Virus record (IMG/VR): IMGVR_UViG_3300050343_000064 | Location: 1 to 64,000 of that record | From: a virus | Length of the DNA stretch: 64,000 nucleotides | Direction: 5' to 3' (one strand) | Part shown: in pieces, positions 1-64,000 of the stretch | Position numbering within the stretch: position 1 is the first letter of the stretch | How the letters are laid out: the number at the start of each line of letters is the position of its first letter | Notes under the pieces: generated by a model | The model's database searches: none | What the model saw: only the letters and a program-made list of their open reading frames with translations | What the model was told of the DNA's origin: nothing | Program-made: the position numbers and the translations under genes

Positions 1-1411
1 ACAGATAGTTTTGTTTTACCTACACGTTTAGTTGTACAGTTTAGATCATCTTTTAACATTTGTGATGTTCTTTGGTATGGAACTCTCCAATGTTTTCTTG
101 ATAGATAATTGTTAAAAAAGTTATCAAATACAAAGTGATGAAAGCCATCTTTAGTATAAGTACCACCATTACGTAAGTCTTCGTAGTCATCTTTTTGTAT
201 TCTGTTTACACAATAATCTTCTAGATAATTATTTAATATATCTTTTGTGCTTGTACCTTCTGCAGGTTCTGTGATCTCTGCACTACTTAATAATACAGTA
301 GTAATTTTTTTCCAATCACCTGTCTTTAGTGTTGGTGGATTTATTCTTAATTGTTTTATACATTCTTCTTGAAACAAAGTTTGATTAGCTAAATGTTTTG
401 CTGAGTCTAAATACAATCTATCTCCATCTACATTCATGTAGTAGTATGGCTCTTCTAGGTTAACTACTTGTAAGTCTGTTAGACTTGGAAATATTATTTC
501 TTCACCAATACCAAACTTTCTTTCTCTACATAATTTTTTATCACACAAATTACACATTGGTGTGGTCATTACATTTGTAACCCCACTCTTTTTTATCATG
601 TTGTCTTTTAATTATTTCTACTTCAGACTCACTTAATGGTGTGTAGATGCTGTTGCATTAAACAAAGTCATCTTACTTTTCCATTCTGCTGGCCATTTAG
701 ATTTTAGCATACACACCAAAATGAAACATAGAATTGTTTCTACCACCTTCTGGTATTTTATTCATAGCCATAAGTTCTATACATGGTGGTGCATCTGAAT
801 ATTCTGTTACAGGTCTTTCTATTTTTATTTTTGTAATGTCTGTTTGTTTTATCTCACTGTATATAGTGTAAAATTCTTCTAGTGTTGCAGCTTCACCATC
901 TGCTCTAAATGCATAACTTGTTGTTTCATCACCATTAAAGTATGGTAAATTTAAAAAGTTACCTGTGTCATCTGCTGATTTTAATTGTATTTGTTTTGGA
1001 AAGACTTCTGATCCGCCGTATCCTAGTAGTGTTTTAATTTCTGTTAACTTATCTCTCATTCTTTCTGCAGCTACGGGAACTTCGGAGAAGAGAAAGACGT
1101 GTGCTCCTCCGCTCTTTGACCTACACACAGCCAGAGGCAATTAAATTGTTTTATTTTATCTATTAATTTTTTGTGATCAAACCCTGCGTAAGAATCTATG
1201 TCTACACAACCCCACACACATTGGTTATCTTCATTAATAGGTATGATACCCAGACTGTCTGTACCATCTAAATGCATTTCCACAGTTCCGTGGTCACTGG
1301 TTGACGTACTACGAATGATTTACCTTTAATCTTGACACCATTCTCTGCTGGTTCACTTACTTTAGTACAACCATGCGCACGTTCCAATCCTTTAAATATT
1401 TTTTCAAACAT
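1..1411 (-). CDS. AEP-type primase, copy 1 (3' end cut by window, frameshifted)
   Basis: This is the diverged duplicate of the complete primase at 55988-57481. It starts at the ATG at 1411 and runs off the window start, lacking about the last 24 codons. The DxD active-site stretch (residues CVDIDSY) and the SGGAHVFLF motif are visible near 1205 and 1115. The frame breaks near 1140, near 700 (just before the conserved AKSKWPDNW equivalent) and near 600-650, consistent with consensus errors rather than a natural pseudogene. Function and context are as described for the second copy. Confidence 0.75.
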
Positions 1412-1421
1412 AATTTTTTAA

Positions 1422-1451
1422 TGGGCGTTTCCACTCTCGCTTCGACGCCCA
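1422..1451 (-). terminator. Rho-independent terminator, copy 1
   Basis: Arms TGGGCGT (1422-1428) and ACGCCCA (1445-1451) form a stem followed on the minus strand by a T-rich tract. The same element is conserved, with a longer stem, at 57492-57525. It sits between the SSB-like gene and the primase. Confidence 0.55.
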
Positions 1452-1466
1452 CTCCTAGGATTTTAT

Positions 1467-2226
1467 TTAGTATGGTGTTGAGTCTTTTGTAGTTTCTTCT
1501 GATCCGTGTTTAGCTTCCACTTCACCTTTACCAACACTCATTGCAAAAGATTTAGCCATGTCATAGATTGCTTTATCTGTAACTGGTCCCATCTTTTCAT
1601 ACTTCCCAACCAAACCATGTTCCTTTGTCATTAGACATCTGAACGGTTGATAGATTATAAATGTGGCTATAAGTTGGCGGTGTAAACAAACCATTTTTAC
1701 CTTGTAGTTTTAAACCCATCATTAATGAATTCCATTTTCTACTAACTTTAAGTTGAGTAGATTTCATAGAAATCAAAGCTGTTGATGGAGTATCACCAAG
1801 AGTCAATACAAAATGACTTGCAGTGTTATCAAGATAGTTACCATTTGGTAATCTATCTTTGTAGTCTTTACCTCTAGTGGTTTGACTAACTATATCACTG
1901 TCAGCGTCATGAATTGCAACAGGTGCACCACTGAACTGGTACCTCTGTCTTGCCATTCAATGTATTGTCTTTTGTAGTGACAAGGTACATTGAACACTAA
2001 TTTTATCAAACAATTCGTTTGTAACTGTGTTGATTATTTTGCCAGGCTCTGCGCCTTCGACATACTTACCATCTCTTTTGTTTACCTCTGGAGATAGTTG
2101 ACCCAAAATTTTTAAGAATGGTAACGCAAGATCTTCTTGCGATATATTTTGAGTGCCTTGTTGTGCATCAGCTTCCATATCAAATGTTGCTAGTGCACTA
2201 TTCTTTTTTTCTGCTACTTGGTTCAT
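1467..2226 (-). CDS. SSB-like replication protein, copy 1 (frameshifted)
   Basis: Three reading-frame pieces (1957-2226, 1597-1956, 1467-1694) together cover the 250-residue protein that is intact at 57540-58292. The N-terminus (MNQVAEKKNSALATFDMEAD) and the stretch LALPFLKILGQLSPEVNKRD are the same in both copies. Breaks lie near 1960 and 1640. It is followed by the primase and preceded by a two-base gap to the next gene, as in the other copy. Function is inferred from the intact copy only. Confidence 0.7.
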
Positions 2227-2228
2227 GT

Positions 2229-2784
2229 TTATTTGTTCCTTTTTATTGTTGTCTTATTTCCAACAAACACGTTGAAAATTTCCGTTGGCATTTCTTTACC
2301 TGCCTCTAAACGCTCACGGACTAGCGCTTTAAGAGTCATGGGCTCAACCTTCAACTTTTGTGTCGGTTGAAACCCACGTTCCTCTGCAAGAGCAGCATAA
2401 TCAGCTGCCTTGTTATCCTCGTTACGACCGAATGATACGGATATCTCATTTTTGATTATATCACCCAAGCCATTTTCACGAAGCCAGTTAAATGCTTTCT
2501 CTCTGTTTGCAACAGAAATACTTGCACTATAATTTGGTTTAACATCTACCGTAGAACCATCTGATAGTTTAAGATGTGATAATCCCATCTCTGCCATCAT
2601 GGTTGGAATTACTTCTCCAGATAATCGGTCATGTTCTTTTTTTAAATCTTTTAAATTGTTTTCACTTGTTTCTATTCTAGAAATTTAAACCTTCTAACAT
2701 TTGTATTTGATCTGCTAGAGATTGTATACTTGCAGTTTTATCTACAAGGTCTTGTTGGTCTTCTTCAAAGTTAATATTACTCAT
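2229..2784 (-). CDS. Conserved replication-module protein, copy 1 (frameshifted)
   Basis: This is the duplicate of 58295-58843. The C-terminal two-thirds (2229-2600) reads cleanly and keeps the DNGLGDIIKNE-like and KVEPMTLKALVRER-like segments. The N-terminal part from the ATG at 2784 (MSNINFEEDQQD) reaches a stop near 2687 after a single-base shift. Upstream residues predict a coiled coil, as in the intact copy. No function is assigned. Confidence 0.6.
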
Positions 2785-3144
2785 CTATCTTTCCTCTTTC
2801 ATATAAGTTAATTTCAATAGGATAATATTTTCTTTCTTGTTTATCCCATTTTAATAATTGTATTTACCATTTGTTATGTCAGAAACTATAGAACATGCTA
2901 CACCAATAATTGCAGGATCACCTGTTAATAATAAATAATCTTCTGTAGTAAAATCTTTTAAACCTTTTCTTAAGTTTAAAAATTAATGGTCCAGGAGAAA
3001 AAATTATTTGTGAAAATTCTGGTAATAAAAATTTAAATTCACCATATGTAGAATAAGAAGATGCACCCATAATATTTATTTTAGGTCTACCTCAGTTCCT
3101 ACCAGCAATTTCTTGTATTACATAAACTTTTTTTTCTTTCTCAT
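2777..3144 (-). CDS. 123-aa conserved protein, copy 1 (multiple frameshifts)
   Basis: This is the counterpart of 58836-59207. The start ATG at 3144 is followed almost at once by a shift in an A-run, and two more shifts occur near 2985 and 2860. No open frame of useful length survives, but the DNA still aligns well with the intact copy. Its start region lies beside the divergent promoter that also serves the SNF2 helicase. Confidence 0.45.
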
Positions 3145-3146
3145 GC

Positions 3147-3183
3147 TTGACAATATAGGTGTTTGAGTTGTTATCTTGTCAAG
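3147..3183. promoter_or_regulatory. Divergent promoter region, copy 1
   Basis: TTGACA at 3147-3152 and, 24 bases on, TGTCAA at 3178-3183 form outward-reading -35 boxes pointing toward each other. The same arrangement is cleaner at 59201-59237. Plus-strand -10 is approximately TTATCT (18-base spacer). Confidence 0.45.
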
Positions 3184-3200
3184 TAGAAAGAAGAAAAATT

Positions 3201-4634
3201 ATGAATTATAAATTTAAAACAAAACCGTATGCACATCAAATGACTGCATTAGAAAAGTCATGGAATAAGAGAAACTATGCTTATTTTATGGAAATGGGTA
3301 CAGGTAAAACAAAAGTATTAATAGATAATATAGCTATGCTTTATGATAAAGGTAAAATTAATGGTGCTCTTAATTATTGCACCTAAAGGTGTTGTAGAAA
3401 CTTGGTATAATAATGAATTACCAACATCATTTACCTAGATCACATAGAAAATGTAACTGTATTGTGGCAAGCTGCTATTACTAAAAAACAACAAGAAAAT
3501 TTAGATACATTATTTGAAAGGTGAAGATCTTACATATTTTAATTATGAATGTTGAAGCTTTTAGTACAACTAAAGGTATAGATTTTGCAATAAATTTTTA
3601 TCTTGTCATAGAACTATAATGGCTATTGATGAGTCTACTACAATTAAAACACCTACAGCTAAAAGAACTAAAAATATTCTTAAATCTAGGTGAGTCTGCT
3701 AATATAGAAGAATAATGACAGGTTCTCCTGTAACTAAAAATCCATTAGATTTATATACTCAATGTGATTTTTTAAGTCCGTGGTTATTAGACTTTACATC
3801 TTATTATGCATTTAGAAATAGATATGCAGAAATGAAAACATTACATATGCATGGTAGACAAATACAAGTTGTAATGGTTTTAAAAATTTAGGTGAATTAT
3901 CAGATAAATTAAAAGGTTTTTCTTATCGTGTATTAAAAGAAGATTGTTTAGATTTACCAGATAAAATATTTATTAAACGTCAAATACAATTAACACCAGA
4001 TCAACGTAAATTGTATGAACAAATGAAAAAAGAAGCTATTGCTATATTAAAAGGTAAACAATCTACTACTACAGTAAACGTATTAACACAATTAATGCGA
4101 CTACAACAAATTACTTGTGGTCATTTTACTGCTGATGATGGTGCAACTCAACCTATTGCTAATAATAGAATTACAGAACTAATGAATGTTCTTAGAAGAA
4201 ACAGAAGGTAAAGCTATTATATGGGCTCACTATCAATATGACATTACTGCTATTATAAAGCTGTTAAAAAAATATGGTCCGAAGGATCCATTGTCGATTA
4301 TTATGGATTAACACCACAAGAAGAAAGACAACCTAATATTAAGCGTTTTCAAGATGACCCTAAGTGTCGGTTTATTGTTGGAACGCCTTCTACGGGCGGC
4401 TATGGCATTACTTTAACAGCTGCAAACACCGTAATTTACTATTCTAATGGATATGACTTAGAAAAGCGATTACAATCAGAAGACAGAGCACACAGAATCG
4501 GCCAAAAAAAATCGGTAACTTATGTTGATTTAATGGCGGACGATACAGTGGATGAAAAAATCGTGCAAGCTCTACGCAAAAAAATAAATATAGCATCAGA
4601 AGTTTTAGGAGAAGAATTAAGGTCATGGATTTAA
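3201..4634 (+). CDS. SNF2-type DEAD/DEAH-like helicase, copy 1 (frameshifted)
   Basis: This is the duplicate of the helicase at 59259-60689. It starts at the ATG at 3201, after a purine-rich tract, and stops at 4634. The Walker A (MEMGTGKTKV) near 3290, motif II (AIDESTTIKT) near 3625 and motif VI (SEDRAHRIGQ) near 4480-4510 are all visible, but in different frames. Breaks occur near 3375, 3435, 3525, 3605, 3690, 3880 and 4200. The density of indels is higher here than in the other copy. It points away from the rest of the replication genes. Confidence 0.7.
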
Positions 4635-4667
4635 TAGGATATATACGCGAGGCGCGCTGGAATTTTT

Positions 4668-5145
4668 TTAAACCAGGTCGACTGCTTTTCCAATAATTGG
4701 TTTGTATTTAGTTTTTTTATCTTCACGATATGCTCGTAAATATTGATGTCTAGGATTAAAAGGTATGTAACTTGCGTGGATCCACCCCGAGTTAGGTTCG
4801 CCAGGCGTGTAGTACTCGAGGATCAATTGATCTACCTCACAATTCATTTTAACCCAATCTGCTACTTCAGCGTTGTCAACTCCCATACATTCGAAATCAA
4901 CCGCCTCAGCTTTTGAGTGCTGGCTGGTCAAACTCGATCCTATGGCTGGCACAACTCAGGACTACGATAGCCGCTGGTCACCTTTACTCTACCGAATTGG
5001 TCACGCACTGGCTGTAAAATATTTTCACACAATGCTTTTAATTTATCTATTTGATCTGCGTTAGGTTCGTTATCTATACCTTTACGTATAGCTGTGTCTG
5101 ATTTAGTTAAGCTCTTGAAGAGAAAAATTTCGTGATAAGTTGCAT
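4668..5145 (-). CDS. M15-family peptidase, probable endolysin, copy 1
   Basis: About 159 residues of a peptidase_M15_3-type domain (zinc D-Ala-D-Ala carboxypeptidase/endopeptidase fold). The signature VTSGYRS is followed by SQHSKAEAVDFE, with the zinc-ligand His and Asp, and SGWIHASY, with the third His. The start MQLT... at 5145 parallels the other copy (MELTRNFTLQEL), and the frame slips near 5125 and 4950. It lies convergent with the helicase and downstream of the large virion protein. In this copy a deletion joins it almost directly to that protein, removing the small membrane gene seen at 61127-61340. Confidence 0.75.
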
Positions 5146-5150
5146 TTTTT

Positions 5151-8100
5151 AAATCTAATAATTTTAAATCTTTAATTCTAATATACATATCTTTTTGTAT
5201 TCTAAATGCTTCTTTTTGCATTTCATTAAAGTGTTAACCATATCTGTTGGTGTTTTTTGTGCAAATTTTGTACACTATAAAATTTTTCTGTTTCATCAAC
5301 AGCTCTTAATAATCTGTTCATTGTAGATGTAAAATATCTAAGATCTTTTTTAACATCAATTCTAATAATCCGTGTTCCAGTAAACAATGCAAGTAATTCA
5401 TCAGACATTAAAGTTAACTGGTTTACCACCTTTAGTTAAATCTTTTGATAAAGCATCACCAATTTTTTGACCACTAGATACAAGTACACCAGGTTTAACA
5501 CCATCTAATACATATTAATGATTTAATAAATTTATCTCCAAGGTCATCTGATTGTGTGTACACAGATCCACCACCATCTTTTTTACCATTTCTTGTAGTT
5601 ACATCTATAAATCTATCAAAACCTAATGGCTCTGATATAAATGGTTCTAAGAAATTTAGATACCGGTCCGTCTTCTCCAAACATTAAATTCATTACAAAT
5701 TGTTCTGTTTCTTGTGGATTTAAATTTTGTTTTGTGCTTGTGCAATTGCTGCATCTAATGGTTGATATAAACTATCGTAAGGACTAAAGTATGAAAAATT
5801 AATTGCAGCACTTTCACCATTCTTCCAACCTTTAACAGCTAACAAGTTTGATGTTGCATCCCATGATGCAGCTGAAGATCTTTTGTATGCGTTCCACTGT
5901 GAGTCTGTAGAGTTAGTTAAGAACTGTGCAAGTTCATTAAATCCTTTTCCAACAGCATAACTAGTTAAAAATGCACCTGTAATCTTCTTATACCCATTTG
6001 TTTATAGCTCTGTTAGGGTGTGCAGCTTCTTTTAAACCTATACAATAATATTTGCACCTGTTCTAAGTATCTCTGCAGGAAAAGATATAAAGTTTCCAAG
6101 TGGTAGCTTTCTTAATTCTTGAATTGCTGGTGGTACTTTACTGTATGTTGGATATGTATTTCTTAATAAAAATGCTGATGCTTCTTCAATTGCATCATCA
6201 AATGTTTTTTTCTGACCTGTAACTGTATTGATTGGATCAAACTCTTTACCCATGTATCTAAACCATTTTTTAACATCATCTAAATTTTTTAGTGCTTGAT
6301 ACAATTGTGATCTTACCATACTCAAAACCATAACCTTTCCATAAGTTATCACCACCTGCATATAATCTTGCAACTTTATCAGTAGGTGCCATTTTCATTA
6401 ATCTATCAAACAATTTATCTGTTGTATTTATTAATTGTTTTTAATATCTTGTGATTACAGCTTTTAATTCTGCAGCTACAACGTTTTCATCCCACACACC
6501 TAGTCTAACTAATTTTTCTACGTAGTTATTAAATTCTACTTCATCAATTTTATTACCACCTGCTTTAAATATATCTCTTGCAACAATCTGCATTGCGTCC
6601 GTAACACTAGCTCTACCACCAATGTGACCATTCATTAATGCAAAGAAAGAAGCTGATGTTACATTTCTAACTTGTGTTTGTGGTGAGTATAATGTTTTAC
6701 CAACTTGACACCAATACTTTACCTTGCATAATTTCTCGATAAATAAACATTTATCTAATTTATCTAACACTCCACCAACACCTTGAAACATTTACATATT
6801 CAGGATCGGATGCCCATTTTTAGTAAATTTGATTTCATGTGTACCAAGTCTTGGCACTTTTAATAAGTTGTGGGGTTATAAACACCTGCGTTGATTGCTT
6901 CTTCTAAAGATTAAACAACCAACCATTTTTTAAACCAGACTCTGCAATAAAATCAGCTGCTCTTTTATTTGCCATAGATGATATCATTTCTGCTGTTGTA
7001 TAACCAACAGATGCTTTTAAATTTTTTTCAGGACCTAATAAATTTTTAATTGCATTAGGTAATTCTTCACCTGTTTTTAAAAACCATCATTTGCGCAGAT
7101 TCTTTGTAAGCTTGATTTATATCAAGTTTTGGAAAGTCAGCTTTGCTCTTAGTTTTAAATCTTTATTTCTTCCTACTACATTTTTAGCAACCCAATCTAC
7201 TGCCGTATTATATATCTTTTCATCTGGTGCATAGTTTGGATTAGTAAATGTTGAAAAAGATCTTAACATATAATCTTTTATTCTATTTATTTCTATGCCC
7301 TCTAAATTTTTTGTAATAGCATCACCATCTTTACCTTTTGGTAAAGCTTTTTTAAACTCTTTCATTGTGTTTTTTATTTCAAGTTTTAAATCATCTGCTA
7401 AGTTTACTAGTTCTTTTGGAAGATCCTCTCTTTTAAGTTGTCCTCTTAAAAATTCTTCTACTTGATCAAGATAATGTTTTTGTAATGCAGGAGAAGTAGT
7501 TGCACTATTATAATTGTTTTCAAATTTTTTAGCTAGCTCGTAAGATCTTTTTTCAATACCTTCCATAGTTCTATCTAATTTTCTTGCTCTACCTTTTATA
7601 AAAAGCATAGCTTTTTCTGATATACCTTCAATGTCTTTAGGTGCTTTACCAAAAGATCTAAAGTAAGATAAGATGTTATCTAAACGTTTAATAACTCTTT
7701 TTTCTTTTGCTGGGTTTGTTACAGAATATAATCTCCAGTCTTCAAATTTTGGTAACTGTTTTACTATTTTTCCTGAAAATGTTGATACGATCGCAGGAGC
7801 AAGTGCTTTAGTTAATACAAAGTCCTGTAGCGTTTCTAATTGTTTTAGCAGTACCTGCTACAACAGGTTTAACAGCTTCTCTGAAGATCCAAGATAACTA
7901 ATAGGTCTAAATACAGCAGTGTTTATACCTTTAGCTCCTAACTTAGCAGTTGTTTTTACAAATGGTGCAAGACCAAACTTGTAACCAAGTTGTAAACCTT
8001 TTCCAATTAAAGGAAAGCCAGCACCAATAATAGCACCTTCTTGTCCATATTTAATTCTATTTCTAAATTCAGCTGCAGCTCTTTCTTTACCTTTTAAACC

Positions 8101-8841
8101 TTTTGTAGACTCTGGTTCAAAGTAGGGAGTGCTTCTTCCTTGTTCTGATGCTAAAAAATCTGTTGCTCCTACAACAGCCATACCTTCTATAGCTCTTGCA
8201 GCGATCTTACTAACCTTTGCTTTTTTACCACCTTTGATTCCTGAAATTATTTTTTTAATCTGTCCAGCAGTTTTTGTTCTTCTTAATACTTTTTGTATAA
8301 TACCACCTGGTATTGCAAACTGAGTCATTAGACCAACCAGGTCACCTCTCCATGTTTCAGGTCTATCCGGTTCTTTGTCCTTCATCATCTTGTCAAACTT
8401 TCCTAAAAAGTCTGAATCAAATGTATAATCTAAACCAGTAAATAAAGTAGTTCCTAACCCAGACATCAAGTCATAACTACCTGAGTCTACTCCTTTTCTT
8501 ATTTCATCTAAAATAGATATATAATCTTTTTCTTCACCATCTTTTAATAACTGCATTGAGTCTACAGGTTTGTCATATTTTTTAGACATAGCTTGGTCTA
8601 AAAGTAATTTCATGTTTGGTGATCCAGAAAGAATAAATCTCGATAAACTTTTATCTTCTTTTTGAAAAGGATTGAATGGTTTTAAATATTTAACAGGTGG
8701 TGTAGGTTCTGTTATATTTTCTAATGCTTTTAAGAAAGAGTTTTGTACTTCATTAAGTTCTCTTACTTGACCAGGAGGAGTTTTCTTTTCCTCTTGTTGT
8801 TGCTGATCTTTTTTATATCTCTCTAGAGCAGTTTCGGCCAT
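5151..8841 (-). CDS. Very large virion/ejection-type protein, copy 1 (frameshifted)
   Basis: Pieces at 7858-8841, 7117-7608, 6441-6791, 6038-6373, 5495-5680 and 5226-5429 form one gene of about 1,200 codons starting at 8841 (MAETALERYKK). The protein has no recognisable enzyme motif. It has long charged alpha-helical stretches, a Gly/Ala-rich segment (residues about 180-320) that may contact membrane, and a Lys/Glu-rich helix region. Size, position at the end of the late operon and location just before the lysis genes fit an internal virion protein ejected with the DNA. Its C-terminal 170 or so residues are missing here through the deletion near 5148. Breaks are scattered every 300-700 bases. 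Confidence 0.6.
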
Positions 8842-8842
8842 T

Positions 8843-9914
8843 TTATGCCTCTTGCGGTAATACTAAATTCACACTATATTTTTGATTAAATAAATCAACG
8901 TCTTGTTGAGTAGCAATTGTTGCAAAATCTTCTAAAGCTTCAGGACTAGCAGCAATTAATCTTACAACATCGTCTCCTATTTCTTGTGGTAATCTAGCTC
9001 TTAGGGTACCAAAATCTATCTTAGGTTCTTGGTCCATGCTCATTGATTCTTGAGGCATTGACATTGGCGCTTGAGTCATGCCTGCTCCACCACCCATTTG
9101 ATAACCTGCTCTACCACCTTCAGCATGCTTGGTTTACATGGAAATTTACCTGTTTGAAAAAATTCTTGATAGTATTGTAAACATGTCTTCTAATAATTTT
9201 GGATCATCGTCTCCTTTTATAAATGCTATTCCATCTGCATCTTTTTTATCTAATAAATTATCTTTTATTTTTCTTAAAATTCTTTGAGTGTATTGTTCAT
9301 CACCTAATAAAGATTGCTCTTACAGTATCATTTTTAGTTAACTGTTCTAATCTTAATTTTTTCTTATTTAAAAGATTAGCATCATTTTCACTAAATTCAT
9401 TTGGTGTTGTAGTTTGTTTGTTTTCTAATTTTAAAATTAAATCCATAGTTGTTTCAATGTCATCAGCTATTTGTAACTTAACACCTCTATTACCAACTGT
9501 ATCTCCCATACCACTTAATGCTTCACCTTTTGCTTCGATCAATGTTTTAAATAGATCTGCATCGGTTGCAAACTTAGTTGCTCTATCTGCATCCATATCA
9601 TCAAATAATTGTTTTGTTGGTGCTTTCGCAGCTTGTGCCGCTGTAGATAATAAACCTGTAAAACCTTTTCCTGTTGGTGGTCTTGACATTAAATCTAAAC
9701 CTGTAGACATTAAAAATCTATTAAAGCTTTCACCTTGTGGTCTTTCATATTTTGGAAACATTGCTCTTGCTTCATCAAATTCTCCTTGAGTAGGAAAGAA
9801 ATCTACAATACCTGCTTTTTTATACTGTTGTCTAGGTTGACCTAACCCTGATGTAATACCAGAGTTTGTAGAACCACCCATTCTAAACATCGGTCTTTTT
9901 AATGTTCTATTCAT
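8843..9914 (-). CDS. Virion protein with FRMGGST start and GGRAGY motif (frameshifted)
   Basis: The start at 9914 gives MNRTLKRPMFRMGGST. A frame slip near 9300 leads into LLGDEQYTQRILRKIKD and a second near 9125 leads to AEGGRAGYQMGGGAG, then the clean C-terminal 84 residues ending at 8843. The total is about 357 residues. The middle is helical and charged; the motif segment is low-complexity Gly/Met-rich. The two-base gap to the large virion protein suggests co-translation. It belongs to the group of late proteins sharing the Gly-Gly-Arg motif; no enzymatic function is recognised. Confidence 0.65.
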
Positions 9915-9915
9915 A

Positions 9916-10820
9916 TTATTTTTTTAGTGCGCCGTATATCCCTGCTCCAGTAGCCGCTGCACCTAATGCAGTTTGTAAGAATCCTGGATCTGGTACTTGT
10001 GATGTTTGTGTTCCTGATCCTGCCATTCCACCCATGATACCTGTAACAAGGTTACCGTAGTTTTGTAATTGTTCTTGTGGTTGATACGCAGCCATTCTGT
10101 TTGCTTCTCTAGTTGCATCTAGGCCCGCTTGTGTTTGCGCTTGATTCAATGCGCCCAATGAACCTAACGTTGAAATATCTCCTGATTGTAATCCAGGTAA
10201 TGCAGAAGCTAATCCCATTTGGTTTTGAAATTGTTGTTGAGCTGCTTGTTGTGCTTGACCAAAACCTTGTTGTAATAATCCTGCTTGTAGCTGTGCTCTG
10301 TTTCATATCAGAACCTGCTTGATATTCTGCTTGCATAACACCTTCACGTCCACCACCAAAAGCTCCTGATGCTACTGCTTGATCTGCTTAAACCTTGTTG
10401 TTGCATTTGTGCATTTCTATCAAACTCTGCAAGTGATGCATCAATCACTTGTGATTGATAAGGTGACATAAACTGTTGATAAGCTTGTGGTCCTGTTGCA
10501 GCTTGTGCTTGATTTAAAAAAGGTTGATATGATCCTAACACCTGCTTCAGCTCTTTTTTGTGCTTCTAGTTGTAATCTGCATCTTGACCTGCAACTTGTG
10601 GTGCAAGTCCTGCTAAATTTTGTTGTCTTGTTGTAAATGCTCTTGCAGCATCTTGTCTTGCTTTAAATCCTGCATCTGTTTCACCTGTTTGTTTTGATAA
10701 ACTTCCAATGCCACCTGATACAATAGGTACACCTGTAAAGGCAACGGCCTGTTCGGCTAAATCTTTTCCTATATCTTCTACAAAAGGTGCTGGTCTTGAT
10801 ATTGTGGTTTCTGTCGCCAT
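9916..10820 (-). CDS. Ala/Gln-rich virion protein (frameshifted)
   Basis: About 300 residues, assembled from 10566-10820 (N-terminus MATETTISRPAPFVEDIG), 10344-10541 and 9916-10218, with slips near 10550, 10390 and 10305. The middle reads FGGGREGVMQAEYQAGSDM followed by QAGLLQQGFGQAQQAAQQQ, an Ala/Gln-rich helix typical of phage internal or tail-associated proteins. The C-terminus is Gly/Ala-rich and weakly hydrophobic (ATGAGIYGALKK). The start overlaps the upstream stop as TAATG, so it is probably translationally coupled. No specific function is recognised. Confidence 0.6.
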
Positions 10821-12714
10821 TATAATACTTCCTCTAATCGTTGTGATGTTTTAAACATTTCTCTAGCGCCATCTAATCCTTGCGATTCTTCAGATACTTC
10901 ACCTCCGGATTCGAGGTTTTTCATCATGTTATACATGACTTCTGCGCCTTTGTCTATATCTCCTTCACCTGCATTTCTAACAGCGTCTGCAGTAAATACA
11001 AACTCATTCTTAGACAGTCTAGCAGGCACATCGTCTGCTCTTTCCATTCGACCGATAGGCACGAACCCACCGTCTTCTCTGTAATCTTTTTCCATGCCGT
11101 CCATATCTAATAATGGCATAGTCTTCTTGGCTACTGGTTCTGCATCTCCACCTTCTTGATAAATTCTACCACCGTCTGCAGCTAACTTCCTGCTATTCTT
11201 ATGCTAAAAAATTTAAGGATTGTTTCTAATTGCATCAATACTATTTTTTTTATAGTACTCATCTAATCCATTTTATCATCCTCTTCTTTACCAACACCTA
11301 ATGCATCTAGAGCTGGAACACCTAAACCTAAAGTTATACCACCTAATGTTGGCATCATAGATCCACCACCTTTTGTTAACCTAATTTACCAAAAAGACCA
11401 GTTTTCCCAGTCCAGAATACCTTTTTTCATCTGCTTTTGCTATTTGTCCAAATAAATGGGTTTTCATTTACCAATATTAAACATACCTTTTCCACCACCT
11501 GCACCATAAGATCCACCCATAGCACCTAAACCATACATCAACGCAGCTTTACCTAATGGAGACTTAGCAACTTTCTTAACAGCTCTTGTTGCTTTCTTAA
11601 CTAACTTACCTAAGAAATACATTTGTCTTCCTGATTCAAGGTCCATGATTCCTCCTTCAGGAGTATCTTCCATCATACCACCGTCCATCATTCCTGCACG
11701 TCCACCATCTGCAAGACCTGTGAAATCAAATATAGAGCCCGCGAATCTTGGAGCAAGGCCACCTAAGATTTCTTGGTAGGTGTTGTATCTTCTTCTGTGT
11801 CATCACCAACATTACAATAAGCTGGTGGGTTAGGTCCTTTACAAGGATCCATTACTTGACCATCTCCACCATTGTCTGTAATCAGTCTACTCTATTTCTA
11901 TTCATATAATCATTAAACCTTCTTGTAAACGTGTATCATCATAGGATCAAAACTAACTCTATCTAAAATTTGAATATCTTCTCTTAAATATTCTTGTGCT
12001 AATGATCTGCAATTTTCACCTGATTTTGTAATACCTGTTTTAATTTACTTAAAACACAACCTATTTTCTTATTAAATCAAAATATTTTGTTGATGGATCT
12101 ATTGTAAAGTTCCATCAAACATTCCTAATTCCTGAACCGTCGTTTCATAATCTTGGTAAGGATCTAATTTTCTTTTGGGTCTAAACCTAGTAAGATCTTC
12201 ATAATTGTCATACCACCTAAATCTTGAAAGCATTAGCATCTTTAGTTCTTTGAATTCTTAGTCTTTTACATCCTAAATAGTGTCAAAAAGACCATCTTCT
12301 TATAATCAGCTTAATTTATTTAGGATCTTTAGGAAACTTTTCTAGTCTTTTTCTTGACTGTCAAATTGGTATTTTTGGAGGCTTATTTTCTTTTAACATT
12401 TTTATCTCTTCATTTATATTGGTGTCAAATGCTATAGATCCTCTTTGCATCTATTTTTTCTTGAGTTGCTTATTATAATTTTTCTAGGTGAACCAGCACC
12501 TTCACTTTTTGGGCCTTGAACTGGTCTGTACCTTAGGATTACCACCACCTAAAAGCTTCAGATGTCCATGCTTCCTTGACCACCTATAGCACTTCTAGAT
12601 TGATTCACCTTAGCCTATAAGTTCCATACAGCATCTACCACGATAACCTGGACGTTTACCATTCGCTGGTTTGTTTACAAGTTGCTGGTATTGTTGTGCG
12701 TTTGTTATTGCCAT
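10820..12714 (-). CDS. Large virion protein with DVPARLSKNEFV motif and GGR repeats (heavily frameshifted)
   Basis: One gene of about 630 codons from MAITNAQQYQQLVNKPANGK (12714) to EEVL at 10820. Only 11464-11691 and 10820-11119 read cleanly; the N-terminal kilobase is broken many times. Recognisable parts, in order, are ANGKRPGYRG near 12650, LADGGRAGMMDGG near 11700, a basic amphipathic helix (KKATRAVKKVAKSP), ADGGRIYQEGGD near 11165, and ERADDVPARLSKNEFVFTAD near 11010. The VPAxLxxxEFV pattern is familiar from phage tail and internal proteins. The start overlaps the upstream stop (TAATG). Structural role is inferred from position and motif. Confidence 0.6.
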
Positions 12715-12956
12715 TACTCTGACGCTGCTCCTAATGGTGGCATTGCTGCTACTTTAATTTTTAATGATCTTGTAATCTCTTCTCTGATTGTAGGAGTGTT
12801 TGAATCTGCTATATCATTTTCAGCTTCTTGATCCGAGTTATACTCTTGATTAGTTCTAGTGTTTCTTAATACTACTTCAGTTTCACATTTAACAACTGGT
12901 ACTTTTTTACCATTTATCATTGTGTAATTTACTTCTGCTTCTTCTTTAAATGCCAT
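12714..12956 (-). CDS. Small conserved late protein
   Basis: An 80-residue acidic protein starting MAFKEEAEVNYTMINGKK and ending in a stop that overlaps the next ATG as TAATG. No domain is recognised. It lies in the tail or ejection-protein part of the late operon, between a short structural protein and a GGR-motif protein. Tight coupling on both sides argues that it is real. Confidence 0.7.
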   Translation of the reverse strand: MAFKEEAEVNYTMINGKKVPVVKCETEVVLRNTRTNQEYNSDQEAENDIADSNTPTIREEITRSLKIKVAAMPPLGAASE

Positions 12957-12959
12957 AAT

Positions 12960-13289
12960 TTAATCCCTGTTTATTTCTAATATTGCACAAGTGCCTTCAA
13001 ATATATTAGCACTTGCTGCTTGTAGTTGTAGTTTATCATTCTCTTCTAACACAATTGAGCCATCAGAGATAGACTTAGAATCTCCTGAGTTTACAGTATG
13101 TTCAGCAAATTGAAAAGCAGTTGTTGCTGAATTATCATATAAAAAAGCTTTTATTTCAGTGTTTCCACCCCCAACATTAGCTGTGTGTATGTTCTGTATT
13201 ATAGCTCTAGAGTTAGAAGGCACAGTATAGACATCTGTTACATTAGTTGTAGTTAGATCAAAGTTAGCGTTTTTATATATATTTGCCAT
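12960..13289 (-). CDS. Probable small structural protein
   Basis: 109 residues beginning MANIYKNANFDLTTTNVTDV, rich in Thr, Asn and Ser with alternating hydrophobic positions, as expected of a beta-sandwich. The composition resembles head-decoration or tail-tip proteins of marine phages, but no family is named with certainty. It is three bases upstream of the 80-residue gene and follows a 56-residue gene by one base. Confidence 0.65.
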   Translation of the reverse strand: MANIYKNANFDLTTTNVTDVYTVPSNSRAIIQNIHTANVGGGNTEIKAFLYDNSATTAFQFAEHTVNSGDSKSISDGSIVLEENDKLQLQAASANIFEGTCAILEINRD

Positions 13290-13290
13290 A

Positions 13291-13461
13291 TTAATTTCCT
13301 GATTTAAACCAAGTAAATCTTTCTGTTTCTTGTTTTAAATCATTTAAAAATGTAGAGTTTAATTGTTCAACTATTATAGTAATAGCTCTGTTAATTTGTT
13401 TTTGATTCGAGAAATCGTATTCTTCTTTTGGTTCTGGTAATCTTACTACTACTTTAGCCAT
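13291..13461 (-). CDS. 56-aa late protein
   Basis: This short gene reads MAKVVVRLPEPKEEYDFSNQ, then an amphipathic helix and TERFTWFKSGN. Its start overlaps the stop of the upstream tail protein as TAATG, and its stop is one codon before the next ATG. This tight packing is the main evidence. No family recognised. Confidence 0.65.
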   Translation of the reverse strand: MAKVVVRLPEPKEEYDFSNQKQINRAITIIVEQLNSTFLNDLKQETERFTWFKSGN

Positions 13462-15406
13462 TATCTACGTCCATCTGGTTGTACATCTATTCTTAAAGTT
13501 CCAAAACGCCAAGACTCACTAACATCAGTGTTTTCTATCTTAATGTTAACAAATCTTCCTCTGGCCCTAGTATCCTTTTTATCAGTGCTAGAGTTAATTG
13601 TAAAGGGACTTAAAGACGTAACGGTATCTGATTGTTGAGGATAACGTTTAACAGCAAGAGTTACTTTTGCATTACCTTGTAAATCTTTAAAGTCTGGTAC
13701 AAATCTTCTCATAGCTAAAAATACTTCACCTGAGATAGTTGGACCACTTGATTTACCTTGTGCATCTTTTTGTTTAGCTTGTAGATCAAAGTCAAATGAT
13801 TTTATAAATGAAGTAACTGTTGTTGTGCTACCATCAGGATTAACTTGATCGGTTCCTACTTCATGTTCAAATAAAGTTGTTTGACCTAATCCATCTTCTC
13901 CTACAATAACTGGAAAAGTACCAACAGCTGAATCATTAAATTTAGTAGCTGATGGTTTAGGATATACACTAGCATCAATCCAAGAAGTTCTAGCTTCCGT
14001 TCCTATATACCAAACACCACCTTTCATAGGTTCTCCATAATTAAATACAACATATTGATCATTATAATCAGAACTAGTTGATGGATAATACCAAACAACT
14101 TCAGTATATAAATTATTTATACCTGCATAAATTTGTTGTCCTTTAGTTGTATCTGCTTGATCATAAACATAATCTTCAACAGAACAAGGTAGAGATTTAA
14201 CTGTACCGTCAAACATAAAGAAACCATTTGGACTCATCCAAAAGCAGCACCATCTATTTCAATAGCTGCATTTTTACCTATCAATCCACAGTTAGTACCC
14301 ACTTGTTCAAAACCAAATGTAAAAGGTGAACCAATAAATTTCATAGTATACAATGCATTATCTGTCCAAACCAAAATTGTTTCTTTAGCTTTTAGTGAAC
14401 CCATGATCCGTGTTCCGTCTTGCAGTCTTTGTGTACCTGCTGAATTGATTGCTGTTGGTGTATAATCATTTATATCTTCTTGATCCGAGAATCTTATAAA
14501 CATGTCATCTTGAGTTGATGTATCTCCAATAGTTGTTTCTGTTCCAAGATGAATTAAGTGACGTGTTGTAGGTGAAACTAATGTAACTCTTGTTGCTGTT
14601 GGATTAGCTGATGTAGAAAAACCAGATGTAGTTGTTGACGCTCTTGTTGTTAATCTTGCAGCAATACCTGCATCCCAAGTAAACGTTTTTCCATTTGCAA
14701 TTGTTGCAACTAATACTTGACCAAAATTACTTAATGACCATAATCCCGGTTCAAGAGAAACATCAGATGCTGAAGCAGCTTCTCCCCAATTACCACTACC
14801 CCATGAATCAATACCCCAACCATAACCATAAGATTGTTCTGCAGGACCAACTTGTTCATAAGGTTTAACTTCTAAACTACCACCTGTTGAAACTGTTGCT
14901 GTTGCATTAGAACTTTGTGTAATTGTAAACACACTTGAACTTGTAATACTTGTTACTTGAAATAATTTATCTTCAAAATCTGAATTAGAATAACCAGTAC
15001 CTACTGGTAAAGTTACATTATCTAATAATATAATATCACCTGCACTTAAACTGTGACTTGCTTTTGTTATAGAACAAACAGCAGAGTTATTAACTGTTGC
15101 AATGGTGCAAGAAGATAACGTAGTTTTTAAAGGTGTAATATCATAGAGTTGACCTTCAAAATAAATAATTAAAAATTTATCTGTGCCAATTGCAATGTAT
15201 CTATTTCCATCTAAGTCTACAAATGCAAACTGACGTCTTGCAACACCTGCTATTGTATCTGTAACTAATGATGACCAACCACCTACTTTCTCTGGTAGTC
15301 CATATCTAAATCTTGTGTTATCACAATCAACCCATCTGTTTTCTGCACCAGATGTGGTGTCTTGTTTATCTATTCCTGGTAGGACTTTAAAATCAATTAG
15401 AGCCAT
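13461..15406 (-). CDS. Tail/stabilisation protein (one frameshift)
   Basis: Two open frames (14234-15406 and 13461-14237) form one protein of about 650 residues. The slip near 14236 lies between AIEIDGAAF and MSPNGFFMFDGTV, which join as GAAFWMSPNG. The N-terminus MALIDFKVLPGIDKQDT and the repeated beta-rich, Thr/Ser-rich blocks fit a podoviral tail or DNA-stabilisation protein of the P22 gp10 kind, but I cannot confirm the family. The Shine-Dalgarno region of this gene contains the CACGGACC word discussed in the findings. It is followed by a coupled 56-residue gene. Confidence 0.65.
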
Positions 15407-15417
15407 GGTCCGTGCTC

Positions 15418-16137
15418 CTATATGTTATCTTTATAAATCCAGCCTCTAGTTGCATTAACATACACTAAAGTAAATGCAGCACCATTAGCCGAAACTACTA
15501 AATCTGAAGCACTACCTAAAATATTAGAACTGTTTCTACCGATTGTTAAATTGTTAGATGCAAAGTTATTACCTGAATCTATAAAATGTACTTCATTACC
15601 TATTGCAGGAGATGCGGGTAAGTTTATTGTAATTGCAGTACCAATACCACTTCCAGAAGTATTGATTAATACTTGATCACCATTAACTGTAGTGTAAGTA
15701 GCAGAAGGTGTGTAGTATCCTTTTGTCTGTAATTTTCCTGTAATGTTTGTTCCATCAGAATATAAAACTGTTGTTGATCCAACAGGTAATGCAAGACCTG
15801 TTCCTGAAACTGTTTTAACTGTAAGTGTATAATTAGAAGCTGATCTTGCTGTTGCATCTTCTACTATAAAAACTCTTTCAGCACCGTCAGGCATTGTAAC
15901 TGTTCTATTAGCAGTTAATGTTCCTGTTAGTTTGTAGTATAAATTTTTACCATTTGCTGTTGCATGAGTTGCTAAAGATAAAGCAACATCTCCTGAACCC
16001 ACTGCAAGTGATAAATAACCACTAGCTGCTTGTTCTAAAATTTGTAAGTTTGTATTAGTAATTGTACCCCAGGTTCCTGATTTTTCCCCTGTAGTTATTA
16101 GTTCTAGTTTTAAATCTGTTGATGTACTTGATGCCAT
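15418..16137 (-). CDS. Tail-fibre-like protein
   Basis: 239 residues starting MASSTSTDLKLELITTGEKS, then GTWGTITNTNLQILEQAASG, a common N-terminal module of phage fibres. A central block (VNLPASPAIGNEVHF-like) and a C-terminal IGRNSSNILGSASDLV segment follow; the same kind of module occurs in the Gly-rich paralogues at 19802-23286. The ending TLVYVNATRGWIYKDNI is typical of these modules. Likely a receptor-contact or fibre-shaft protein. The frame is intact. Confidence 0.75.
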   Translation of the reverse strand: MASSTSTDLKLELITTGEKSGTWGTITNTNLQILEQAASGYLSLAVGSGDVALSLATHATANGKNLYYKLTGTLTANRTVTMPDGAERVFIVEDATARSASNYTLTVKTVSGTGLALPVGSTTVLYSDGTNITGKLQTKGYYTPSATYTTVNGDQVLINTSGSGIGTAITINLPASPAIGNEVHFIDSGNNFASNNLTIGRNSSNILGSASDLVVSANGAAFTLVYVNATRGWIYKDNI

Positions 16138-16144
16138 ATTTCTC

Positions 16145-16924
16145 CTACGGATTATCTGGGTCTATTGGGACCCAAACTTGATTTACTCCTGGTGGTATTG
16201 GGTTCCATGATATCACACTTACAGGGTTAGTTGCAAGGTTTATTTGATTACCAGATAAAACTACTGTTTGACCTATTTTAATAACTACATTACCTGTAGA
16301 TAAATTTACTCTTTGTCCTGTAGGTAAAACAACTGATTTACCTTCAATAACTACATTACCTACTGAAAAGTTTAATCTTTGTCCACTTACAGTTACAAAT
16401 ATACTAACTCCGCCTGGATCGGCAAATGGTGCTCCGGCAAATGTGCTTCCTCCAAAATACATTACGGTGTTTGTATCCTTGTCCAAATTTGTGAAACGCC
16501 TGGTACTACACCATCCCACTGTTTAATATTAATAGAAGTTGGTACTGCTATTTCTAATCCTACACCAGTTGTAATTACATTTGCTTTAGCTTGAATAGTA
16601 ACTGTACCTGTAGATAAATTTTGTCTATTTCCTGTAACAATAGCTGTTGCGTTTGCTTTAGTTGTAGCATTTCCAATTGCTATTTCTACTGCACTTCCTG
16701 TAATAGATACATTTGCTTTTGCAACAACTGATACGTCACCTGTATCTAAATCAACTCTTGATCCTGTAGGTAATACAGTTGCAGCTGCAGTTGTTGAAAC
16801 AGTTCCTGTAGATAATTCTACTCCTGATCCTGTAACACTGTATCTAAATGTAAATGTAAAATCCTTAAAAGGAGACAGGGGGTATGTGGTGGTGCCCTGC
16901 CTCCATCTAAAGATTATATCATCG
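16145..16924 (-). CDS. Beta-repeat tail protein (frameshifted)
   Basis: About 255 residues built from repeats of the form xVTGxxVxLSTGxVxxxAxAxV, each about 22-30 residues, in at least six copies. Two WxxxPGVxQxW modules occur (near 16510 and 16165), the second at the very C-terminus. The probable start is MIIFRWRQGTTTYPLSPF near 16924, which needs one extra base to be removed. A further slip lies near 16515. The repeat pattern suggests a beta-solenoid fibre or spike. The start overlaps the stop of the upstream oxygenase gene. Confidence 0.6.
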
Positions 16925-17541
16925 TTTAAACCAAGAAGGAAGACCTAAATGTGGACGCTTGTCAAACATATTATCTTTCGCTCCTGGTGTTTTACGGTTG
17001 TTATAATGAAGAAATACTTGAACGCATTCCTTACCTTTAAATTTATTTCTCCAATGTTCTAGCTCACAGCCAGAATAAACTAGCATATCTCCTTGTTTAA
17101 GATCTACTTTAATTCCTTTTTTACCTACTTCTCCAGATGGCTCTAAATATATTGGCCAATCATCACCAGCAAGATTCATAGTAGTAGATATCTCACAACT
17201 AAATCTATCTTTGTGTCTTTTTAATTCATCACCTTTTTTATAAATTCTTGCATAAGTATAAGCTGGATATAATTTTAATCCTGTTACTTCTTCCATTTTA
17301 GGTTGGCATTTTAACATTAAAGTTTCCATAGCTATATTAGAATACTGACTATAAGTTTCTGGTATTTGTTCATCTTTACCTTCATAATGACCTATAATAT
17401 TTTCAAAGGGTGAAATGTATCTAGCGTAGCTCTACAAGTATCATAAACTTGTTTTTGCATCATAAAATAATTTGCAACAAAAGCTGCTAGGTCTTTTGAT
17501 ATTGCTTGACGAATAACTGTATACTTTTTCTTTTTAAACAT
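16919..17541 (-). CDS. 2OG-Fe(II) oxygenase A (frameshifted N-terminus)
   Basis: The clean 136-residue C-terminal part has ELKRHKDRFSCEIST (His-x-Asp iron pair), a beta-strand block, CELEHWRN (distal His) and VQVFLHYN, the pattern of a prolyl-4-hydroxylase-like double-stranded beta-helix. The N-terminus from the ATG at 17541 (MFKKKKYTVIRQAISKDLAA) joins after a slip near 17410. It is the first of three adjacent oxygenase genes and overlaps the next by eight bases. The substrate is unknown; virion protein, host protein or nucleotide modification are all possible. Confidence 0.75.
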
Positions 17542-18173
17542 CTTTAGCCATTTCTTTTGGCACAGCTTGTATGTTCCAATGTATAAATCTAAAAGGCTCT
17601 ATACCAAAATCTACACTAAACTCGTGTTCTAAAAATCCTGGAAAGATAATTAATGTACCTGGTGTAGGTTTAAAATGTATAAGCTCACTACCACCCCATA
17701 CACCTTTTTGATCTGGTTTCATTTTTAATTTTGTAGCACGTGCACCTGTTCTTGGTTCGTGAAATACAGGATAAGATGTTTTATCACTACACTTTAAAAA
17801 GTAAAAACCTGATACGTGTTGATTCCAATGTACGTGTGCTGAATGATGACCACCACCTTTTTTAGCAAACTCTTGTACCCACATCTCACTAAACATAGTT
17901 GTGTATTGTTGCATATCAAAACCTTGATGATCTAAATACTCCCAAGACTTTTGACCAATGTAATTTCTAAAATCTAAAAAGTCATTGTCAGCTGTAAGTG
18001 GTGTTGAGTGATATGATCTTCCAAAGTCACCAAACTTCTTTATATGTGCTTTAGCTCTCTTGAAAATTTCTTGCATCTTTAATATATTTATTAGATGCTT
18101 TGTTTAATGATTTTACAAACTCTGGTTTTTGTTCTGACCAAATAGTTGTGTTAAAGTAATTATTTATATACAT
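17534..18173 (-). CDS. 2OG-Fe(II) oxygenase B (TIGR02466/PF13759-like)
   Basis: About 213 residues starting MYINNYFNTTIWSEQKPEF at 18173, with a frame slip near 18065. The core shows SAHVHWNQHVSGFYFLKC (iron-binding His pair region) and, 70 residues on, LIIFPGFLEHEF and FRFIHWNIQA, the usual distal His and Arg segment of the 2OG-FeII_Oxy_5 family. This family is common in marine phages. It sits between two other oxygenases with overlapping ends, so the three are probably co-expressed. Substrate unknown. Confidence 0.75.
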
Positions 18174-18174
18174 A

Positions 18175-18803
18175 TTATTTAAAAGGTTTTCCTAAATGCC
18201 AAACAACAAGACTATATCTTGTGCCTGCGGTTACGGGTTTAACTCTATGCCATACAAAAGAAGGAAACACAATAATAGATCCTTTAGGTAAAATCTCTTT
18301 TGCTCTTCTTAAATGTTGACTTTCATCTCTCATATGTGGATCGTAGTTTCTAAAATCAAATTCTAATTCACCACCTGTGTATTCTGAACCATCTGTTAAT
18401 TGACAAGTCATAGATAGTTTTCGAATTCTTACCATTGTCAGGATCTTTTTTTCATAAGGTTTATCCCAACCATCACAATGCCAATCATAATATTGGTTGT
18501 GTTTATATTTTGTAAACTGACAAGATTCTGATCTTCCCAATCAAAGTTCCAACCAGCTTGTCTATTTGCTTCGTGAACGTATGGGTGTAATTCTTTATAT
18601 ATCCAAGTATCATTTAACCAAACTAAATCAGAGTTTCTTTTTCTTTTTAAATCTTTAACTTCTTCTTTTTTTAATTTTCTATCTCCATAACCACCAGTTC
18701 TAGCCATTACTTCTTCTTGTGAATTAGCATAAGCTATTACATCATCACAAAACTTTGGTGTAAGTACTGCACTAAAATACCAATAGTAATTAGATATATT
18801 CAT
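18175..18803 (-). CDS. 2OG-Fe(II) oxygenase C (PKHD/prolyl-hydroxylase type)
   Basis: About 209 residues from MNISNYYWYFSAVLTPKFCD at 18803, with one slip near 18535. The iron pair is in NQYYDWHCDGW (His-x-Asp), followed by YTGGELEFDF, a hallmark of PKHD-type hydroxylases, and FPSFVWHRVKPVTAGTRYSL with the distal His and the 2OG-binding Arg. All expected catalytic residues are visible. It overlaps the upstream gene by 14 bases. Possible roles are hydroxylation of virion or host proteins; none is shown by the sequence. Confidence 0.8.
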
Positions 18804-19242
18804 AAGTTATTGTTTGTACAAAGTTTAATGAATCTTTTTGATTGTTAGTTAGGTAATACATATTAGTTGATGGAAACATAATAAACATATTATTTTTAAG
18901 TTCTATATCCCAACTTCTTCCTTTACGTCTGTTATCTTCAAAGTGTATTCGAACATTACAATCTTTGACTTTTACACCATATAATAATGTAAAGTCTGGA
19001 GAGTTACGTAGATCCACTGGATCAATATTTAATAAAGGAATAGTTGTTTCCGCAGGTTTATAGATATTTCCCCACGTTTCTTTGTTAACTAAATTAACAC
19101 CATATTCAAGACCAATGTGATCTCGCATATATGTATTTAACATATCCCAAGTTCTTGAGAATGGAAAATCTTTGTTTTGAATTACTGATTGTAAAATATC
19201 GCCTGATAATTTATCTCGGTCAATGTCCCAATCTTTAGGCAT
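18790..19242 (-). CDS. Double-stranded beta-helix-like protein lacking the iron triad
   Basis: 150 residues starting MPKDWDIDRDKLSGDILQ. The C-terminal half (VRIHFEDN, then MFIMFPSTNMYYLTN and SLNFVQTITYEYI) resembles the beta-strand order of the adjacent 2OG oxygenases, but the distal His is replaced by Tyr-Tyr and the proximal His-x-Asp spacing is wrong. It may be an inactive relative or a different cupin-like protein. It leads the oxygenase cluster and overlaps oxygenase C. An upstream start with one indel correction cannot be excluded. Confidence 0.6.
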   Translation of the reverse strand: MPKDWDIDRDKLSGDILQSVIQNKDFPFSRTWDMLNTYMRDHIGLEYGVNLVNKETWGNIYKPAETTIPLLNIDPVDLRNSPDFTLLYGVKVKDCNVRIHFEDNRRKGRSWDIELKNNMFIMFPSTNMYYLTNNQKDSLNFVQTITYEYI

Positions 19243-19310
19243 TCTACATCACCATAATATAATGCTTGTTCTGTTAATACTTTCTTCTGCATACCACCAC
19301 CATTTTTAAT

Positions 19311-19763
19311 TTATGCTTTTGAGTCTGTCAAGTCCCAAGTTGTATTAGCTTCATTCCAGACGTAACTCCATCTGAATGAGTATCAGCTGTATTTTGTGAA
19401 TTCTTGTTCAGCTGTTAATGCTGGAGCATCACCGATTGGTGATTTCCAAGAAGCTGATTCATTATGTTTTACCCAAGATGCATAAGGTTTTTTAGGCCAA
19501 AAGATTTGATCATCTTCGTCCCAAGTATAACCTATACCTGCGTAGTTTCCTCTAAAAGGTGTACCACCATCTTTATGTGTACCACCAGATGTATTGTAAG
19601 ATGTTTGAATCCACATTTGTGCAGGCCAATTATTATGTGTTTCTAAATATTGTTGTCCTACTGTTTCATCTTCAACGCCATCAGCGTTTAACATATCACC
19701 ATTATTCAAAGTTAATACTTGAATAACTTTACTGTTTGATCCTAGTTTTGCAAAATGTGCCAT
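19311..19763 (-). CDS. Conserved marine-phage protein (MAHFAKxG family)
   Basis: About 150 residues. The N-terminus MAHFAKLGSNSKVIQVLTLN and the central block WIQTSYNTSGGTHKDGGTPF, then NYAGIGYTWDEDDQ, match a protein family I recognise from cyanophages and other marine phages, usually in tail or accessory regions and of unknown function. A slip near 19380 leads into the expected C-terminus FRWSYVWNEANTTWDL, ending at 19311. It lies between the fibre paralogues and the oxygenase cluster. Confidence 0.65.
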
Positions 19764-19801
19764 AATTTTCTCCTTATATATTATTTTTAATTATCATTCA
19801 A

Positions 19802-21092
19802 CTATTGAAATTTGTATCTTATTATTACTATTCCTGAACCACCACCGGTTCCACCTGCTGCACCACCAGCTGGGTTTGGAACACAACCACCTGATCCACC
19901 ACCACCACCACCTGCTCTTGGTTGGTGTTCCATTAATATTGAACTTGTTGCTCCTGCTCCACCACTCCTGCTTTAGTACAGGCGTAGTTGATACATTATC
20001 TGCCACCTTGCAGCAGTTGCTCCACCACCACCACCTGACCAGAAGCAGGAGCTACTGGTGAATTCCTTGAATTCCACCATGGATTTCCTTGAGAAGGACT
20101 AACTGGAGGAGTATTTCACTTCCACCTGATCCACCAGGATGCTTCCTCCACCACCTGATCCACCAGGTGCTCCATTCTGTGAAGGTTGTATTCTCCACCA
20201 CCTCCACCACCTGCTGCAGTTATTGTTGAAAAAACTGAATTTGGTTTCCATTACCCAGCCTGGAGTAAGAGTTGAAAATTAGCTCCAGCTGCGGCTGCTC
20301 CACCTGCACCTACTGTAATTGGATAACCTGTTGCTGTAACTGGTATTCCTATTAGAACCTGAAGTACAACTAATGGGACTTGCTGTATATGTACTGAGGA
20401 GTTTTACCTTCTCTATAACCACCACCAGCTCCACCACCAGCTCCAGCATTACTAGAACCAGTTCCACCACCTCCACCACCACCTGCTACTACTAAATAAT
20501 CTACTTATTTGAACCTGCTGCATTACCTGCATTGAACAAACTGTAAAAGTTCCTGGTCCTGTAAATGTATGAACTTTAAAATTTACCACGAAGTTGTTAT
20601 TGTTCCACCTGTTGCTGTAATAAATGTAGGTTGTTGGTGCTTCTGATTGTAAACCTGAATCTGTTACTAACCAACCTTGTGTTGAATCTATAAAAACTAA
20701 TGTAACTGCAATACCTTCTGTTGATAAAATTGCATTATCTAGTTGAACCACCAATTTTATCTGAACCATTTCTGAACTAATGTTAATTATTTGTATCAAA
20801 AGTTTTGCATAATCTTTAATTGCAACAACTGCTCCAGCAGTTCCTGCTGGAAGATTAACTGATACAGCTCCACCTGTTGTATTTACAAAATATCCTTCAC
20901 CAGCAACTGCTGTAAAATCTGATGTTTTAACTGTTGTTTCCAAGACAGCTGAACCTGTTGCACCAAAACCTGATGCAGTACCTTGGTTTGTTAATTGTTG
21001 CACCACAGGAATTGTGAATGTATCTCCACTATCTCCTAAGTTGTACCACAATTTGTTCTTGGACTAATTTTATTTACTTTTACTTCACTCAT
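19802..21092 (-). CDS. Gly-rich tail-fibre protein, paralogue 1 (frameshifted)
   Basis: Starts MSEVKVNKISPRTNCGT at 21092, continues with FVNTTGGAVSVNLPAGTAG and a VHTFTGPGTFTV block, then YLVVAGGGGGGG and long Gly-rich stretches, ending GIVIIRYKFQ at 19802. This is the layout of Gly-rich-domain fibre proteins found at tail tips. At least eight frame slips occur, mostly in runs of GGT/CCA codons. The composition (Gly-rich glycine knots) makes a host-recognition role plausible. It is the last of three tandem paralogues. Confidence 0.65.
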
Positions 21093-21099
21093 AATTTAC

Positions 21100-22066
21100 C
21101 TATTGAAATTTATACCTTATTATTACTATACCAGAGCCGCCAACCACACATTATAGAACGTGCTCCACCACCTGAACCACCGGGTCCACCATTTGTAGGT
21201 GAACTACCAGCACCAAAACCCCCCACCTGCTGATGTTATTGTTGAAAAAATTGAATTAGATCCATTAGTATTTCCACCAACGCTTCCTCCTCCTCCAACT
21301 GTAATTGGATAAGCTGTTGCTGTAACTGTTATAGGACCTGCACCTTCTAATGGACTAGATGTGTAAGGTGTACTGGAGATTTATCTTCTCTAAAACCACC
21401 TGCTCCACCACCTCCACCAGTATAATCAGTCCACCACCGCCTCCACCACCAGCAACTACCATATAAGAAACTTGATTATTTGCAGCACAAGTAGCAATTT
21501 GTGATAACTGTAAAAGTTCCTGGTCCTGTAAATGTATGAATTTTACAATTACCTGAAGTAGTTATTGTTCCACCTGTTGCTACAATAAAAGGATATTCCT
21601 GTAACATTTGATGTTGCATCTTGAACGTTTTTCCAACCTTCAGTATCATCTACATAAACAAAAGTTACTGATTGACCTTCTGTGTTTAAAGCAACAGTTG
21701 CTGCAACTCCACCTATTTTTTCTGAACCATTAGGTGAAACTGTTAAATTATTTGTTTGAAAAGTTTTGTGTAATCTACAACAGAAACAATTGCTCCTGCT
21801 GATCCTGCTGGTAAATTCACTGTAACAGCACCACCTGTTGTATTAACAAAATAACCTTCACCATTTGCTGCTGTAAATGTAGCTGTTTTAATTGATCCTG
21901 TTTGCCAATCTACTGTTCCTGTTCTACCAAAACCTGATTGTGATGCACCTGATGCAAGAGTAACGGTATCGCCACTTGCACCAATAGTAATTGTATTACT
22001 ATTTTCATTGATAATGTTATTACCGTCTTGATCCTGAATATTGTCTACTTTAATTGTACTTGTCAT
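21100..22066 (-). CDS. Gly-rich tail-fibre protein, paralogue 2 (frameshifted)
   Basis: The clean N-terminal 107 residues begin MTSTIKVDNIQDQDGNNIIN and share QSGFGRTGTVDWQTGSIKTA and FVNTTGGAVTVNLPAGSAGA with the other two paralogues. Downstream are IHTFTGPGTFTV, a poly-Gly stretch, YPITVGGGGSVGGNTNGSNS and the shared terminus GIVIIRYKFQ at 21100. Slips follow near 21770, 21590, 21500, 21440, 21230 and 21150. It is shorter than paralogue 1, mainly in the Gly-rich part. Confidence 0.65.
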
Positions 22067-22068
22067 AA

Positions 22069-23286
22069 TTATTGAAATTTATACCTTATTATTACTACAC
22101 CAGAGCCGCCTGCACCACCATTTCCTAGCCTTCCGCCTCCACCACCGCCAGTGTTTGTTCCACTTGCTCATAATTATTGAACGCTTCCACCTCCACCACC
22201 AGATCTAGTACCTGTAATTATTCCAGCACCATTACTATACCAGCACCAGCTCCACCACCACCTGAAGCTCCATAAGCTGGAGCACCAGGGTTTCCTGAAG
22301 CACCTCCTGGTTGACCTTGAGGTGGACTTACAGGAGGGGTATTACCTGCTTTTGCAGACTCACCGCCTGCTGCACTACCATTTCCATTACCACCACCAGA
22401 ACCACCTGTTTTACCAGCTACATTATCGTGAGAACCACCTCCAGCACCGCCAGCTGATGTTACTGTTGAAAAAGTTGAATTGACACCATTAGATCCTCTA
22501 GAAGATGGACTTGAAGTTTGTCCTGCTCCACCGCCACCAACTGCTATTGGATATGCTTGTGCTGTAACTGTGATATTTGTTGATCCTTCTAATGGAGAAG
22601 CGGGAGAATAGGTATCTACACCTGATTTAGATTCTCTAAAACCACCTGCTCCACCACCGCCACCGCCTTTACCACCACCGCCACCACCAGCTACTACTAT
22701 ATAACTTACTTCATTACTAGCTGCTGTATCAGATACTTCTGTAACAGTAAAAGTACCAGGTCCTGTAAATGTATGAACTTTAAAATCACCACAAGTTCCG
22801 TTATTGTACCACCTGTTGCAGTTACAAATGTTGCAATAGGTTCTTTATCAGCTTCTCTTCCAGCGAATTTGAACTACTACCCAACCTTTTGTTGCATCTA
22901 CATAAACAAAAGTTCATTGCAAGACCAGCACTTGATTAACCAAATCAGAAGCGTCTCCTTGAATATTAGAACCATTTCTACCAATTGTAATATTATTTTT
23001 TGCTGAATTTTGTTATAATCTGAACAGCTACGATATCACCTGCAGATGGTGAGGCAGGTAGTGTTACTGTAACTGCTCCTGACCTGTTGTATTTACAAAA
23101 TAACCTTCTCCACTTACAGCTGTAAAATCTGCTGTTTTGATTGATGTCTGCCAATCAACAGAACCTGTTCTACCAAAACCTGATTGAGTAGCGCCACTAG
23201 CTAAAGTTACAGCTGTACCTGATCCACCTAACTGTTAAAGTTGAACCACTTTGTTTATCTATTGCATCTACTTCTATTTTACTCAT
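22069..23286 (-). CDS. Gly-rich tail-fibre protein, paralogue 3 (frameshifted)
   Basis: Starts MSKIEVDAIDKQSGSTLTV at 23286, coupled to the upstream stop as TAATG. It then reads QSGFGRTGSVDWQ, the FVNTTG module, VHTFTGPGTFTVTEV and YIVVAGGGGGG with a long Gly-rich tract, ending GVVIIRYKFQ at 22069. Slips lie near 23235, 23080, 23015, 22930, 22870, 22795, 22235 and 22180. The three paralogues differ most in the Gly-rich distal part, as expected if that part contacts the host. Confidence 0.65.
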
Positions 23287-23741
23287 TAAACTACTACTAC
23301 CGTTCCTGTTATTGTTTGTGTACCAGTTACTGTAACTGGTCCTGCTAATACTCCTGAAGCAACTGTTTGAGTTTCGTCAAGTGTTGTTGCATGTGTTACA
23401 ACATAACCTGTAGCTGTCATAGATGGTGACATAGCTCTCTTCGCTGGTAGTGTACAAAAAACATTTTTAGTACCTGCAGAAAAGTTTACTGCACTATCAG
23501 AATTTGATGATGAGATAATTGTTGTTCTTGATAAAGTATCAGGTGAAGCATCAGTTACTGTACCAATACCTACCTCAAACTCACCAGCTGAATTTAATTC
23601 AATTGCATAGTAAGTTGTATTACCAGTTCCAATTCCTGAAACAAAACTTTCATAACCAGTTTCTGCACCAGCTAAACTAAAAGTTCCTGTTCCAGTAGTT
23701 GTACTTGTTTCTTTAACTCTATCGTTAACTATTAAAGCCAT
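23286..23741 (-). CDS. Structural protein, fibre-associated
   Basis: 151 residues, MALIVNDRVKETSTTTGTGT, then FSLAGAETGYESFVSGIGTG, a module common in phage tail and decoration proteins. It has ISSSNSDSAVNFSAGTKNVF and a Thr/Val-rich C-terminus ending TVVVV. The frame is intact. The stop overlaps the start of Gly-rich paralogue 3, so it may provide the attachment domain for the fibre genes that follow. Confidence 0.7.
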   Translation of the reverse strand: MALIVNDRVKETSTTTGTGTFSLAGAETGYESFVSGIGTGNTTYYAIELNSAGEFEVGIGTVTDASPDTLSRTTIISSSNSDSAVNFSAGTKNVFCTLPAKRAMSPSMTATGYVVTHATTLDETQTVASGVLAGPVTVTGTQTITGTVVVV

Positions 23742-23759
23742 TACTACTCCAAAATTTTA

Positions 23760-24191
23760 TTACGCGTCGCCAAGTCTAATGATTGCACTAGATGAGTTAG
23801 CAGTTGGAAACTGAACAACGAAATCACCGTTAGTTGCAGTTTTTGTTCCGCCAAAGTCTAAAACTAATACAGCTTCATTACTTGTACCTTTATAAATCAG
23901 TGCTCCTACTGCTGATAACGTTACAGAACTAAAAGTAGAATCTGCAAAGTCAACGAATGCAATGTTACTTGATACTGCTACACCGTTGTTAGTTAAAGTA
24001 TTTCCGCCTGCAGTATAGTTTGTTCCAGATGAAGAAACTTCATTGGAAGTTGTATAAGCAGTTGTTGAAGTACTAAAACCACCTATAGATGTATAAAGCG
24101 CTAGTTTAAAAGTTGATCCACCAGATGAATCAAAATCAAACACGCCACCAAGTAGGTCTGTTTTAAAAGAGTCAGGTACTATATTTGCCAT
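23760..24191 (-). CDS. Structural protein, Ser/Thr-rich
   Basis: 143 residues starting MANIVPDSFKTDLLGGVFDF. The sequence is beta-rich with many Ser and Thr and ends IIRLGDA. It resembles small head-decoration or neck-whisker proteins of marine phages; I cannot name a family. The frame is intact. The gene lies between the adaptor-like protein and the fibre genes. Confidence 0.7.
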   Translation of the reverse strand: MANIVPDSFKTDLLGGVFDFDSSGGSTFKLALYTSIGGFSTSTTAYTTSNEVSSSGTNYTAGGNTLTNNGVAVSSNIAFVDFADSTFSSVTLSAVGALIYKGTSNEAVLVLDFGGTKTATNGDFVVQFPTANSSSAIIRLGDA

Positions 24192-24213
24192 TTAATTGTC
24201 TCCTTAATTTATT

Positions 24214-24887
24214 TTATGGTGATGGTGATTTAAGAGGAGTACGAATAACTCCATCTTGATATTCGTCTCGGCGTCTACGACCTTGTTGTTCGATCGCGTA
24301 CGATTGTAAAGCTCTTTTAAAAGATCCTTCGTAGTATTGTAACATATCTGCAGGACCTTTCAAGTATCCATATGCTTCTACCAGACATCCATACAAAAGT
24401 AAATCCTGATATTTATTACTTGTATAAGTTCCTTGTGTACTTCCCGGTGAAGCTGTTATTGAATCTGGTTGCTTTGTATAAGCTAAAGTAATTAAATTAG
24501 TGCTATTTGGCGTAGGTGCTACTACCCAATAATTAGCATCCCAATTAGCATAATATTTTGGTAATCCAGACGCTGTTCCTGGAGTATCATAAAAAGTTGC
24601 CATATAACTGAAGTATCTTTTTTTTCTAAAAAAGTTTGATCACCATTTGAATCTGTTAATTGTACATATCTAATAAATCTTAAATCAGATGGAATAGTTA
24701 CATATCTACTACCAGATGCTAAGTTTGAAGTTGCATAAAATCTATTATCATCAGAATCTGCATCTCTATAAATTCTATTTTCAGCGTTTTTAATAATTGT
24801 TGTTAGAATAGTATTGGATAATACAGAGTCATCAACTTCTGTATAGTTTCTAATATCATCTTGTAAATTTGCTAAAGTGTAAGCCAT
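24214..24887 (-). CDS. Head-tail adaptor-like protein (one frameshift)
   Basis: About 223 residues: MAYTLANLQDDIRNYTEVDD, then NAENRIYRDADSD, RYVTIPSDLRFIRYVQLTDS, and, after a slip near 24600, MATFYDTPGTASGLPKYYAN followed by a helical C-terminus with GRRRRDEYQDG. This layout matches a phage adaptor family that connects portal to tail in short-tailed and long-headed phages. Position a few genes after the capsid gene supports this. Confidence 0.7.
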
Positions 24888-25021
24888 TACTTTGATTCTC
24901 CATATTTTCTACGTATCTTATCTTTTTTATCTGTTCTAGTTTCTTCATACATCTCAAGATGAGGATCTTGTCTCTCACATTTAAACATATTTTTAATAAA
25001 ATTAATAATTTTTTTTATCAT
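24887..25021 (-). CDS. 44-aa Lys-rich protein
   Basis: MIKKIINFIKNMFKCERQDP then a charged helix, ending YGESK. The first ten residues form an amphipathic basic-hydrophobic helix. Its stop shares a base with the ATG of the adaptor-like gene (TAATG), and its start overlaps the end of the upstream gene. It could bind membrane or nucleic acid; no function is known. Confidence 0.65.
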   Translation of the reverse strand: MIKKIINFIKNMFKCERQDPHLEMYEETRTDKKDKIRRKYGESK

Positions 25022-25620
25022 GCTGATATTGTTATAGGTCCAACGGAACAACCGTAGCCTCCTCCTTTGATATTTCCTGTTGTAGCAGTATCCGCATTAA
25101 CTGTAAAGAAGAAGAAATTAGATAAAGCATAGTCTGTTGTAACTCTTGCACCATTATCAAAAAGTCCTGTTGTTATAGCATATCCGGATCCTTGTCCTAT
25201 TTGTACTCCTGTAATACCATCAAAGTTTTGAATAGTTGCATAAGCAAATACAGGATTAGTTGAAGTACCTGTTCCAGGTGAAATTGTTGGTGCACCTCTA
25301 AATAAATATGTTGTACCATTTGTTAAACCATGTCCGGGAACGTTTACATTAATAATTCCTGATCCTGCTTGATATGTTTCAAAACCATTTTCCGGTATCA
25401 TTACAGTTGTAATTGGTTCTGTTCTATCTGGTCTTACTTGTAATAAAGCAATACCATCACCACCAATTGCTTTTGGTTGAAGTTGTGGTTGTTTAGGTTC
25501 AAACTCTGTGTAATGAACAAACGAACCATTCCATTCTCTAACCATTTCTTTGTATGGAAATTCCATACCTGATCTATCAGAAATTGCTTTTGAATGTTTT
25601 CCTGTTGCGTATTTAGACAT
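25018..25620 (-). CDS. Conserved virion protein, neck region
   Basis: 200 residues starting MSKYATGKHSKAISDRSGME, then FPYKEMVREWNGSFVHYTEF, a segment I recognise from marine podovirus structural modules. The rest is Gly/Thr-rich beta structure with FFFFTVNADTATTG. The start overlaps the stop of the upstream adaptor gene. It is presumed to sit at the head-tail junction. The frame is intact. Confidence 0.7.
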   Translation of the reverse strand: MSKYATGKHSKAISDRSGMEFPYKEMVREWNGSFVHYTEFEPKQPQLQPKAIGGDGIALLQVRPDRTEPITTVMIPENGFETYQAGSGIINVNVPGHGLTNGTTYLFRGAPTISPGTGTSTNPVFAYATIQNFDGITGVQIGQGSGYAITTGLFDNGARVTTDYALSNFFFFTVNADTATTGNIKGGGYGCSVGPITISA

Positions 25621-26370
25621 TAAGTTCCTGGGTAATAAGCTTTAGGTGTAATGTATGTACTTGAAGCTGAACCATCTTCTTGTAATGCTCTTTGAAATTC
25701 ATCTTCATAAAATAATTTCATTGGTTGAGTCATTTGTGGAGCATACTTCATGGATAAATAATAAGCTAAACCTGAAACCATACATGGTATAAATCTAAAA
25801 GGCATATCAGTTGCATTAGTGTAAGCTCCAATATCTTGAATTCTTTTTATGTAATAGAAATGCATATCTTTAGATGCATTAGTTGAATCAGGTGTAGGGT
25901 AAACACTAATACTAACATGATCGATAAATCTTTGTACCCAATATTGATTAGGTGTACCTTGAGATAGTTTATTTGAAAAAGCAGCATATGTTGATCTATC
26001 AACTTTAGTCATAGGACTATCTGATTGATCTGTTGCGGTTCTATCCGATCTTAATTGTGCTTCAAGGACATCGGATATTCCGTATACCCCATTTGGATTT
26101 GATGTAGCACTTGTACCATCTGCAGCTGATCTAAAAAATTTATACTCAGCTTGACCTTGTATTAAATCTAAATCAAGTTCTCCTATTTCCCAATAGTGAA
26201 TACCTCTATTGCCCCATTCCTGAAGCATTATATTTAATGATCGTCTAGAAGTTTTTAATTGATAACCGGAAACTTGTTGAATACCTATTCGTCTCAAAAG
26301 CTTCTTCTACTATTTCATCAACTGAAAAAGTTTTATCAAATGTAGTTGTTCCAGAGGTTGTGTTAGCCAT
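25620..26370 (-). CDS. Head-tail connector/tail accessory-like protein (one frameshift)
   Basis: About 250 residues from MANTTSGTTTFDKTFSVDEI at 26370, with a slip near 26295, then RRSLNIMLQEWGNRGIHYWE, which is typical of P22 gp4-like or gp10-like connector proteins. The C-terminus has FRFIPCMVSGLAYYLSMKYA and an acidic helix. It directly precedes the 200-residue neck protein. The assignment to a connector role rests on this pattern and on gene order. Confidence 0.7.
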
Positions 26371-26378
26371 TTAGCCTC

Positions 26379-26669
26379 CTAGCCAGTGTATCCGATAGTA
26401 ACAGATCCTGATCCAGTTACATCTGCATAGATAGTATTTTCAAATCTAATTCCGTTTCCAGGCATATACATATCTAGTCCTTCGCTTCCAAAAGTAGATT
26501 CAAATACAATATTTCCAGTTGCAGTCGCTGCATCGTAAAGTTTTATATTTGTGACTCCTGTAGCTTGAATGTATGTAACTCTAGCAGGACCAATATTAAT
26601 AGATCCTCCCGAAAAAGTTTTCACCTGTCCGTCAGCTGTAAGTGTTGTAAATTTTTGGTCTGATGACAT
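26379..26669 (-). CDS. Small beta-rich structural protein
   Basis: 96 residues, MSSDQKFTTLTADGQVKTFS, then a beta-rich domain ending VTIGYTG. I choose the ATG at 26669 because AAGGAG lies 7 bases upstream; a longer frame exists but would start inside the terminator hairpin. It may be a head-decoration protein. No family recognised. Confidence 0.7.
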   Translation of the reverse strand: MSSDQKFTTLTADGQVKTFSGGSINIGPARVTYIQATGVTNIKLYDAATATGNIVFESTFGSEGLDMYMPGNGIRFENTIYADVTGSGSVTIGYTG

Positions 26670-26692
26670 ATTGTTTCTCCTTAAAATTAATA

Positions 26693-26712
26693 TGTGGGGC
26701 CTAAGCCCCACA
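26693..26712 (-). terminator. Hairpin terminator between structural genes
   Basis: Perfect 8-bp stem TGTGGGGC / GCCCCACA with a four-base loop, followed on the minus strand by an A/T-rich tract. It lies between the gene ending at 26724 and the gene starting at 26669. Confidence 0.65.
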
Positions 26713-26723
26713 ATAATTATTTA

Positions 26724-27163
26724 TTATGCTTCTTTTGCAAATACACCTTGTACATCAACAATCGTCCAATGCGTTGTTGAGTTTAAAGATGCACATACTA
26801 CAAAGTCACCAACTTTTGATGTAGATGTAAGAGCACCTGTTGATGTGTTTTTAGTTATTACTTCAAAAGCTTTTCTTTATTATCTGTTAAAGATCCAGCA
26901 TACAAAATACCATCATTAGCATTTGGGCTAATAGTTAAAGTGTTAGTTCCATCTTGAGCAGTGTTTACAAAAGTAAAAACTCTTCCAATAGAAATTGCAG
27001 GTAAAGTAAATACCACACCATCAGTAGATGATGTAAAAGTTTTACCAGAATCTGCATTTGCAACTGTGTAGTTAGCTGCTTTGTTTTCTAGATTAAATCC
27101 AGTTAAACCTGCTTCGTTAAATTTACCTTGCAGTACTGGTCCTCTAAATAGTGTTTTAGCCAT
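26724..27163 (-). CDS. Virion protein after the capsid gene (one frameshift)
   Basis: About 146 residues, MAKTLFRGPVLQGKFNEAGL, then VFTLPAISIGRVFTFVNTAQ, a beta module found in phage spikes and fibres. The clean part ends near 26858; one slip near 26875 gives VITKNTSTGALTSTSKVGDF and TTHWTIVDVQGVFAKEA, ending at 26724. It is separated from the following gene by a hairpin terminator. A role as a decoration or fibre protein is likely but unproven. Confidence 0.65.
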
Positions 27164-27329
27164 GATTATTCTCCTAGTTGTATTCTACATAGTCTCTAGG
27201 CCGTCGACTATACTGCGTCCATGCAGAATATTAATTTATGTATAGTGACAAAAGTATATACTAGTTTTTAGTAGAGTGCAAGAGAGCCTGTAGTGTGGAG
27301 TGGATTTTTTCCAACGATGTAGCTTTTGA

Positions 27330-27539
27330 TTAAGTAGCTACTGAAACTTCTGGAGCAGAACTTTCAACATTGTTCTGTCTATGGGCAATTGCTGCTTCTT
27401 CCAGCTTAATGTCAGTGATGATTTTTTTTACTTTGTCATCGATTCTGACCATTTCAAGAGTATATCTATTATTATCTAGATGCTCCTGTTCCCACTTCAA
27501 CTCCAAGGACCTTTTTGCTTTGTATAGGTCTTGTATCAT
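27330..27539 (-). CDS. 69-aa coiled-coil protein
   Basis: MIQDLYKAKRSLELKWEQEH followed by a long charged helix with heptad-like hydrophobic spacing. No domain recognised. Its start lies inside the last 68 bases of the upstream gene in another frame, so one of the two boundaries may be wrong. About 165 bases of non-coding DNA follow. Confidence 0.55.
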   Translation of the reverse strand: MIQDLYKAKRSLELKWEQEHLDNNRYTLEMVRIDDKVKKIITDIKLEEAAIAHRQNNVESSAPEVSVAT

Positions 27540-27729
27540 CTATAACCTCCTCATAGGTTATTCTATTTACCTTGTCATTATAACTATTTCCAAGGTTTTC
27601 CCAAACTATACTGTTTTCTCCAAGTTTGTCAAGGATAGATTGTTCAAGGTTAGTTGGGGAATCTTCTGATTCTACTTTAAATTTAGCGTGATGATTATAC
27701 GCCCAAATGTTTACTATAAATTTTGTCAT
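27472..27729 (-). CDS. 85-aa conserved small protein
   Basis: MTKFIVNIWAYNHHAKFKVE, then an acidic helix and NRITYEEVIDDTRPIQ. The end overlaps the next gene in a different frame. It follows the major capsid gene by about 60 bases on the minus strand. Function unknown. Confidence 0.55.
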   Translation of the reverse strand: MTKFIVNIWAYNHHAKFKVESEDSPTNLEQSILDKLGENSIVWENLGNSYNDKVNRITYEEVIDDTRPIQSKKVLGVEVGTGASR

Positions 27730-27789
27730 GGTTTTGTCTTTCTATTTTTAAATTGTGGCGAGACTATGTCCCGCCACAAAAATTATTGA

Positions 27790-28691
27790 TTACGCTCCTG
27801 GCGAACCAAAAATACCTCTAGGGTCAGAAACTCCGAAAGAGTATCTTTCTCTAGCTTTGTATCTTACGTTACCAGTGTCAAAGTCGCCTTCCATTGCAGT
27901 TGTCAATGGTGCTCTGTTGAACATTTTCATACCGTTAGGCACGTCTGTTAAGATATAGAACGCATCTGCATCTGTTAGGTAGTTGTTCACTCTATAACCT
28001 TGAGGAACCATACCCATAGATACGATTGCATTGATATCGTTATCAGCTGTTCCAACTCTACCTTGAGACTTCATAAGTCTTTCAGCTGTAAATTGTAGCT
28101 CAGAAGGAATGATCATTTTCAGTCCTCTTGCTGCAACTCTTAAACCTCTTTCATCAGTCATTTTACCAATGTCAATCATTGATTGCTCTAATGAAGTTTC
28201 GTTAAGTCAGAAGAAGTCGCTAATTCATTAGCGAACGTTCCTGCTACAGTCGGGTGATTAGTTGCCATTAAAGCAACGCCGTCACCAGATTGGAAAGTTG
28301 TGAAACCATTAATTAATGGATCAACAGCTTTTACTTGCTTAGCATTACTCATAGATCTTGCTAAAGCTTTTGTATATCTAGACGCAAGTCTATCATACAA
28401 GTTGTCCTCAATCGCTTCTTCAGTGATTGCGAACGCTAAAGCTACAGTCTCGTGAGTGTATCTAGCAGTGAAAGTTTCTTGTGCTTCGTCGAATGAAACA
28501 CCAGCACCTTCACCTTTTACTTGTGCGTTAGCGAAACCAGATAACATAACTTCTTCTTCAAAAGCTCTGTCAGATGATTCCTCGTTATAAATTTCAGCAT
28601 GCTGATTTTCATAACGTTTATATTCCAAGCCGAACAGTGCGTTCAAACCTGGCTCTAGTTCTTTGACTAGTTGTGATCGTGATATTGCCAT
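27790..28691 (-). CDS. Major capsid protein (one frameshift)
   Basis: About 300 residues from MAISRSQLVKELEPGLNALF at 28691 to GIFGSPGA at 27790, with one slip near 28185 that splits it into two open frames. Features expected of the HK97-fold capsid family are the acidic N-terminal E-loop region, ETVALAFAITEEAIEDNLYD and the late FYILTDVPNGMKMF block. It lies three genes below the scaffold gene, with a decoration-like protein between. Length and gene order support the call. Confidence 0.85.
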
Positions 28692-28712
28692 TATTGTTCT
28701 CCTATTCTAGCT

Positions 28713-29272
28713 TTACGATTGTAGCTCAATTAGATTAGCAACTACTACTACAGATCTGAAAGCCGCATTTTCATCGTTTTCAGGATCTTCAGCAGATCTT
28801 AGTAATCTCCATGATTTATCATCATTTCCAGTTACTCCGATATTTAAAGTTGCTGTAGATTGACCAGTAGTTGTACTACCAGCAGAAACATTAAAGTCAT
28901 AAGTCTCTAAGTATCCTGCTTGTGCTACTGCATCATCTGTTGCGCATACATATTGTTGTTGAGGGTTATCGAATACAAATGCATCGATATCTTCCGAGTT
29001 TGCTGGTGTTACTTGTACGTAATGGTTTGCAAACGTTGGTTTCAACGTAGTTGCTGCATTGTAAAAATACCGTTTAAGACACCAATTACAGGAGCAGCTG
29101 CAGTTTGTCCATTAACAATGTAACCAGCAGCAGAAGCAACACAGCCACCATGAAATATAGTAGTTGCATAGCCCGCATCGATTTTGTATTTACCTTGACC
29201 AGAAGTCGCTGGTGTTGAACCAAGCGTTCCTGCAGCAATCAAACCAAAACCTTGTTCGTTTCTATTTGCCAT
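28713..29272 (-). CDS. Head-associated (decoration-like) protein (one frameshift)
   Basis: About 186 residues from MANRNEQGFGLIAAGTLGST at 29272 through a slip near 29045 to TFANHYVQVTPANSEDIDAF, ending VVVVANLIELQS. The protein is Ala/Gly/Thr-rich and probably beta-structured. Its place directly above the capsid gene is typical of decoration or capsid-cement proteins. Confidence 0.65.
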
Positions 29273-29343
29273 AGTTGTTTCTCCTTATGTACCTGCCCCG
29301 AAGGGCCTCCAGTACGGTTTATTAAATTCAGTGATGTAAAAAA

Positions 29344-29805
29344 TTACTTTTTAGTACCACCGAAGGTTACACGAGATTGTCTATCAACATTGATAGGCAT
29401 TCTACTATCCTGCTCCCTCATAAGGTCGTTGTTTACGGCTTCGTTACGTTCTTTATGTCTATCAGACATATACTGTTGACGTTGCTGTGCGATCTCTTCA
29501 GGTACCTTCGCAAGTAGAAGGCCACCAACCCCAATCACTCCCTTGTATTTACCGTCTTCAACGGTTGGGTAATCACTTGCATTTTCAACTTCTTCAGATC
29601 TAACTAATTCATAACCTTCTCTTAAACGTCCAGTTATATTTTTAGTATCTTGAAAGCCTACAACTTCAGCTCTTATCCATCTATACCTGAATCCATCAGG
29701 TGCAGGGGGTGCATCTAGAGATGATGGTGGAACCCACACTTTTGGTCTTTCAGACTTTGACCGTGTTTGGCTCGCACGAGAAGTATTTTTATTTTCGTTT
29801 TCCAT
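29344..29805 (-). CDS. Conserved head-module protein
   Basis: 153 residues. The Ser/Arg-rich N-terminus is followed by KVWVPPSSLDAPPAPDGFRY, then RWIRAEVVGFQDTKNITGRL, and a charged helical C-terminus. This pattern is familiar from marine podovirus head modules, where its role is not established. It is directly downstream of the scaffold gene. The frame is intact. Confidence 0.7.
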   Translation of the reverse strand: MENENKNTSRASQTRSKSERPKVWVPPSSLDAPPAPDGFRYRWIRAEVVGFQDTKNITGRLREGYELVRSEEVENASDYPTVEDGKYKGVIGVGGLLLAKVPEEIAQQRQQYMSDRHKERNEAVNNDLMREQDSRMPINVDRQSRVTFGGTKK

Positions 29806-29806
29806 T

Positions 29807-30757
29807 TTACGCTCCTTCCGTGGTTTTTAATTGTTTTGCGTACTCTTCGAGTGGCACACCTAATTTTTTAGCTATTGCTACCTGTGAAGATGTGAGTCTC
29901 ACAGTTTTGCGACCAGGCTTTACGCTTCTTGTAGCAGAAGCAACTGTCTGAACAGGAGCGGTCGATTGCTTATTATTAGTAGTACCAAATTTATGTGGAA
30001 AGTCAACTTTAATTCTTCTGTCAACCTCTGCATAATACTCATTTGAGTTAGGATCATATCCTTCTTTTTCCGTTAAATCCTTATGTATTTCAAAAGCAGT
30101 ATAAGTCATTGCTTTATCAGTACCAAACCATGAGTTTTGAGAAGCCCATGCTTCAGCTTTAGGATCCGGATTAATTGGATCATCCATTTGTTGTGTTTGA
30201 ACGGGTGGTTGAGATAAGACAGGTTTCTCAGCCTGTTTCTCTTCTCTACCAGCTTTGGCTTGCTCTAGTTTCGCATTCTCAAAAGCGAGTGTTGCAATTC
30301 TTTTGTTTGCCTCAACTTGAGCCTGTGCATCACCAGATTCAATAGCAGCAGCTAATTCTTTTTGTGCAGCTTCTAAACCTGTTGATATACTTGTCTCAAA
30401 TTTCTTAACATAATCAGCATCAGTTTTTTCAAACCTAGCTTCTAAGACTCTTCTTTTTTCTTCTACACCTTTGGCATAATCAATAGCGGCTTGTTCTCTT
30501 CTTTCCGCTTCTCTCATCTTACGAGTTAATTTCGCAATACGAGATTGTACACCTTTACTGTAGTCTTCTAAAGTTTCGTCAGATTTTTTTTCCTCTAACT
30601 TTGTTTCTCTTTCATTTTCATATGATTTATCTGTTCCTGTTTCTTGTTCCGTGTTTTCCGTTTCTACAACGGCTTCTTCTTTTGCTTCTTCAATATCTAT
30701 TTCTGCATCAGGTCCTGATGTATCAATAGGTACTAACTTTTTTTCTTCGTCTGGCAT
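29807..30757 (-). CDS. Capsid scaffolding protein
   Basis: 316 residues: acidic, Glu/Lys-rich N-terminus (MPDEEKKLVPIDTSGPDAE), a long helical middle with REAERREQAAIDYAKGVEEK, and a basic C-terminal segment (SVKPGRKTVRLTSSQVAIAK) of the kind that binds capsid protein. Composition, length and position between the portal and capsid genes are all typical of scaffold. The frame is intact. Confidence 0.8.
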   Translation of the reverse strand: MPDEEKKLVPIDTSGPDAEIDIEEAKEEAVVETENTEQETGTDKSYENERETKLEEKKSDETLEDYSKGVQSRIAKLTRKMREAERREQAAIDYAKGVEEKRRVLEARFEKTDADYVKKFETSISTGLEAAQKELAAAIESGDAQAQVEANKRIATLAFENAKLEQAKAGREEKQAEKPVLSQPPVQTQQMDDPINPDPKAEAWASQNSWFGTDKAMTYTAFEIHKDLTEKEGYDPNSNEYYAEVDRRIKVDFPHKFGTTNNKQSTAPVQTVASATRSVKPGRKTVRLTSSQVAIAKKLGVPLEEYAKQLKTTEGA

Positions 30758-30776
30758 AGTTTACTCCTTCCTATGA

Positions 30777-31190
30777 TTAAAACTCATGCAATATATCTTC
30801 TGGACTGTCTATTGTTGCTAACACTTCATCGTCGTTTAGCAGACGCATTTCCCCACCATCTATCTTGATCCTTGATCCGGCATAACGTGCAAACATTACC
30901 CAATCATTGACCTTGCACCACGGGCCTTCAGGATATCTTTCTTTATCCTTATAACATTGTGGGCCCATAGCTAAAACCAAACCAACTTGAGATGCAACTT
31001 GCTGTCGCTCTATAGTTGTTTCAGCTAATACTAATCCACCTTTAGTTTTTTCTTTCATCTTGAAAGGTAAAACTATCATCCTCCACCCAGTAGGTTTTGG
31101 TAAGTTAGGTTCTTTCTCTTCTTTTTTCTCTGATTTTTTTACACCAATAATTTTATTGTTTGGTGTTAATATCGATGACTGTTCCTTCAT
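30777..31190 (-). CDS. GroES-like co-chaperonin
   Basis: 137 residues with a basic N-terminal extension, then PTGWRMIVLPFKMKEKTKGG, the mobile-loop region GGLVLAETTIERQQVASQVG, and VNDWVMFARYAGSRIKIDGG, which match Cpn10 beta-barrel landmarks. Known phage co-chaperonins (for example T4 gp31) replace GroES on the host GroEL ring to fold the capsid protein. Its place next to the scaffold and capsid genes fits that. No GroEL is present in the window. Confidence 0.8.
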   Translation of the reverse strand: MKEQSSILTPNNKIIGVKKSEKKEEKEPNLPKPTGWRMIVLPFKMKEKTKGGLVLAETTIERQQVASQVGLVLAMGPQCYKDKERYPEGPWCKVNDWVMFARYAGSRIKIDGGEMRLLNDDEVLATIDSPEDILHEF

Positions 31191-31377
31191 TGTGCTCCTT
31201 ATCGTTTAGCAGGTTAGAGATTTCCTGACGCACTGATTCCAGTGCATTGATTTGTCCTATTATATACTTGTAATTTTCCATACTGTCAACCCCACCGGAC
31301 GTTACCGAAACTGACAATTGATCTATTCTTGAATCTAGGAATCTTAAAGTTTTATTGATTACTGTTTCTAATTGCAT
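31153..31377 (-). CDS. 74-aa coiled-coil protein
   Basis: MQLETVINKTLRFLDSRIDQ, then YKYIIGQINALESVRQEISN and an acidic tail. Mostly helical. It overlaps the co-chaperonin start by 38 bases and abuts the basic protein upstream. Function unknown; possibly a chaperone or small scaffold accessory, which is inference from position. Confidence 0.65.
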   Translation of the reverse strand: MQLETVINKTLRFLDSRIDQLSVSVTSGGVDSMENYKYIIGQINALESVRQEISNLLNDKEHNEGTVIDINTKQ

Positions 31378-31674
31378 TTAACATTTCCATCTTCTCCGTG
31401 CTTGTCTGATTCGAGAATTAGGATCGTTACGTGTTTTAGCTGATGAGTTTCTTAATTGACCTGCGCTTCTTGCACAGTACGACTTACGTCGGTTTGCAGC
31501 TTTGGACCCTTTTTTCACTTTACCAGTCACGGCTGTTTTTAATTTACTTCCAGGGTTTGCTGCCCTGTAAGCTCTTACACCTTTAGCTGTCATTCCAGCT
31601 CCAGATTTTGTTTTTCTATAATTAGCACCCTTACCTGTAGTAGTTTTTCTAATAGGGTTTTCTTTTTTTCTCAT
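31378..31674 (-). CDS. 98-aa very basic protein
   Basis: Lys, Arg, Ala and Gly make up most of the sequence: MRKKENPIRKTTTGKGANYR, KSGAGMTAKGVRAYRAANPG, KLKTAVTGKVKKGSKAANRR. Two Cys lie near the C-terminus. The KxGMTAKGVRAYRAANPGS pattern recurs in marine phage and some giant-virus proteins of unknown function. Charge suggests DNA binding or condensation in the capsid. The start shares a base with the upstream stop (TAATG). Confidence 0.7.
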   Translation of the reverse strand: MRKKENPIRKTTTGKGANYRKTKSGAGMTAKGVRAYRAANPGSKLKTAVTGKVKKGSKAANRRKSYCARSAGQLRNSSAKTRNDPNSRIRQARRRWKC

Positions 31675-31829
31675 TAGATTTTTTGCATTTCAGGGTTAGT
31701 AGATAATATATTTTTTTCTGCTCTTGGTCTAGCTAAAGAGTCTTTACTTCTTTTTCTAAGTTGAGCAATAGCAGATTCTTTTAATGCTTTTTCTTTTTTT
31801 AATCTTTGTAAATCTTTTTCTAAGTTCAT
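31674..31829 (-). CDS. 51-aa charged helical protein
   Basis: MNLEKDLQRLKKEKALKESA, then IAQLRKRSKDSLARPRAEKN and STNPEMQKI. A single charged helix. Both its start and stop are TAATG overlaps with neighbours, which is strong evidence that it is translated. Function unknown. Confidence 0.7.
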   Translation of the reverse strand: MNLEKDLQRLKKEKALKESAIAQLRKRSKDSLARPRAEKNILSTNPEMQKI

Positions 31830-32083
31830 TATGCAAATGTTTTTACGTTAGTTGGTTTACCGCCAGGATTACCCGCTGCTCGTTTTCGTTTGACAGCACT
31901 CGCCTTTTGCCCTTTTGACATCCGTGTGGCTTTTGCAAGTGGGACGCATTTTGGATATTTCCTCTTTGAGCCTTTGCTTCTCCCGCATGGTTGATATTTT
32001 CCGTCTTTCTTCGGTGCTCCAATGTCCACCCATTTCTGTGCTACCCATTGTCTTAAACCACCTTTTGAAAAGTGTGTACGCAT
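31829..32083 (-). CDS. 84-aa basic protein (DUF5872-like composition)
   Basis: MRTHFSKGGLRQWVAQKWVD, then IGAPKKDGKYQPCGRSKGSK, YPKCVPLAKATRMSKGQKAS and KRKRAAGNPGGKPTNVKTF. Two Cys are present (PCGR and PKCVP). The pattern CGR..KYPKCVP...ARMSKGQK..AVKRKR is common in marine phages and large DNA viruses. It is strongly positive and may bind DNA or RNA. It is coupled to the genes on both sides. Confidence 0.7.
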   Translation of the reverse strand: MRTHFSKGGLRQWVAQKWVDIGAPKKDGKYQPCGRSKGSKRKYPKCVPLAKATRMSKGQKASAVKRKRAAGNPGGKPTNVKTFA

Positions 32084-32460
32084 TACGAATTCTTTCCGTA
32101 AGCTCTTCCTTTACCTTTAGTGGCTAACTTACAATCCTTTAGAACCATGCATTTGTTGCTCTTCCAGCTCTAAGTAAATTCCACCTTCGTGAACTTTTAA
32201 TTGTGATCATCTGCTGCAGCATCTACTTTTTTTTAAACCTTTATTAGAAATTTTATTTGTATCTTTAGTTCTTTCATCTTTTTTAGAAATTTCTTTTTTA
32301 ACCCTTCTTTTTTAGGAATAGGTTTAAAATTTTTATTTTTGATCTTTTTTTCTTCTTTTACCGTCTTACCTTTATGTCAGTTAGTTTTTTTTCTTTTCTT
32401 TGACCAGCTTTTCTTTTTTCATAATTTTTGTATCTATCTGATAAATCTTTTAAATGCCAT
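32083..32460 (-). CDS. Lys-rich protein (frameshifted)
   Basis: About 123 residues, MAFKDLSDRYKNYEKRKAGQ, then Lys-rich sequence (KIKNKNFKPIPKKEGLKKE), VDAAADDHN, KVHEGGIYLELEEQQMHGSK and KGRAYGKNS. At least six slips occur, mainly in A-runs, so exact residues are uncertain. The ending overlaps the next start (TAATG). It is part of a chain of basic proteins. Confidence 0.5.
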
Positions 32461-32660
32461 TATACTTGTCCTCCTTTAAAATATTTCATTCTAGTCATAT
32501 CCATCATTCCACCACCCATAGCTTTTTTTCTTTTCTTCTTGCCACCTGGTGTAACTTTACCTGAACATACGGCTGAACCATACATGTTAGCATATGCTGA
32601 AGGATATACTTTGAATTTTCTTTTAGCGGCTGCTTTGCCTTTTGCACATAGTTTAGCCAT
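32460..32660 (-). CDS. 66-aa basic protein with two Cys
   Basis: MAKLCAKGKAAAKRKFKVYP, then SAYANMYGSAVCSGKVTPGG and KKKRKKAMGGGMMDM, ending KYFKGGQV. The KLCAKGKAAAKRKFKVYPSAYAN pattern is a recurring small viral family without known function. The C-terminal GGQV is reminiscent of the Gly-Gly motif in neighbouring proteins. The frame is intact. Confidence 0.7.
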   Translation of the reverse strand: MAKLCAKGKAAAKRKFKVYPSAYANMYGSAVCSGKVTPGGKKKRKKAMGGGMMDMTRMKYFKGGQV

Positions 32661-33133
32661 TATATAATTTTCTTTTTAGATTTAGTTTTTGGAATTACAC
32701 CTTTAGCCATTAAAATATCTTTTTGAGTAATTTTACCATCACCAGAATGATCAGGAAATTTAGAACCACTTTTAAGGCCAACTCTTCCACCTTTGTTAAA
32801 GTTTTTAGGTGCATTAAATATTTTTGTTGTCTTTTTCTCTTTTTTTTCAGCAGCTTTTTCTTTTATTCTAGCGTCTGCTTTCTTTTTTAATTCAGTATTA
32901 GAAAGAGTTTTTGTTTTACTACCTTTAAAAGTAATAGGCATATTATTTTTTAATTCAAAAATTGATTGACTTAATTTTGCACCAGAACCTTTTGCTTTTT
33001 GTACGGCTTTAGTTGTTTCACTTATTTTTTTTTCTAATTTTGTTGTATTAACAGTTGGATTAACCTTACTTATAGTTGGTGAGGTTTTTTTACCTGCTTT
33101 CCATATTTTGTATCCGTAGCTTAAAAGTCCCAT
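32660..33133 (-). CDS. 157-aa protein with GGRVG motif and EF-hand-like loop
   Basis: Lys-rich helical N-terminal 110 residues, then NKGGRVGLKSGSKFP directly followed by DHSGDGKITQKD, a canonical 12-residue EF-hand/dockerin calcium loop (Asp1, Ser3, Asp5, Thr9, Asp12), and a short basic tail. The combination of the GGR motif and a calcium loop in one late protein is unusual. It overlaps the holin-like gene by one base. A virion-internal, DNA-contacting protein is plausible; the function is unknown. Confidence 0.7.
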   Translation of the reverse strand: MGLLSYGYKIWKAGKKTSPTISKVNPTVNTTKLEKKISETTKAVQKAKGSGAKLSQSIFELKNNMPITFKGSKTKTLSNTELKKKADARIKEKAAEKKEKKTTKIFNAPKNFNKGGRVGLKSGSKFPDHSGDGKITQKDILMAKGVIPKTKSKKKII

Positions 33134-33522
33134 TATTTTTTTCCTCCGTGATTTTTAAAAATCTGTGTACCCTTTATACCATAAATGCTCGCAACGACAA
33201 GGATCCAAAGATTTGTGAACCATGACGGGAGCGTAGAGAACATGTCAAAGAACAATTTTACCTTATCCATCGCTGTTGGGTCCTCACTTACGACTGCCCA
33301 GGCCAAAATTACGATGGGCGCCGAGAGAATTATCAAAACGGCCTCGTCCTTCCAGTCCGATTGCCTAGCCTCAAGAAGTTTACCTTGGTAAGCTTCTTTT
33401 CCTTCGGCCATACGAGATGCATGCATTAACTGTGCATCTGACATTGCCATTTTAGTCTTCTGCTTGTTAGCGTAAATTTTACTTCCAGCAGAAACGGCTA
33501 ATTTAATTGCCTGAAACCACAT
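33133..33522 (-). CDS. Holin-like membrane protein (GTA holin 3TM type)
   Basis: 129 residues. After a soluble helical N-terminal half with SRMAEGKEAYQGKLLEARQS come two clear hydrophobic segments, AVLIILSAPIVILAWAVV and NLWILVVASIYGIKG, separated by an amphipathic helix. Order and spacing resemble the three-TM holin family first described from gene transfer agents. The C-terminus is basic (NHGGKK). It lies between the portal and the basic-protein genes, far from the M15 peptidase, so its role in lysis is inferred. Confidence 0.65.
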   Translation of the reverse strand: MWFQAIKLAVSAGSKIYANKQKTKMAMSDAQLMHASRMAEGKEAYQGKLLEARQSDWKDEAVLIILSAPIVILAWAVVSEDPTAMDKVKLFFDMFSTLPSWFTNLWILVVASIYGIKGTQIFKNHGGKK

Positions 33523-33523
33523 A

Positions 33524-33703
33524 TTAGTACCAAGTAGCTATTTTTTTCTTGTCAGCTAACATTCTTTTAGTTCCTCTAACTTTTTCTTTGTCTCCTGTAG
33601 GAAGATAATTGAAAGCATTGTCTGCAGTAGTTTTAGATCTTGGATCTATCTCTACATTTTGACTTGGAACTGCCATTTGTTTTGCTTTTTTATAGTTCAT
33701 CAT
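33524..33703 (-). CDS. 59-aa late protein
   Basis: MMNYKKAKQMAVPSQNVEID, then PRSKTTADNAFNYLPTGDKE and a basic C-terminus. No domain recognised. It is separated from the portal by 14 bases and from the holin-like gene by one base. Confidence 0.65.
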   Translation of the reverse strand: MMNYKKAKQMAVPSQNVEIDPRSKTTADNAFNYLPTGDKEKVRGTKRMLADKKKIATWY

Positions 33704-33717
33704 AATATTTACCTTTA

Positions 33718-36155
33718 CTAGTTTATATTAGCATTATTTTTTTTTGCAAGACTTACTCCTGCACGTAATTCTGCTAATTCTTCGTTCTGATCCATCTTAT
33801 CTTCAGCTAAATCTCTTGCTTGCATCAATTTTGCTCTATCAAAATCAGCTTTTGTCTGGTCAGCTTCTTTTTTTCGTTCATTTTCCATCGCTCTTAGGTC
33901 AACTTCACGTGATTTTAGCTTCAATAGTGGGTCTGAATCAAATTGTGAAGTGATCTTGTTCTCTTCTTTCATAAATTCTTCAGTCATTTCAGCAATCAAG
34001 ACAGCTTTTCTTGCTTCAACTTGATTATTTAACATTTGTAACTGTTGTTGAATCTGTGGATCCATTGCAGCCATCTGTTGCATTTGTTGCATCTGTGCCA
34101 TTTGCTCTCTAAACTCTAATTGAACTTGTTCTTGAGCCATAATTGAAATGTGTTCTAATATATTTTTTTGTATTGCAGCCATAATAGCAGGATTATTTCT
34201 AACCATGTTAGTTGACATAAAATTTAAGTGAGCTGTGATGTGTGCTTGGTGATCTTGACCAGGAAAAGCTTGAAAAGGTTTTCCACCCAAAGCATTTATG
34301 TGTTCTAAACTTGGATCCATCGGTGCTGTTGGTGCAGGTGGTGGTAGAACTGTATCTACATCTTTAACACCAATTGCATTATACATGTTTCTATAGATTT
34401 GATACATGTTATGTAATTGTGGATTCGATGTTGCGATCTGTAATTGTGTTTGAGCTAATGTTATTCTTTGAGACATTGAGAATATATTAGGATCAGCAAC
34501 TGGTACTACATCTATTCTATCATCAAAGTCAGCTTGTTTAATATTTCTTGCACCACCTACAACATCGTAAGGATATTCTGGTGGTAAGTATTGTGAAACT
34601 ATTTTACCTAATAATTTAAATTCTTGTTTCATTGCTGCATAACATCTTTTGTGAATAGCAGACATCACACGTGAACCACGTTCAAGAAGTGCAACAGTAG
34701 TTCCTACTGCAGCGCCTTGGTTACCATCACCTACTTGCATGTCAGCAATAGCCGCGAACCTTTGACCAGCTTGTACAACAACACCTAGTAATTGTAACAA
34801 TGTAGGACTTGGTTCTTTGTATGGTAATGGAAAGAATGCATCTCTTAAATTTCCACCCGGTGCATCAACATCTTTGAATTCACCTGGTTGTATTGGTGAT
34901 GCTTCATCTCTAACTCTAACACCACGCTGTTTAAATCCAGCAGGTAAGTTAGCTAAAGTTCCAGCATCTAACAATTGACGGAGAGCCGTCGTTGCCGTAC
35001 GACTCAATCCGCCAATCATATGAATGAGTCCAAAGCCATAAAATCCTAGTCCTGGCAGAAATTTGAAGTGGACAAAATATTGGATTTTACTTTTCTTTAG
35101 ATCATCGGGCGCATAGTTTCGTCTAATAGACAAAACTTCTCTACTACCTTCTTCGACTGTAACGAGGTAAGGTAATTTTATTCCTGTTGGTTCACCATCT
35201 GCTCCAACATCTTCGAAACCTTCTAAGTCTAAATTAACGTGACACTCTAACAAAGTATATACAGGTTCGTTCCTACCTGTCTTTTTAGTTCCTTCTAGCT
35301 CACGTTCTTTTTTAGTTAATTCTCCATTAGTCTCTGTACCGGGAGGACTTAGTTCTACATCTCTGTAGAATCCAGATACTTGTTGTTTTCTTAATTCGTT
35401 CTCTGAAATTTTCACGGTATGAATAACTGCTTCCGCATCGTCTAATGAGGTTGCCGTATACGGTACAATTAATTCATCCGCTGGTACAAACTTCGATACC
35501 ACTCTTCCAAGTGGTACGTCGTAGTAAACTTTTTTAAATGTAGATCCAGCTAATGGTAAATGAAATAACATAGAATCAAATTCAGATTCATATTCTTTCA
35601 TCGTGTCCATGATCAAGTAATTCATGTAATCTTTAACACGACTTGCTTGCTGTTCTGTTTGTGGATTTTTAACTCCTATAACTTGTGTTCTAACTGGTCC
35701 ATCACTTGGTAATAATTCTTTGTAAGCTTGAGCTTGAAACTGTGTTACTGCTTCAGCTAGAACTGGGTGTGTTGCACCTGAAGCTCCTTGAAAAGGTTCA
35801 GTTCTGTTTTCATATTTAAAACCTAAAGATCTAATCCAGTTGTATAAGCACTCTCCCATTCTTTTCTTGAAGATTTGTAGTCCATGTAATTCTGAACCAT
35901 TTCATTTCCAATTGGATCTAAATTTTCTTCTGGTAAAATATCAGCTAAGTTATCAAAGTGTGATTCTGTTCCCGGTACGTTTATTGATCCTGGTTCAAAG
36001 TCTAATGTAACTCCACCGTCTTCTTCTGGGATAACCTCTACAGGTCCTTTATCAATGTCTTCTTCCTGAACAGTAACTTCTTCTGCCATCTCTTCTTCTG
36101 AAGGAATGTCAATTTTAGTTCTAGTGTTCGGGAGTCCTTTATCTATATCTGCCAT
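33718..36155 (-). CDS. Portal protein (one frameshift)
   Basis: About 812 residues from MADIDKGLPNTRTKIDIPSE at 36155. A slip near 35830 joins WESAYTTGLDL to LGFKYENRTEPFQGASGATH. The 713-residue remainder has the portal landmarks of large podoviral portals: a clip/stem region with YRNMYNAIGVKDVDTVLPPP and a long Gln/Met-rich C-terminal barrel helix (EQMAQMQQMQQM). It forms the dodecameric DNA channel of the head. RBS GGAGTAATAA precedes the ATG. It lies between TerL and the scaffold gene. Confidence 0.8.
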
Positions 36156-36284
36156 TTATTACTCCTATACCTTCTTAACACGATTAAATAAATAAGACAA
36201 GCCCTGTGAATCAGGGTTCTGTTTGTTTATTAATGGATAAGGGGTATAACCTATATTATAATAATCTCCTGTTGCTTGTAATTG

Positions 36285-37941
36285 TCATTGCACCTTTTCT
36301 TCTCTTCTACCTTCATCATAAGTTTTCATTAAACCTAATTTTTGAAAAGGTATTGCAAGATAAGAGTTTCTCACTCCCTGCATAAAAGAATCTCCTTCAC
36401 TAGCCATCTTATCAGCTATCAATGCTCCTTCGAAAAGTGCTTCTGGTATGACTCCTAACTTCACTATATTACTTGCCCCCATGGCCTTTATACCTTTTGT
36501 TAATTTAGAAAAATTACTAGATTCTGCTTTAGTAAAATCTACTCCACCTTTTTTAACTCTTTCTAATCCATTTTTAAAACAAACATCAACATTAACAGGT
36601 CCATCTTTTAAACCGATTCTACCGCCTTGATTTTTAAAACCTCTACCACAGTCACCACCACCTAAACTAGCTATTAAAGATTTAATTTCTTTTACATCAG
36701 CTTGAACCTGTGTTTTTGTTTTTGAAGCATTTTCCATAGCCGTGGTTTTTAAATTTTTTACTATAGCTTTATCTTGTTTGTTTATGTCTGCTAACTTTGT
36801 ATCTTTTCCTAACAGTTCTGTGGGATCAAGTTCTTGAGAAGGGCTACTAAAATTAATTGTAAATTCTTTTCCAGTGTAAGGATCTATTCCTGTAAATTTT
36901 TTATAACCTTTTGTAGCAGCTGCTAAATCATTTCCTCTTTGATTTAATATATCCATTTCTTTTAAATAACCTTTTGGTTTATTTTTATACAAATTTGCTA
37001 ATTTTTTATTTAACTGTCTCATTTCAGTATCAACTTCTTTTAAAACTTCTTGATTTATTTCTTGTGCCGCATAACCAATATTACTTGTTTTAACATCTTG
37101 TGTTAATTTATCACCTAAATGACTTTTTTGTAATCTAACAACGTCATCATCCGCAGCGTCTGCAAAAAATTTTCCACTCGTCATTGGTGCAGAAAGAACT
37201 CTTTCAAAATACCTATCACTAAATTTTTTAATAGCTTTCTTCTCAGCATCCCTAATTGCTTTAGTATATTCACCAGGATCTTGTATTGGAATGTATTTTC
37301 TTTGACCTAGTTTACTTATATATCTATCAAAAGTTTTAAAATCAATATTATATCTATTTGCAATATTTCCAATCATTCCTCTTTTAGGGTTTTTTATTTT
37401 TCTATAATCATTTAATGCTTTTTCCATATTTGGATTTTCTATTCCATAAATATTTAGATCTTTTGCGTACTCTCTAATTTCTTTTGCTAAAGTTTTAGTA
37501 AACACATTATCTGTTCCTTTTTTAACAGTAGAACCGTCTATGTTTTTTGTACCTACTTTTTTATAAAATTTCTTTTGATACTTTTTTACAATGTTATCAA
37601 TATTACCATATCCTTTTTTTTCTAAATTGGAAACTTCTTCAAAAGCTTTTTCTAATTGATTTATAAATTTTTTATCATTTAATAAATTACCTGCACCTCT
37701 TTCTTTTTGAAGTTCAATTATGCTTTTACCTTTTGGAATATTTTTCATAGCTTCATTAAGATCAGTTCTTGCTTCTTTAATAGTTGATCGAGAAGTTATA
37801 CCCGGGCCGTGATCCGTCGTCACTGGGTTGTACCAACATACCACCATCATTGAACATGGGTCGTGATTCAAGGACCGTGGCGCTTGGGCCATCGTCATCG
37901 TAGATTGCACTTAGATCTTGTATTCTTTTAAAGAGATCCAT
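36285..37941 (-). CDS. Large late protein with GGRIG motif (one frameshift; possible extension to 36165)
   Basis: The true start is the ATG at 37941 (MDLFKRIQDLSAIYDDDGPS), which shares TAATG with the upstream gene. It continues through FNDGGMLVQPSDDGSRPGY, slips near 37805, and then gives 500 clean residues, mostly Lys-rich helix, with NQGGRIGLKDGP near residue 440 and a C-terminal part that includes GASNIVKLGVIPEALFEGAL. The frame ends at TGA (36285) but stays open for another 39 codons to 36165 (TGDYYNIGYTPYPLINKQNP). Probably an internal virion protein. Confidence 0.65.
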
Positions 37942-40090
37942 TACTCACCTAACATTCTAGCGATACCACCTGATGCGTAATCATCATACTCATAATAATC
38001 ACCTTGTTTTTTTGTAGCGTAGTCAGATATTTCTCCTATATCCCCTTCATTAATTTTTCTAACTCTGTCTTTTCTTTTTTTGGAAGCTACAAATTCTTTC
38101 ATAGTAGGTCCTTTACCTGTCGCGTATTCTTTTAGTTTAGACACATCAGAATCTAAATCTTTAATTTTGTCTCCAATCATTGGTTCTGGATCAATGCTAT
38201 AATCATCAGGGCCATTGGATCTTGCAGCAAGACCTTGTTCAAATGTTTCAAACTCGTCTGCAGGTTTTATACCTTTTGTAGCTTCATCTGCTTGACCTCT
38301 AGTATAAGATAAAACTGGTTCATCGAGCATAACATCCGGACTACTATAATCAACTCTAATAGAATCAGTATCTAGATCTCTATAAACTGTTACTTCATTA
38401 TCCGCATCAATTTTTTTAGTATGTACAACTTGACGTTCTGTTACTGCAAATTTTTTAGTAACATCATCTCCTTCAATAATTACTTTATTAACTAACTGAT
38501 CAAACCATTCTGGTTTACCAGGAACATCTATCTGTTTTAATTACTCGGAACATTCTTAACTCCTTTAAGAGTTTTTAAAGGTTTAACAATCTTACCTATA
38601 ATTGGTAGTGAAGCAAGTCCACCAAGAAATTTTAAAAATGTTCTTCTATTCATGCCAGGTCCGTCTTTATAACCAATACGACCACCTGTTGCATTTAATT
38701 CTCTTGCTGTCTTACCACCTGTTTCCATATCTTTTAATATATTTTCTAACTGCATAATTCCTTCATCAGTTAATTTTGGTGTATCCATTTTACCCGCTGC
38801 ATTCTCTGCCATCTTAGAAATTGTTCCAGCCATTTCTTCAGCCATGTTTCTATCTACACCTTTTTTAATCATATCTTCGATCATTTCATTTTTATATTTT
38901 ATAGTATTATCATCTGCACGTTTTATATTTTTAGCTGAACCTAACATCTCTTCAATAGTTTTTTGTCTATCAGCCATCATTTGTTTTTGCATATTTTTAA
39001 TTAAGTCTGGTGCGGCAATACCTTTTTCAATATCAAACTTTCTATAAATGTTTGGATCTTCTAACATTTGATTTAATCTTTTTGGATTAACTATTCTTAA
39101 AATATCAGAAGGGTTTTTGACTGAATCACTTTTCTTACCAAAATAATTTAACATTTCTCTTAAAGTAGATAATCCTTTTTGAACTGTAGGTCTACTACCC
39201 ATGAATAAACCAATACGTCCACCGTCTGAATTTTCTTTACGACCTTTTGTTTTAAAATTAGAAAGCTCTAAAGTTTGTTCTAATTTTTTATATCCTTCAG
39301 GGTCTGTCTCTTTCATGTATCTTGTAAACTCTTCTGAAATTTCTGGGTCAGACATGTTAATACCTTTACCTTCTTTCATAGACTTTAATGTTTTTTCTGG
39401 TTTAGATATTTTTTGGAACTCACCTCTTTGTTTACTTAAAGCAGTATAAGCTTTGTCATAAAGATCCATTTGTTGAGCTTGAGTTAAATCATCATACTCC
39501 ATCTGAAACATTTTTTCTGCTAAATCATCTGCTACTAGTTGTGCATCATATTTAATATCTCCTGTATAACCCGGTGATGCATTATCAATTGCATCTGCCA
39601 TAGGATCATTTGGTCCCCCTAGTCTTTTAGATCCTCCAATTGATTTATATTCTGCAAACATTTCAGCTTCATAGTCCTTTAATGTTTTTTCTCTTTTTAA
39701 AAGTTCTTCTATAGTTTCATCACCTGCAACATTAAAACCCATACTGTCTTCAGCATCATCTAATATTTCTTTGTAATAATCATAGTCAGGTGTTTTACCA
39801 TCTTCCATAAACACACCTTCTTTTTTGTTAATTCTATTATCTGCTGTTTTAAACATATCACGCTCTAGCGTTTTTAGAGGGATAGGTGCTTTGTCAGCAG
39901 TTGTAATTGATTTCTTACCAAATTTATTTCTTACTAAATCTATTAAACTTTCTACTCCTTTTTTTCCTGCACCAAATTTGTAACCAATACGTCCGCCATT
40001 AGCAAAGTTTTCTGGAATATATTTTTTAGAAAAAGTTTTAAAATCCATCTTACCACCTTTATTTAAATAATCTTTATAAAAAGAAATCAT
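37941..40090 (-). CDS. Large late protein with three GGRIG motifs and a twin-arginine-like segment (one frameshift)
   Basis: About 716 residues from MISFYKDYLNKGGKMDF at 40090. Motifs in order are NGGRIGYKFGAG (near residue 33), DGGRIGLFMGS (near 291) and TGGRIGYKDGPG (near 470). The last is followed at once by MNRRTFLKFLGGLASLPIIG, which looks like a twin-arginine signal with its hydrophobic core, although it lies inside the protein. A slip near 38540 joins the clean N-terminal part to IDVPGKPEWFDQLVNKVI and an acidic C-terminus ending SGGIARMLGE. The remainder is charged helix. No enzyme motif is seen; an ejected or internal virion protein is likely. Confidence 0.7.
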
Positions 40091-40440
40091 CGCTCATCGA
40101 TCTTATCATCGATAGTTATAACTCCCTCTCCATCTTTGTAACCAATACGGCCTCCACCCATTGCTCTTTCTTCAGGCTCATTTAATTTCTTTTTCATAGA
40201 CGCAATACCTTCTTCATTTTGTTTCATCAGTCTTCGTCTAATATCATCTTCTGTCTCTGGAATATTTTTACCACCCATAATAGGTTTATTAGGATTAATA
40301 GCACTACGATCAAACATACTGACAACTTTTCTTTCATCAATAGATTGTTTGGCTGCTTTCTGTCTTAACAGAATCATTTCCATATTGTTAGGCATTCTGC
40401 CTTTACTTGCTTTAAATGCTTCTATTAAAAATTTTAACAT
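40087..40440 (-). CDS. 117-aa late protein with GGRIG motif
   Basis: MLKFLIEAFKASKGRMPNNM, a basic helical body, and MGGGRIGYKDGEGVITIDDK near the C-terminus. The start is coupled to the TerL stop (TAATG), and the stop overlaps the next start (ATGA). The C-terminal motif is nearly the same, also at DNA level, as in the next gene. Function unknown. Confidence 0.75.
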   Translation of the reverse strand: MLKFLIEAFKASKGRMPNNMEMILLRQKAAKQSIDERKVVSMFDRSAINPNKPIMGGKNIPETEDDIRRRLMKQNEEGIASMKKKLNEPEERAMGGGRIGYKDGEGVITIDDKIDER

Positions 40441-41917
40441 TAATAGTAATTCCTTTTACGTTGCTCTTGTGGTTCATCCACATAATCTTCAGGGTGTTGT
40501 AATAATCCTGCCTGCCTGAATCGCATAATCGCTTGTGTTGTACTATCAACAAGGTCGTCATGATCGCCATAAGGAAACGCAGCGCACTCTTCAATGACGT
40601 CATCTGCAAATTTCTGTTCAGGTGCCCATATCATACCAGATTCAAACAAAGGTGCAACAGCATTTACACGTGAATGTTTATCATTTCCACGAGACGGTGT
40701 GAAGTTCACAACCGGTATATCCATTTGTCTTAACTCATATGTAAGAGGTAAACCTGATGCTTTTGCCTCAACTATAACCGATTCTGGTTGCCAATACTTA
40801 TATTGCTCTAATGCAAGTCTACGTAATTCAGGAAACTCATAACTCCTTTTATAGAATCAAGGAGCATTAAATTAGCTCCTGAGTCTTGGTCCGGATAAAA
40901 TACACCCCAAGTAGTAATAGCACTATAGTCGGCAGTTTCTTTTTTTAAAAATGCTGTATCATAAGATTGTATGACATGATGCAGTTCTGGTATCCAATCT
41001 TTTCCCACACTCTCCACCATTCACGTTTTATAATTGCTCCTTCTTCAGACGTTGGGTTTTGCATCCACTGCGCATTCCATTTGCCCGTGGGCAGTGTTGC
41101 TTGGACCTTCTCTAATTCATCTAGCTTCCAATACTCAGGCCAAACTGGTTTAGCTTTCTTTGATCCGTGGTCCATGATTGCTGGAAAGAGACCACGTGCC
41201 ACTGATCAGCTTTAGCTTCTTTTTGGTTTGCAATTAATTTTCCTGTAAGATCTTTGTTAGACCATCTTGTCATTACAATATAATTTTACCACCAGGTTGA
41301 AGACGTTGTCTTGGTCCTGATGTGTACCATTCATAAGCAGACTCCATTGCAGTCGGCTGACATTGCGTCTTGCTCCGAATGTGGGTCATCAATTATTAAT
41401 AGGTCAGCACCCCGTCCGGTTATTGCACCGCCAACTCCAGCTGCAAAATACTCACCACCTTGTGCTGTTTCCCACCTACCAGCGGCTTGCGAGTCTTCTC
41501 TTAGTCTTGTTTCAAATATTTTTCCATAATCGTCACTATCAATTAAGTTCTTAGCTTTACGACCAAATCTTACGGCTAGTTCTCCTGTGTGAGTTGCTTG
41601 AATTATTTTTAACTTAGGGTTACGGCCCACCATCCACGCTGGTAACAAGTAACTTGCAAACTCTGATTTCGTATGACGTGGAGGCATATTTACTATCAGT
41701 CGGTTTATTTCTCCCGTTGCAAGTTGATTAAATTTTTTTGCTATGTGTCTGTGGTGCGAGCCTTCTATAAAATCGGGCCACACACATTTGACAAAGGACA
41801 TGAAGTCATCTCTGGCTTTACCTTGTATTTGTTTTTCTGCATGCATGACTTGCAGTTTCTTGAATGTCTTTCTGACGTCTGCAGGTAGCTTACTATATCT
41901 ACGTTATTTAAATTCAT
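40440..41917 (-). CDS. terL: Terminase large subunit (frameshifted)
   Basis: About 490 residues from MNLNNVDI at 41917, with slips near 41885, 41345, 41285, 41205, 40980 and 40840. The ATPase half has NMPPRHTKSEFAS (Walker A-like, the RHTKSE form usual in many terminases), IIQATHTGELAVRFG and LLIIDDPHSEQD (Walker B). The nuclease half has SYDTAFLKKETADYS (first metal Asp) and YGDHDDLVDSTTQA (late Asp pair). It cuts and pumps DNA into the prohead through the portal. The small subunit is not adjacent but on the other strand at 46676. Confidence 0.85.
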
Positions 41918-42131
41918 AAAATTTTTTAAAAAATTTTTTTATAATTTTTTTGCACCATAAAGTGTTGAATATGTTTTTACCACCCTTATCTGTCTAAATC
42001 AAGCAATACAACCTAGAGTAGTGGGACCCCTTTTTGTGTAAAGGGTGTGGGGTCGACGTTAGTTGCAATGTTGGTATTGGATAGGGATCCGTGCGCCTAG
42101 GCGCGTTAGCGCCTAGGCAGAAAGGTTGGTG
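41918..42131. promoter_or_regulatory. Non-coding region upstream of the late operon
   Basis: Very AT-rich next to TerL (41918-41950), then ACCATAAAGTGT (41954-41965), a 12-base word repeated exactly at 47563-47574, and GTGGGACCCC near 42020. It ends in the strong hairpin at 42095-42118. It is the only sizeable gap directly upstream of TerL, so the late promoter probably lies here; no clear -35/-10 pair was found. Confidence 0.5.
42095..42118. terminator. Perfect GC-rich hairpin
   Basis: GCCTAGGCGC, loop GTTA, GCGCCTAGGC: a 10-bp perfect stem in AT-rich surroundings. The inner CGCCTAGGCG is itself palindromic. It separates the early genes (42.1-59 kb) from the late operon and probably ends early transcription, although it lacks a T-run. 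Confidence 0.6.
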
Positions 42132-42370
42132 TTAATCTAATAACACCATGTATGCTTCAGCATTATGCTGTCTGAAGTAGTTGATGTCTTTACGTACTTT
42201 GTCCCAAAGCTTTGACGTACCGTCAACACCTGCGTCTTGATCTTCAGTGTTGCTTCCATCTCATTGATAAAGATTCTATCATGAATGATAGCTTCTTCCT
42301 TTGTCAACATAATAGACTCGCCATTGAATCTATTCTTACGTTGTTCTGTCTTGTTATCTTTTAGTTCCAT
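42132..42370 (-). CDS. Small early protein (frameshifted)
   Basis: About 79 residues, MELKDNKTEQRKNRFNGESI, then MLTKEEAIIHDRIFINEMEA. A slip near 42230 gives GTSKLWDKVRKDINYFRQHN and EAYMVLLD. Helical and charged; no domain recognised. Overlaps the end of the preceding gene by 10 bases. Confidence 0.55.
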
Positions 42371-42575
42371 GCTGACCTCACGACTCCACCGTTGGTTGCT
42401 TTGTTCAAAGCTTCCAGGTATTCCGTCTCAGTTAACTTTAATACTTCTAAACAAAAATGATGTTTAGTCCCCTGGTCAGCGCCTGGAGATGCCAAGTATC
42501 TGGCACCTGGTCCAGTAGTCCTCTTCACGCTCTTGCGCCACCTGGTAAGTATTCTGCTTTAATTGTTTTTGTCAT
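42361..42575 (-). CDS. Small early protein (frameshifted)
   Basis: Starts MTKTIKAEYLPGGAR at 42575, downstream of a strong promoter and an AAAGGT ribosome site. After slips near 42530 and 42485 it reads DYWTRCQILGISRR and HHFCLEVLKLTETEYLEALN, ending at 42361. It resembles small marine-phage proteins with a HHFCLEV stretch; function unknown. Confidence 0.5.
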
Positions 42576-42602
42576 AATATACCTTTCTTTGTTAATAGGA
42601 TA

Positions 42603-42631
42603 ATCCTACTCTATAAGCTGACCATTGTCAA
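42603..42631 (-). promoter_or_regulatory. Sigma70-like promoter (early)
   Basis: On the minus strand TTGACA (42631-42626), 17-base spacer, TAGGAT (42608-42603), followed by TATCCTATTAAC. It drives the gene starting at 42575. The same TAGGAT -10 form is seen at 43156 and 44826. Confidence 0.7.
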
Positions 42632-42941
42632 CCCTTTGAATAGAATATTCTGCACCCCACCTTTCTTCGTTCTTAACCTTGGCATATCCTTGGCTCTCTC
42701 GTCTGTGTCTGATAAACTCAATCGGTCGACCTTGTTCGATGTTTTCCATGTTAATGATAACCATGAAACTTACATGATTGACTACAAAAATATTTATCTG
42801 AGTCCGAATACCAATTTTGATTGTCATGTTACAGTATGCATAACGACCTCTAATCACTCCACGAGATTTTAGAAACCTATCTTGTGTAACTGTTTCATGG
42901 CAATGTTTATTTGGTCCTTGGCAAAAATGTTTGTTTGGCAT
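42606..42941 (-). CDS. Conserved early protein with Cys/His N-terminus
   Basis: I choose the ATG at 42941 (MPNKHFCQGPNKHCHETV) because it overlaps the upstream stop as TAATG. The first 14 residues hold two Cys and two His that could bind zinc; the middle is hydrophobic beta (INIFVVNHVSFMVIIN). The end carries EFIRHRRESQGYAK and GAEYSIQRVDNGQ. About 111 residues, function unknown. Its stop lies within the -10 of the next promoter. Confidence 0.6.
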   Translation of the reverse strand: MPNKHFCQGPNKHCHETVTQDRFLKSRGVIRGRYAYCNMTIKIGIRTQINIFVVNHVSFMVIINMENIEQGRPIEFIRHRRESQGYAKVKNEERWGAEYSIQRVDNGQLIE

Positions 42942-43129
42942 TAGTGCCTCACTTTCCAAGTTGTAGTTGCAGTTCTGTAACCATGACTATCTAAGTCATA
43001 ATAAACATAATATGGAACACCTTGTTTTGATGTGCCATATCTTGACTTGTCGTCATGTTTGCCTTTTCTTGTAATGTGCTTCTTATGTTTAGAAGCCCAA
43101 TAAGTTATGTAGAATGTTTTGTTTGTCAT
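42941..43129 (-). CDS. 62-aa basic early protein
   Basis: MTNKTFYITYWASKHKKHIT, then RKGKHDDKSRYGTSKQGVPY and YYVYYDLDSHGYRTATTTWK. Basic, Tyr-rich, probably a small beta fold. It is first behind a consensus promoter at 43156-43184 with an AAAGGT ribosome site. Function unknown; possibly an early host-takeover protein, which is inference. Confidence 0.65.
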   Translation of the reverse strand: MTNKTFYITYWASKHKKHITRKGKHDDKSRYGTSKQGVPYYVYYDLDSHGYRTATTTWKVRH

Positions 43130-43155
43130 ATTATACCTTTCTAGTTAATAGGACT

Positions 43156-43184
43156 ATCCTATAACAGATAGCCCTATTTGTCAA
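43156..43184 (-). promoter_or_regulatory. Sigma70-like promoter (early)
   Basis: Minus strand TTGACA (43184-43179), 17-base spacer, TAGGAT (43161-43156), then AGTCCTATTAAC. It precedes the gene starting at 43129. Confidence 0.7.
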
Positions 43185-43187
43185 ACT

Positions 43188-44156
43188 TTAATTTAGACTT
43201 TCTTCATATTTTTTTCTTGCCAATATTTTCGCCTCTCTTGATTGGTTCTTGTTCTTCATACCTTTAATCATACTAGCCAAGTTGCTTGGATTGTAGATTG
43301 TCAATCCTGTTGAGTTAGTTCTAATTAACTCTGCCTCATCAACTTGTATTCCAAGTTCAGTTGCAAGTTCAATTCCCTCACTCAAGATATCTGTATGCTT
43401 TCAATCCAATTTTTAATTGGTCGGATTGTTTTTGGATTGTATCAATCCATGTTTGGTGTTTAGATACTAGATTGCCTTTTGCAATTCGCCATGCCTCAAA
43501 TGTTGGTACTCATCTTTAGTACAAGCGATTGCTCTTGAACGACAATAAGAAGTTCCAATGACATCAAGATAGTATTGATCATTAAAAGTTTTAGTCATGC
43601 CTGTACTATCATCACGACTACTATAACTATTACCAACTCTGCCAAGTGCTTTCATACAAGCCTCAACATGTTTTGTTTTGTGTGGATTATCTTTGTTTTC
43701 ATTTTGTTGAGCAAAGATATCTGGGTTGCAATCCATAGCTTTTAAATCTTCTCTAAAATATGCAGTTGCAAACTTTTGTCCGTCTTCACTACTATACTCA
43801 CTACCATTTAGATTACCAAACAAACCAAAATCAAAATGTGATTTAGTTTCTTTAATATCGCCGTCTTCATCTTTGTCCTCACTATGTGCAAAGTAAAAGC
43901 ATTTATCTTTTGCAACAACATCACAAGGACTTCCATATTTCTTTTTGAAAGTTCTTAAAGTTGCAACATCTTCTGGTGGATATGATCTCTCAACAACTTC
44001 TTTTGCAAGTTGACTTGCAGTTATATATTGCTCGTCAACATATTCTCTTGCTTGAAGAAATGCCTCTCGTTCTTGTGTGTCCTCGTTCTCAAAGACATCT
44101 TTTATTTTATTAAAGAGTTTGTTTCGCAACTCTGTATTCATTCTTATTTTTGTCAT
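43188..44156 (-). CDS. Early protein, about 320 aa (frameshifted; may be two genes)
   Basis: The clean part 43467-44156 starts MTKIRMNTELRNKLFNKIKD and includes an acidic stretch (SEDKDEDGDIKE) and YCRSRAIACTKDEYQ. A slip near 43500 extends it to FEAWRIAKGNLVSKHQTWID and KIGLKAYRYLE; the 65-residue frame at 43188-43385 (SEGIELATELGIQVDEAELI) follows either as the same protein after another slip or as a separate gene from a TTG start. No domain recognised. It is the first gene of the early cluster next to the structured region. Confidence 0.55.
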
Positions 44157-44195
44157 TTTAGACCTTTCTATATTTATTTTAATTTAATTTGTTTT

Positions 44196-44229
44196 ACTAC
44201 TTGACAATAGGATAGTCAAGGATTATATA
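44196..44229. promoter_or_regulatory. Promoter/operator at the edge of the control region
   Basis: Plus strand TTGACA (44201-44206), 17-base spacer, TATATA (44224-44229), reading into the structured region. TTGAC/GTCAA arms at 44201-44205 and 44215-44219 form an inverted repeat around AATAGGATA. A weaker minus-strand promoter (TTGACT) overlaps and would serve the gene starting at 44156. Confidence 0.55.
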
Positions 44230-44275
44230 TTAAATATGTTTTTTATTCTGTTTAGGTGAAATAAAAAAATAGGAG

Positions 44276-44301
44276 CAGGGGATACCCTAAAAATTCCCCT
44301 G
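44276..44301. repeat. Inverted repeat CAGGGGA/TCCCCTG
   Basis: 7-bp perfect arms (44276-44282, 44295-44301) with a 12-base loop. It is the first hairpin after the promoter at 44201-44229. Confidence 0.5.
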
Positions 44302-44302
44302 C

Positions 44303-44379
44303 ACTGATCCCTGATCCAATAAAGGAACGTAAGATAAGAAGCGATGTTGCAACATCGAACCATTGGATCTGGGATCAGT
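44303..44379. repeat. Nested palindromes with GATC-rich outer arms
   Basis: Outer arms ACTGATCCCTGATCCAAT (44303-44320) and ATTGGATCTGGGATCAGT (44362-44379) pair at 17 of 18 positions. Inside them is a perfect 16-base palindrome CGATGTTGCAACATCG (44342-44357). Immediately after is CAGTCA-TTAT-TGACTG (44376-44391). This would form a large cruciform or a branched RNA hairpin. Confidence 0.75.
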
Positions 44380-44504
44380 CATTATTGACTGTGGAGATAA
44401 ACACTATAACACGGCGGACGCTTAAGGGTACCCCGAATGTTGACTGAAGGACAGGGCGTCAACTCCCCGCGTAGCATAGTGACTGATCATTATTTGCTGG
44501 ACCC

Positions 44505-44524
44505 TGACAGGTGATAACCTGTTA
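44505..44524. repeat. Hairpin TGACAGGT/ACCTGTTA
   Basis: Six perfect pairs (ACAGGT-GATA-ACCTGT, 44507-44522), extended by one wobble and one A-T pair. It lies in the middle of the structured region. Confidence 0.5.
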
Positions 44525-44731
44525 GGCCTGTTGCCCGGGCTGTTAAAATAAAGCACGCCGGCCTGTTGGTCCTGCTAATGATAGTATCAGTAAGTGTACA
44601 ACCAGCGTCCACATCTTGCCTCTGGCATTTCCCTGTACGTTAGCGATGATCCGCAAGGTAGCAATGGGTGTACCACCAGCCCGCGCCGGGTCCCTGATCA
44701 AGGGGCGCGGATGGTAATATGAATTGCCAGT

Positions 44732-44758
44732 TTAGAATGATTCTAAAAATCATTCTAA
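44732..44758. repeat. Perfect 11-bp inverted repeat
   Basis: TTAGAATGATT (44732-44742), loop CTAAA, AATCATTCTAA (44748-44758). It sits just before the first heptamer array. Confidence 0.65.
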
Positions 44759-44778
44759 AGAAGAGAAGCCTGAAGCGC

Positions 44779-44803
44779 CAAGCCTCAAGCAGCAAGCAAC
44801 GCT
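44779..44803. repeat. CAAGCNN array 1 (short)
   Basis: CAAGCCT, CAAGCAG, CAAGCAA and a final CGCTT that runs into TTGACA at 44803-44808. It is the same degenerate heptamer as at 45097 and 45966. Confidence 0.6.
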
Positions 44804-44831
44804 TGACAATGGTTCAGGGATAATGTAGGAT
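44803..44831 (+). promoter_or_regulatory. Sigma70-like promoter (plus strand)
   Basis: TTGACA (44803-44808), 17-base spacer, TAGGAT (44826-44831). It drives the small gene starting at 44856. The -35 box is continuous with the end of heptamer array 1. Confidence 0.7.
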
Positions 44832-44855
44832 TAATATAGAAAGTGAGAAATACAT

Positions 44856-45067
44856 ATGAGTAAAATAAAAATAACGAAGCTGGTGAGCAGCTGAACAGAG
44901 TAGCTATTGCCCTGGAAGAGATCCTGCGGATGGTGAAGGAAGATCAGGAACGATCTAAAAAATATCATGGAAGACTGTCCAGCCGAATACGGAAGCATTT
45001 TAGATCCACGATGGATGATGCCTATGACTACCCGATCAGGATCCGAAAGCGTGCGGATCCTGATTAA
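44856..45067 (+). CDS. Small plus-strand protein (one frameshift)
   Basis: Starts MSKIKITK at 44856, 25 bases after the -10 box. A slip near 44880 leads to EQLNRVAIALEEILRMVKED, then YHGRLSSRIRKHFRSTMDDA and RIRKRADPD. About 69 residues, helical, with a basic C-terminus, so DNA binding is possible. The last 11 codons are encoded by a perfect stem-loop (45035-45064). Function unknown. Confidence 0.55.
45035..45064. repeat. Perfect 11-bp GATC stem-loop
   Basis: ATCAGGATCCG (45035-45045), 8-base loop, CGGATCCTGAT (45054-45064). It overlaps the 3' end of the small plus-strand gene. The arms share the GATCAGG/TGATCC words with the structures at 44303 and 45902. Confidence 0.7.
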
Positions 45068-45096
45068 CCACTGGCGCTGGTTACAGGACCAGGGCC

Positions 45097-45167
45097 CGAG
45101 CTACAAGCTCAAGCCACAAGCTGCAAGCGCAGCAAGCTTGCAAGATTAAATTATAAAGCAAGCTTGA
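45097..45167. repeat. CAAGCNN array 2 (interrupted)
   Basis: Copies at CAAGCT, CAAGCCA, CAAGCTG, CAAGCGC, CAAGCTTG and, after an AT-rich break, CAAGCTTGAC. The last copy runs into TTGACA at 45164-45169 upstream of the GP88-like gene. Confidence 0.6.
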
Positions 45168-45243
45168 CAGGACGTTATCCAGTACCTGGACCGAATTATA
45201 AAGTTATGTAACATCCTATAAAGCTATAAAGGAGAAAGATAAT

Positions 45244-45843
45244 ATGAATACTAAAGAAGCATGGACCCTGGTTGGAGGGTTAAGTAAACCGTCAAAGATG
45301 CCAGGCTGGGCAATTGGAATTCCAGCTGCTGAATGCAAGACTGGTAACAAATTAAAATTAATACCTAACTCAGTATGCTCAGGCTGTTATGCTGAAAAAG
45401 GTTGTTATGTTTTCGCTGTTGTACAAGCCGCGCAATACAAGCGCCTGAAGGCAATAGATCACCCGCAATGGGTTGAAGCAATGGCAACGCTTATTAATTC
45501 AAAAAAGCCTGATGTCTTTAGATGGCATGACAGCGGCGACGTTCAAGACGAAGCTCACCTGAACAAGATCTTTGAAGTCTGTAGATTAACACCGGGCAAG
45601 CGTCACTGGATGCCAACGCGTGAAGCGTGGATCAAGGACCATATGCACAAGGCGCCAGCAAATCTAGTTGTAAGATTCTCATCACCGATGATTGACCAGG
45701 GACCAGTTAAGAGCTGGGCCAATACGTCGACAGTCTCGACTAAAAGTCGAACATGTCCAGCCCCTGACAACAACAACGAGTGCGGCAGCTGCAGAGCTTG
45801 TTGGGATCCGCTGGTAAAGAACATAGAATATGGTAAACACTAA
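45244..45843 (+). CDS. GP88-like Cys-rich phage protein
   Basis: 199 residues. The N-terminus MNTKEAWTLVGGLSKPSKMP is followed by NSVCSGCYAEKGCYVF, a CxxCYAxxGxY motif, then FRWHDSGDVQDEAHLNKIFE and a C-terminal Cys cluster (TCPAPDNNNECGSCRACW). This is the layout of the phage gene-88-type family, whose Cys residues may bind a metal or iron-sulfur cluster; the function is not established. RBS AAAGGAGAAAG lies upstream. It stands alone between two heptamer arrays. Confidence 0.7.
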   Translation: MNTKEAWTLVGGLSKPSKMPGWAIGIPAAECKTGNKLKLIPNSVCSGCYAEKGCYVFAVVQAAQYKRLKAIDHPQWVEAMATLINSKKPDVFRWHDSGDVQDEAHLNKIFEVCRLTPGKRHWMPTREAWIKDHMHKAPANLVVRFSSPMIDQGPVKSWANTSTVSTKSRTCPAPDNNNECGSCRACWDPLVKNIEYGKH

Positions 45844-45845
45844 CC

Positions 45846-45959
45846 ATGACACACGTTTTTAAACATCCAAAATTTTACAGAATCCCTAGGGATAATAAAT
45901 CGGATCAGGCCATTAGCGAGGAGCTCCTCGACGGAGGCCAGCGAGCGTGCACCTGATCC
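45846..45959 (+). CDS. 37-codon frame after the GP88-like gene (uncertain)
   Basis: MTHVFKHPKFYRIPRDNKSD, then QAISEELLDGGQRACT. No ribosome site and no family. Its second half coincides with the nested palindromes, so it may be chance. Listed because it begins two bases after the previous stop. Confidence 0.25.
45902..45959. repeat. Nested palindromes with GGATCAGG arms
   Basis: Outer arms GGATCAGG (45902-45909) and CCTGATCC (45952-45959), inner perfect palindrome GAGGAGCTCCTC (45918-45929). The architecture matches the element at 44303-44379. It may also end transcription of the GP88-like gene. Confidence 0.65.
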
Positions 45960-45965
45960 GGGCCT

Positions 45966-46093
45966 CAAGCAGCAAGCTTCAAGCACCAAGCCTCAAGCTC
46001 CAAGCATCAAGCCCCAAGCTCCTCAAGCAGCAAGCCACAAGCATCAAGCCCCAAGCAGCAAGCGTCAAGCTTAAAGCCACAAGCTTCAAGCTC
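45966..46093. repeat. CAAGCNN array 3: 18 degenerate heptamers
   Basis: Eighteen head-to-tail heptamers, first five bases CAAGC (one AAAGC), last two bases variable (AG, TT, AC, CT, TC, AT, CC...). Only one two-base insertion breaks the register (after unit 8). There are no unique spacers, so this is not CRISPR. It overlaps the 3' end of the minus-strand nuclease gene. Confidence 0.8.
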
Positions 46094-46363
46094 CATGATT
46101 CGTGAACCACGGAAAAGTTTCACGGTACCCGGACCAAGGGCCTCTGCTATGATAAATGTATTGTGTGGATGCTTCACATGGAAGGCAATTTGATGTGGAG
46201 AGAACCTTATTTTGTTCCCTCTACAGACCTTTAATTCTACAGTGAAAAAGTGGCCAGAATTATTATAGCCCAATAGATCGGGAGTACCAAGTAAGCTATT
46301 ATTTTCAAGTCTAATTAGCATTTTCATGTACTTCCATTCTTCGAATAGCATGTAGTTTTCCAT
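46007..46363 (-). CDS. PD-(D/E)XK nuclease with repeat-encoded C-terminus
   Basis: 118 residues. MLIRLENNSLLGTPDLLGYN supplies the PD motif and FFTVELKVCRGNKIRFSPHQ the ExK motif and following Gln, as in VRR-NUC/Holliday-resolvase-like enzymes. The last 29 residues (EACGFKLDACCLGLDACGLL) are read from the CAAGCNN array and form a heptad pattern. The start at 46363 overlaps the upstream small gene. Probably processes replication or recombination intermediates. Confidence 0.7.
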   Translation of the reverse strand: MENYMLFEEWKYMKMLIRLENNSLLGTPDLLGYNNSGHFFTVELKVCRGNKIRFSPHQIAFHVKHPHNTFIIAEALGPGTVKLFRGSRIMELEACGFKLDACCLGLDACGLLLEELGA

Positions 46364-46451
46364 TTATCTCTACGTAGATGACAGCGTTCTTTACTGCGTC
46401 GCTACCTTTCGTAAAGTTGCTTAGATACAACTGCAAGTCTTGTACTCTCAT
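46311..46451 (-). CDS. 46-aa early protein
   Basis: MRVQDLQLYLSNFTKGSDAV, then KNAVIYVEINGKLHAIRRME. The start overlaps the upstream stop (ATGA) and the end overlaps the nuclease start by 53 bases in another frame. Compact alpha/beta protein, function unknown. Confidence 0.55.
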   Translation of the reverse strand: MRVQDLQLYLSNFTKGSDAVKNAVIYVEINGKLHAIRRMEVHENAN

Positions 46452-46638
46452 GAATTTTTTCTTAACTTGATAGATAGATCCTCTATCACTTTTTTATAAC
46501 CTTGCAAGAGATTTTTATTTTTTTCGTTTTCAGATACAATTTTTTTAACTCAAAGATTTCTTTTTTCTGTTCTTCAACTAAAGCCTTATATCCTTCGATA
46601 GTGTCTTGTAATTCATCTTGATTTCTATGTACTTTCAT
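46448..46638 (-). CDS. Coiled-coil early protein (one frameshift)
   Basis: MKVHRNQDELQDTIEGYKAL, then VEEQKKEIFELKK, a slip near 46550, and NLLQGYKKVIEDLSIKLRKN. About 63 residues, wholly coiled coil. The ATG is eight bases from a perfect -10 box, so the transcript is probably leaderless. First gene of the operon leading to the nuclease. Confidence 0.6.
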
Positions 46639-46640
46639 TC

Positions 46641-46674
46641 TTGACATTATAGGATAGTTCCCTTAAATTGTCAA
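46641..46674. promoter_or_regulatory. Face-to-face promoters between TerS and the nuclease operon
   Basis: Plus strand: TTGACA (46641-46646), 17 bases, TAAATT (46664-46669). Minus strand: TTGACA (46674-46669), 17 bases, TATAAT (46651-46646). Each -10 touches the other's -35, so only one polymerase can bind at a time. The start codons lie 6-7 bases beyond the -10 boxes. Confidence 0.7.
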
Positions 46675-46675
46675 C

Positions 46676-47197
46676 ATGGGTGTACCAAAAAGATTAACAG
46701 AAATGCAACAACGATTCGCTGAGTTCTTAGTATTCGGTGGACCGGAAGGACCAATGACTAAACGTGAAGCTGCTATCGCTGCTGGGTACAGTAAGGATAG
46801 AGCAATGAGAGAAGGATCAGAGTTAACTAATCCAAAATACTCACCACTTGTAGTTAAGTATATTGGTGAACTCAAAGAAGAAAGATTAAGAAAACACGAA
46901 GTAACTTATGATGGACACCTGGCAGAACTTGCTAGACTGAGAGAAGCCGCTTTAAAAAAAGGATCATTTTCTTCAGCAGTGAATGCGGAAGCAAACAGAG
47001 GAAAAGCAGCAGGACTATACATAGATAGAAAGATAATAAAAACAGGAAAACTAGAGGACCTATCAGAACAAGAGCTAGAAGCAAAAATGAAACAGATAAT
47101 AGACGACTACGGATCTCTAATAAATGTGACACCTAATGAATCTTCGTTATCTTCTTCACACAAGAAGTTGGAAACACCGACCTCTCAGAAAAAGTAA
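46676..47197 (+). CDS. terS: Terminase small subunit
   Basis: 173 residues. MGVPKRLTEMQQRFAEFLVF, then MTKREAAIAAGYSKDRAMRE, a helix-turn-helix typical of the Terminase_2 type, and YSPLVVKYIGELKEER, a helical oligomerisation region, with a Ser-rich tail. It recognises the packaging site and hands DNA to the large subunit. It is on the opposite strand and almost 5 kb from TerL. The transcript appears leaderless. The 3' end overlaps the convergent gene at 47133 by 65 bases. Confidence 0.8.
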   Translation: MGVPKRLTEMQQRFAEFLVFGGPEGPMTKREAAIAAGYSKDRAMREGSELTNPKYSPLVVKYIGELKEERLRKHEVTYDGHLAELARLREAALKKGSFSSAVNAEANRGKAAGLYIDRKIIKTGKLEDLSEQELEAKMKQIIDDYGSLINVTPNESSLSSSHKKLETPTSQKK

Positions 47198-47447
47198 TAG
47201 ACCCATCATCATCAACATCATAGCCTGCAAATATTCTTACAGTATCTTTGTCTTTAGAAAACAACCAACCTTCACTTACCGGTGTTGCTAGTTTCATGTC
47301 AGTAAACTCTTTTACCGTACCCCAGCCGCCTTCAGTGATGATGTCAATCCAATCTATACGTACACGCTTGTATGGAAACTTAACAGCCTGCTTGACCAGC
47401 TTAGGCTTGTTGTAGCTATTTATTCTTCTAGATTTCTTCTTTGGCAT
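47133..47447 (-). CDS. 104-aa conserved protein
   Basis: Basic N-terminus (MPKKKSRRINSYNKPKLVKQ), then RVRIDWIDIITEGGWGTVKE and a beta-rich half with GWLFSKDKDTVRIFAGYDVD. The WxDIxxxxGW pattern is familiar from small marine-phage proteins of unknown role. It overlaps the 3' end of TerS. The non-coding iteron region at 47448-47675 lies upstream. Confidence 0.7.
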   Translation of the reverse strand: MPKKKSRRINSYNKPKLVKQAVKFPYKRVRIDWIDIITEGGWGTVKEFTDMKLATPVSEGWLFSKDKDTVRIFAGYDVDDDGSITFSERSVFPTSCVKKITKIH

Positions 47448-47461
47448 AGGTTTAATTCCTT

Positions 47462-47681
47462 CTATAGTATTCTACCACAGATTTTTTATTTTAAAAAACA
47501 CATTCGCGCGCGTGAACCGAAATTTGATAGTACACTTTATCTCTAAATAAAATAAAAAGTGTACCATAAAGTGTCCACCCTAAAGTCATATATACCAACA
47601 CTTCTAGACCAAAAGTACACTTAGTACACTTTATTTCTGAAAAAAAAAAAAAAAAATAAAATCTGTCACAGAATACTATAG
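47462..47681. promoter_or_regulatory. Inverted-repeat-bounded region with GTACACTT iterons
   Basis: Outer arms CTATAGTATTCT (47462-47473) and AGAATACTATAG (47670-47681) are perfect 12-bp, extended by ACAGAT/ATCTGT. Between them lie GTACACTT or its complement at 47530, 47557, 47615 and 47624, the word ACCATAAAGTGT (47563-47574, also at 41954) and a run of 17 A (47640-47656). It may be an operator cluster or secondary origin upstream of the gene at 47133-47447. Confidence 0.55.
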
Positions 47682-48613
47682 TACGGTTTTTGTGTACTTC
47701 TTGGCCACATTTTCGCCATATTTACGCTCATATTCCGCCTCAATCTGCATCATAAGGTCCGTGATCCCTGTTTCGTCAAGCTTGACCACATGCTCCATGG
47801 CCCGTGCTACAAGGTCTCGTCTGTACTTGATAGCCTTATTCCTGGTCTGTACTTCGTGGATTCCCCACCTCGTTTGATCCGTCATACTTTCTATACTCCT
47901 AAAGTCCTCCGCTTTCATTGGTGTTGTTCTTTCTTTCTCGTCATGCATTAGGTCATGATACATGTCTATTCTTTCAAAGCCTTCATGTTTCCAGCGTCTT
48001 AGTTCAGGTCCTTCTACTTTAAATTCTTGGTAATATAGGTCAGGCGTGCATACCATGATAACTCCCTGTTTAATTTGGAGCCGTAGACGTAGTCGTGTGC
48101 CATGGCGTATGCTGCAATTTGCAGATAATAATCTTCGATCCATTCTTTCTTTTTCGGACGGTTAGCTTGCTTGAAGTCAACGACAGTTTCCATACCATTA
48201 TGATTACAGATAAGGTCTGTTTGACCTGCATACAGCCCCGGATAATGTAACGTAACTTCGGAACCATAATACTCTTCCACTGGCGCAAAGCCAATCTCAA
48301 TAATTTTTTTGGCCATGGGACTCGCCTGGCGTCCGAGTTCTGTAAGATCATCGTAACCAACGCCCGTAACATAAGATTCGAGGAATTTATGCATACTGGT
48401 GCCCCGTGCACTAGATACATTCTTGATTCTGTCTGCTTCTGCTTCACCTACTTTGGCCTTCCATTTGGTTAAAAATTCTGTATTTTTGGTAGCCCCTAAT
48501 ATAGTAGTTACACTTGGAAGTCTATAAGAACTTATCTCATAGACTCTTTTTCCTGTATCAGGATCCGTGATCTGTTTTCCCTCTAAATAATTGTATTTAT
48601 TACTCTTCTTCAT
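47676..48613 (-). CDS. RecB/Cas4-type PD-(D/E)XK exonuclease (one frameshift)
   Basis: From MKKSNKYNYLEGKQITDPDT at 48613: RLPSVTTILGATKN, ARGTSMHKFLESYV (His motif), LYAGQTDLICNHNGMETVVD and DFKQANRPKKKEW (Asp and Asp-x-Lys), then YYLQIAAYAMAHDYVYGS with the Gln-x3-Tyr motif of RecB nucleases. A slip near 48085 leads to GVIMVCTPDLYYQEFKVEGP. The last 85 or so residues (MTDQTRWGIHEVQTRNKAIK) may be a second protein fused by a lost stop. Likely degrades DNA for recycling or recombination. Confidence 0.75.
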
Positions 48614-48752
48614 TGTCTAATTCTTCCTGCTCTTTTTCAAAACCTTCCATAAGTTCTTCATGCAAAGTCTTAGGTTTAAATATTTCATCCCAACGCTTAC
48701 GATACGTATCGGTACTTGGTCTTGTTATTCCATCAAACTTTTCTTTTTTCAT
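48600..48752 (-). CDS. 50-aa acidic protein
   Basis: MKKEKFDGITRPSTDTYRKR, then WDEIFKPKTLHEELMEGFEK and a Glu-rich tail. It overlaps the exonuclease start by 14 bases and the upstream stop by ATGA, so it is translated in a coupled chain. Function unknown; possibly an exonuclease partner. Confidence 0.65.
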   Translation of the reverse strand: MKKEKFDGITRPSTDTYRKRWDEIFKPKTLHEELMEGFEKEQEELDNEEE

Positions 48753-48904
48753 AACTTCTTTTGTAACTCTTTGACATACTCTTCATCTTCTTGTCTTTGT
48801 TTGTCACGTAAGATTTTTGTATGTTTACGCCAAGCCCACGCATTCAATGTGCCGGCCCATTTCATTATAAAATGTAAACTGTTATATACTATCTTGTCCA
48901 ACAT
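48749..48904 (-). CDS. 51-aa helical protein
   Basis: MLDKIVYNSLHFIMKWAGTL, then NAWAWRKHTKILRDKQRQED. The N-terminal half is amphipathic or weakly membrane-seeking, the rest charged. The stop overlaps the next ATG (ATGA). Function unknown. Confidence 0.65.
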   Translation of the reverse strand: MLDKIVYNSLHFIMKWAGTLNAWAWRKHTKILRDKQRQEDEEYVKELQKKL

Positions 48905-49333
48905 TTTTTTGTACCTCTCTATATTCGTCTAAAGATATTACATTATCTTTAAATGCTTTAGTTGTATATGTTCTATTACTTGTTGTATCTTAGGTAGTTT
49001 AGTATGTGCAAATGGCCATATCAAACAACACACATAGTATGCATCTCTAAATGTACATCGCCATCTCCATTGTTTAAGATATGGTGTACCATCAACTCTA
49101 TTACCCTTAACCTTTTTAGGAGTAAAAGTTCCAACACCTAAAACCTCGTGAACCCACATTATAACTGATCTATCGGTCATCGTTATTTCCATACTGATAC
49201 GCATAGAATTAGATAACCGGTAGCCAGGTTTATTATTATGTTTTTTCTTTTTCTCAATACCACGTCTTATGTGTATGGACCCTTCTCCGTCAAACAGTCC
49301 TGCAATATAAGCTTTGTCAGTATCTTCTATCAT
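48882..49333 (-). CDS. LAGLIDADG-type homing endonuclease (one frameshift)
   Basis: KAYIAGLFDGEGSIHIRRGI is the LAGLIDADG helix with its acidic residue. The rest (ISMEITMTDRSVIMWVHEVL, YVCCLIWPFAHTKLPKIQQV) follows the fold of single-motif enzymes. A slip near 48945 extends the end to DNVISLDEYREVQKNVGQDS. No intron or intein boundary is apparent beside it, so it is free-standing. About 150 residues, probably a dimer. It may spread itself by cutting rival phage DNA. Confidence 0.75.
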
Positions 49334-49521
49334 TAATGTATTGACATCCCTTCTCCAGGCAGATCTTCGTTTTCATAATCGTATATCTCTCCCTGTGACT
49401 CACAGTCCCAGCATTGATGAATCATATCTTCTTTTTCATAAATGCATGCGACTTTTACATAGCCATTACCTTTACAGGTAGGACATACGTAAACCTTTTT
49501 AACTCTTTTTGAACTTGCCAT
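49333..49521 (-). CDS. 62-aa zinc-ribbon protein (DnaJ-type CxxCxGxG)
   Basis: VYVCPTCKGNGYV and HQCWDCESQGEI form two CxxCxGxG-like knuckles, as in the DnaJ zinc domain, followed by an acidic tail. It probably binds zinc and either protein or RNA. The stop overlaps the endonuclease start. Small single-domain versions are common in phages. Confidence 0.7.
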   Translation of the reverse strand: MASSKRVKKVYVCPTCKGNGYVKVACIYEKEDMIHQCWDCESQGEIYDYENEDLPGEGMSIH

Positions 49522-49672
49522 TTAATTTCTTCGCTTTCTCGTTTGCTATTGCTTCTATTGTCTTTGCTACGCTTAGTTTCGCATCTGGAAAAATTATCTT
49601 TGATAACTTATCTAAAGTAGCGTATGTTTCTTTAGTTAAAGAAACGTTCTTGTATTTAGTCATGTCTGTCAT
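49499..49672 (-). CDS. 57-aa ribbon-helix-helix-like DNA-binding protein
   Basis: MTDMTKYKNVSLTKETYATL, then DKLSKIIFPDAKLSVAKTIE and a basic tail. The short beta-strand (KNVSLT) followed by two helices is the Arc/CopG pattern, so it may regulate promoters of the early region. It overlaps the zinc-ribbon start by 23 bases. A promoter with TTGACA lies 50 bases upstream. Confidence 0.65.
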   Translation of the reverse strand: MTDMTKYKNVSLTKETYATLDKLSKIIFPDAKLSVAKTIEAIANEKAKKLNGKFKKS

Positions 49673-49698
49673 GTTTACTTCCTTTCATGTTAAGAACT

Positions 49699-49728
49699 AA
49701 TATATAAGTGATACTATAGGATTGTCAA
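49699..49728 (-). promoter_or_regulatory. Sigma70-like promoter (early)
   Basis: Minus strand TTGACA (49728-49723), 18-base spacer, TATATT (49704-49699), upstream of the ribbon-helix-helix gene. It contains ATCCTATAG as in the other early promoters. Confidence 0.6.
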
Positions 49729-49730
49729 GT

Positions 49731-49943
49731 ATGAAAATTATTTTAATGTTAATTTTGTGTTCTGGAGTTTCCAAGAACTGTGTAGAACCTTATGAATGGC
49801 CTGTTAAATTTCCGGATATATATGAGTGTATGGTTGCAGGATATGAAGAATCAAAAAATAAAACAATAGAAATAGGTAGATCAGACGTTAATAAATTTGA
49901 TGTTTATGTAAAATTTGTCTGTGCTCCATTGACTGAAACGTAA
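49731..49943 (+). CDS. Small secreted or lipoprotein-like protein
   Basis: I choose the ATG at 49731 rather than an upstream TTG. MKIILMLILCSGVSKNC has a short hydrophobic segment and a Cys that could be a lipobox, followed by VEPYEWPVKFPDIYECMVAG and FDVYVKFVCAP with two more Cys. Single plus-strand copies of such a gene are common in related phages. It may act in the periplasm or inner membrane, for example in superinfection control, which is inference. Divergent from the ribbon-helix-helix gene. Confidence 0.65.
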   Translation: MKIILMLILCSGVSKNCVEPYEWPVKFPDIYECMVAGYEESKNKTIEIGRSDVNKFDVYVKFVCAPLTET

Positions 49944-49979
49944 AAATAATATAGAGATAAAAAATCTTCTCACCATAAA

Positions 49980-50014
49980 CCTATCCCACAATATTTCCCC
50001 TCTTTAGGGATAGG
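49980..50014. terminator. Hairpin between convergent genes
   Basis: CCTATCCC (49980-49987) and GGGATAGG (50007-50014), 8-bp perfect arms. It separates the plus-strand gene ending at 49943 from the minus-strand gene ending at 50016. Confidence 0.55.
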
Positions 50015-50015
50015 T

Positions 50016-50222
50016 CTATTTACAAATACAACCAACTAAACTACCGCTACCATCGTGCATAATATGCAAGTGTAGAGTATCAACGTATCCGCTTAGTTTT
50101 AGTCTTAGTATCTCGCACAGATCCATGCAATCTACGTCTCCCAACAAAGATATATGATCCATCACTTGCTCTGTGACAGGAACTAATTGATACAATCCGT
50201 CGTTTAGAATTATTAATTCCAT
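50016..50222 (-). CDS. 68-aa conserved small protein
   Basis: MELIILNDGLYQLVPVTEQV, then MDHISLLGDVDCMDLCEILR and LHLHIMHDGSGSLVGCIC. Four Cys. Starts on the last base of the upstream stop. Function unknown. Confidence 0.65.
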   Translation of the reverse strand: MELIILNDGLYQLVPVTEQVMDHISLLGDVDCMDLCEILRLKLSGYVDTLHLHIMHDGSGSLVGCICK

Positions 50223-50422
50223 TATTTTTTTCTTCCTGGTCTGACATATTCTCCTGTTTTATTTCCCCATTCAATTATATTTTTGATACCTGGTGCTTTC
50301 AAATTCATGTCTACCCCAAAAGGTCTCCAAGCTTTTTTCATTATATTTAGTTCAAGTAAAAGGTTAGACCATTGACCAGGATTAGTACCATCTACTGTTA
50401 TTGTTATAGTTTTTTCTTTCAT
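50222..50422 (-). CDS. 66-aa conserved marine-phage protein
   Basis: MKEKTITITVDGTNPGQWSN, then LLLELNIMKKAWRPFGVDMN and IKNIIEWGNKTGEYVRPGRK. I recognise this TITVDGTNPxQWSNLLLELN pattern from related marine phages; the function is unknown. The leader contains a hairpin (CCTAGCC near 50465 / GGCTAGG near 50445) just before the ribosome site. Confidence 0.7.
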   Translation of the reverse strand: MKEKTITITVDGTNPGQWSNLLLELNIMKKAWRPFGVDMNLKAPGIKNIIEWGNKTGEYVRPGRKK

Positions 50423-50505
50423 GTTTTCCTTTCTTTTTTAACCTAGCCAAACTTTCGTAAGGCTAGGTAATCCTAAAAATTAACCTCTATAAGAAGGTTA
50501 TATTT

Positions 50506-50533
50506 AATATAGGATATTTTAGGATAATGTCAA
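50506..50533 (-). promoter_or_regulatory. Sigma70-like promoter (early)
   Basis: Minus strand TTGACA (50533-50528), 16-base spacer, TATATT (50511-50506). The -35 overlaps the stop codon of the upstream 44-residue gene. It serves the genes at 50422 and below. Confidence 0.65.
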
Positions 50534-50664
50534 CCCTGACCTTTGTAACGAGTCTGTTTTTTTTGACGTTTTTCCTGCTTATTTTTATTTTTTTTATGTT
50601 GCCGTGGTCCACGTTTCTTGGGCTTATCACGGGGTGTAAAGAATTTAAAACTTTGTCTAGCCAT
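50530..50664 (-). CDS. 44-aa highly basic protein
   Basis: MARQSFKFFTPRDKPKKRGP, then a Lys/Gln/Arg-rich tail ending RYKGQG. The MARQSFKFFTPxDKPKKR pattern recurs in related marine phages. Net charge suggests nucleic-acid or ribosome binding. It overlaps the zinc-ribbon gene end by 8 bases, which supports its translation. The stop lies within the next promoter. Confidence 0.7.
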   Translation of the reverse strand: MARQSFKFFTPRDKPKKRGPRQHKKNKNKQEKRQKKQTRYKGQG

Positions 50665-50863
50665 CTTCCCACTGTTTAACAAATGCTGTTTTATCTTCTG
50701 GACAACTTAAAATTGGTAGATAAGTTATCTTACCATTAATGTGTTGTTGTAAGTCAGAACCACAAGTCATACATCTGTATAATTCATTTGTAAGTCCTAC
50801 CAACATAGTATCTTCTTCACAGGTTGGACACTGGCCTTTTACTACTTCTGCTGATACTTTCAT
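50657..50863 (-). CDS. 68-aa zinc-ribbon protein
   Basis: GQCPTCEEDTMLVG and YRCMTCGSDLQQ give two CxxC knuckles, followed by a beta-rich end with PILSCPEDKTAFVKQW. A small zinc ribbon that may bind nucleic acid or RNA polymerase; the target is unknown. Confidence 0.7.
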   Translation of the reverse strand: MKVSAEVVKGQCPTCEEDTMLVGLTNELYRCMTCGSDLQQHINGKITYLPILSCPEDKTAFVKQWEDG

Positions 50864-50864
50864 A

Positions 50865-50999
50865 TTATTGACAGCTTAAACACTCATCGCTGTCATTGTC
50901 AAGGTCTGCGAGTGCTTCTTCTTTGCAGTCCTGGCTGCAAAACATATCTAATTCGTCTTTAGGTTCGAACTCTTTTTTACATTTATTACATTTTTTCAT
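50865..50999 (-). CDS. 43-aa Cys-rich protein
   Basis: MKKCNKCKKEFEPKDELDMF, then CSQDCKEEALADLDNDSDEC and LSCQ. Three CxxC-type pairs, probably zinc-binding. Start shares a base with the upstream stop. Function unknown. Confidence 0.7.
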   Translation of the reverse strand: MKKCNKCKKEFEPKDELDMFCSQDCKEEALADLDNDSDECLSCQ

Positions 51000-51214
51000 T
51001 ATTCTAATATTAACTTTTTAATTGATAAAGATCCATCTATATTTTCTTCAAGCTCGGCCATTTGTTTCAGGCATTGATACTTTACGTGCGATTTAGAATC
51101 ACGTCTAGCTGTACGTGCTCCTTTAAGACATTCAGACATTGAAGTCTGGATACGTGCTTCCTTGATCTCTCCGTGTACAATCATAAGTAAGGCTACCACT
51201 AACTCTGTCATCAA
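50999..51214 (-). CDS. 71-aa small protein with hydrophobic N-terminus
   Basis: MMTELVVALLMIVHGEIKEA has a short signal- or anchor-like segment, then SECLKGARTARRDSKSHVKY and QCLKQMAELE. Two Cys. Similar small proteins with TELVVALLMI occur in related phages. Probably membrane-associated or exported; function unknown. Confidence 0.7.
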   Translation of the reverse strand: MMTELVVALLMIVHGEIKEARIQTSMSECLKGARTARRDSKSHVKYQCLKQMAELEENIDGSLSIKKLILE

Positions 51215-51544
51215 TGTGCTCCGTTACCGTTTGCTCTTACTTTATCTTTTAAATCTTCAATATCAACTAATGCTTTATCTAATTGTTCTCTTAAAAATTC
51301 TATATTAACTTTGTTAGTCATATTCATCTCTTGAGTCTCTTCCATTTTCTCGACGGACTTGTACAAATCCTCAATTAAAAAATGTTGTTCCTGGTCCGTG
51401 GGCACTTGTTCAGATTTCTTTAACAAATCATTTTCAAACAACTCACGTGATGTCTCTAACGATACTAATCTTGCAGTCAGCTCTGTATATGCGAACACGC
51501 CCATTGCAACTAGAATTATAAGGAGCTACCGTCTTCATCGGCAT
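51211..51544 (-). CDS. Membrane-anchored coiled-coil protein (one frameshift)
   Basis: Start MPMKTVAP at 51544 or MKTVAP at 51538, then, after a slip near 51520, IILVAMGVFAYTELTARLVS, a transmembrane segment. The rest is coiled coil (SRELFENDLLKKSEQVPTDQ, EFLREQLDKALVDIEDLKDK). About 110 residues. It may be a spanin- or anchor-like protein; position in the early region argues against lysis. Confidence 0.6.
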
Positions 51545-51578
51545 CTGTACTCTTGCCTCTTCTCCGATGTTTAATGGT

Positions 51579-51671
51579 TTATTGGACACTTGGACCTCCG
51601 CAGAGAGCCAGAACAACTAACATAACAATCAGTAAACCTGTTGCATAATAATTCATCCTGGCTATCTCCAT
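51579..51671 (-). CDS. 30-aa membrane peptide
   Basis: MEIARMNYYATGLLIVMLVV then LALCGGPSVQ. One hydrophobic segment. Very short but preceded and followed by similar small membrane genes. Function unknown. Confidence 0.5.
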   Translation of the reverse strand: MEIARMNYYATGLLIVMLVVLALCGGPSVQ

Positions 51672-51675
51672 AATT

Positions 51676-51777
51676 CTATTTAACTATGTAAGCTATAACT
51701 AAAACTGCAACTACAAGACATTCAACCTTGTGGTCAGACCAGTAATGCATAGCTTTACTTTTCATTTTATCAATCAT
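51676..51777 (-). CDS. 33-aa membrane peptide
   Basis: MIDKMKSKAMHYWSDHKVEC then LVVAVLVIAYIVK, a C-terminal membrane segment with a basic N-terminal face. Overlaps the upstream gene end by 8 bases. Function unknown. Confidence 0.55.
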   Translation of the reverse strand: MIDKMKSKAMHYWSDHKVECLVVAVLVIAYIVK

Positions 51778-52420
51778 TTTTTTTCTCCTCGATTTCATAG
51801 AAGAACTTGTCGGTATCTTCTGTCCGCCATGCTCTACTATCTTCTACGTTCCATTCAGAAGTCTGCACTTTCCAGTCAGGGATGTTATCTTTCACTGTGA
51901 AAGAAGGTATATCCCATATACATCTATTGTTAGGTTGTGCTGCAAAATTACCGTCATCGAGGGCAATTATGTGAGCGCACTTATGTTCGTGCGGAATCTC
52001 TGAATGATCAGTGTCAAGTATATTAGACTCTGGATGTGCAAAGTCAACTGTAAATAAATATTTTCCTGGGTGCCATTTCTTGTCTTTTCCGATATACTTA
52101 CCGGCTTGTCCGTCTAATATATCCCAACGATGGACAGAAGGATAATAAGAAAAACAATTCCAGAGCTGTAGTTCATCAAGTCGTCTTGCGGGCACTCCGG
52201 ATGGTTCAAATCCCTGTTGAATAAACGCGCTAATTGGTAGGCGATAAAATATTGCACCGTTTTCCATAATAGCATGAAATAGTATACTACGACCTGTAAG
52301 AGCGCTAAGACCAAACACAATGCAGTCTTCAACTTCTCCATGATGTTTTTTAAGATCATATAAATATTCTCTTTTTATTTGTGCATAAGTTGCCGGTATG
52401 TTTGCATTTAAGTAAGCCAT
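51770..52420 (-). CDS. 216-aa conserved replication-region protein
   Basis: MAYLNANIPATYAQIKREYL, then DCIVFGLSALTGRSILFHAI, RWDILDGQAGKYIGKDKKWH and FTVDFAHPESNILDTDHSEI, with HEHKCAHIIALDDGNFAAQP and an acidic C-terminus. I recall similar proteins next to polymerase genes in marine phages, without known function. The frame is intact. It lies 9 bases after the polymerase stop. Confidence 0.65.
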   Translation of the reverse strand: MAYLNANIPATYAQIKREYLYDLKKHHGEVEDCIVFGLSALTGRSILFHAIMENGAIFYRLPISAFIQQGFEPSGVPARRLDELQLWNCFSYYPSVHRWDILDGQAGKYIGKDKKWHPGKYLFTVDFAHPESNILDTDHSEIPHEHKCAHIIALDDGNFAAQPNNRCIWDIPSFTVKDNIPDWKVQTSEWNVEDSRAWRTEDTDKFFYEIEEKKND

Positions 52421-52429
52421 AATTTATCC

Positions 52430-54271
52430 TCATTTTATATTACCCCAATTTGGACCAGATTCATAGTCCACCTTGTTAGGTACTTCTAATTCTACTGCAG
52501 ATTCCATAATCTCTTTTATTTTATCTGCATTACCATCGACAGATATATCAAGTTCATCATGTACTTGTATATGCGGTATGATACCTTCTTTGTATAATCA
52601 ACCATAGCTTTTTTAGTCATATCAGCTGCTGATCCTTGTATAAGTTTATTTAATGCTTTGTATGTAAAAGCACGCTTGATCCCTGGTCCGTGTTCCTGGA
52701 GTGCATCTTCGTGAGGCAATGCTTTATGTATCCCAAACTGGTTAGGCTCCCATAAATTAAACCTACATCTACCCAAGTAAAGTTCTAACTTACCTTTATC
52801 CTGTGCTCTACGCATTACACTTTCCATTAACATTTTTACAAATGGAACTTTGTCATGGTATTGTTCTAAATAGATCATCAGCATTTTCTTTGATACACCT
52901 AGCTCTGCTTGTAATTTATTTTTACCCATACCATAAAACAAACCAAGATTAATTGTCTTGGCCTGTGATCTAGGTATGTTTGCCATGTCAGCTACAATTT
53001 TGTGAAAGTCTGTATCCGGTTCATCGTTGTATGCATCAACAACTTCATTTACTTTATATAAATCATCGAGACTAGCATAGTGTGTAACAATCTAGGTTCT
53101 TGTTGTGAGTAGTCAAAGCAACCCCAAGTATGTCCTTCTTCTGGAATAAACAAACTTCCTGATCCGTGGTCCAAGTTCCTTGTTACGTGCAGGAATCTGC
53201 TGTAAGTTTGGATTGTTGTAACTGAACCTACCGGTTACTGTACCACCTTGATCGGATCTAATTTGATTTATCTCTGCATGTATTCGACCTTTGTGTGAAT
53301 GTTTTAATATTGTATCTATAAATGTTGTGTGAGATTTATTTATCTCTCTTGCATGTGCAATTGCTTTTGCTACAGGGTGTGTTTGATTCTGTAACCAATT
53401 TTTAGTAAAGCTTGGTGCTTCAGTTTTTAAAGTTCGTTCGTAAGGTAATTTTAATTTATCAAATACTTCGGCTATTGATCTTGCAGCCCAGATTTGTACA
53501 TCAATTCCTGTTACTTTTTTAACTTCTTGTAAACATTTCTTTTCATCTGATACTAATTCTTGTTTTAATTTGTGTGCTGCATCTACATCAACACGTACTC
53601 CTAAGAATCTCATGTCAACAAGACATGGAAACAATTCTGTTTCAAGATCAAAGATAGATTGTACATCTTCATCTAGTATTTCTTTTTTCATTTCTTGCCA
53701 TAGTTTTAGAGTCAACACTGCATCTTGCTCGGCATATTCTCCAACATACATTGCAGGTAGTTTATACATCTCAGACTTAGCATCTATGCCCCAATGCGCT
53801 GCAGTTTCCTTCAATACAGCCTCATTTTTACCGATTCCGACGTAATCACGACCCAAACTACCTAAATCATAACGAAAGCGATTCTCGTCCACGAGAGAGC
53901 CAGCAATCATGGTATCCACGATCTTACCCTCTATTTTAAGGCCCATAGACCTAATCCAACATACATCGTACATTGCATTGTGAAATATCTTAATTGCAGG
54001 TGTATTTAGTACATCTTGTAAACCATTTTATAACCATATTCTTATCCATGTTACCACCACCTTCATGTGCGATAGGATAATATCCAGACCAACCTTCTAC
54101 AGCAACAGCTATACCTACAACTTTACCATTACCAACTACAGATCCTGAACCTGTTGATTTTAAATCTGGGTCTTTGGTCTCTAAGTCAATTGCAATCTCA
54201 TCATACTTTGATAAGTCTGGAAAAGATTCTGGTGGTAGCCACTCTGTTTGTGGTTTGAATATAGGTTTCAT
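52430..54271 (-). CDS. polA: Family A DNA polymerase with 3'-5' exonuclease, Leu762 type (frameshifted)
   Basis: About 612 residues from MKPIFKPQTEWLPPESFPDL. Exonuclease motifs: AIDLETKDP (Exo I), FHNAMYDVCWI (Exo II), YAEQDAVLTL (Exo III). Polymerase motifs: GRFSYNNPNLQQIPARN, CFDYSQQEPR (A), RSQAKTINLGLFYGMG (B, with the conserved Arg, Lys and Tyr) and QVHDELDIS (C). The residue matching E. coli Phe762 is Leu (codon at 52945-52947). Slips near 54025, 53150, 53095 and 52598 split it. No 5'-3' exonuclease domain is present. It replicates the phage genome. Confidence 0.9.
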
Positions 54272-54507
54272 GAATAGTCTCTTTCTAATATCATTTCTAA
54301 ATAATGTATTGCTTTATTTATGTCTTCTTCTTTTCCCTTTGACTGATGTCGACATATATATTTTATAGCATTGCCTTCTGCAAAAAGCAATTTGTTTTCA
54401 TTTATAAACTCTGCTGGTTGTATCTTCATTTGTTTGTAATGTTTTCCACCAACTTGATTGTCTAGTGAATCGTATGTTGCTTTTTTAAATATATCTTTGT
54501 TTGTCAT
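54268..54507 (-). CDS. DUF3310-family protein
   Basis: 79 residues. DNQVGGKHYKQMKIQPAEFI, then LFAEGNAIKYICRHQSKGKE and EEDINKAIHYLEMILERD match the DUF3310 pattern (VGGxHY, EGNxIKY, DLxKAxHYLE), common next to phage nucleotide-metabolism and replication genes. The biochemical role is not established. It overlaps both neighbours by ATGA, so the three genes are coupled. Confidence 0.85.
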   Translation of the reverse strand: MTNKDIFKKATYDSLDNQVGGKHYKQMKIQPAEFINENKLLFAEGNAIKYICRHQSKGKEEDINKAIHYLEMILERDYS

Positions 54508-55988
54508 AGATTGTATGCCTTTTTAGTTTGTGGTTCGATTATATATAAGTTCTTCTCTGTTCTTGTGCACGCAACATAAAATAATCTGTGTGTATCATCT
54601 GGATCTTTTAGATAATCAACAAATGCTGCACCAGCCAAGTCTGTTATTACAACTACATTTTCTCGTTCATTACCTTTAACGCCATGTATCGTAGAAATAC
54701 TAATTCTAGGATTTTTAGTTAAGTCTTCATCTGATTCTATTAGTTTTAATATTTTTCTTATGTCTGTTTTTAAAGCTTGATCTAATGCTTCATACCATTC
54801 AGCTTCTGTTTTAAGTCCGTATTTTTCTTTCAATGTATCTATGTCATAAAAACCATCTTTAATTATTGTTTTAAATAATTTTGAATCCCAGTTATTTTTA
54901 GTCATCTTTGATTTTATTTCTTTAATTTCATTGTAGTGAAGAGGTATACCTTTTTTTAAATTATTCCATTTTTGTGCAATTTCATAAATATTTTTTATTC
55001 TTGGAGTAGCATTTCTTCGTTGCCAATATAAATCTTTTTGGTCTAATATTTCTCCAATACTTGCTAACATATAATTTGCTTGTGCTAATACTAGCCATCT
55101 ACCTTGTGAAAAATCTACTTCATGTAAATCGCTACAGTATTGAACAGATCCTTTTTCTTCTTTTGGTAGCCATTCTTTTTCTACTCTATCATGTACTTTT
55201 TTTATTATTTTATTCGCAAGTGCAAAAGGTTTTTGTGGAACCCTTCTTGATTGATCTAAAGTAGTTCTCTCACCTTCTAAATTTATAAATGTACTTACAT
55301 GTGCACCGTTCCATTTATATATAGCCTGATCATCATCACCGGATATATATGAGTCTTGTGCTTTTTCTTCTATCTTTTTGACTAATCTCCATTGCGTTAA
55401 ACTTAAATCTTGTGCTTCATCTACAAACATAACTCTCAAACTTGGTGCTTCACCACTTTCTATAAATTTATCAAGCATGTCAGGAAAATCTATAAGACCA
55501 TGTTGTTCTTTGTATCGCTCTAGTTCTTCAATTATTATTTCTAATTTATTTAATTGTATTTTATAATTATTATTTAAATGATGAAATTTTATAGGGTCCA
55601 TTTCTTTTGATCGTGCTAAGTTTATCAATTGTATGTATGGATCTGGAGAAAAAAATATACCTTCATAGTCTTCATCTTGTCTTGCACCTTCTAATTCTAT
55701 TTTCATTTTTTCTGATAATTCTTTGTAATGTTTTGCCTGCATCACCTGGTTTTTATTTACACCCAATTGATTAAAACAAAATGAATGTAAGGTTTGAAAA
55801 TATGGTAGATCATTATGAGATAGTTTAAATTTATCTGCTGCTCTTTGTTTACCTTCTTGCGCAGCGTTTTTACTAAATGTGAAATAACCAATCTTATCTG
55901 ATGGTGTTTCAGCTAAAAATTTTTCTATATGTCCCAGTAATGTATGTGTCTTACCTGTGCCTGGAGGACCATAAATTATGTGACGCAT
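54504..55988 (-). CDS. SF1 (UvrD/Dda-like) DNA helicase
   Basis: 494 intact residues. Walker A GPPGTGKTHTLL at residue 7, motif Ia-like GYFTFSKNAAQEGK, Walker B MFVDEAQDLS, motif III ISGDDDQAIYKWNGA, motif IV region LDQSRRVP, motif V STIHGVKGNERENVVV, motif VI FYVACTRTEKNLYI. These are the SF1A motifs in order. It likely unwinds DNA ahead of the polymerase, since no DnaB-type helicase is seen. Translationally coupled to the primase (TAATG) and the DUF3310 gene. Confidence 0.85.
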   Translation of the reverse strand: MRHIIYGPPGTGKTHTLLGHIEKFLAETPSDKIGYFTFSKNAAQEGKQRAADKFKLSHNDLPYFQTLHSFCFNQLGVNKNQVMQAKHYKELSEKMKIELEGARQDEDYEGIFFSPDPYIQLINLARSKEMDPIKFHHLNNNYKIQLNKLEIIIEELERYKEQHGLIDFPDMLDKFIESGEAPSLRVMFVDEAQDLSLTQWRLVKKIEEKAQDSYISGDDDQAIYKWNGAHVSTFINLEGERTTLDQSRRVPQKPFALANKIIKKVHDRVEKEWLPKEEKGSVQYCSDLHEVDFSQGRWLVLAQANYMLASIGEILDQKDLYWQRRNATPRIKNIYEIAQKWNNLKKGIPLHYNEIKEIKSKMTKNNWDSKLFKTIIKDGFYDIDTLKEKYGLKTEAEWYEALDQALKTDIRKILKLIESDEDLTKNPRISISTIHGVKGNERENVVVITDLAGAAFVDYLKDPDDTHRLFYVACTRTEKNLYIIEPQTKKAYNL

Positions 55989-57481
55989 TAGTAATTTTCT
56001 TTCTTAAATGTTTTTGGTTTGTATGTTTCTATTTTTTTATCAAATCTCGCTACAACAAACACAGATAGTTTTGTTTTACCTACACGTTTAGTTGTACAGT
56101 TTAGATCATCTTTCAACATTTGTGATGTTCTTTGATATGGAACTCTCCAATGTTTTCTTGATAAATAATTATTAAAAAAGTTATCAAATACAAAGTGATG
56201 AAAACCATCTTTAGTATAAGTACCACCATTACGTAAGTCTTCGTAGTCGTCTTTTTGTATCCTGTTTACGCAATAATCTTCTAAGTAATTATTTAAAATA
56301 TCTTTTGTACTTGTACCTTCTGCAGGTTCTGTAATTTCTGCATTAGTTAACAATGCAGTTGTAACTTTTTTCCAGTCACCAACTTTTACTGTTGGTGGAT
56401 TTATTCTTAATTGTTTAATACATTCTTCTTGAAATAAAATTTGATTAGCTAAATGTTTTGCTGAGTCCAGATATAATCTATTTCCATCTACATTCATATA
56501 ATAATATGGTTCTTCCAAGTTAACTACTTGTAAATCTGTTAGACTTGGAAACACTGGTTCTTGACCTATACCAAATTTTCTTTTCTTACATAATTTTTTA
56601 TCACACAAACTACACATAGGTTGGTCACTACATTTATAACCCCACTCTTTTTTTTCATGTTGTTTTGTAATTATATTTACTTCTGTATCAGATAATGGTT
56701 GTTCCATTGCAGTTTCATTAAATACTATTACTTTTGATTTCCAATTGTCAGGCCATTTAGATTTTGCATATACACCATAATGAAATAGTGCATTATTTCT
56801 ACCACCCTCACCAATTTTATTTTGTGCCATTAATTCTATACATGGTGGTCCATCAGAGTATGGAGTCTCCGGTCTTTTAACTTCTATTGTTTTGATGTCT
56901 TGTTGTTTATATCTTTCGTAGAGTTCAAAAAAAGCATCTATACTAGCAGCTTCGCCATCCTCCATAAAGGCGTATCTTGTTGTTTGACCACAATTAAAGT
57001 ATGGTAAATTTAAAAAGTTTCCTGTATCATCTTTTGATTTTAATTCTCTTTGTTTAGGAAATACTTCTGATCCACCATAACCTAATACAGATCTAATCTC
57101 GTTTAATTTATCTTGCATCAAACCTGCTGATACATAATCTTCTGTAAATAAAAATACATGAGCACCACCAGACTTTGATCTACATACTACTAATGGTAAT
57201 TGAAATTGTTTTATTTTATTAATTAATTTTTTGTGATCAAACTCTGCGTATGAGTCGATGTCTATACATCCCCACTTACATTTGTTATCATCATTGATAG
57301 GTATAATACCCAAACTGTCAGCACCATCTAAATGCTTTTGCCACAAATCGTCTGTGACTGGTTCTCGTTTAACAAACGATTTACCTTTAATTTTATTACC
57401 GTCACCATTTGATTCACCTACTAGAGTGACACCATGTGCACGGTCTAATCCATCAAATATATTTTTAAATCTTTCTATCAT
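55988..57481 (-). CDS. AEP-superfamily primase, TOTE-like
   Basis: 497 intact residues. The N-terminal half has GIIPINDDNKCKWGCIDIDS (DxD metal pair) and VVCRSKSGGAHVFLF (the SxH-type motif), then GYGGSEVFPKQ and DTGNFLNLPYF, the order of archaeo-eukaryotic primase catalytic motifs, closest in my reading to the TOTE-type. The middle has a Cys cluster (CSDQPMCSLCDKKLCKKRKF), probably a zinc knuckle; the C-terminus is helical and basic. It makes primers for the polymerase. A strong terminator lies just upstream. Confidence 0.75.
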   Translation of the reverse strand: MIERFKNIFDGLDRAHGVTLVGESNGDGNKIKGKSFVKREPVTDDLWQKHLDGADSLGIIPINDDNKCKWGCIDIDSYAEFDHKKLINKIKQFQLPLVVCRSKSGGAHVFLFTEDYVSAGLMQDKLNEIRSVLGYGGSEVFPKQRELKSKDDTGNFLNLPYFNCGQTTRYAFMEDGEAASIDAFFELYERYKQQDIKTIEVKRPETPYSDGPPCIELMAQNKIGEGGRNNALFHYGVYAKSKWPDNWKSKVIVFNETAMEQPLSDTEVNIITKQHEKKEWGYKCSDQPMCSLCDKKLCKKRKFGIGQEPVFPSLTDLQVVNLEEPYYYMNVDGNRLYLDSAKHLANQILFQEECIKQLRINPPTVKVGDWKKVTTALLTNAEITEPAEGTSTKDILNNYLEDYCVNRIQKDDYEDLRNGGTYTKDGFHHFVFDNFFNNYLSRKHWRVPYQRTSQMLKDDLNCTTKRVGKTKLSVFVVARFDKKIETYKPKTFKKENY

Positions 57482-57491
57482 ACAAAATAAA

Positions 57492-57525
57492 AGTGGGCGT
57501 CGCCACTCTCGCTTAAACGCCCACT
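57492..57525 (-). terminator. Rho-independent terminator before the primase
   Basis: AGTGGGCGT (57492-57500) and ACGCCCACT (57517-57525), 9-bp perfect stem, followed on the minus strand by TTTTATTTT. Conserved in the diverged copy at 1422-1451. It should lower primase and polymerase expression relative to the genes above. Confidence 0.8.
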
Positions 57526-57539
57526 ACCTAGGATACTGG

Positions 57540-58292
57540 TTAGTAGTTAGAAGAACCTTTTGTAGTTTCTTCCGTACTATGTTTAGCTTGAACTTCACCT
57601 TTACCTACAGATTCTGCAAATGACTTAGCCATATCATATATAGCTTTATCTTCTACAGGACTAACTTTAGATACATCCCAACCAAACCATGTTCCTTTGT
57701 CATTAGACATCTGAACGGTTGATAGTTTATAAATGTGGCTATAAGTTGGCGGTGTGAATAAACCGTTTTTACCTTGCATCTTAATACCCATCATCATTGA
57801 GTTCCATTTTCTACTAACTTTAAGTTGAGTAGACTTCATAGAAATCAAAGCTGTCTGTGGGTTATCTCCAAGAGTCAATACAAAGTGACTAGCTGTGTTA
57901 TCAAGATAGTTACCGTTTGGTAATCTGTCTTTATAATCTTTACCTCTAGTCGTCTGACTTACAATGTCACTGTCTGCCTCGTGCATTGCAACAGGTGCAC
58001 CTGTACTGGTACCTCTGTCTTGCCATTCGATGTACTGTCTTTTGTAATGACATGGTACAACATTTAAAGTGTCATACAATTCATTAGTTACAGTATTTAT
58101 TATTTTGCCTGGTTCTGCACCATCGACATATTTACCATCTCTTTTGTTTACCTCTGGAGATAGTTGTCCCAAAATTTTTAAGAATGGTAACGCAAGATCT
58201 TCTTGCGATATATTTTGAGCGCCTTGTGCTGCATCAGCTTCCATATCAAATGTTGCTAATGCGCTATTCTTTTTTTCTGCTACTTGGTTCAT
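57540..58292 (-). CDS. Probable ssDNA-binding protein
   Basis: 250 residues. MNQVAEKKNSALATFDMEAD, then LALPFLKILGQLSPEVNKRD, YKRQYIEWQDRGTSTGAPVA and FVLTLGDNPQTALISMKSTQ, a beta-rich core with many aromatic and basic residues and an acidic tail region. I recognise this as a common protein in marine phage replication modules, usually proposed to be an SSB; I see no direct proof. It is ahead of a terminator, so it should be made in larger amounts than the primase. Confidence 0.65.
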   Translation of the reverse strand: MNQVAEKKNSALATFDMEADAAQGAQNISQEDLALPFLKILGQLSPEVNKRDGKYVDGAEPGKIINTVTNELYDTLNVVPCHYKRQYIEWQDRGTSTGAPVAMHEADSDIVSQTTRGKDYKDRLPNGNYLDNTASHFVLTLGDNPQTALISMKSTQLKVSRKWNSMMMGIKMQGKNGLFTPPTYSHIYKLSTVQMSNDKGTWFGWDVSKVSPVEDKAIYDMAKSFAESVGKGEVQAKHSTEETTKGSSNY

Positions 58293-58294
58293 GT

Positions 58295-58843
58295 TTATTT
58301 GTTCCTTTTTATTGTTGTCTTATTCTCTGAGAATACCCCAAAGATTTCCGTTGGCATTTCTTTACCTGCCTCAATACGCTCACGGACTAGCGCTTTCAGA
58401 GTCATGGGCTCAACCTTCATCTTTTGTGTCGGTTGAAACCCTTGACCCTTCGCAAGTTCAGCATATGTTGCTGCCTTGTTATCTTCGTTACGACCAAATG
58501 ATACCAAGATCTCGTTCTTAATAATATCACCTAGTCCATTGTCTCGAAGCCAGTTAAACGCCGTCTCTTTATTTGCTTCTGTAATAGTAGCACGATACGT
58601 CGTTGAAACTTTAAGATGTGATCCATCTTGAAGTTTTAATTCTGCTAAACCCATCTCGGACATCATGGTCGGTATAACCTCACCTGATATACGTTGGTAT
58701 TCTTTTTTTAAATCTTTAATGTTATTCTCACTTGTCTCTATTCTTTTATGTAAGCCCTCTAACATTTCTACTTGATCTGCAAGAGACTGAATGTTTTCAG
58801 TTTTGCTCATTGCATCTTGTTGGTCTTGTTCAAAGTTAATCAT
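58295..58843 (-). CDS. Conserved replication-module protein with coiled coil
   Basis: 182 residues. The first 60 are coiled coil (QSLADQVEMLEGLHKRIETS), then YQRISGEVIPTMMSEMGLAE, RDNGLGDIIKNEILVSFGRN and KVEPMTLKALVRERIEAGKE. This gene usually accompanies the SSB-like gene in related phages. Its role is unknown; a recombination mediator or SSB partner is a guess. Overlaps the upstream gene by 8 bases. Confidence 0.65.
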   Translation of the reverse strand: MINFEQDQQDAMSKTENIQSLADQVEMLEGLHKRIETSENNIKDLKKEYQRISGEVIPTMMSEMGLAELKLQDGSHLKVSTTYRATITEANKETAFNWLRDNGLGDIIKNEILVSFGRNEDNKAATYAELAKGQGFQPTQKMKVEPMTLKALVRERIEAGKEMPTEIFGVFSENKTTIKRNK

Positions 58844-59207
58844 CTATTTCTCCTTTCTCGTATAGATTAATCTCAATAGGATAATATTTTCTTTCTTGTT
58901 TATCCCACTTCAATACATTGTATTTACCGTTTGTAATATCAGATACAATAGAACATGCAACACCAATGATTGCAGGATCTCCTGTTAATAATAAATAATC
59001 TTCTGGTGTATAATCTCTTAAACCTTTTCTTAATTTAAAAATTAATGGACCAGGAGAAAAAATCATTTGAGAAAACTCTGGTAATAAAAAATTAAATTTA
59101 CCTGAAGTAGAATAAGAAGCTGCACCCATAATATTTATTTTAGGACTACCTGCTTGGCTACCTGGTATCTCTTGTATTACATAAACTTTTCTTTCTGACA
59201 TTGACAA
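58836..59207 (-). CDS. 123-aa conserved protein, first of the replication operon
   Basis: MSMSERKVYVIQEIPGSQAG, then SPKINIMGAASYSTSGKFNF and DYLLLTGDPAIIGVACSIVS. A compact alpha/beta protein. It is the first gene behind the minus-strand half of the divergent promoter, so it should be expressed early. Function unknown. Confidence 0.65.
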   Translation of the reverse strand: MSMSERKVYVIQEIPGSQAGSPKINIMGAASYSTSGKFNFLLPEFSQMIFSPGPLIFKLRKGLRDYTPEDYLLLTGDPAIIGVACSIVSDITNGKYNVLKWDKQERKYYPIEINLYEKGEIDD

Positions 59208-59237
59208 ACAATATAATCATGTTTATATTAATGTCAA
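59201..59237. promoter_or_regulatory. Face-to-face promoters, helicase and replication operon
   Basis: Plus strand: TTGACA (59201-59206), 17 bases, TATATT (59224-59229), for the SNF2 helicase. Minus strand: TTGACA (59237-59232), 18 bases, TATTGT, for the replication operon. The two -35 boxes face each other across 25 bases, the same arrangement as at 46641-46674. Confidence 0.7.
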
Positions 59238-59258
59238 CTAGAAAGAAGAAAAAAAATT

Positions 59259-60689
59259 ATGAATTATAAATTTAAAACTAAACCCTATGCACATCAATTA
59301 ACTGCATTGGAAAAATCGTGGAACAAAGAAAACTTTGCTTATTTTATGGAGATGGGTACAGGTAAAACAAAAGTATTAATAGACAACCTTGCTATGTTAT
59401 ATGACAAAGGCAAGATAGATGGTGCTTTAATTATTGCACCTAAAGGTGTTGTTAAAACTTGGTATGAACAAGAACTTCCTACACACTTACCAGATCATAT
59501 AGAAAATGTGTCTGTATTGTGGCAACCAAATATTACAAAAACACAACAAGAAAAATTAGATTCTTTATTTGAAATAGATAGTGCATTACATATTTTAGTT
59601 ATGAATGTTGAAGCTTTATCAACAGACAAAGGTGTTAAGTTTGCAACCAAATTTATTAACTCTCACAAAACTTTGATGGCTATAGATGAGTCTACTACAA
59701 TTAAAACTCCTACTGCTAGACGTACTAAAAATATTATTAAGATGGGAGTAAACGCTAAGTATAAAAGAATCATGACCGGTTCTCCTATTACAAAAAATCC
59801 TCTGGACTTATATACACAGTGCGAGTTCCTTGATCCGTGGTTATTGGACTTTAGTTCTTACTACGCGTTTCGTAATCGTTATGCTGAAATGAAAACGATG
59901 CATGTACACGGACGTTCTATTCAAGTAGTAGATAAGTTTCAAAATCTTAGGTGAGTTATCAGATACAGTAAAACAATTTTCATACAGAGTATTAAAAGAA
60001 GATTGTTTAGATTTACCCCCTAAAGTATTTATCAAACGTCATATAGCATTGACAGCTGATCAACAAAAATTTATAAACAAATGAAAGATCAAGCTCTTGC
60101 TGTGCTTAATGGTAAAGTTACAACTACCATGACTGTGTTAACTCAATTAATGAGACTACATCAAATTACATGTGGTTATGTAACTGCTGATGATGGGACC
60201 ACACAACAAGTTGAAAGCAATAGACTTAATGAATTAATGTCCATACTAGAAGATACGGAAGGTAAAGTTATTATATGGGCCAACTATCAATTAAGTGTAG
60301 GTGAGATTATACAGAAAATAATTAAAGTATATGGTCCAGATTCATATGTTCATTACTATGGTTTAACACCACAAGAAGATAGACAAGACTATATTCGTAA
60401 GTTTCAAAACGATCCTAAGTGTAGATTTATTATAGGTACACCTCAAACAGGTGGTTATGGTATTACACTTACGCAAGCTAATACTGTTATCTATTATTCT
60501 AATGGTTATGATCTAGAAAAGAGACTCCAATCAGAAGACAGAGCACACAGAATAGGACAAAAGAAAACAGTGACTTATATCGATCTGATTTGCGAGGACA
60601 CGATCGACGAGAAGATTGTGAAGGCTTTAAGAGATAAAATAAATATTGCATCTGAAGTTATGGGTGAAGAATTAAAAGATTGGATTTAA
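59259..60689 (+). CDS. SNF2-type superfamily 2 helicase (frameshifted twice)
   Basis: About 477 residues. MNYKFKTKPYAHQLTALEKS (Q-like region), FMEMGTGKTKVLID (motif I), LIIAPKGVVKTWYEQELP (Ia), MAIDESTTIKTPTA (II, DEST rather than DEAH), RIMTGSPITKNPLDLY (III), KVIIWANYQLSVGEI (IV), IGTPQTGGYGITLTQANTVI (V) and SEDRAHRIGQKKTVTY (VI). Slips near 59950 and 60072 split it. It may remodel nucleoprotein or unwind DNA together with the SF1 helicase. Convergent with and overlapping the M15 gene by 4 bases. Confidence 0.85.
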
Positions 60690-61164
60690 AGTATATCTTT
60701 TGCTTTACCTAAAATAGGTTTGTATTTAGTTTTATTTTCTTCTCTATATGCATGTAGAAATTGTTTTCTTGGTGTGCCTTCTGTTATACTACAAGTGTAT
60801 CCATCCCGAGTTAGGTTCTCCAGGAACGTAGTACTCGACGATCAGCTGATCCCAATTCAAGCTCTCTATGTATCCAATCTGCAAGTTCAGCATTGTCGAC
60901 TCCAACACATTCGAAGTCTGCCGCTTCCGCACGTGAGTGCTGGCTGTTGATCGAACTACCGATGGCTTGGCAAAGCTGAGGAGAACGGAACCCTGATGTG
61001 ACTTTGACTCTACCGAAATGATCTCTTACCGGTTGTAAAATTTTTTCACAAAGTAATTTTAATTTTTCTATTTGTTCTGCGTTAGGTTATTGTTAATACC
61101 TTTACGTATAGCAGTGTCTGATTTAATTAAGCTCTTGAAGAGTAAAGTTTCGTGTAAGTTCCAT
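60686..61164 (-). CDS. M15-family peptidase, probable endolysin, copy 2 (frameshifted)
   Basis: The start MELTRNFTLQEL at 61164 is a typical peptidase_M15_3 N-terminus. Motif pieces in order are IKSDTAIRKGIN, VKVTSGFRSPQLCQ, SQHSRAEAADFECVGVDN (zinc His and Asp) and GEPNSGW, ending TKYKPILGKAKDIL. Slips near 61125, 61085, 60945, 60865 and 60790. It would cleave the peptide cross-bridge of the cell wall. The XhlA-like gene overlaps its start. Confidence 0.7.
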
Positions 61165-61340
61165 TTTTATATTTATTAATTAGTAATGCAATTATAACTG
61201 CACCATTCCACCAATATCATATTTTCTAATCTTTAATATTCTATCTTTTATTTCTTTAATTTGTTCAAAAGTTTGTTTCTGCATAATCGACATAGCTTTT
61301 CATGAGAATCTATTTTCTGTAATGCAGATCTTTTAGCCAT
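61127..61340 (-). CDS. Small XhlA-like membrane protein (frameshifted)
   Basis: MAKRSALQKIDSHEKLCR, then, after a slip near 61285, MQKQTFEQIKEIKDRILKI, and after another near 61208 GAVIIALLINKYKNG, a membrane segment. Charged helix followed by a C-terminal anchor is the layout of hemolysin XhlA-like proteins. The ATG overlaps the stop of the large virion protein (TAATG). With the peptidase downstream it may form a lysis cassette. It is deleted from the other copy. Confidence 0.55.
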
Positions 61341-64000
61341 TATATTGTAACCCCCGCTACAATAGAAACCCGATAGGACTTGCCTATCATACCGCCCAAA
61401 CTTTTAAATTTGTTTATCATTATACAATCCTTTTCCCAATAAGAATCTTTCAATGTATCTAACTCATCTATTGGAAATACATAATCTTCATTTAATCTAA
61501 ATTTATATTTTATATTCTCTTTGTTTTCTTTTCTAAGTTGTGAATCAATAGTATCAACTTTTGTTTGAAATCTTGCTTTTGAATAATTGGTTGGTGTAAA
61601 AACACCATCTAATAAATTACCTCTTAGCCTTGAACTAACTCCAGATTTTTTTAAAATATTATCTATATCGTCTTCACTTAAATCTAAAAGTTTTAAATCT
61701 TGAATTCTAATAAACATATCTTTCTGTATTCTAAATGCTTCATCTTGCATTTTTTTAAATGTTTTAACTTGAGTCATTGGTGTGTTCTCACCATAATTAT
61801 TTACATTGTAAAAGTTTTCATTTTCATCAACAGCTCTTAAAAGTCTATTCATGTCTGATGCAAAATACCTTAAATCTTTTTTAGTATCTATTCTAATAAT
61901 TCTAGTACCTGCTAGCAATGCTAACAATTCATCTTTTAAATTTAAAGGTTTACCACCTTTTGTTAAATCTTTTCCTATTGCTCCTTCAATTTTTTCTGCA
62001 CTAGTAAATACACCTGGTTTTACTCCATCTAATATATAAGCAAATGATTTTGCAAATTTATCTCCAATACTATCTGATGCAGCAAAGACCGTACCACCTT
62101 GATCTTTTTTACCATTTCTTACAGTAACATCTAAAACCCTATCATAACCTAAAGGCTCAGTTATAAATGGTGATAAGAAATGTCATCACAGGTCCATCTT
62201 CTGCAAACATAATACTCATTACATAGTCGTCTGTTTCTTGAGGATTTAATTTTTGTTTATTAGCTTGGTTGATTGCAGATTCAAAAGGTGCCCACAAACT
62301 ATCATAAGGTGAGAAGTATGAAAAATTAATTGCTGCTGATTCACCATCTTTCCATCCTGTTACAGGAAGTAAGTTAGAGTTCCTGTCCCATGGTGCAGCT
62401 GAAGAACGTTTGTAAGCGTCCCACTGAGAGTCTGTTGAATTAGTTAAAAACTGTGCAAGTTCTACTAATCCTGTTCCTGTTGCGTAACTTGTCATAAATG
62501 CACCAGTTAATCTTCTAAGACCCATTTGTCTTATTGCTGGATTACTGCTAGATGTTTCTTTTAAACCTATAGATACAATGTTTGCACCTGTTCTAAGTAT
62601 TTCTGCAGGGAAAGATATGAAAGCACCCAAAGGTAGTTTTCTTAATTCTTGTATTGCTGGAGGTACTTTAGAATAAGTTGGGTACGTGTTTCTAATTAAA
62701 TATGCTGAAATATCATCAACATGATCATCGAAGTTTTTAATTACACCTGTTACTGTAGGATTAGTTTCTAAAAACTCTTCTACCCATTTCTCTGTACCAT
62801 TTTTTAACATCATCTATATTTTTAAGAGCTTGATTTATTTGTGATCTTGAATACTCATAACCAAAGTGTTTCCATAAGTTATCACCACCTGCATATAGTC
62901 TTGCAACCTTGTCGGTAGGTGCCATTTTAATTAACTTATCAAATAATTGATCTGATGTTCTTACTTCTTGGTTTTTAATCTGATTCATGATTGCTTTTAA
63001 TTCAGATGCTACAACGTTTTCATCCCAAACACCTAGTCTAACTAATTTTTCTACATAGTTATTAAATGAAACTTCATCTATATTTTTTTACCACCTGCTT
63101 TAAATATATCTCTTAAACAATCTTCATTGCATTAGTAACACTAGCTCTACCACCTATGTGGCCATTCATTAATGCAAAGAAAGAAGCTGATGTTACATTT
63201 CTAACTTGTGTTTGTGGTGAGTATAATGTTTTACCAATCAGCTTTAGCTCTTATTTTTAAATCTTTATTTCTTCCAACTACATTTTTAGCTACCCAATCT
63301 ATTGCTGTATTATATACCTTTTCATCTGGTGCATAGTTTGGATTAGTGAATGTTGAAAAAGATCTTAACATATAATCTTTTATTCTATTTATTTCTATGC
63401 CCTCTAAATTTTTTGTAATAGCATCACCATCTTTACCTTTTGGTAAAGCTTTTTTAAATTCTTTCATTGTGTTTTTTATTTCAAGTTTTAAATCATCTGC
63501 TAAGTCCACTAGTTCTTTGGGAAGATCATCTCTTTTAAGTTGTCCTCTTAAAAATTCTTCTATTTGATCAAGATAATGTTTTTGTAATGCAGGAGAAGTA
63601 GTTGCACTATTGTAATTGTTTTCAAATTTTTTAGCTAGCTCGTAAGATCTTTTTTCAATACCTTCCATAGTTCTATCTAATTTTCTTGCTCTACCTTTTA
63701 TAAAAAGCATAGCTTTTTCTGATATACCTTCAATGTCTTTAGGTGCTTTACCAAAAGATCTAAAGTAAGATAAGATGTTATCTAAACGTTTAATAACTCT
63801 TTTTTCTTTTGCTGGGTTTGTTACAGAATACAATCTCCAGTCTTCAAATTTTGGTAACTGTTTTACTATTTTTCCTGAAAATGTTGATACGATCGCAGGA
63901 GCAAGTGCTTTAGTTAATACAAAGTCTGTAGCGTTTCTAATTGTTTTAGCAGTGCCTGCTACAACAGGTTTAACTGCTTCTCTAGATCCAAGATAACTAA
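61340..64000 (-). CDS. Very large virion/ejection-type protein, copy 2 (5' part beyond window)
   Basis: Clean pieces are 63231-63833, 62157-62813 and 61340-61927, ending GVTI at 61340. The C-terminal 190 residues (EAFRIQKDMFIRIQDLKLLD, FPIDELDTLKDSYWEKDCIM) are complete here but missing from copy 1. Conversely, 433 bases present in copy 1 at 6704-7136 are absent at 63237. Ser-, Lys- and Tyr-rich helices dominate; no enzyme motif is seen. The segment LRKLPLGAFISFPAEILRTG is conserved between copies. Function as for copy 1. Confidence 0.6.

Follow-up and report, generated by a model that had tools for sequence, protein, structure and literature searches.

Tandem CAAGC arrays in register with promoters at a conserved control locus of HTVC027P-like phages

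The control region of a relative of the HTVC027P-like pelagiphages contains three arrays of a degenerate heptamer, CAAGCNN. Such arrays recur at one locus of related phages, their units keep a fixed register to the -35 box of the adjacent promoter, and a sister group repeats the same pentamer with a pitch of 8 bp. With a probability of about two-thirds, we interpret the arrays as a cis-acting cooperative tandem operator, probably repressive, for a phage DNA-binding protein that would time the expression of sORF1 (gp34 of phage HTVC027P) and GP88 (gp33). In an open-access library that covers a minority of subscription journals and preprints, we found no earlier description of such arrays, either for phages in general or for pelagiphages.

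The control region and its source genome

The window, i.e., the whole stretch of 64,000 nucleotides that was analyzed, is part of a 64,770-base virus record (IMG/VR record IMGVR_UViG_3300050343_000064). According to GP88 and the small terminase subunit TerS, the nearest annotated phages include Pelagibacter phage HTVC027P (host HTCC1062) and phage 023Pt_psg01. These viruses are related to phages that infect SAR11, the most abundant bacterium of the ocean, and pelagiphages are among the most abundant viruses of the sea. The ends of the contig repeat each other (window positions 1-4642 and 56061-60696, 5149-6703 and 61678-63237, 7137-7901 and 63238-64000) with an identity of about 80% and then 97%, which suggests a chimeric or two-strain assembly and a genome of about 56 kb. 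Frameshifts break the genes for TerL (40440-41846), DNA polymerase (52516-53973), and sORF1 (44856-45067), as in an uncorrected long-read contig.

All three arrays lie on the plus strand. Array 1 (44765-44797) is composed of three exact CAAGC units starting at 44779, 44786, and 44793, preceded in register by GAAGC units at 44765 and 44772, all with a pitch of 7 bp. It is located upstream of the sORF1 promoter (44803-44831, plus strand), in which TTGACA (44803-44808) and TAGGAT (44826-44831) are separated by a 17-bp spacer, an arrangement common to the relatives. The sORF1 gene (44856-45067, plus strand) encodes a small coiled-coil-like protein homologous to gp34 of HTVC027P, and its frame is broken in the window contig, apparently within an A run. 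Array 2 (45097-45163) contains six exact CAAGC units (45104, 45110, 45117, 45124, 45133, and 45159) as well as degenerate units, such as CGAGC at 45097. Its spacing is uneven in the window contig, with 6- and 9-bp steps, which possibly reflects sequencing errors. The last unit touches the -35 box TTGACA of the GP88 promoter (45164-45169, plus strand), which begins 5 nt after the start of this CAAGC. GP88 (PF17338, E = 4.6e-26; 45244-45843, plus strand) is the homologue of gp33 of HTVC027P; its fold was modeled well (pLDDT 90) and gave no confident match in the PDB.

Array 3 (45966-46091) lies between the convergent genes GP88 and NUC and consists of 18 units, 17 exact CAAGC units and one degenerate unit (AAAGC at 46073). 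A 9-bp step between the units at 46015 and 46024 splits it into two sub-arrays, one at 45966-46019 with 8 units (starts 45966 to 46015) and one at 46024-46091 with 9 exact units and AAAGC. NUC (46007-46363, minus strand) encodes a small PD-(D/E)XK-like nuclease, whose C terminus and stop codon are located inside array 3, and is followed by the gene for TerS (domain match to PF03592; 46676-47197, plus strand). The unit count of array 3, the shorter arrays near 44779 and 45097, and the TTGACA boxes at 44803 and 45164 on the 3′ side of arrays 1 and 2 agree with the preliminary description of this DNA. Its statement that array 3 keeps register over 128 bases is slightly inaccurate, given the register slip of +2 bp at 46015/46024; similar +2 steps occur in relatives. 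A pattern of three units gave 13 matches in the window, every one inside the three arrays and on a single strand, and no match in 100 dinucleotide-preserving shuffles.

Conservation, promoter register, and pitch

To survey related viruses, IMG/VR was scanned with a 5-unit pattern that was blind to genes, which yielded at least 120 stretches. Among the matches listed, 118 of 120 loci carried a homologue of GP88, TerS, or NUC and thus represented the same locus. The arrays of one locus shared a single orientation among these matches, and the usual order was TerL and P229 (both leftward), array 1, a rightward sORF, array 2, GP88 (rightward), array 3, NUC (leftward), and TerS (rightward). The number of arrays per locus was 2 to 5, and the small genes between them varied. 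In a reverse search anchored on GP88, in which loci were selected independently of the arrays, a downstream array was present in 67 of 68 loci. An upstream array was present in 58 of 76, and in most of the exceptions an extra gene separates GP88 from the array. When the search was anchored on the 57-aa ribbon-helix-helix (RHH)-like protein described below, arrays were found in 40 of the 47 contigs that extend to NUC/GP88; of the remaining seven, four contain scattered pentamers, and three are contigs that stop in NUC or where the array lies. The preliminary description had proposed to look in relatives for CAAGCNN runs next to origins or promoters and had taken their absence from the locus as speaking against its proposal. 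The runs are present at the same locus across hundreds of contigs.

The control region of HTVC027P (MN698241.1; our locus L247) matches the window in its three arrays, in its gene order, and in the presence of the RF02976 RNA. The arrays occupy matching places, at 5613-5633 before gp34, at 5911-5956 before gp33, and at 6719-6848, 3′ of gp33 and overlapping gp32. Runs of at least three CAAGC units occur nowhere else in this genome. The array sequences differ in detail from those of the window and are unannotated in the HTVC027P record, and the GP88 protein of HTVC027P is about 50% identical to that of the group members. The Flavobacterium-1 RNA (RF02976, E = 1.8e-18) is located directly upstream of array 1 in both genomes, at 44596-44715 (plus strand) in the window and at L247:5477-5597 in HTVC027P. 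Its presence at array 1 in both genomes indicates that this RNA is carried by pelagiphage-type genomes. A LAGLIDADG homing endonuclease gene lies near the control region of the window (48938-49333, minus strand), and an HNH homing endonuclease is annotated in the matching region of HTVC027P.

The position of the arrays relative to promoters was determined for 195 array ends with a TTGAC box at most 30 nt away. In 114 of these, the distance from the first base of the last CAAGC to the box was exactly 5 nt, and in 23 further array ends the box was located one or two 7-bp steps farther. We also aligned 161 non-identical GP88 promoters with the first T of TTGACA as zero. CAAGC starts were found at -5 (105 promoters), -12 (85), -19 (88), and -26 (90) and, farther upstream, at -33 (73), -40 (56), and -47 (29). 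The array-adjacent promoters fit the consensus TTGACA, 17 bp, TAtaaN. The CAAGC starts are fixed relative to TTGACA, and the array is therefore in phase with the RNA polymerase site. In 29 of the 161 promoters, CAAGC overlaps the core promoter between the -35 and -10 elements, a position that favors a repressor.

In the sister group the pentamer, CAAGC or CGAGC, is retained and the pitch is 8 bp. An IMG/VR scan with CAAGCNNN identified 78 8-bp arrays with degenerate spacers, of which 75 were at this locus, whereas a control scan with a 6-bp pitch gave eight degenerate arrays, none of them at this locus. The ladder of the 8-bp group occupies positions -13, -21, and -29 and then +11 (equal to -5 + 16), within the spacer between -35 and -10. 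A ladder running with 8-bp pitch through the core promoter favors a DNA-coating protein and disfavors an explanation at the level of RNA or coding. The repeats of both groups are contiguous and unspaced, with a pitch of 7 or 8 bp, and overlap or abut promoters, both of which are features of RHH-type tandem operator ladders of the omega2/MetJ kind. For 46 taxa, three pitch changes were needed on the RHH tree and three on the TerS tree; for 27 taxa, the numbers were three (RHH), four (TerS), and seven (GP88), the comparison with the RHH tree being weak owing to the shortness of the RHH protein. In phage 023Pt_psg01 (MW574966.1; our locus L248), which has CRAGC units, a G-rich repeat, GGGGGAGGGTGGGCCC, occurs at 4136, 4893, and 5706, near three array positions; the G-rich part also adjoins arrays in other members of the 8-bp group.

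Tandem CAAGCNN repeats are also present in many unrelated bacterial genomes, which would be in line with a functionless low-complexity expansion, a possibility raised in the preliminary description. The bacterial copies, however, are mostly one identical 7-mer, whereas the viral arrays hold the pentamer and leave the dinucleotide free. The fraction of distinct spacers per array was 0.86 in the viral arrays (n = 277) compared to 0.27 in the bacterial ones (n = 78), and essentially a single spacer was present in 55 of the 78 bacterial but only 2 of the 277 viral arrays. The viral arrays therefore lack the near-identical units of a simple tandem repeat or minisatellite, and the assignment of five fixed and two free positions was borne out. 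Together with the locus and the register, which are kept across divergent phages, this spacer variety contradicts a low-complexity expansion, which we regard as extremely improbable.

Candidate reader proteins, array 3, and nearby elements

The leading candidate for a reader of the arrays, as judged from its sequence, is a 57-aa protein of the HTVC027P gp21 family (49499-49672, minus strand), which is present in phages of both pitch groups. Its layout, with a strand-like segment YKNVSL and helices at residues 14-27 and 35-50, fits a ribbon-helix-helix protein. Orthologues of the 8-bp group matched PF01402 (RHH_1) with E values of 1.4e-3 and 2.3e-3, the best score being 19.0 bits compared to a cut-off of 20.5; orthologues of the 7-bp group gave no match to this Pfam family. 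An AlphaFold model of the protein was of low confidence and had no PDB match, and neither alignment gave a match when used as a profile against PDB sequences. Phages with the common CAAGC core differ in the predicted DNA-facing strand residues of this protein (N/S, S/A, and N/T), and this variation makes it a weaker candidate. As there is no array at the RHH gene, we see no sign of autoregulation. An alternative candidate is TerS, which has a conserved N-terminal HTH-like segment.

Array 3 is the longest of the arrays, and no promoter abuts it in the window. The C terminus of NUC is encoded by half of this array, and in 255 of 305 loci the NUC stop codon is at most 12 nt from an array unit. 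NUC ends in a heptapeptide repeat (LEACGxx-like), as in most relatives, because the 3′ end of its gene consists of array units. Several relatives have an additional small gene behind the first sub-array, which is preceded by a TTGACA promoter of its own. We infer, as the weakest step of our proposal, that the same candidate protein would also use array 3, for loading or for bridging.

Between GP88 and array 3, the window contains a conserved element, GGAYCAG..CATTAG....GCGTGC..CTGRTCC (45902-45959, plus strand), which occurs at the same place in about 60 relatives and has a variable middle with some two-sided changes. Its pairing was only partly recovered (eight pairs, four with two-sided changes), and a search of Rfam gave no match. 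The element is possibly an undescribed structured RNA. Beside array 1, a dyad of TTTAGAATGATTCTAAA followed by AATCATTCTAAA is located at 44731-44759; dyad-like sequences of this kind were found in 36 related loci, where many of them lie close to arrays and promoters, and perhaps represent a second operator. An assignment of the TTTAGAATGATTCTAAA dyad as an alphaproteobacterial iron-regulator (Irr/ICE) box was dropped, as the literature search provided nothing usable. The control region also contains, at its left end, a promoter-like dyad TTGACAAT..ATTGTCAAG (window 44200-44240), which is conserved in HTVC027P (L247:5148-5180) and in others (e.g., locus L070 around 355-375).

Proposed function, alternatives, and known systems

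A 2025 RNA-seq study of HTVC027P placed gp33 and gp34 alone in an "extra cluster 2," which stands outside the early, middle, and late clusters and is highly expressed 6 to 9 h post infection (PMC12753301). The authors describe HTVC027P as having no RNA polymerase of its own and, in the section consulted, offer no cis explanation for gp33 and gp34; the words "promoter" and "motif" are absent from the paper (PMC12753301). These two genes are exactly the ones whose promoters carry arrays 2 and 1, respectively, and the clustering is independent of the present sequence analysis.

In the mechanism that we propose, CAAGC would be the recognition core of a cooperatively binding protein, with one protomer set per 7-bp step, or per 8-bp step in the sister group. 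The protein would coat the DNA on the upstream side of the sigma70-type promoters that serve sORF1/gp34 and GP88/gp33, in some cases extending across them, and this coating would give these genes their separate timing. The protein that would bind the arrays and act as a repressor may be the conserved RHH-like 57-aa phage protein. We favor repression, through occlusion of the -35 box, over activation; an activator is also compatible with the consensus promoters and with sites that lie mainly upstream, and the reported expression peak of gp33 and gp34 at 6 to 9 h fits both modes alike. A binding ladder for a repressor, one of the readings put forward in the preliminary description, thus appears to be favored by the sequence patterns, namely the conserved locus, the phasing to the -35 box, and the pitch changes around a fixed core. 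A broader reading is tentative and in our opinion rather doubtful, namely a phage-wide operator code made up of one pentamer, an RHH-like polymerizing reader, and a 7- or 8-bp pitch that switched more than once with the reader lineage. If true, the pitch variants would form a natural series from which to learn what determines the protein-protein spacing of regulators that coat their operators.

The location of the arrays between TerL and TerS wherever a contig spans both, and thus next to terminase genes, raises the question of whether they form a packaging site (pac- or cosB-like), in which TerS would bind the ladder to start DNA packaging. The conserved HTH-like N terminus of TerS and the fact that the TerS and RHH trees account for the pitch about equally well would agree with such a role. 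However, phasing to the -35 box and repetition at several promoters are superfluous for a packaging site, and no fixed genome end was seen at the array, so that we regard this explanation as unlikely. Transcribed CAAGC repeats could alternatively act at the RNA level, in Rho-type termination or as protein-binding RNA at the 3′ ends of small transcripts. Every array is located 3′ of a rightward unit (the RF02976 RNA, sORF1, or GP88 with a small downstream ORF), and all arrays have one orientation. The exact 7- or 8-bp pitch, the -35 register, and the continuation into the promoter spacer are nevertheless constraints at the DNA level, and the spacer dinucleotides show no clear pyrimidine bias among the matches listed, which makes an RNA-level element distinctly improbable.

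The arrays, as direct repeats arranged in tandem in a control region that forms a long intergenic stretch between blocks of genes, are also reminiscent of replication origin iterons bound by an initiator. A GC-skew analysis around the arrays had been suggested in the preliminary description; the cumulative skew was near-monotonic in the window as well as in HTVC027P and did not switch at the arrays, so that it gave no origin signal. Furthermore, the neighboring genes are sORF1, GP88, NUC, and TerS, no Rep-type or initiator gene being adjacent, and the promoter phasing would be left unexplained; we consider iterons very improbable. Neither the initiator nor the RNA element, which the preliminary description had named beside a repressor, thus gained positive support. 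The variation in array number (2 to 5 per locus) and in the intervening small genes, as well as the disagreement of the GP88 tree with the pitch (seven changes compared to three on the RHH tree for 27 taxa), might indicate regulatory cassettes that double as PeSL-like recombination junctions for small-gene swaps, with regulation being secondary. As a fixed pentamer, free spacers, and a promoter register are needless for recombination alone, we give this explanation hardly any credence, and recombination at the arrays may be a side effect of an operator rather than a rival to it.

The proposed operator provides a concrete cis element for two genes that the published RNA-seq data had set apart, and it bears on gene timing in phages of the HTVC023P/HTVC027P type, which are without their own RNA polymerase. 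It also gives a short list of candidate readers in a culturable phage-host pair, and the switch from 7 to 8 bp with a constant core is one of the few natural comparisons available for tandem operators that act cooperatively.

Among known systems, the PeSL elements of T4-type phages are cassettes of a promoter and a stem-loop between small variable genes. The arrays share with them the repeated intergenic promoter-bearing units among such genes, but they differ in the pentamer ladder phased to the -35 box and in that no stem-loop requirement was seen in the arrays. The met boxes of Escherichia coli MetJ are 8-bp tandem RHH sites, palindromic and few in number. Like the arrays of the 8-bp sister group, they are unspaced tandem sites at promoters, whereas the ladders described here are carried by phages, are longer, and consist of direct repeats. 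Closest in architecture is the omega2/parS system of pSM19035, in which 7 to 10 non-palindromic 7-bp repeats (WATCACW, with five positions fixed) follow one another without spacers in several arrays per replicon that overlap promoters; single sites are weak, and binding is cooperative with one RHH dimer per repeat (PMC9499535). Both systems have contiguous 7-bp ladders in multiple arrays at promoters. In the phages, the core is CAAGC, all units are direct instead of in mixed orientation, the pitch differs between groups (7 or 8 bp), the carrier is a lytic marine phage, the reader is a candidate, and a ParA (delta) partner is not named in the HTVC027P annotation. By analogy, the phage arrays resemble the omega2 and MetJ ladders in layout, and we compare them with these systems and do not assign them as a member of either.
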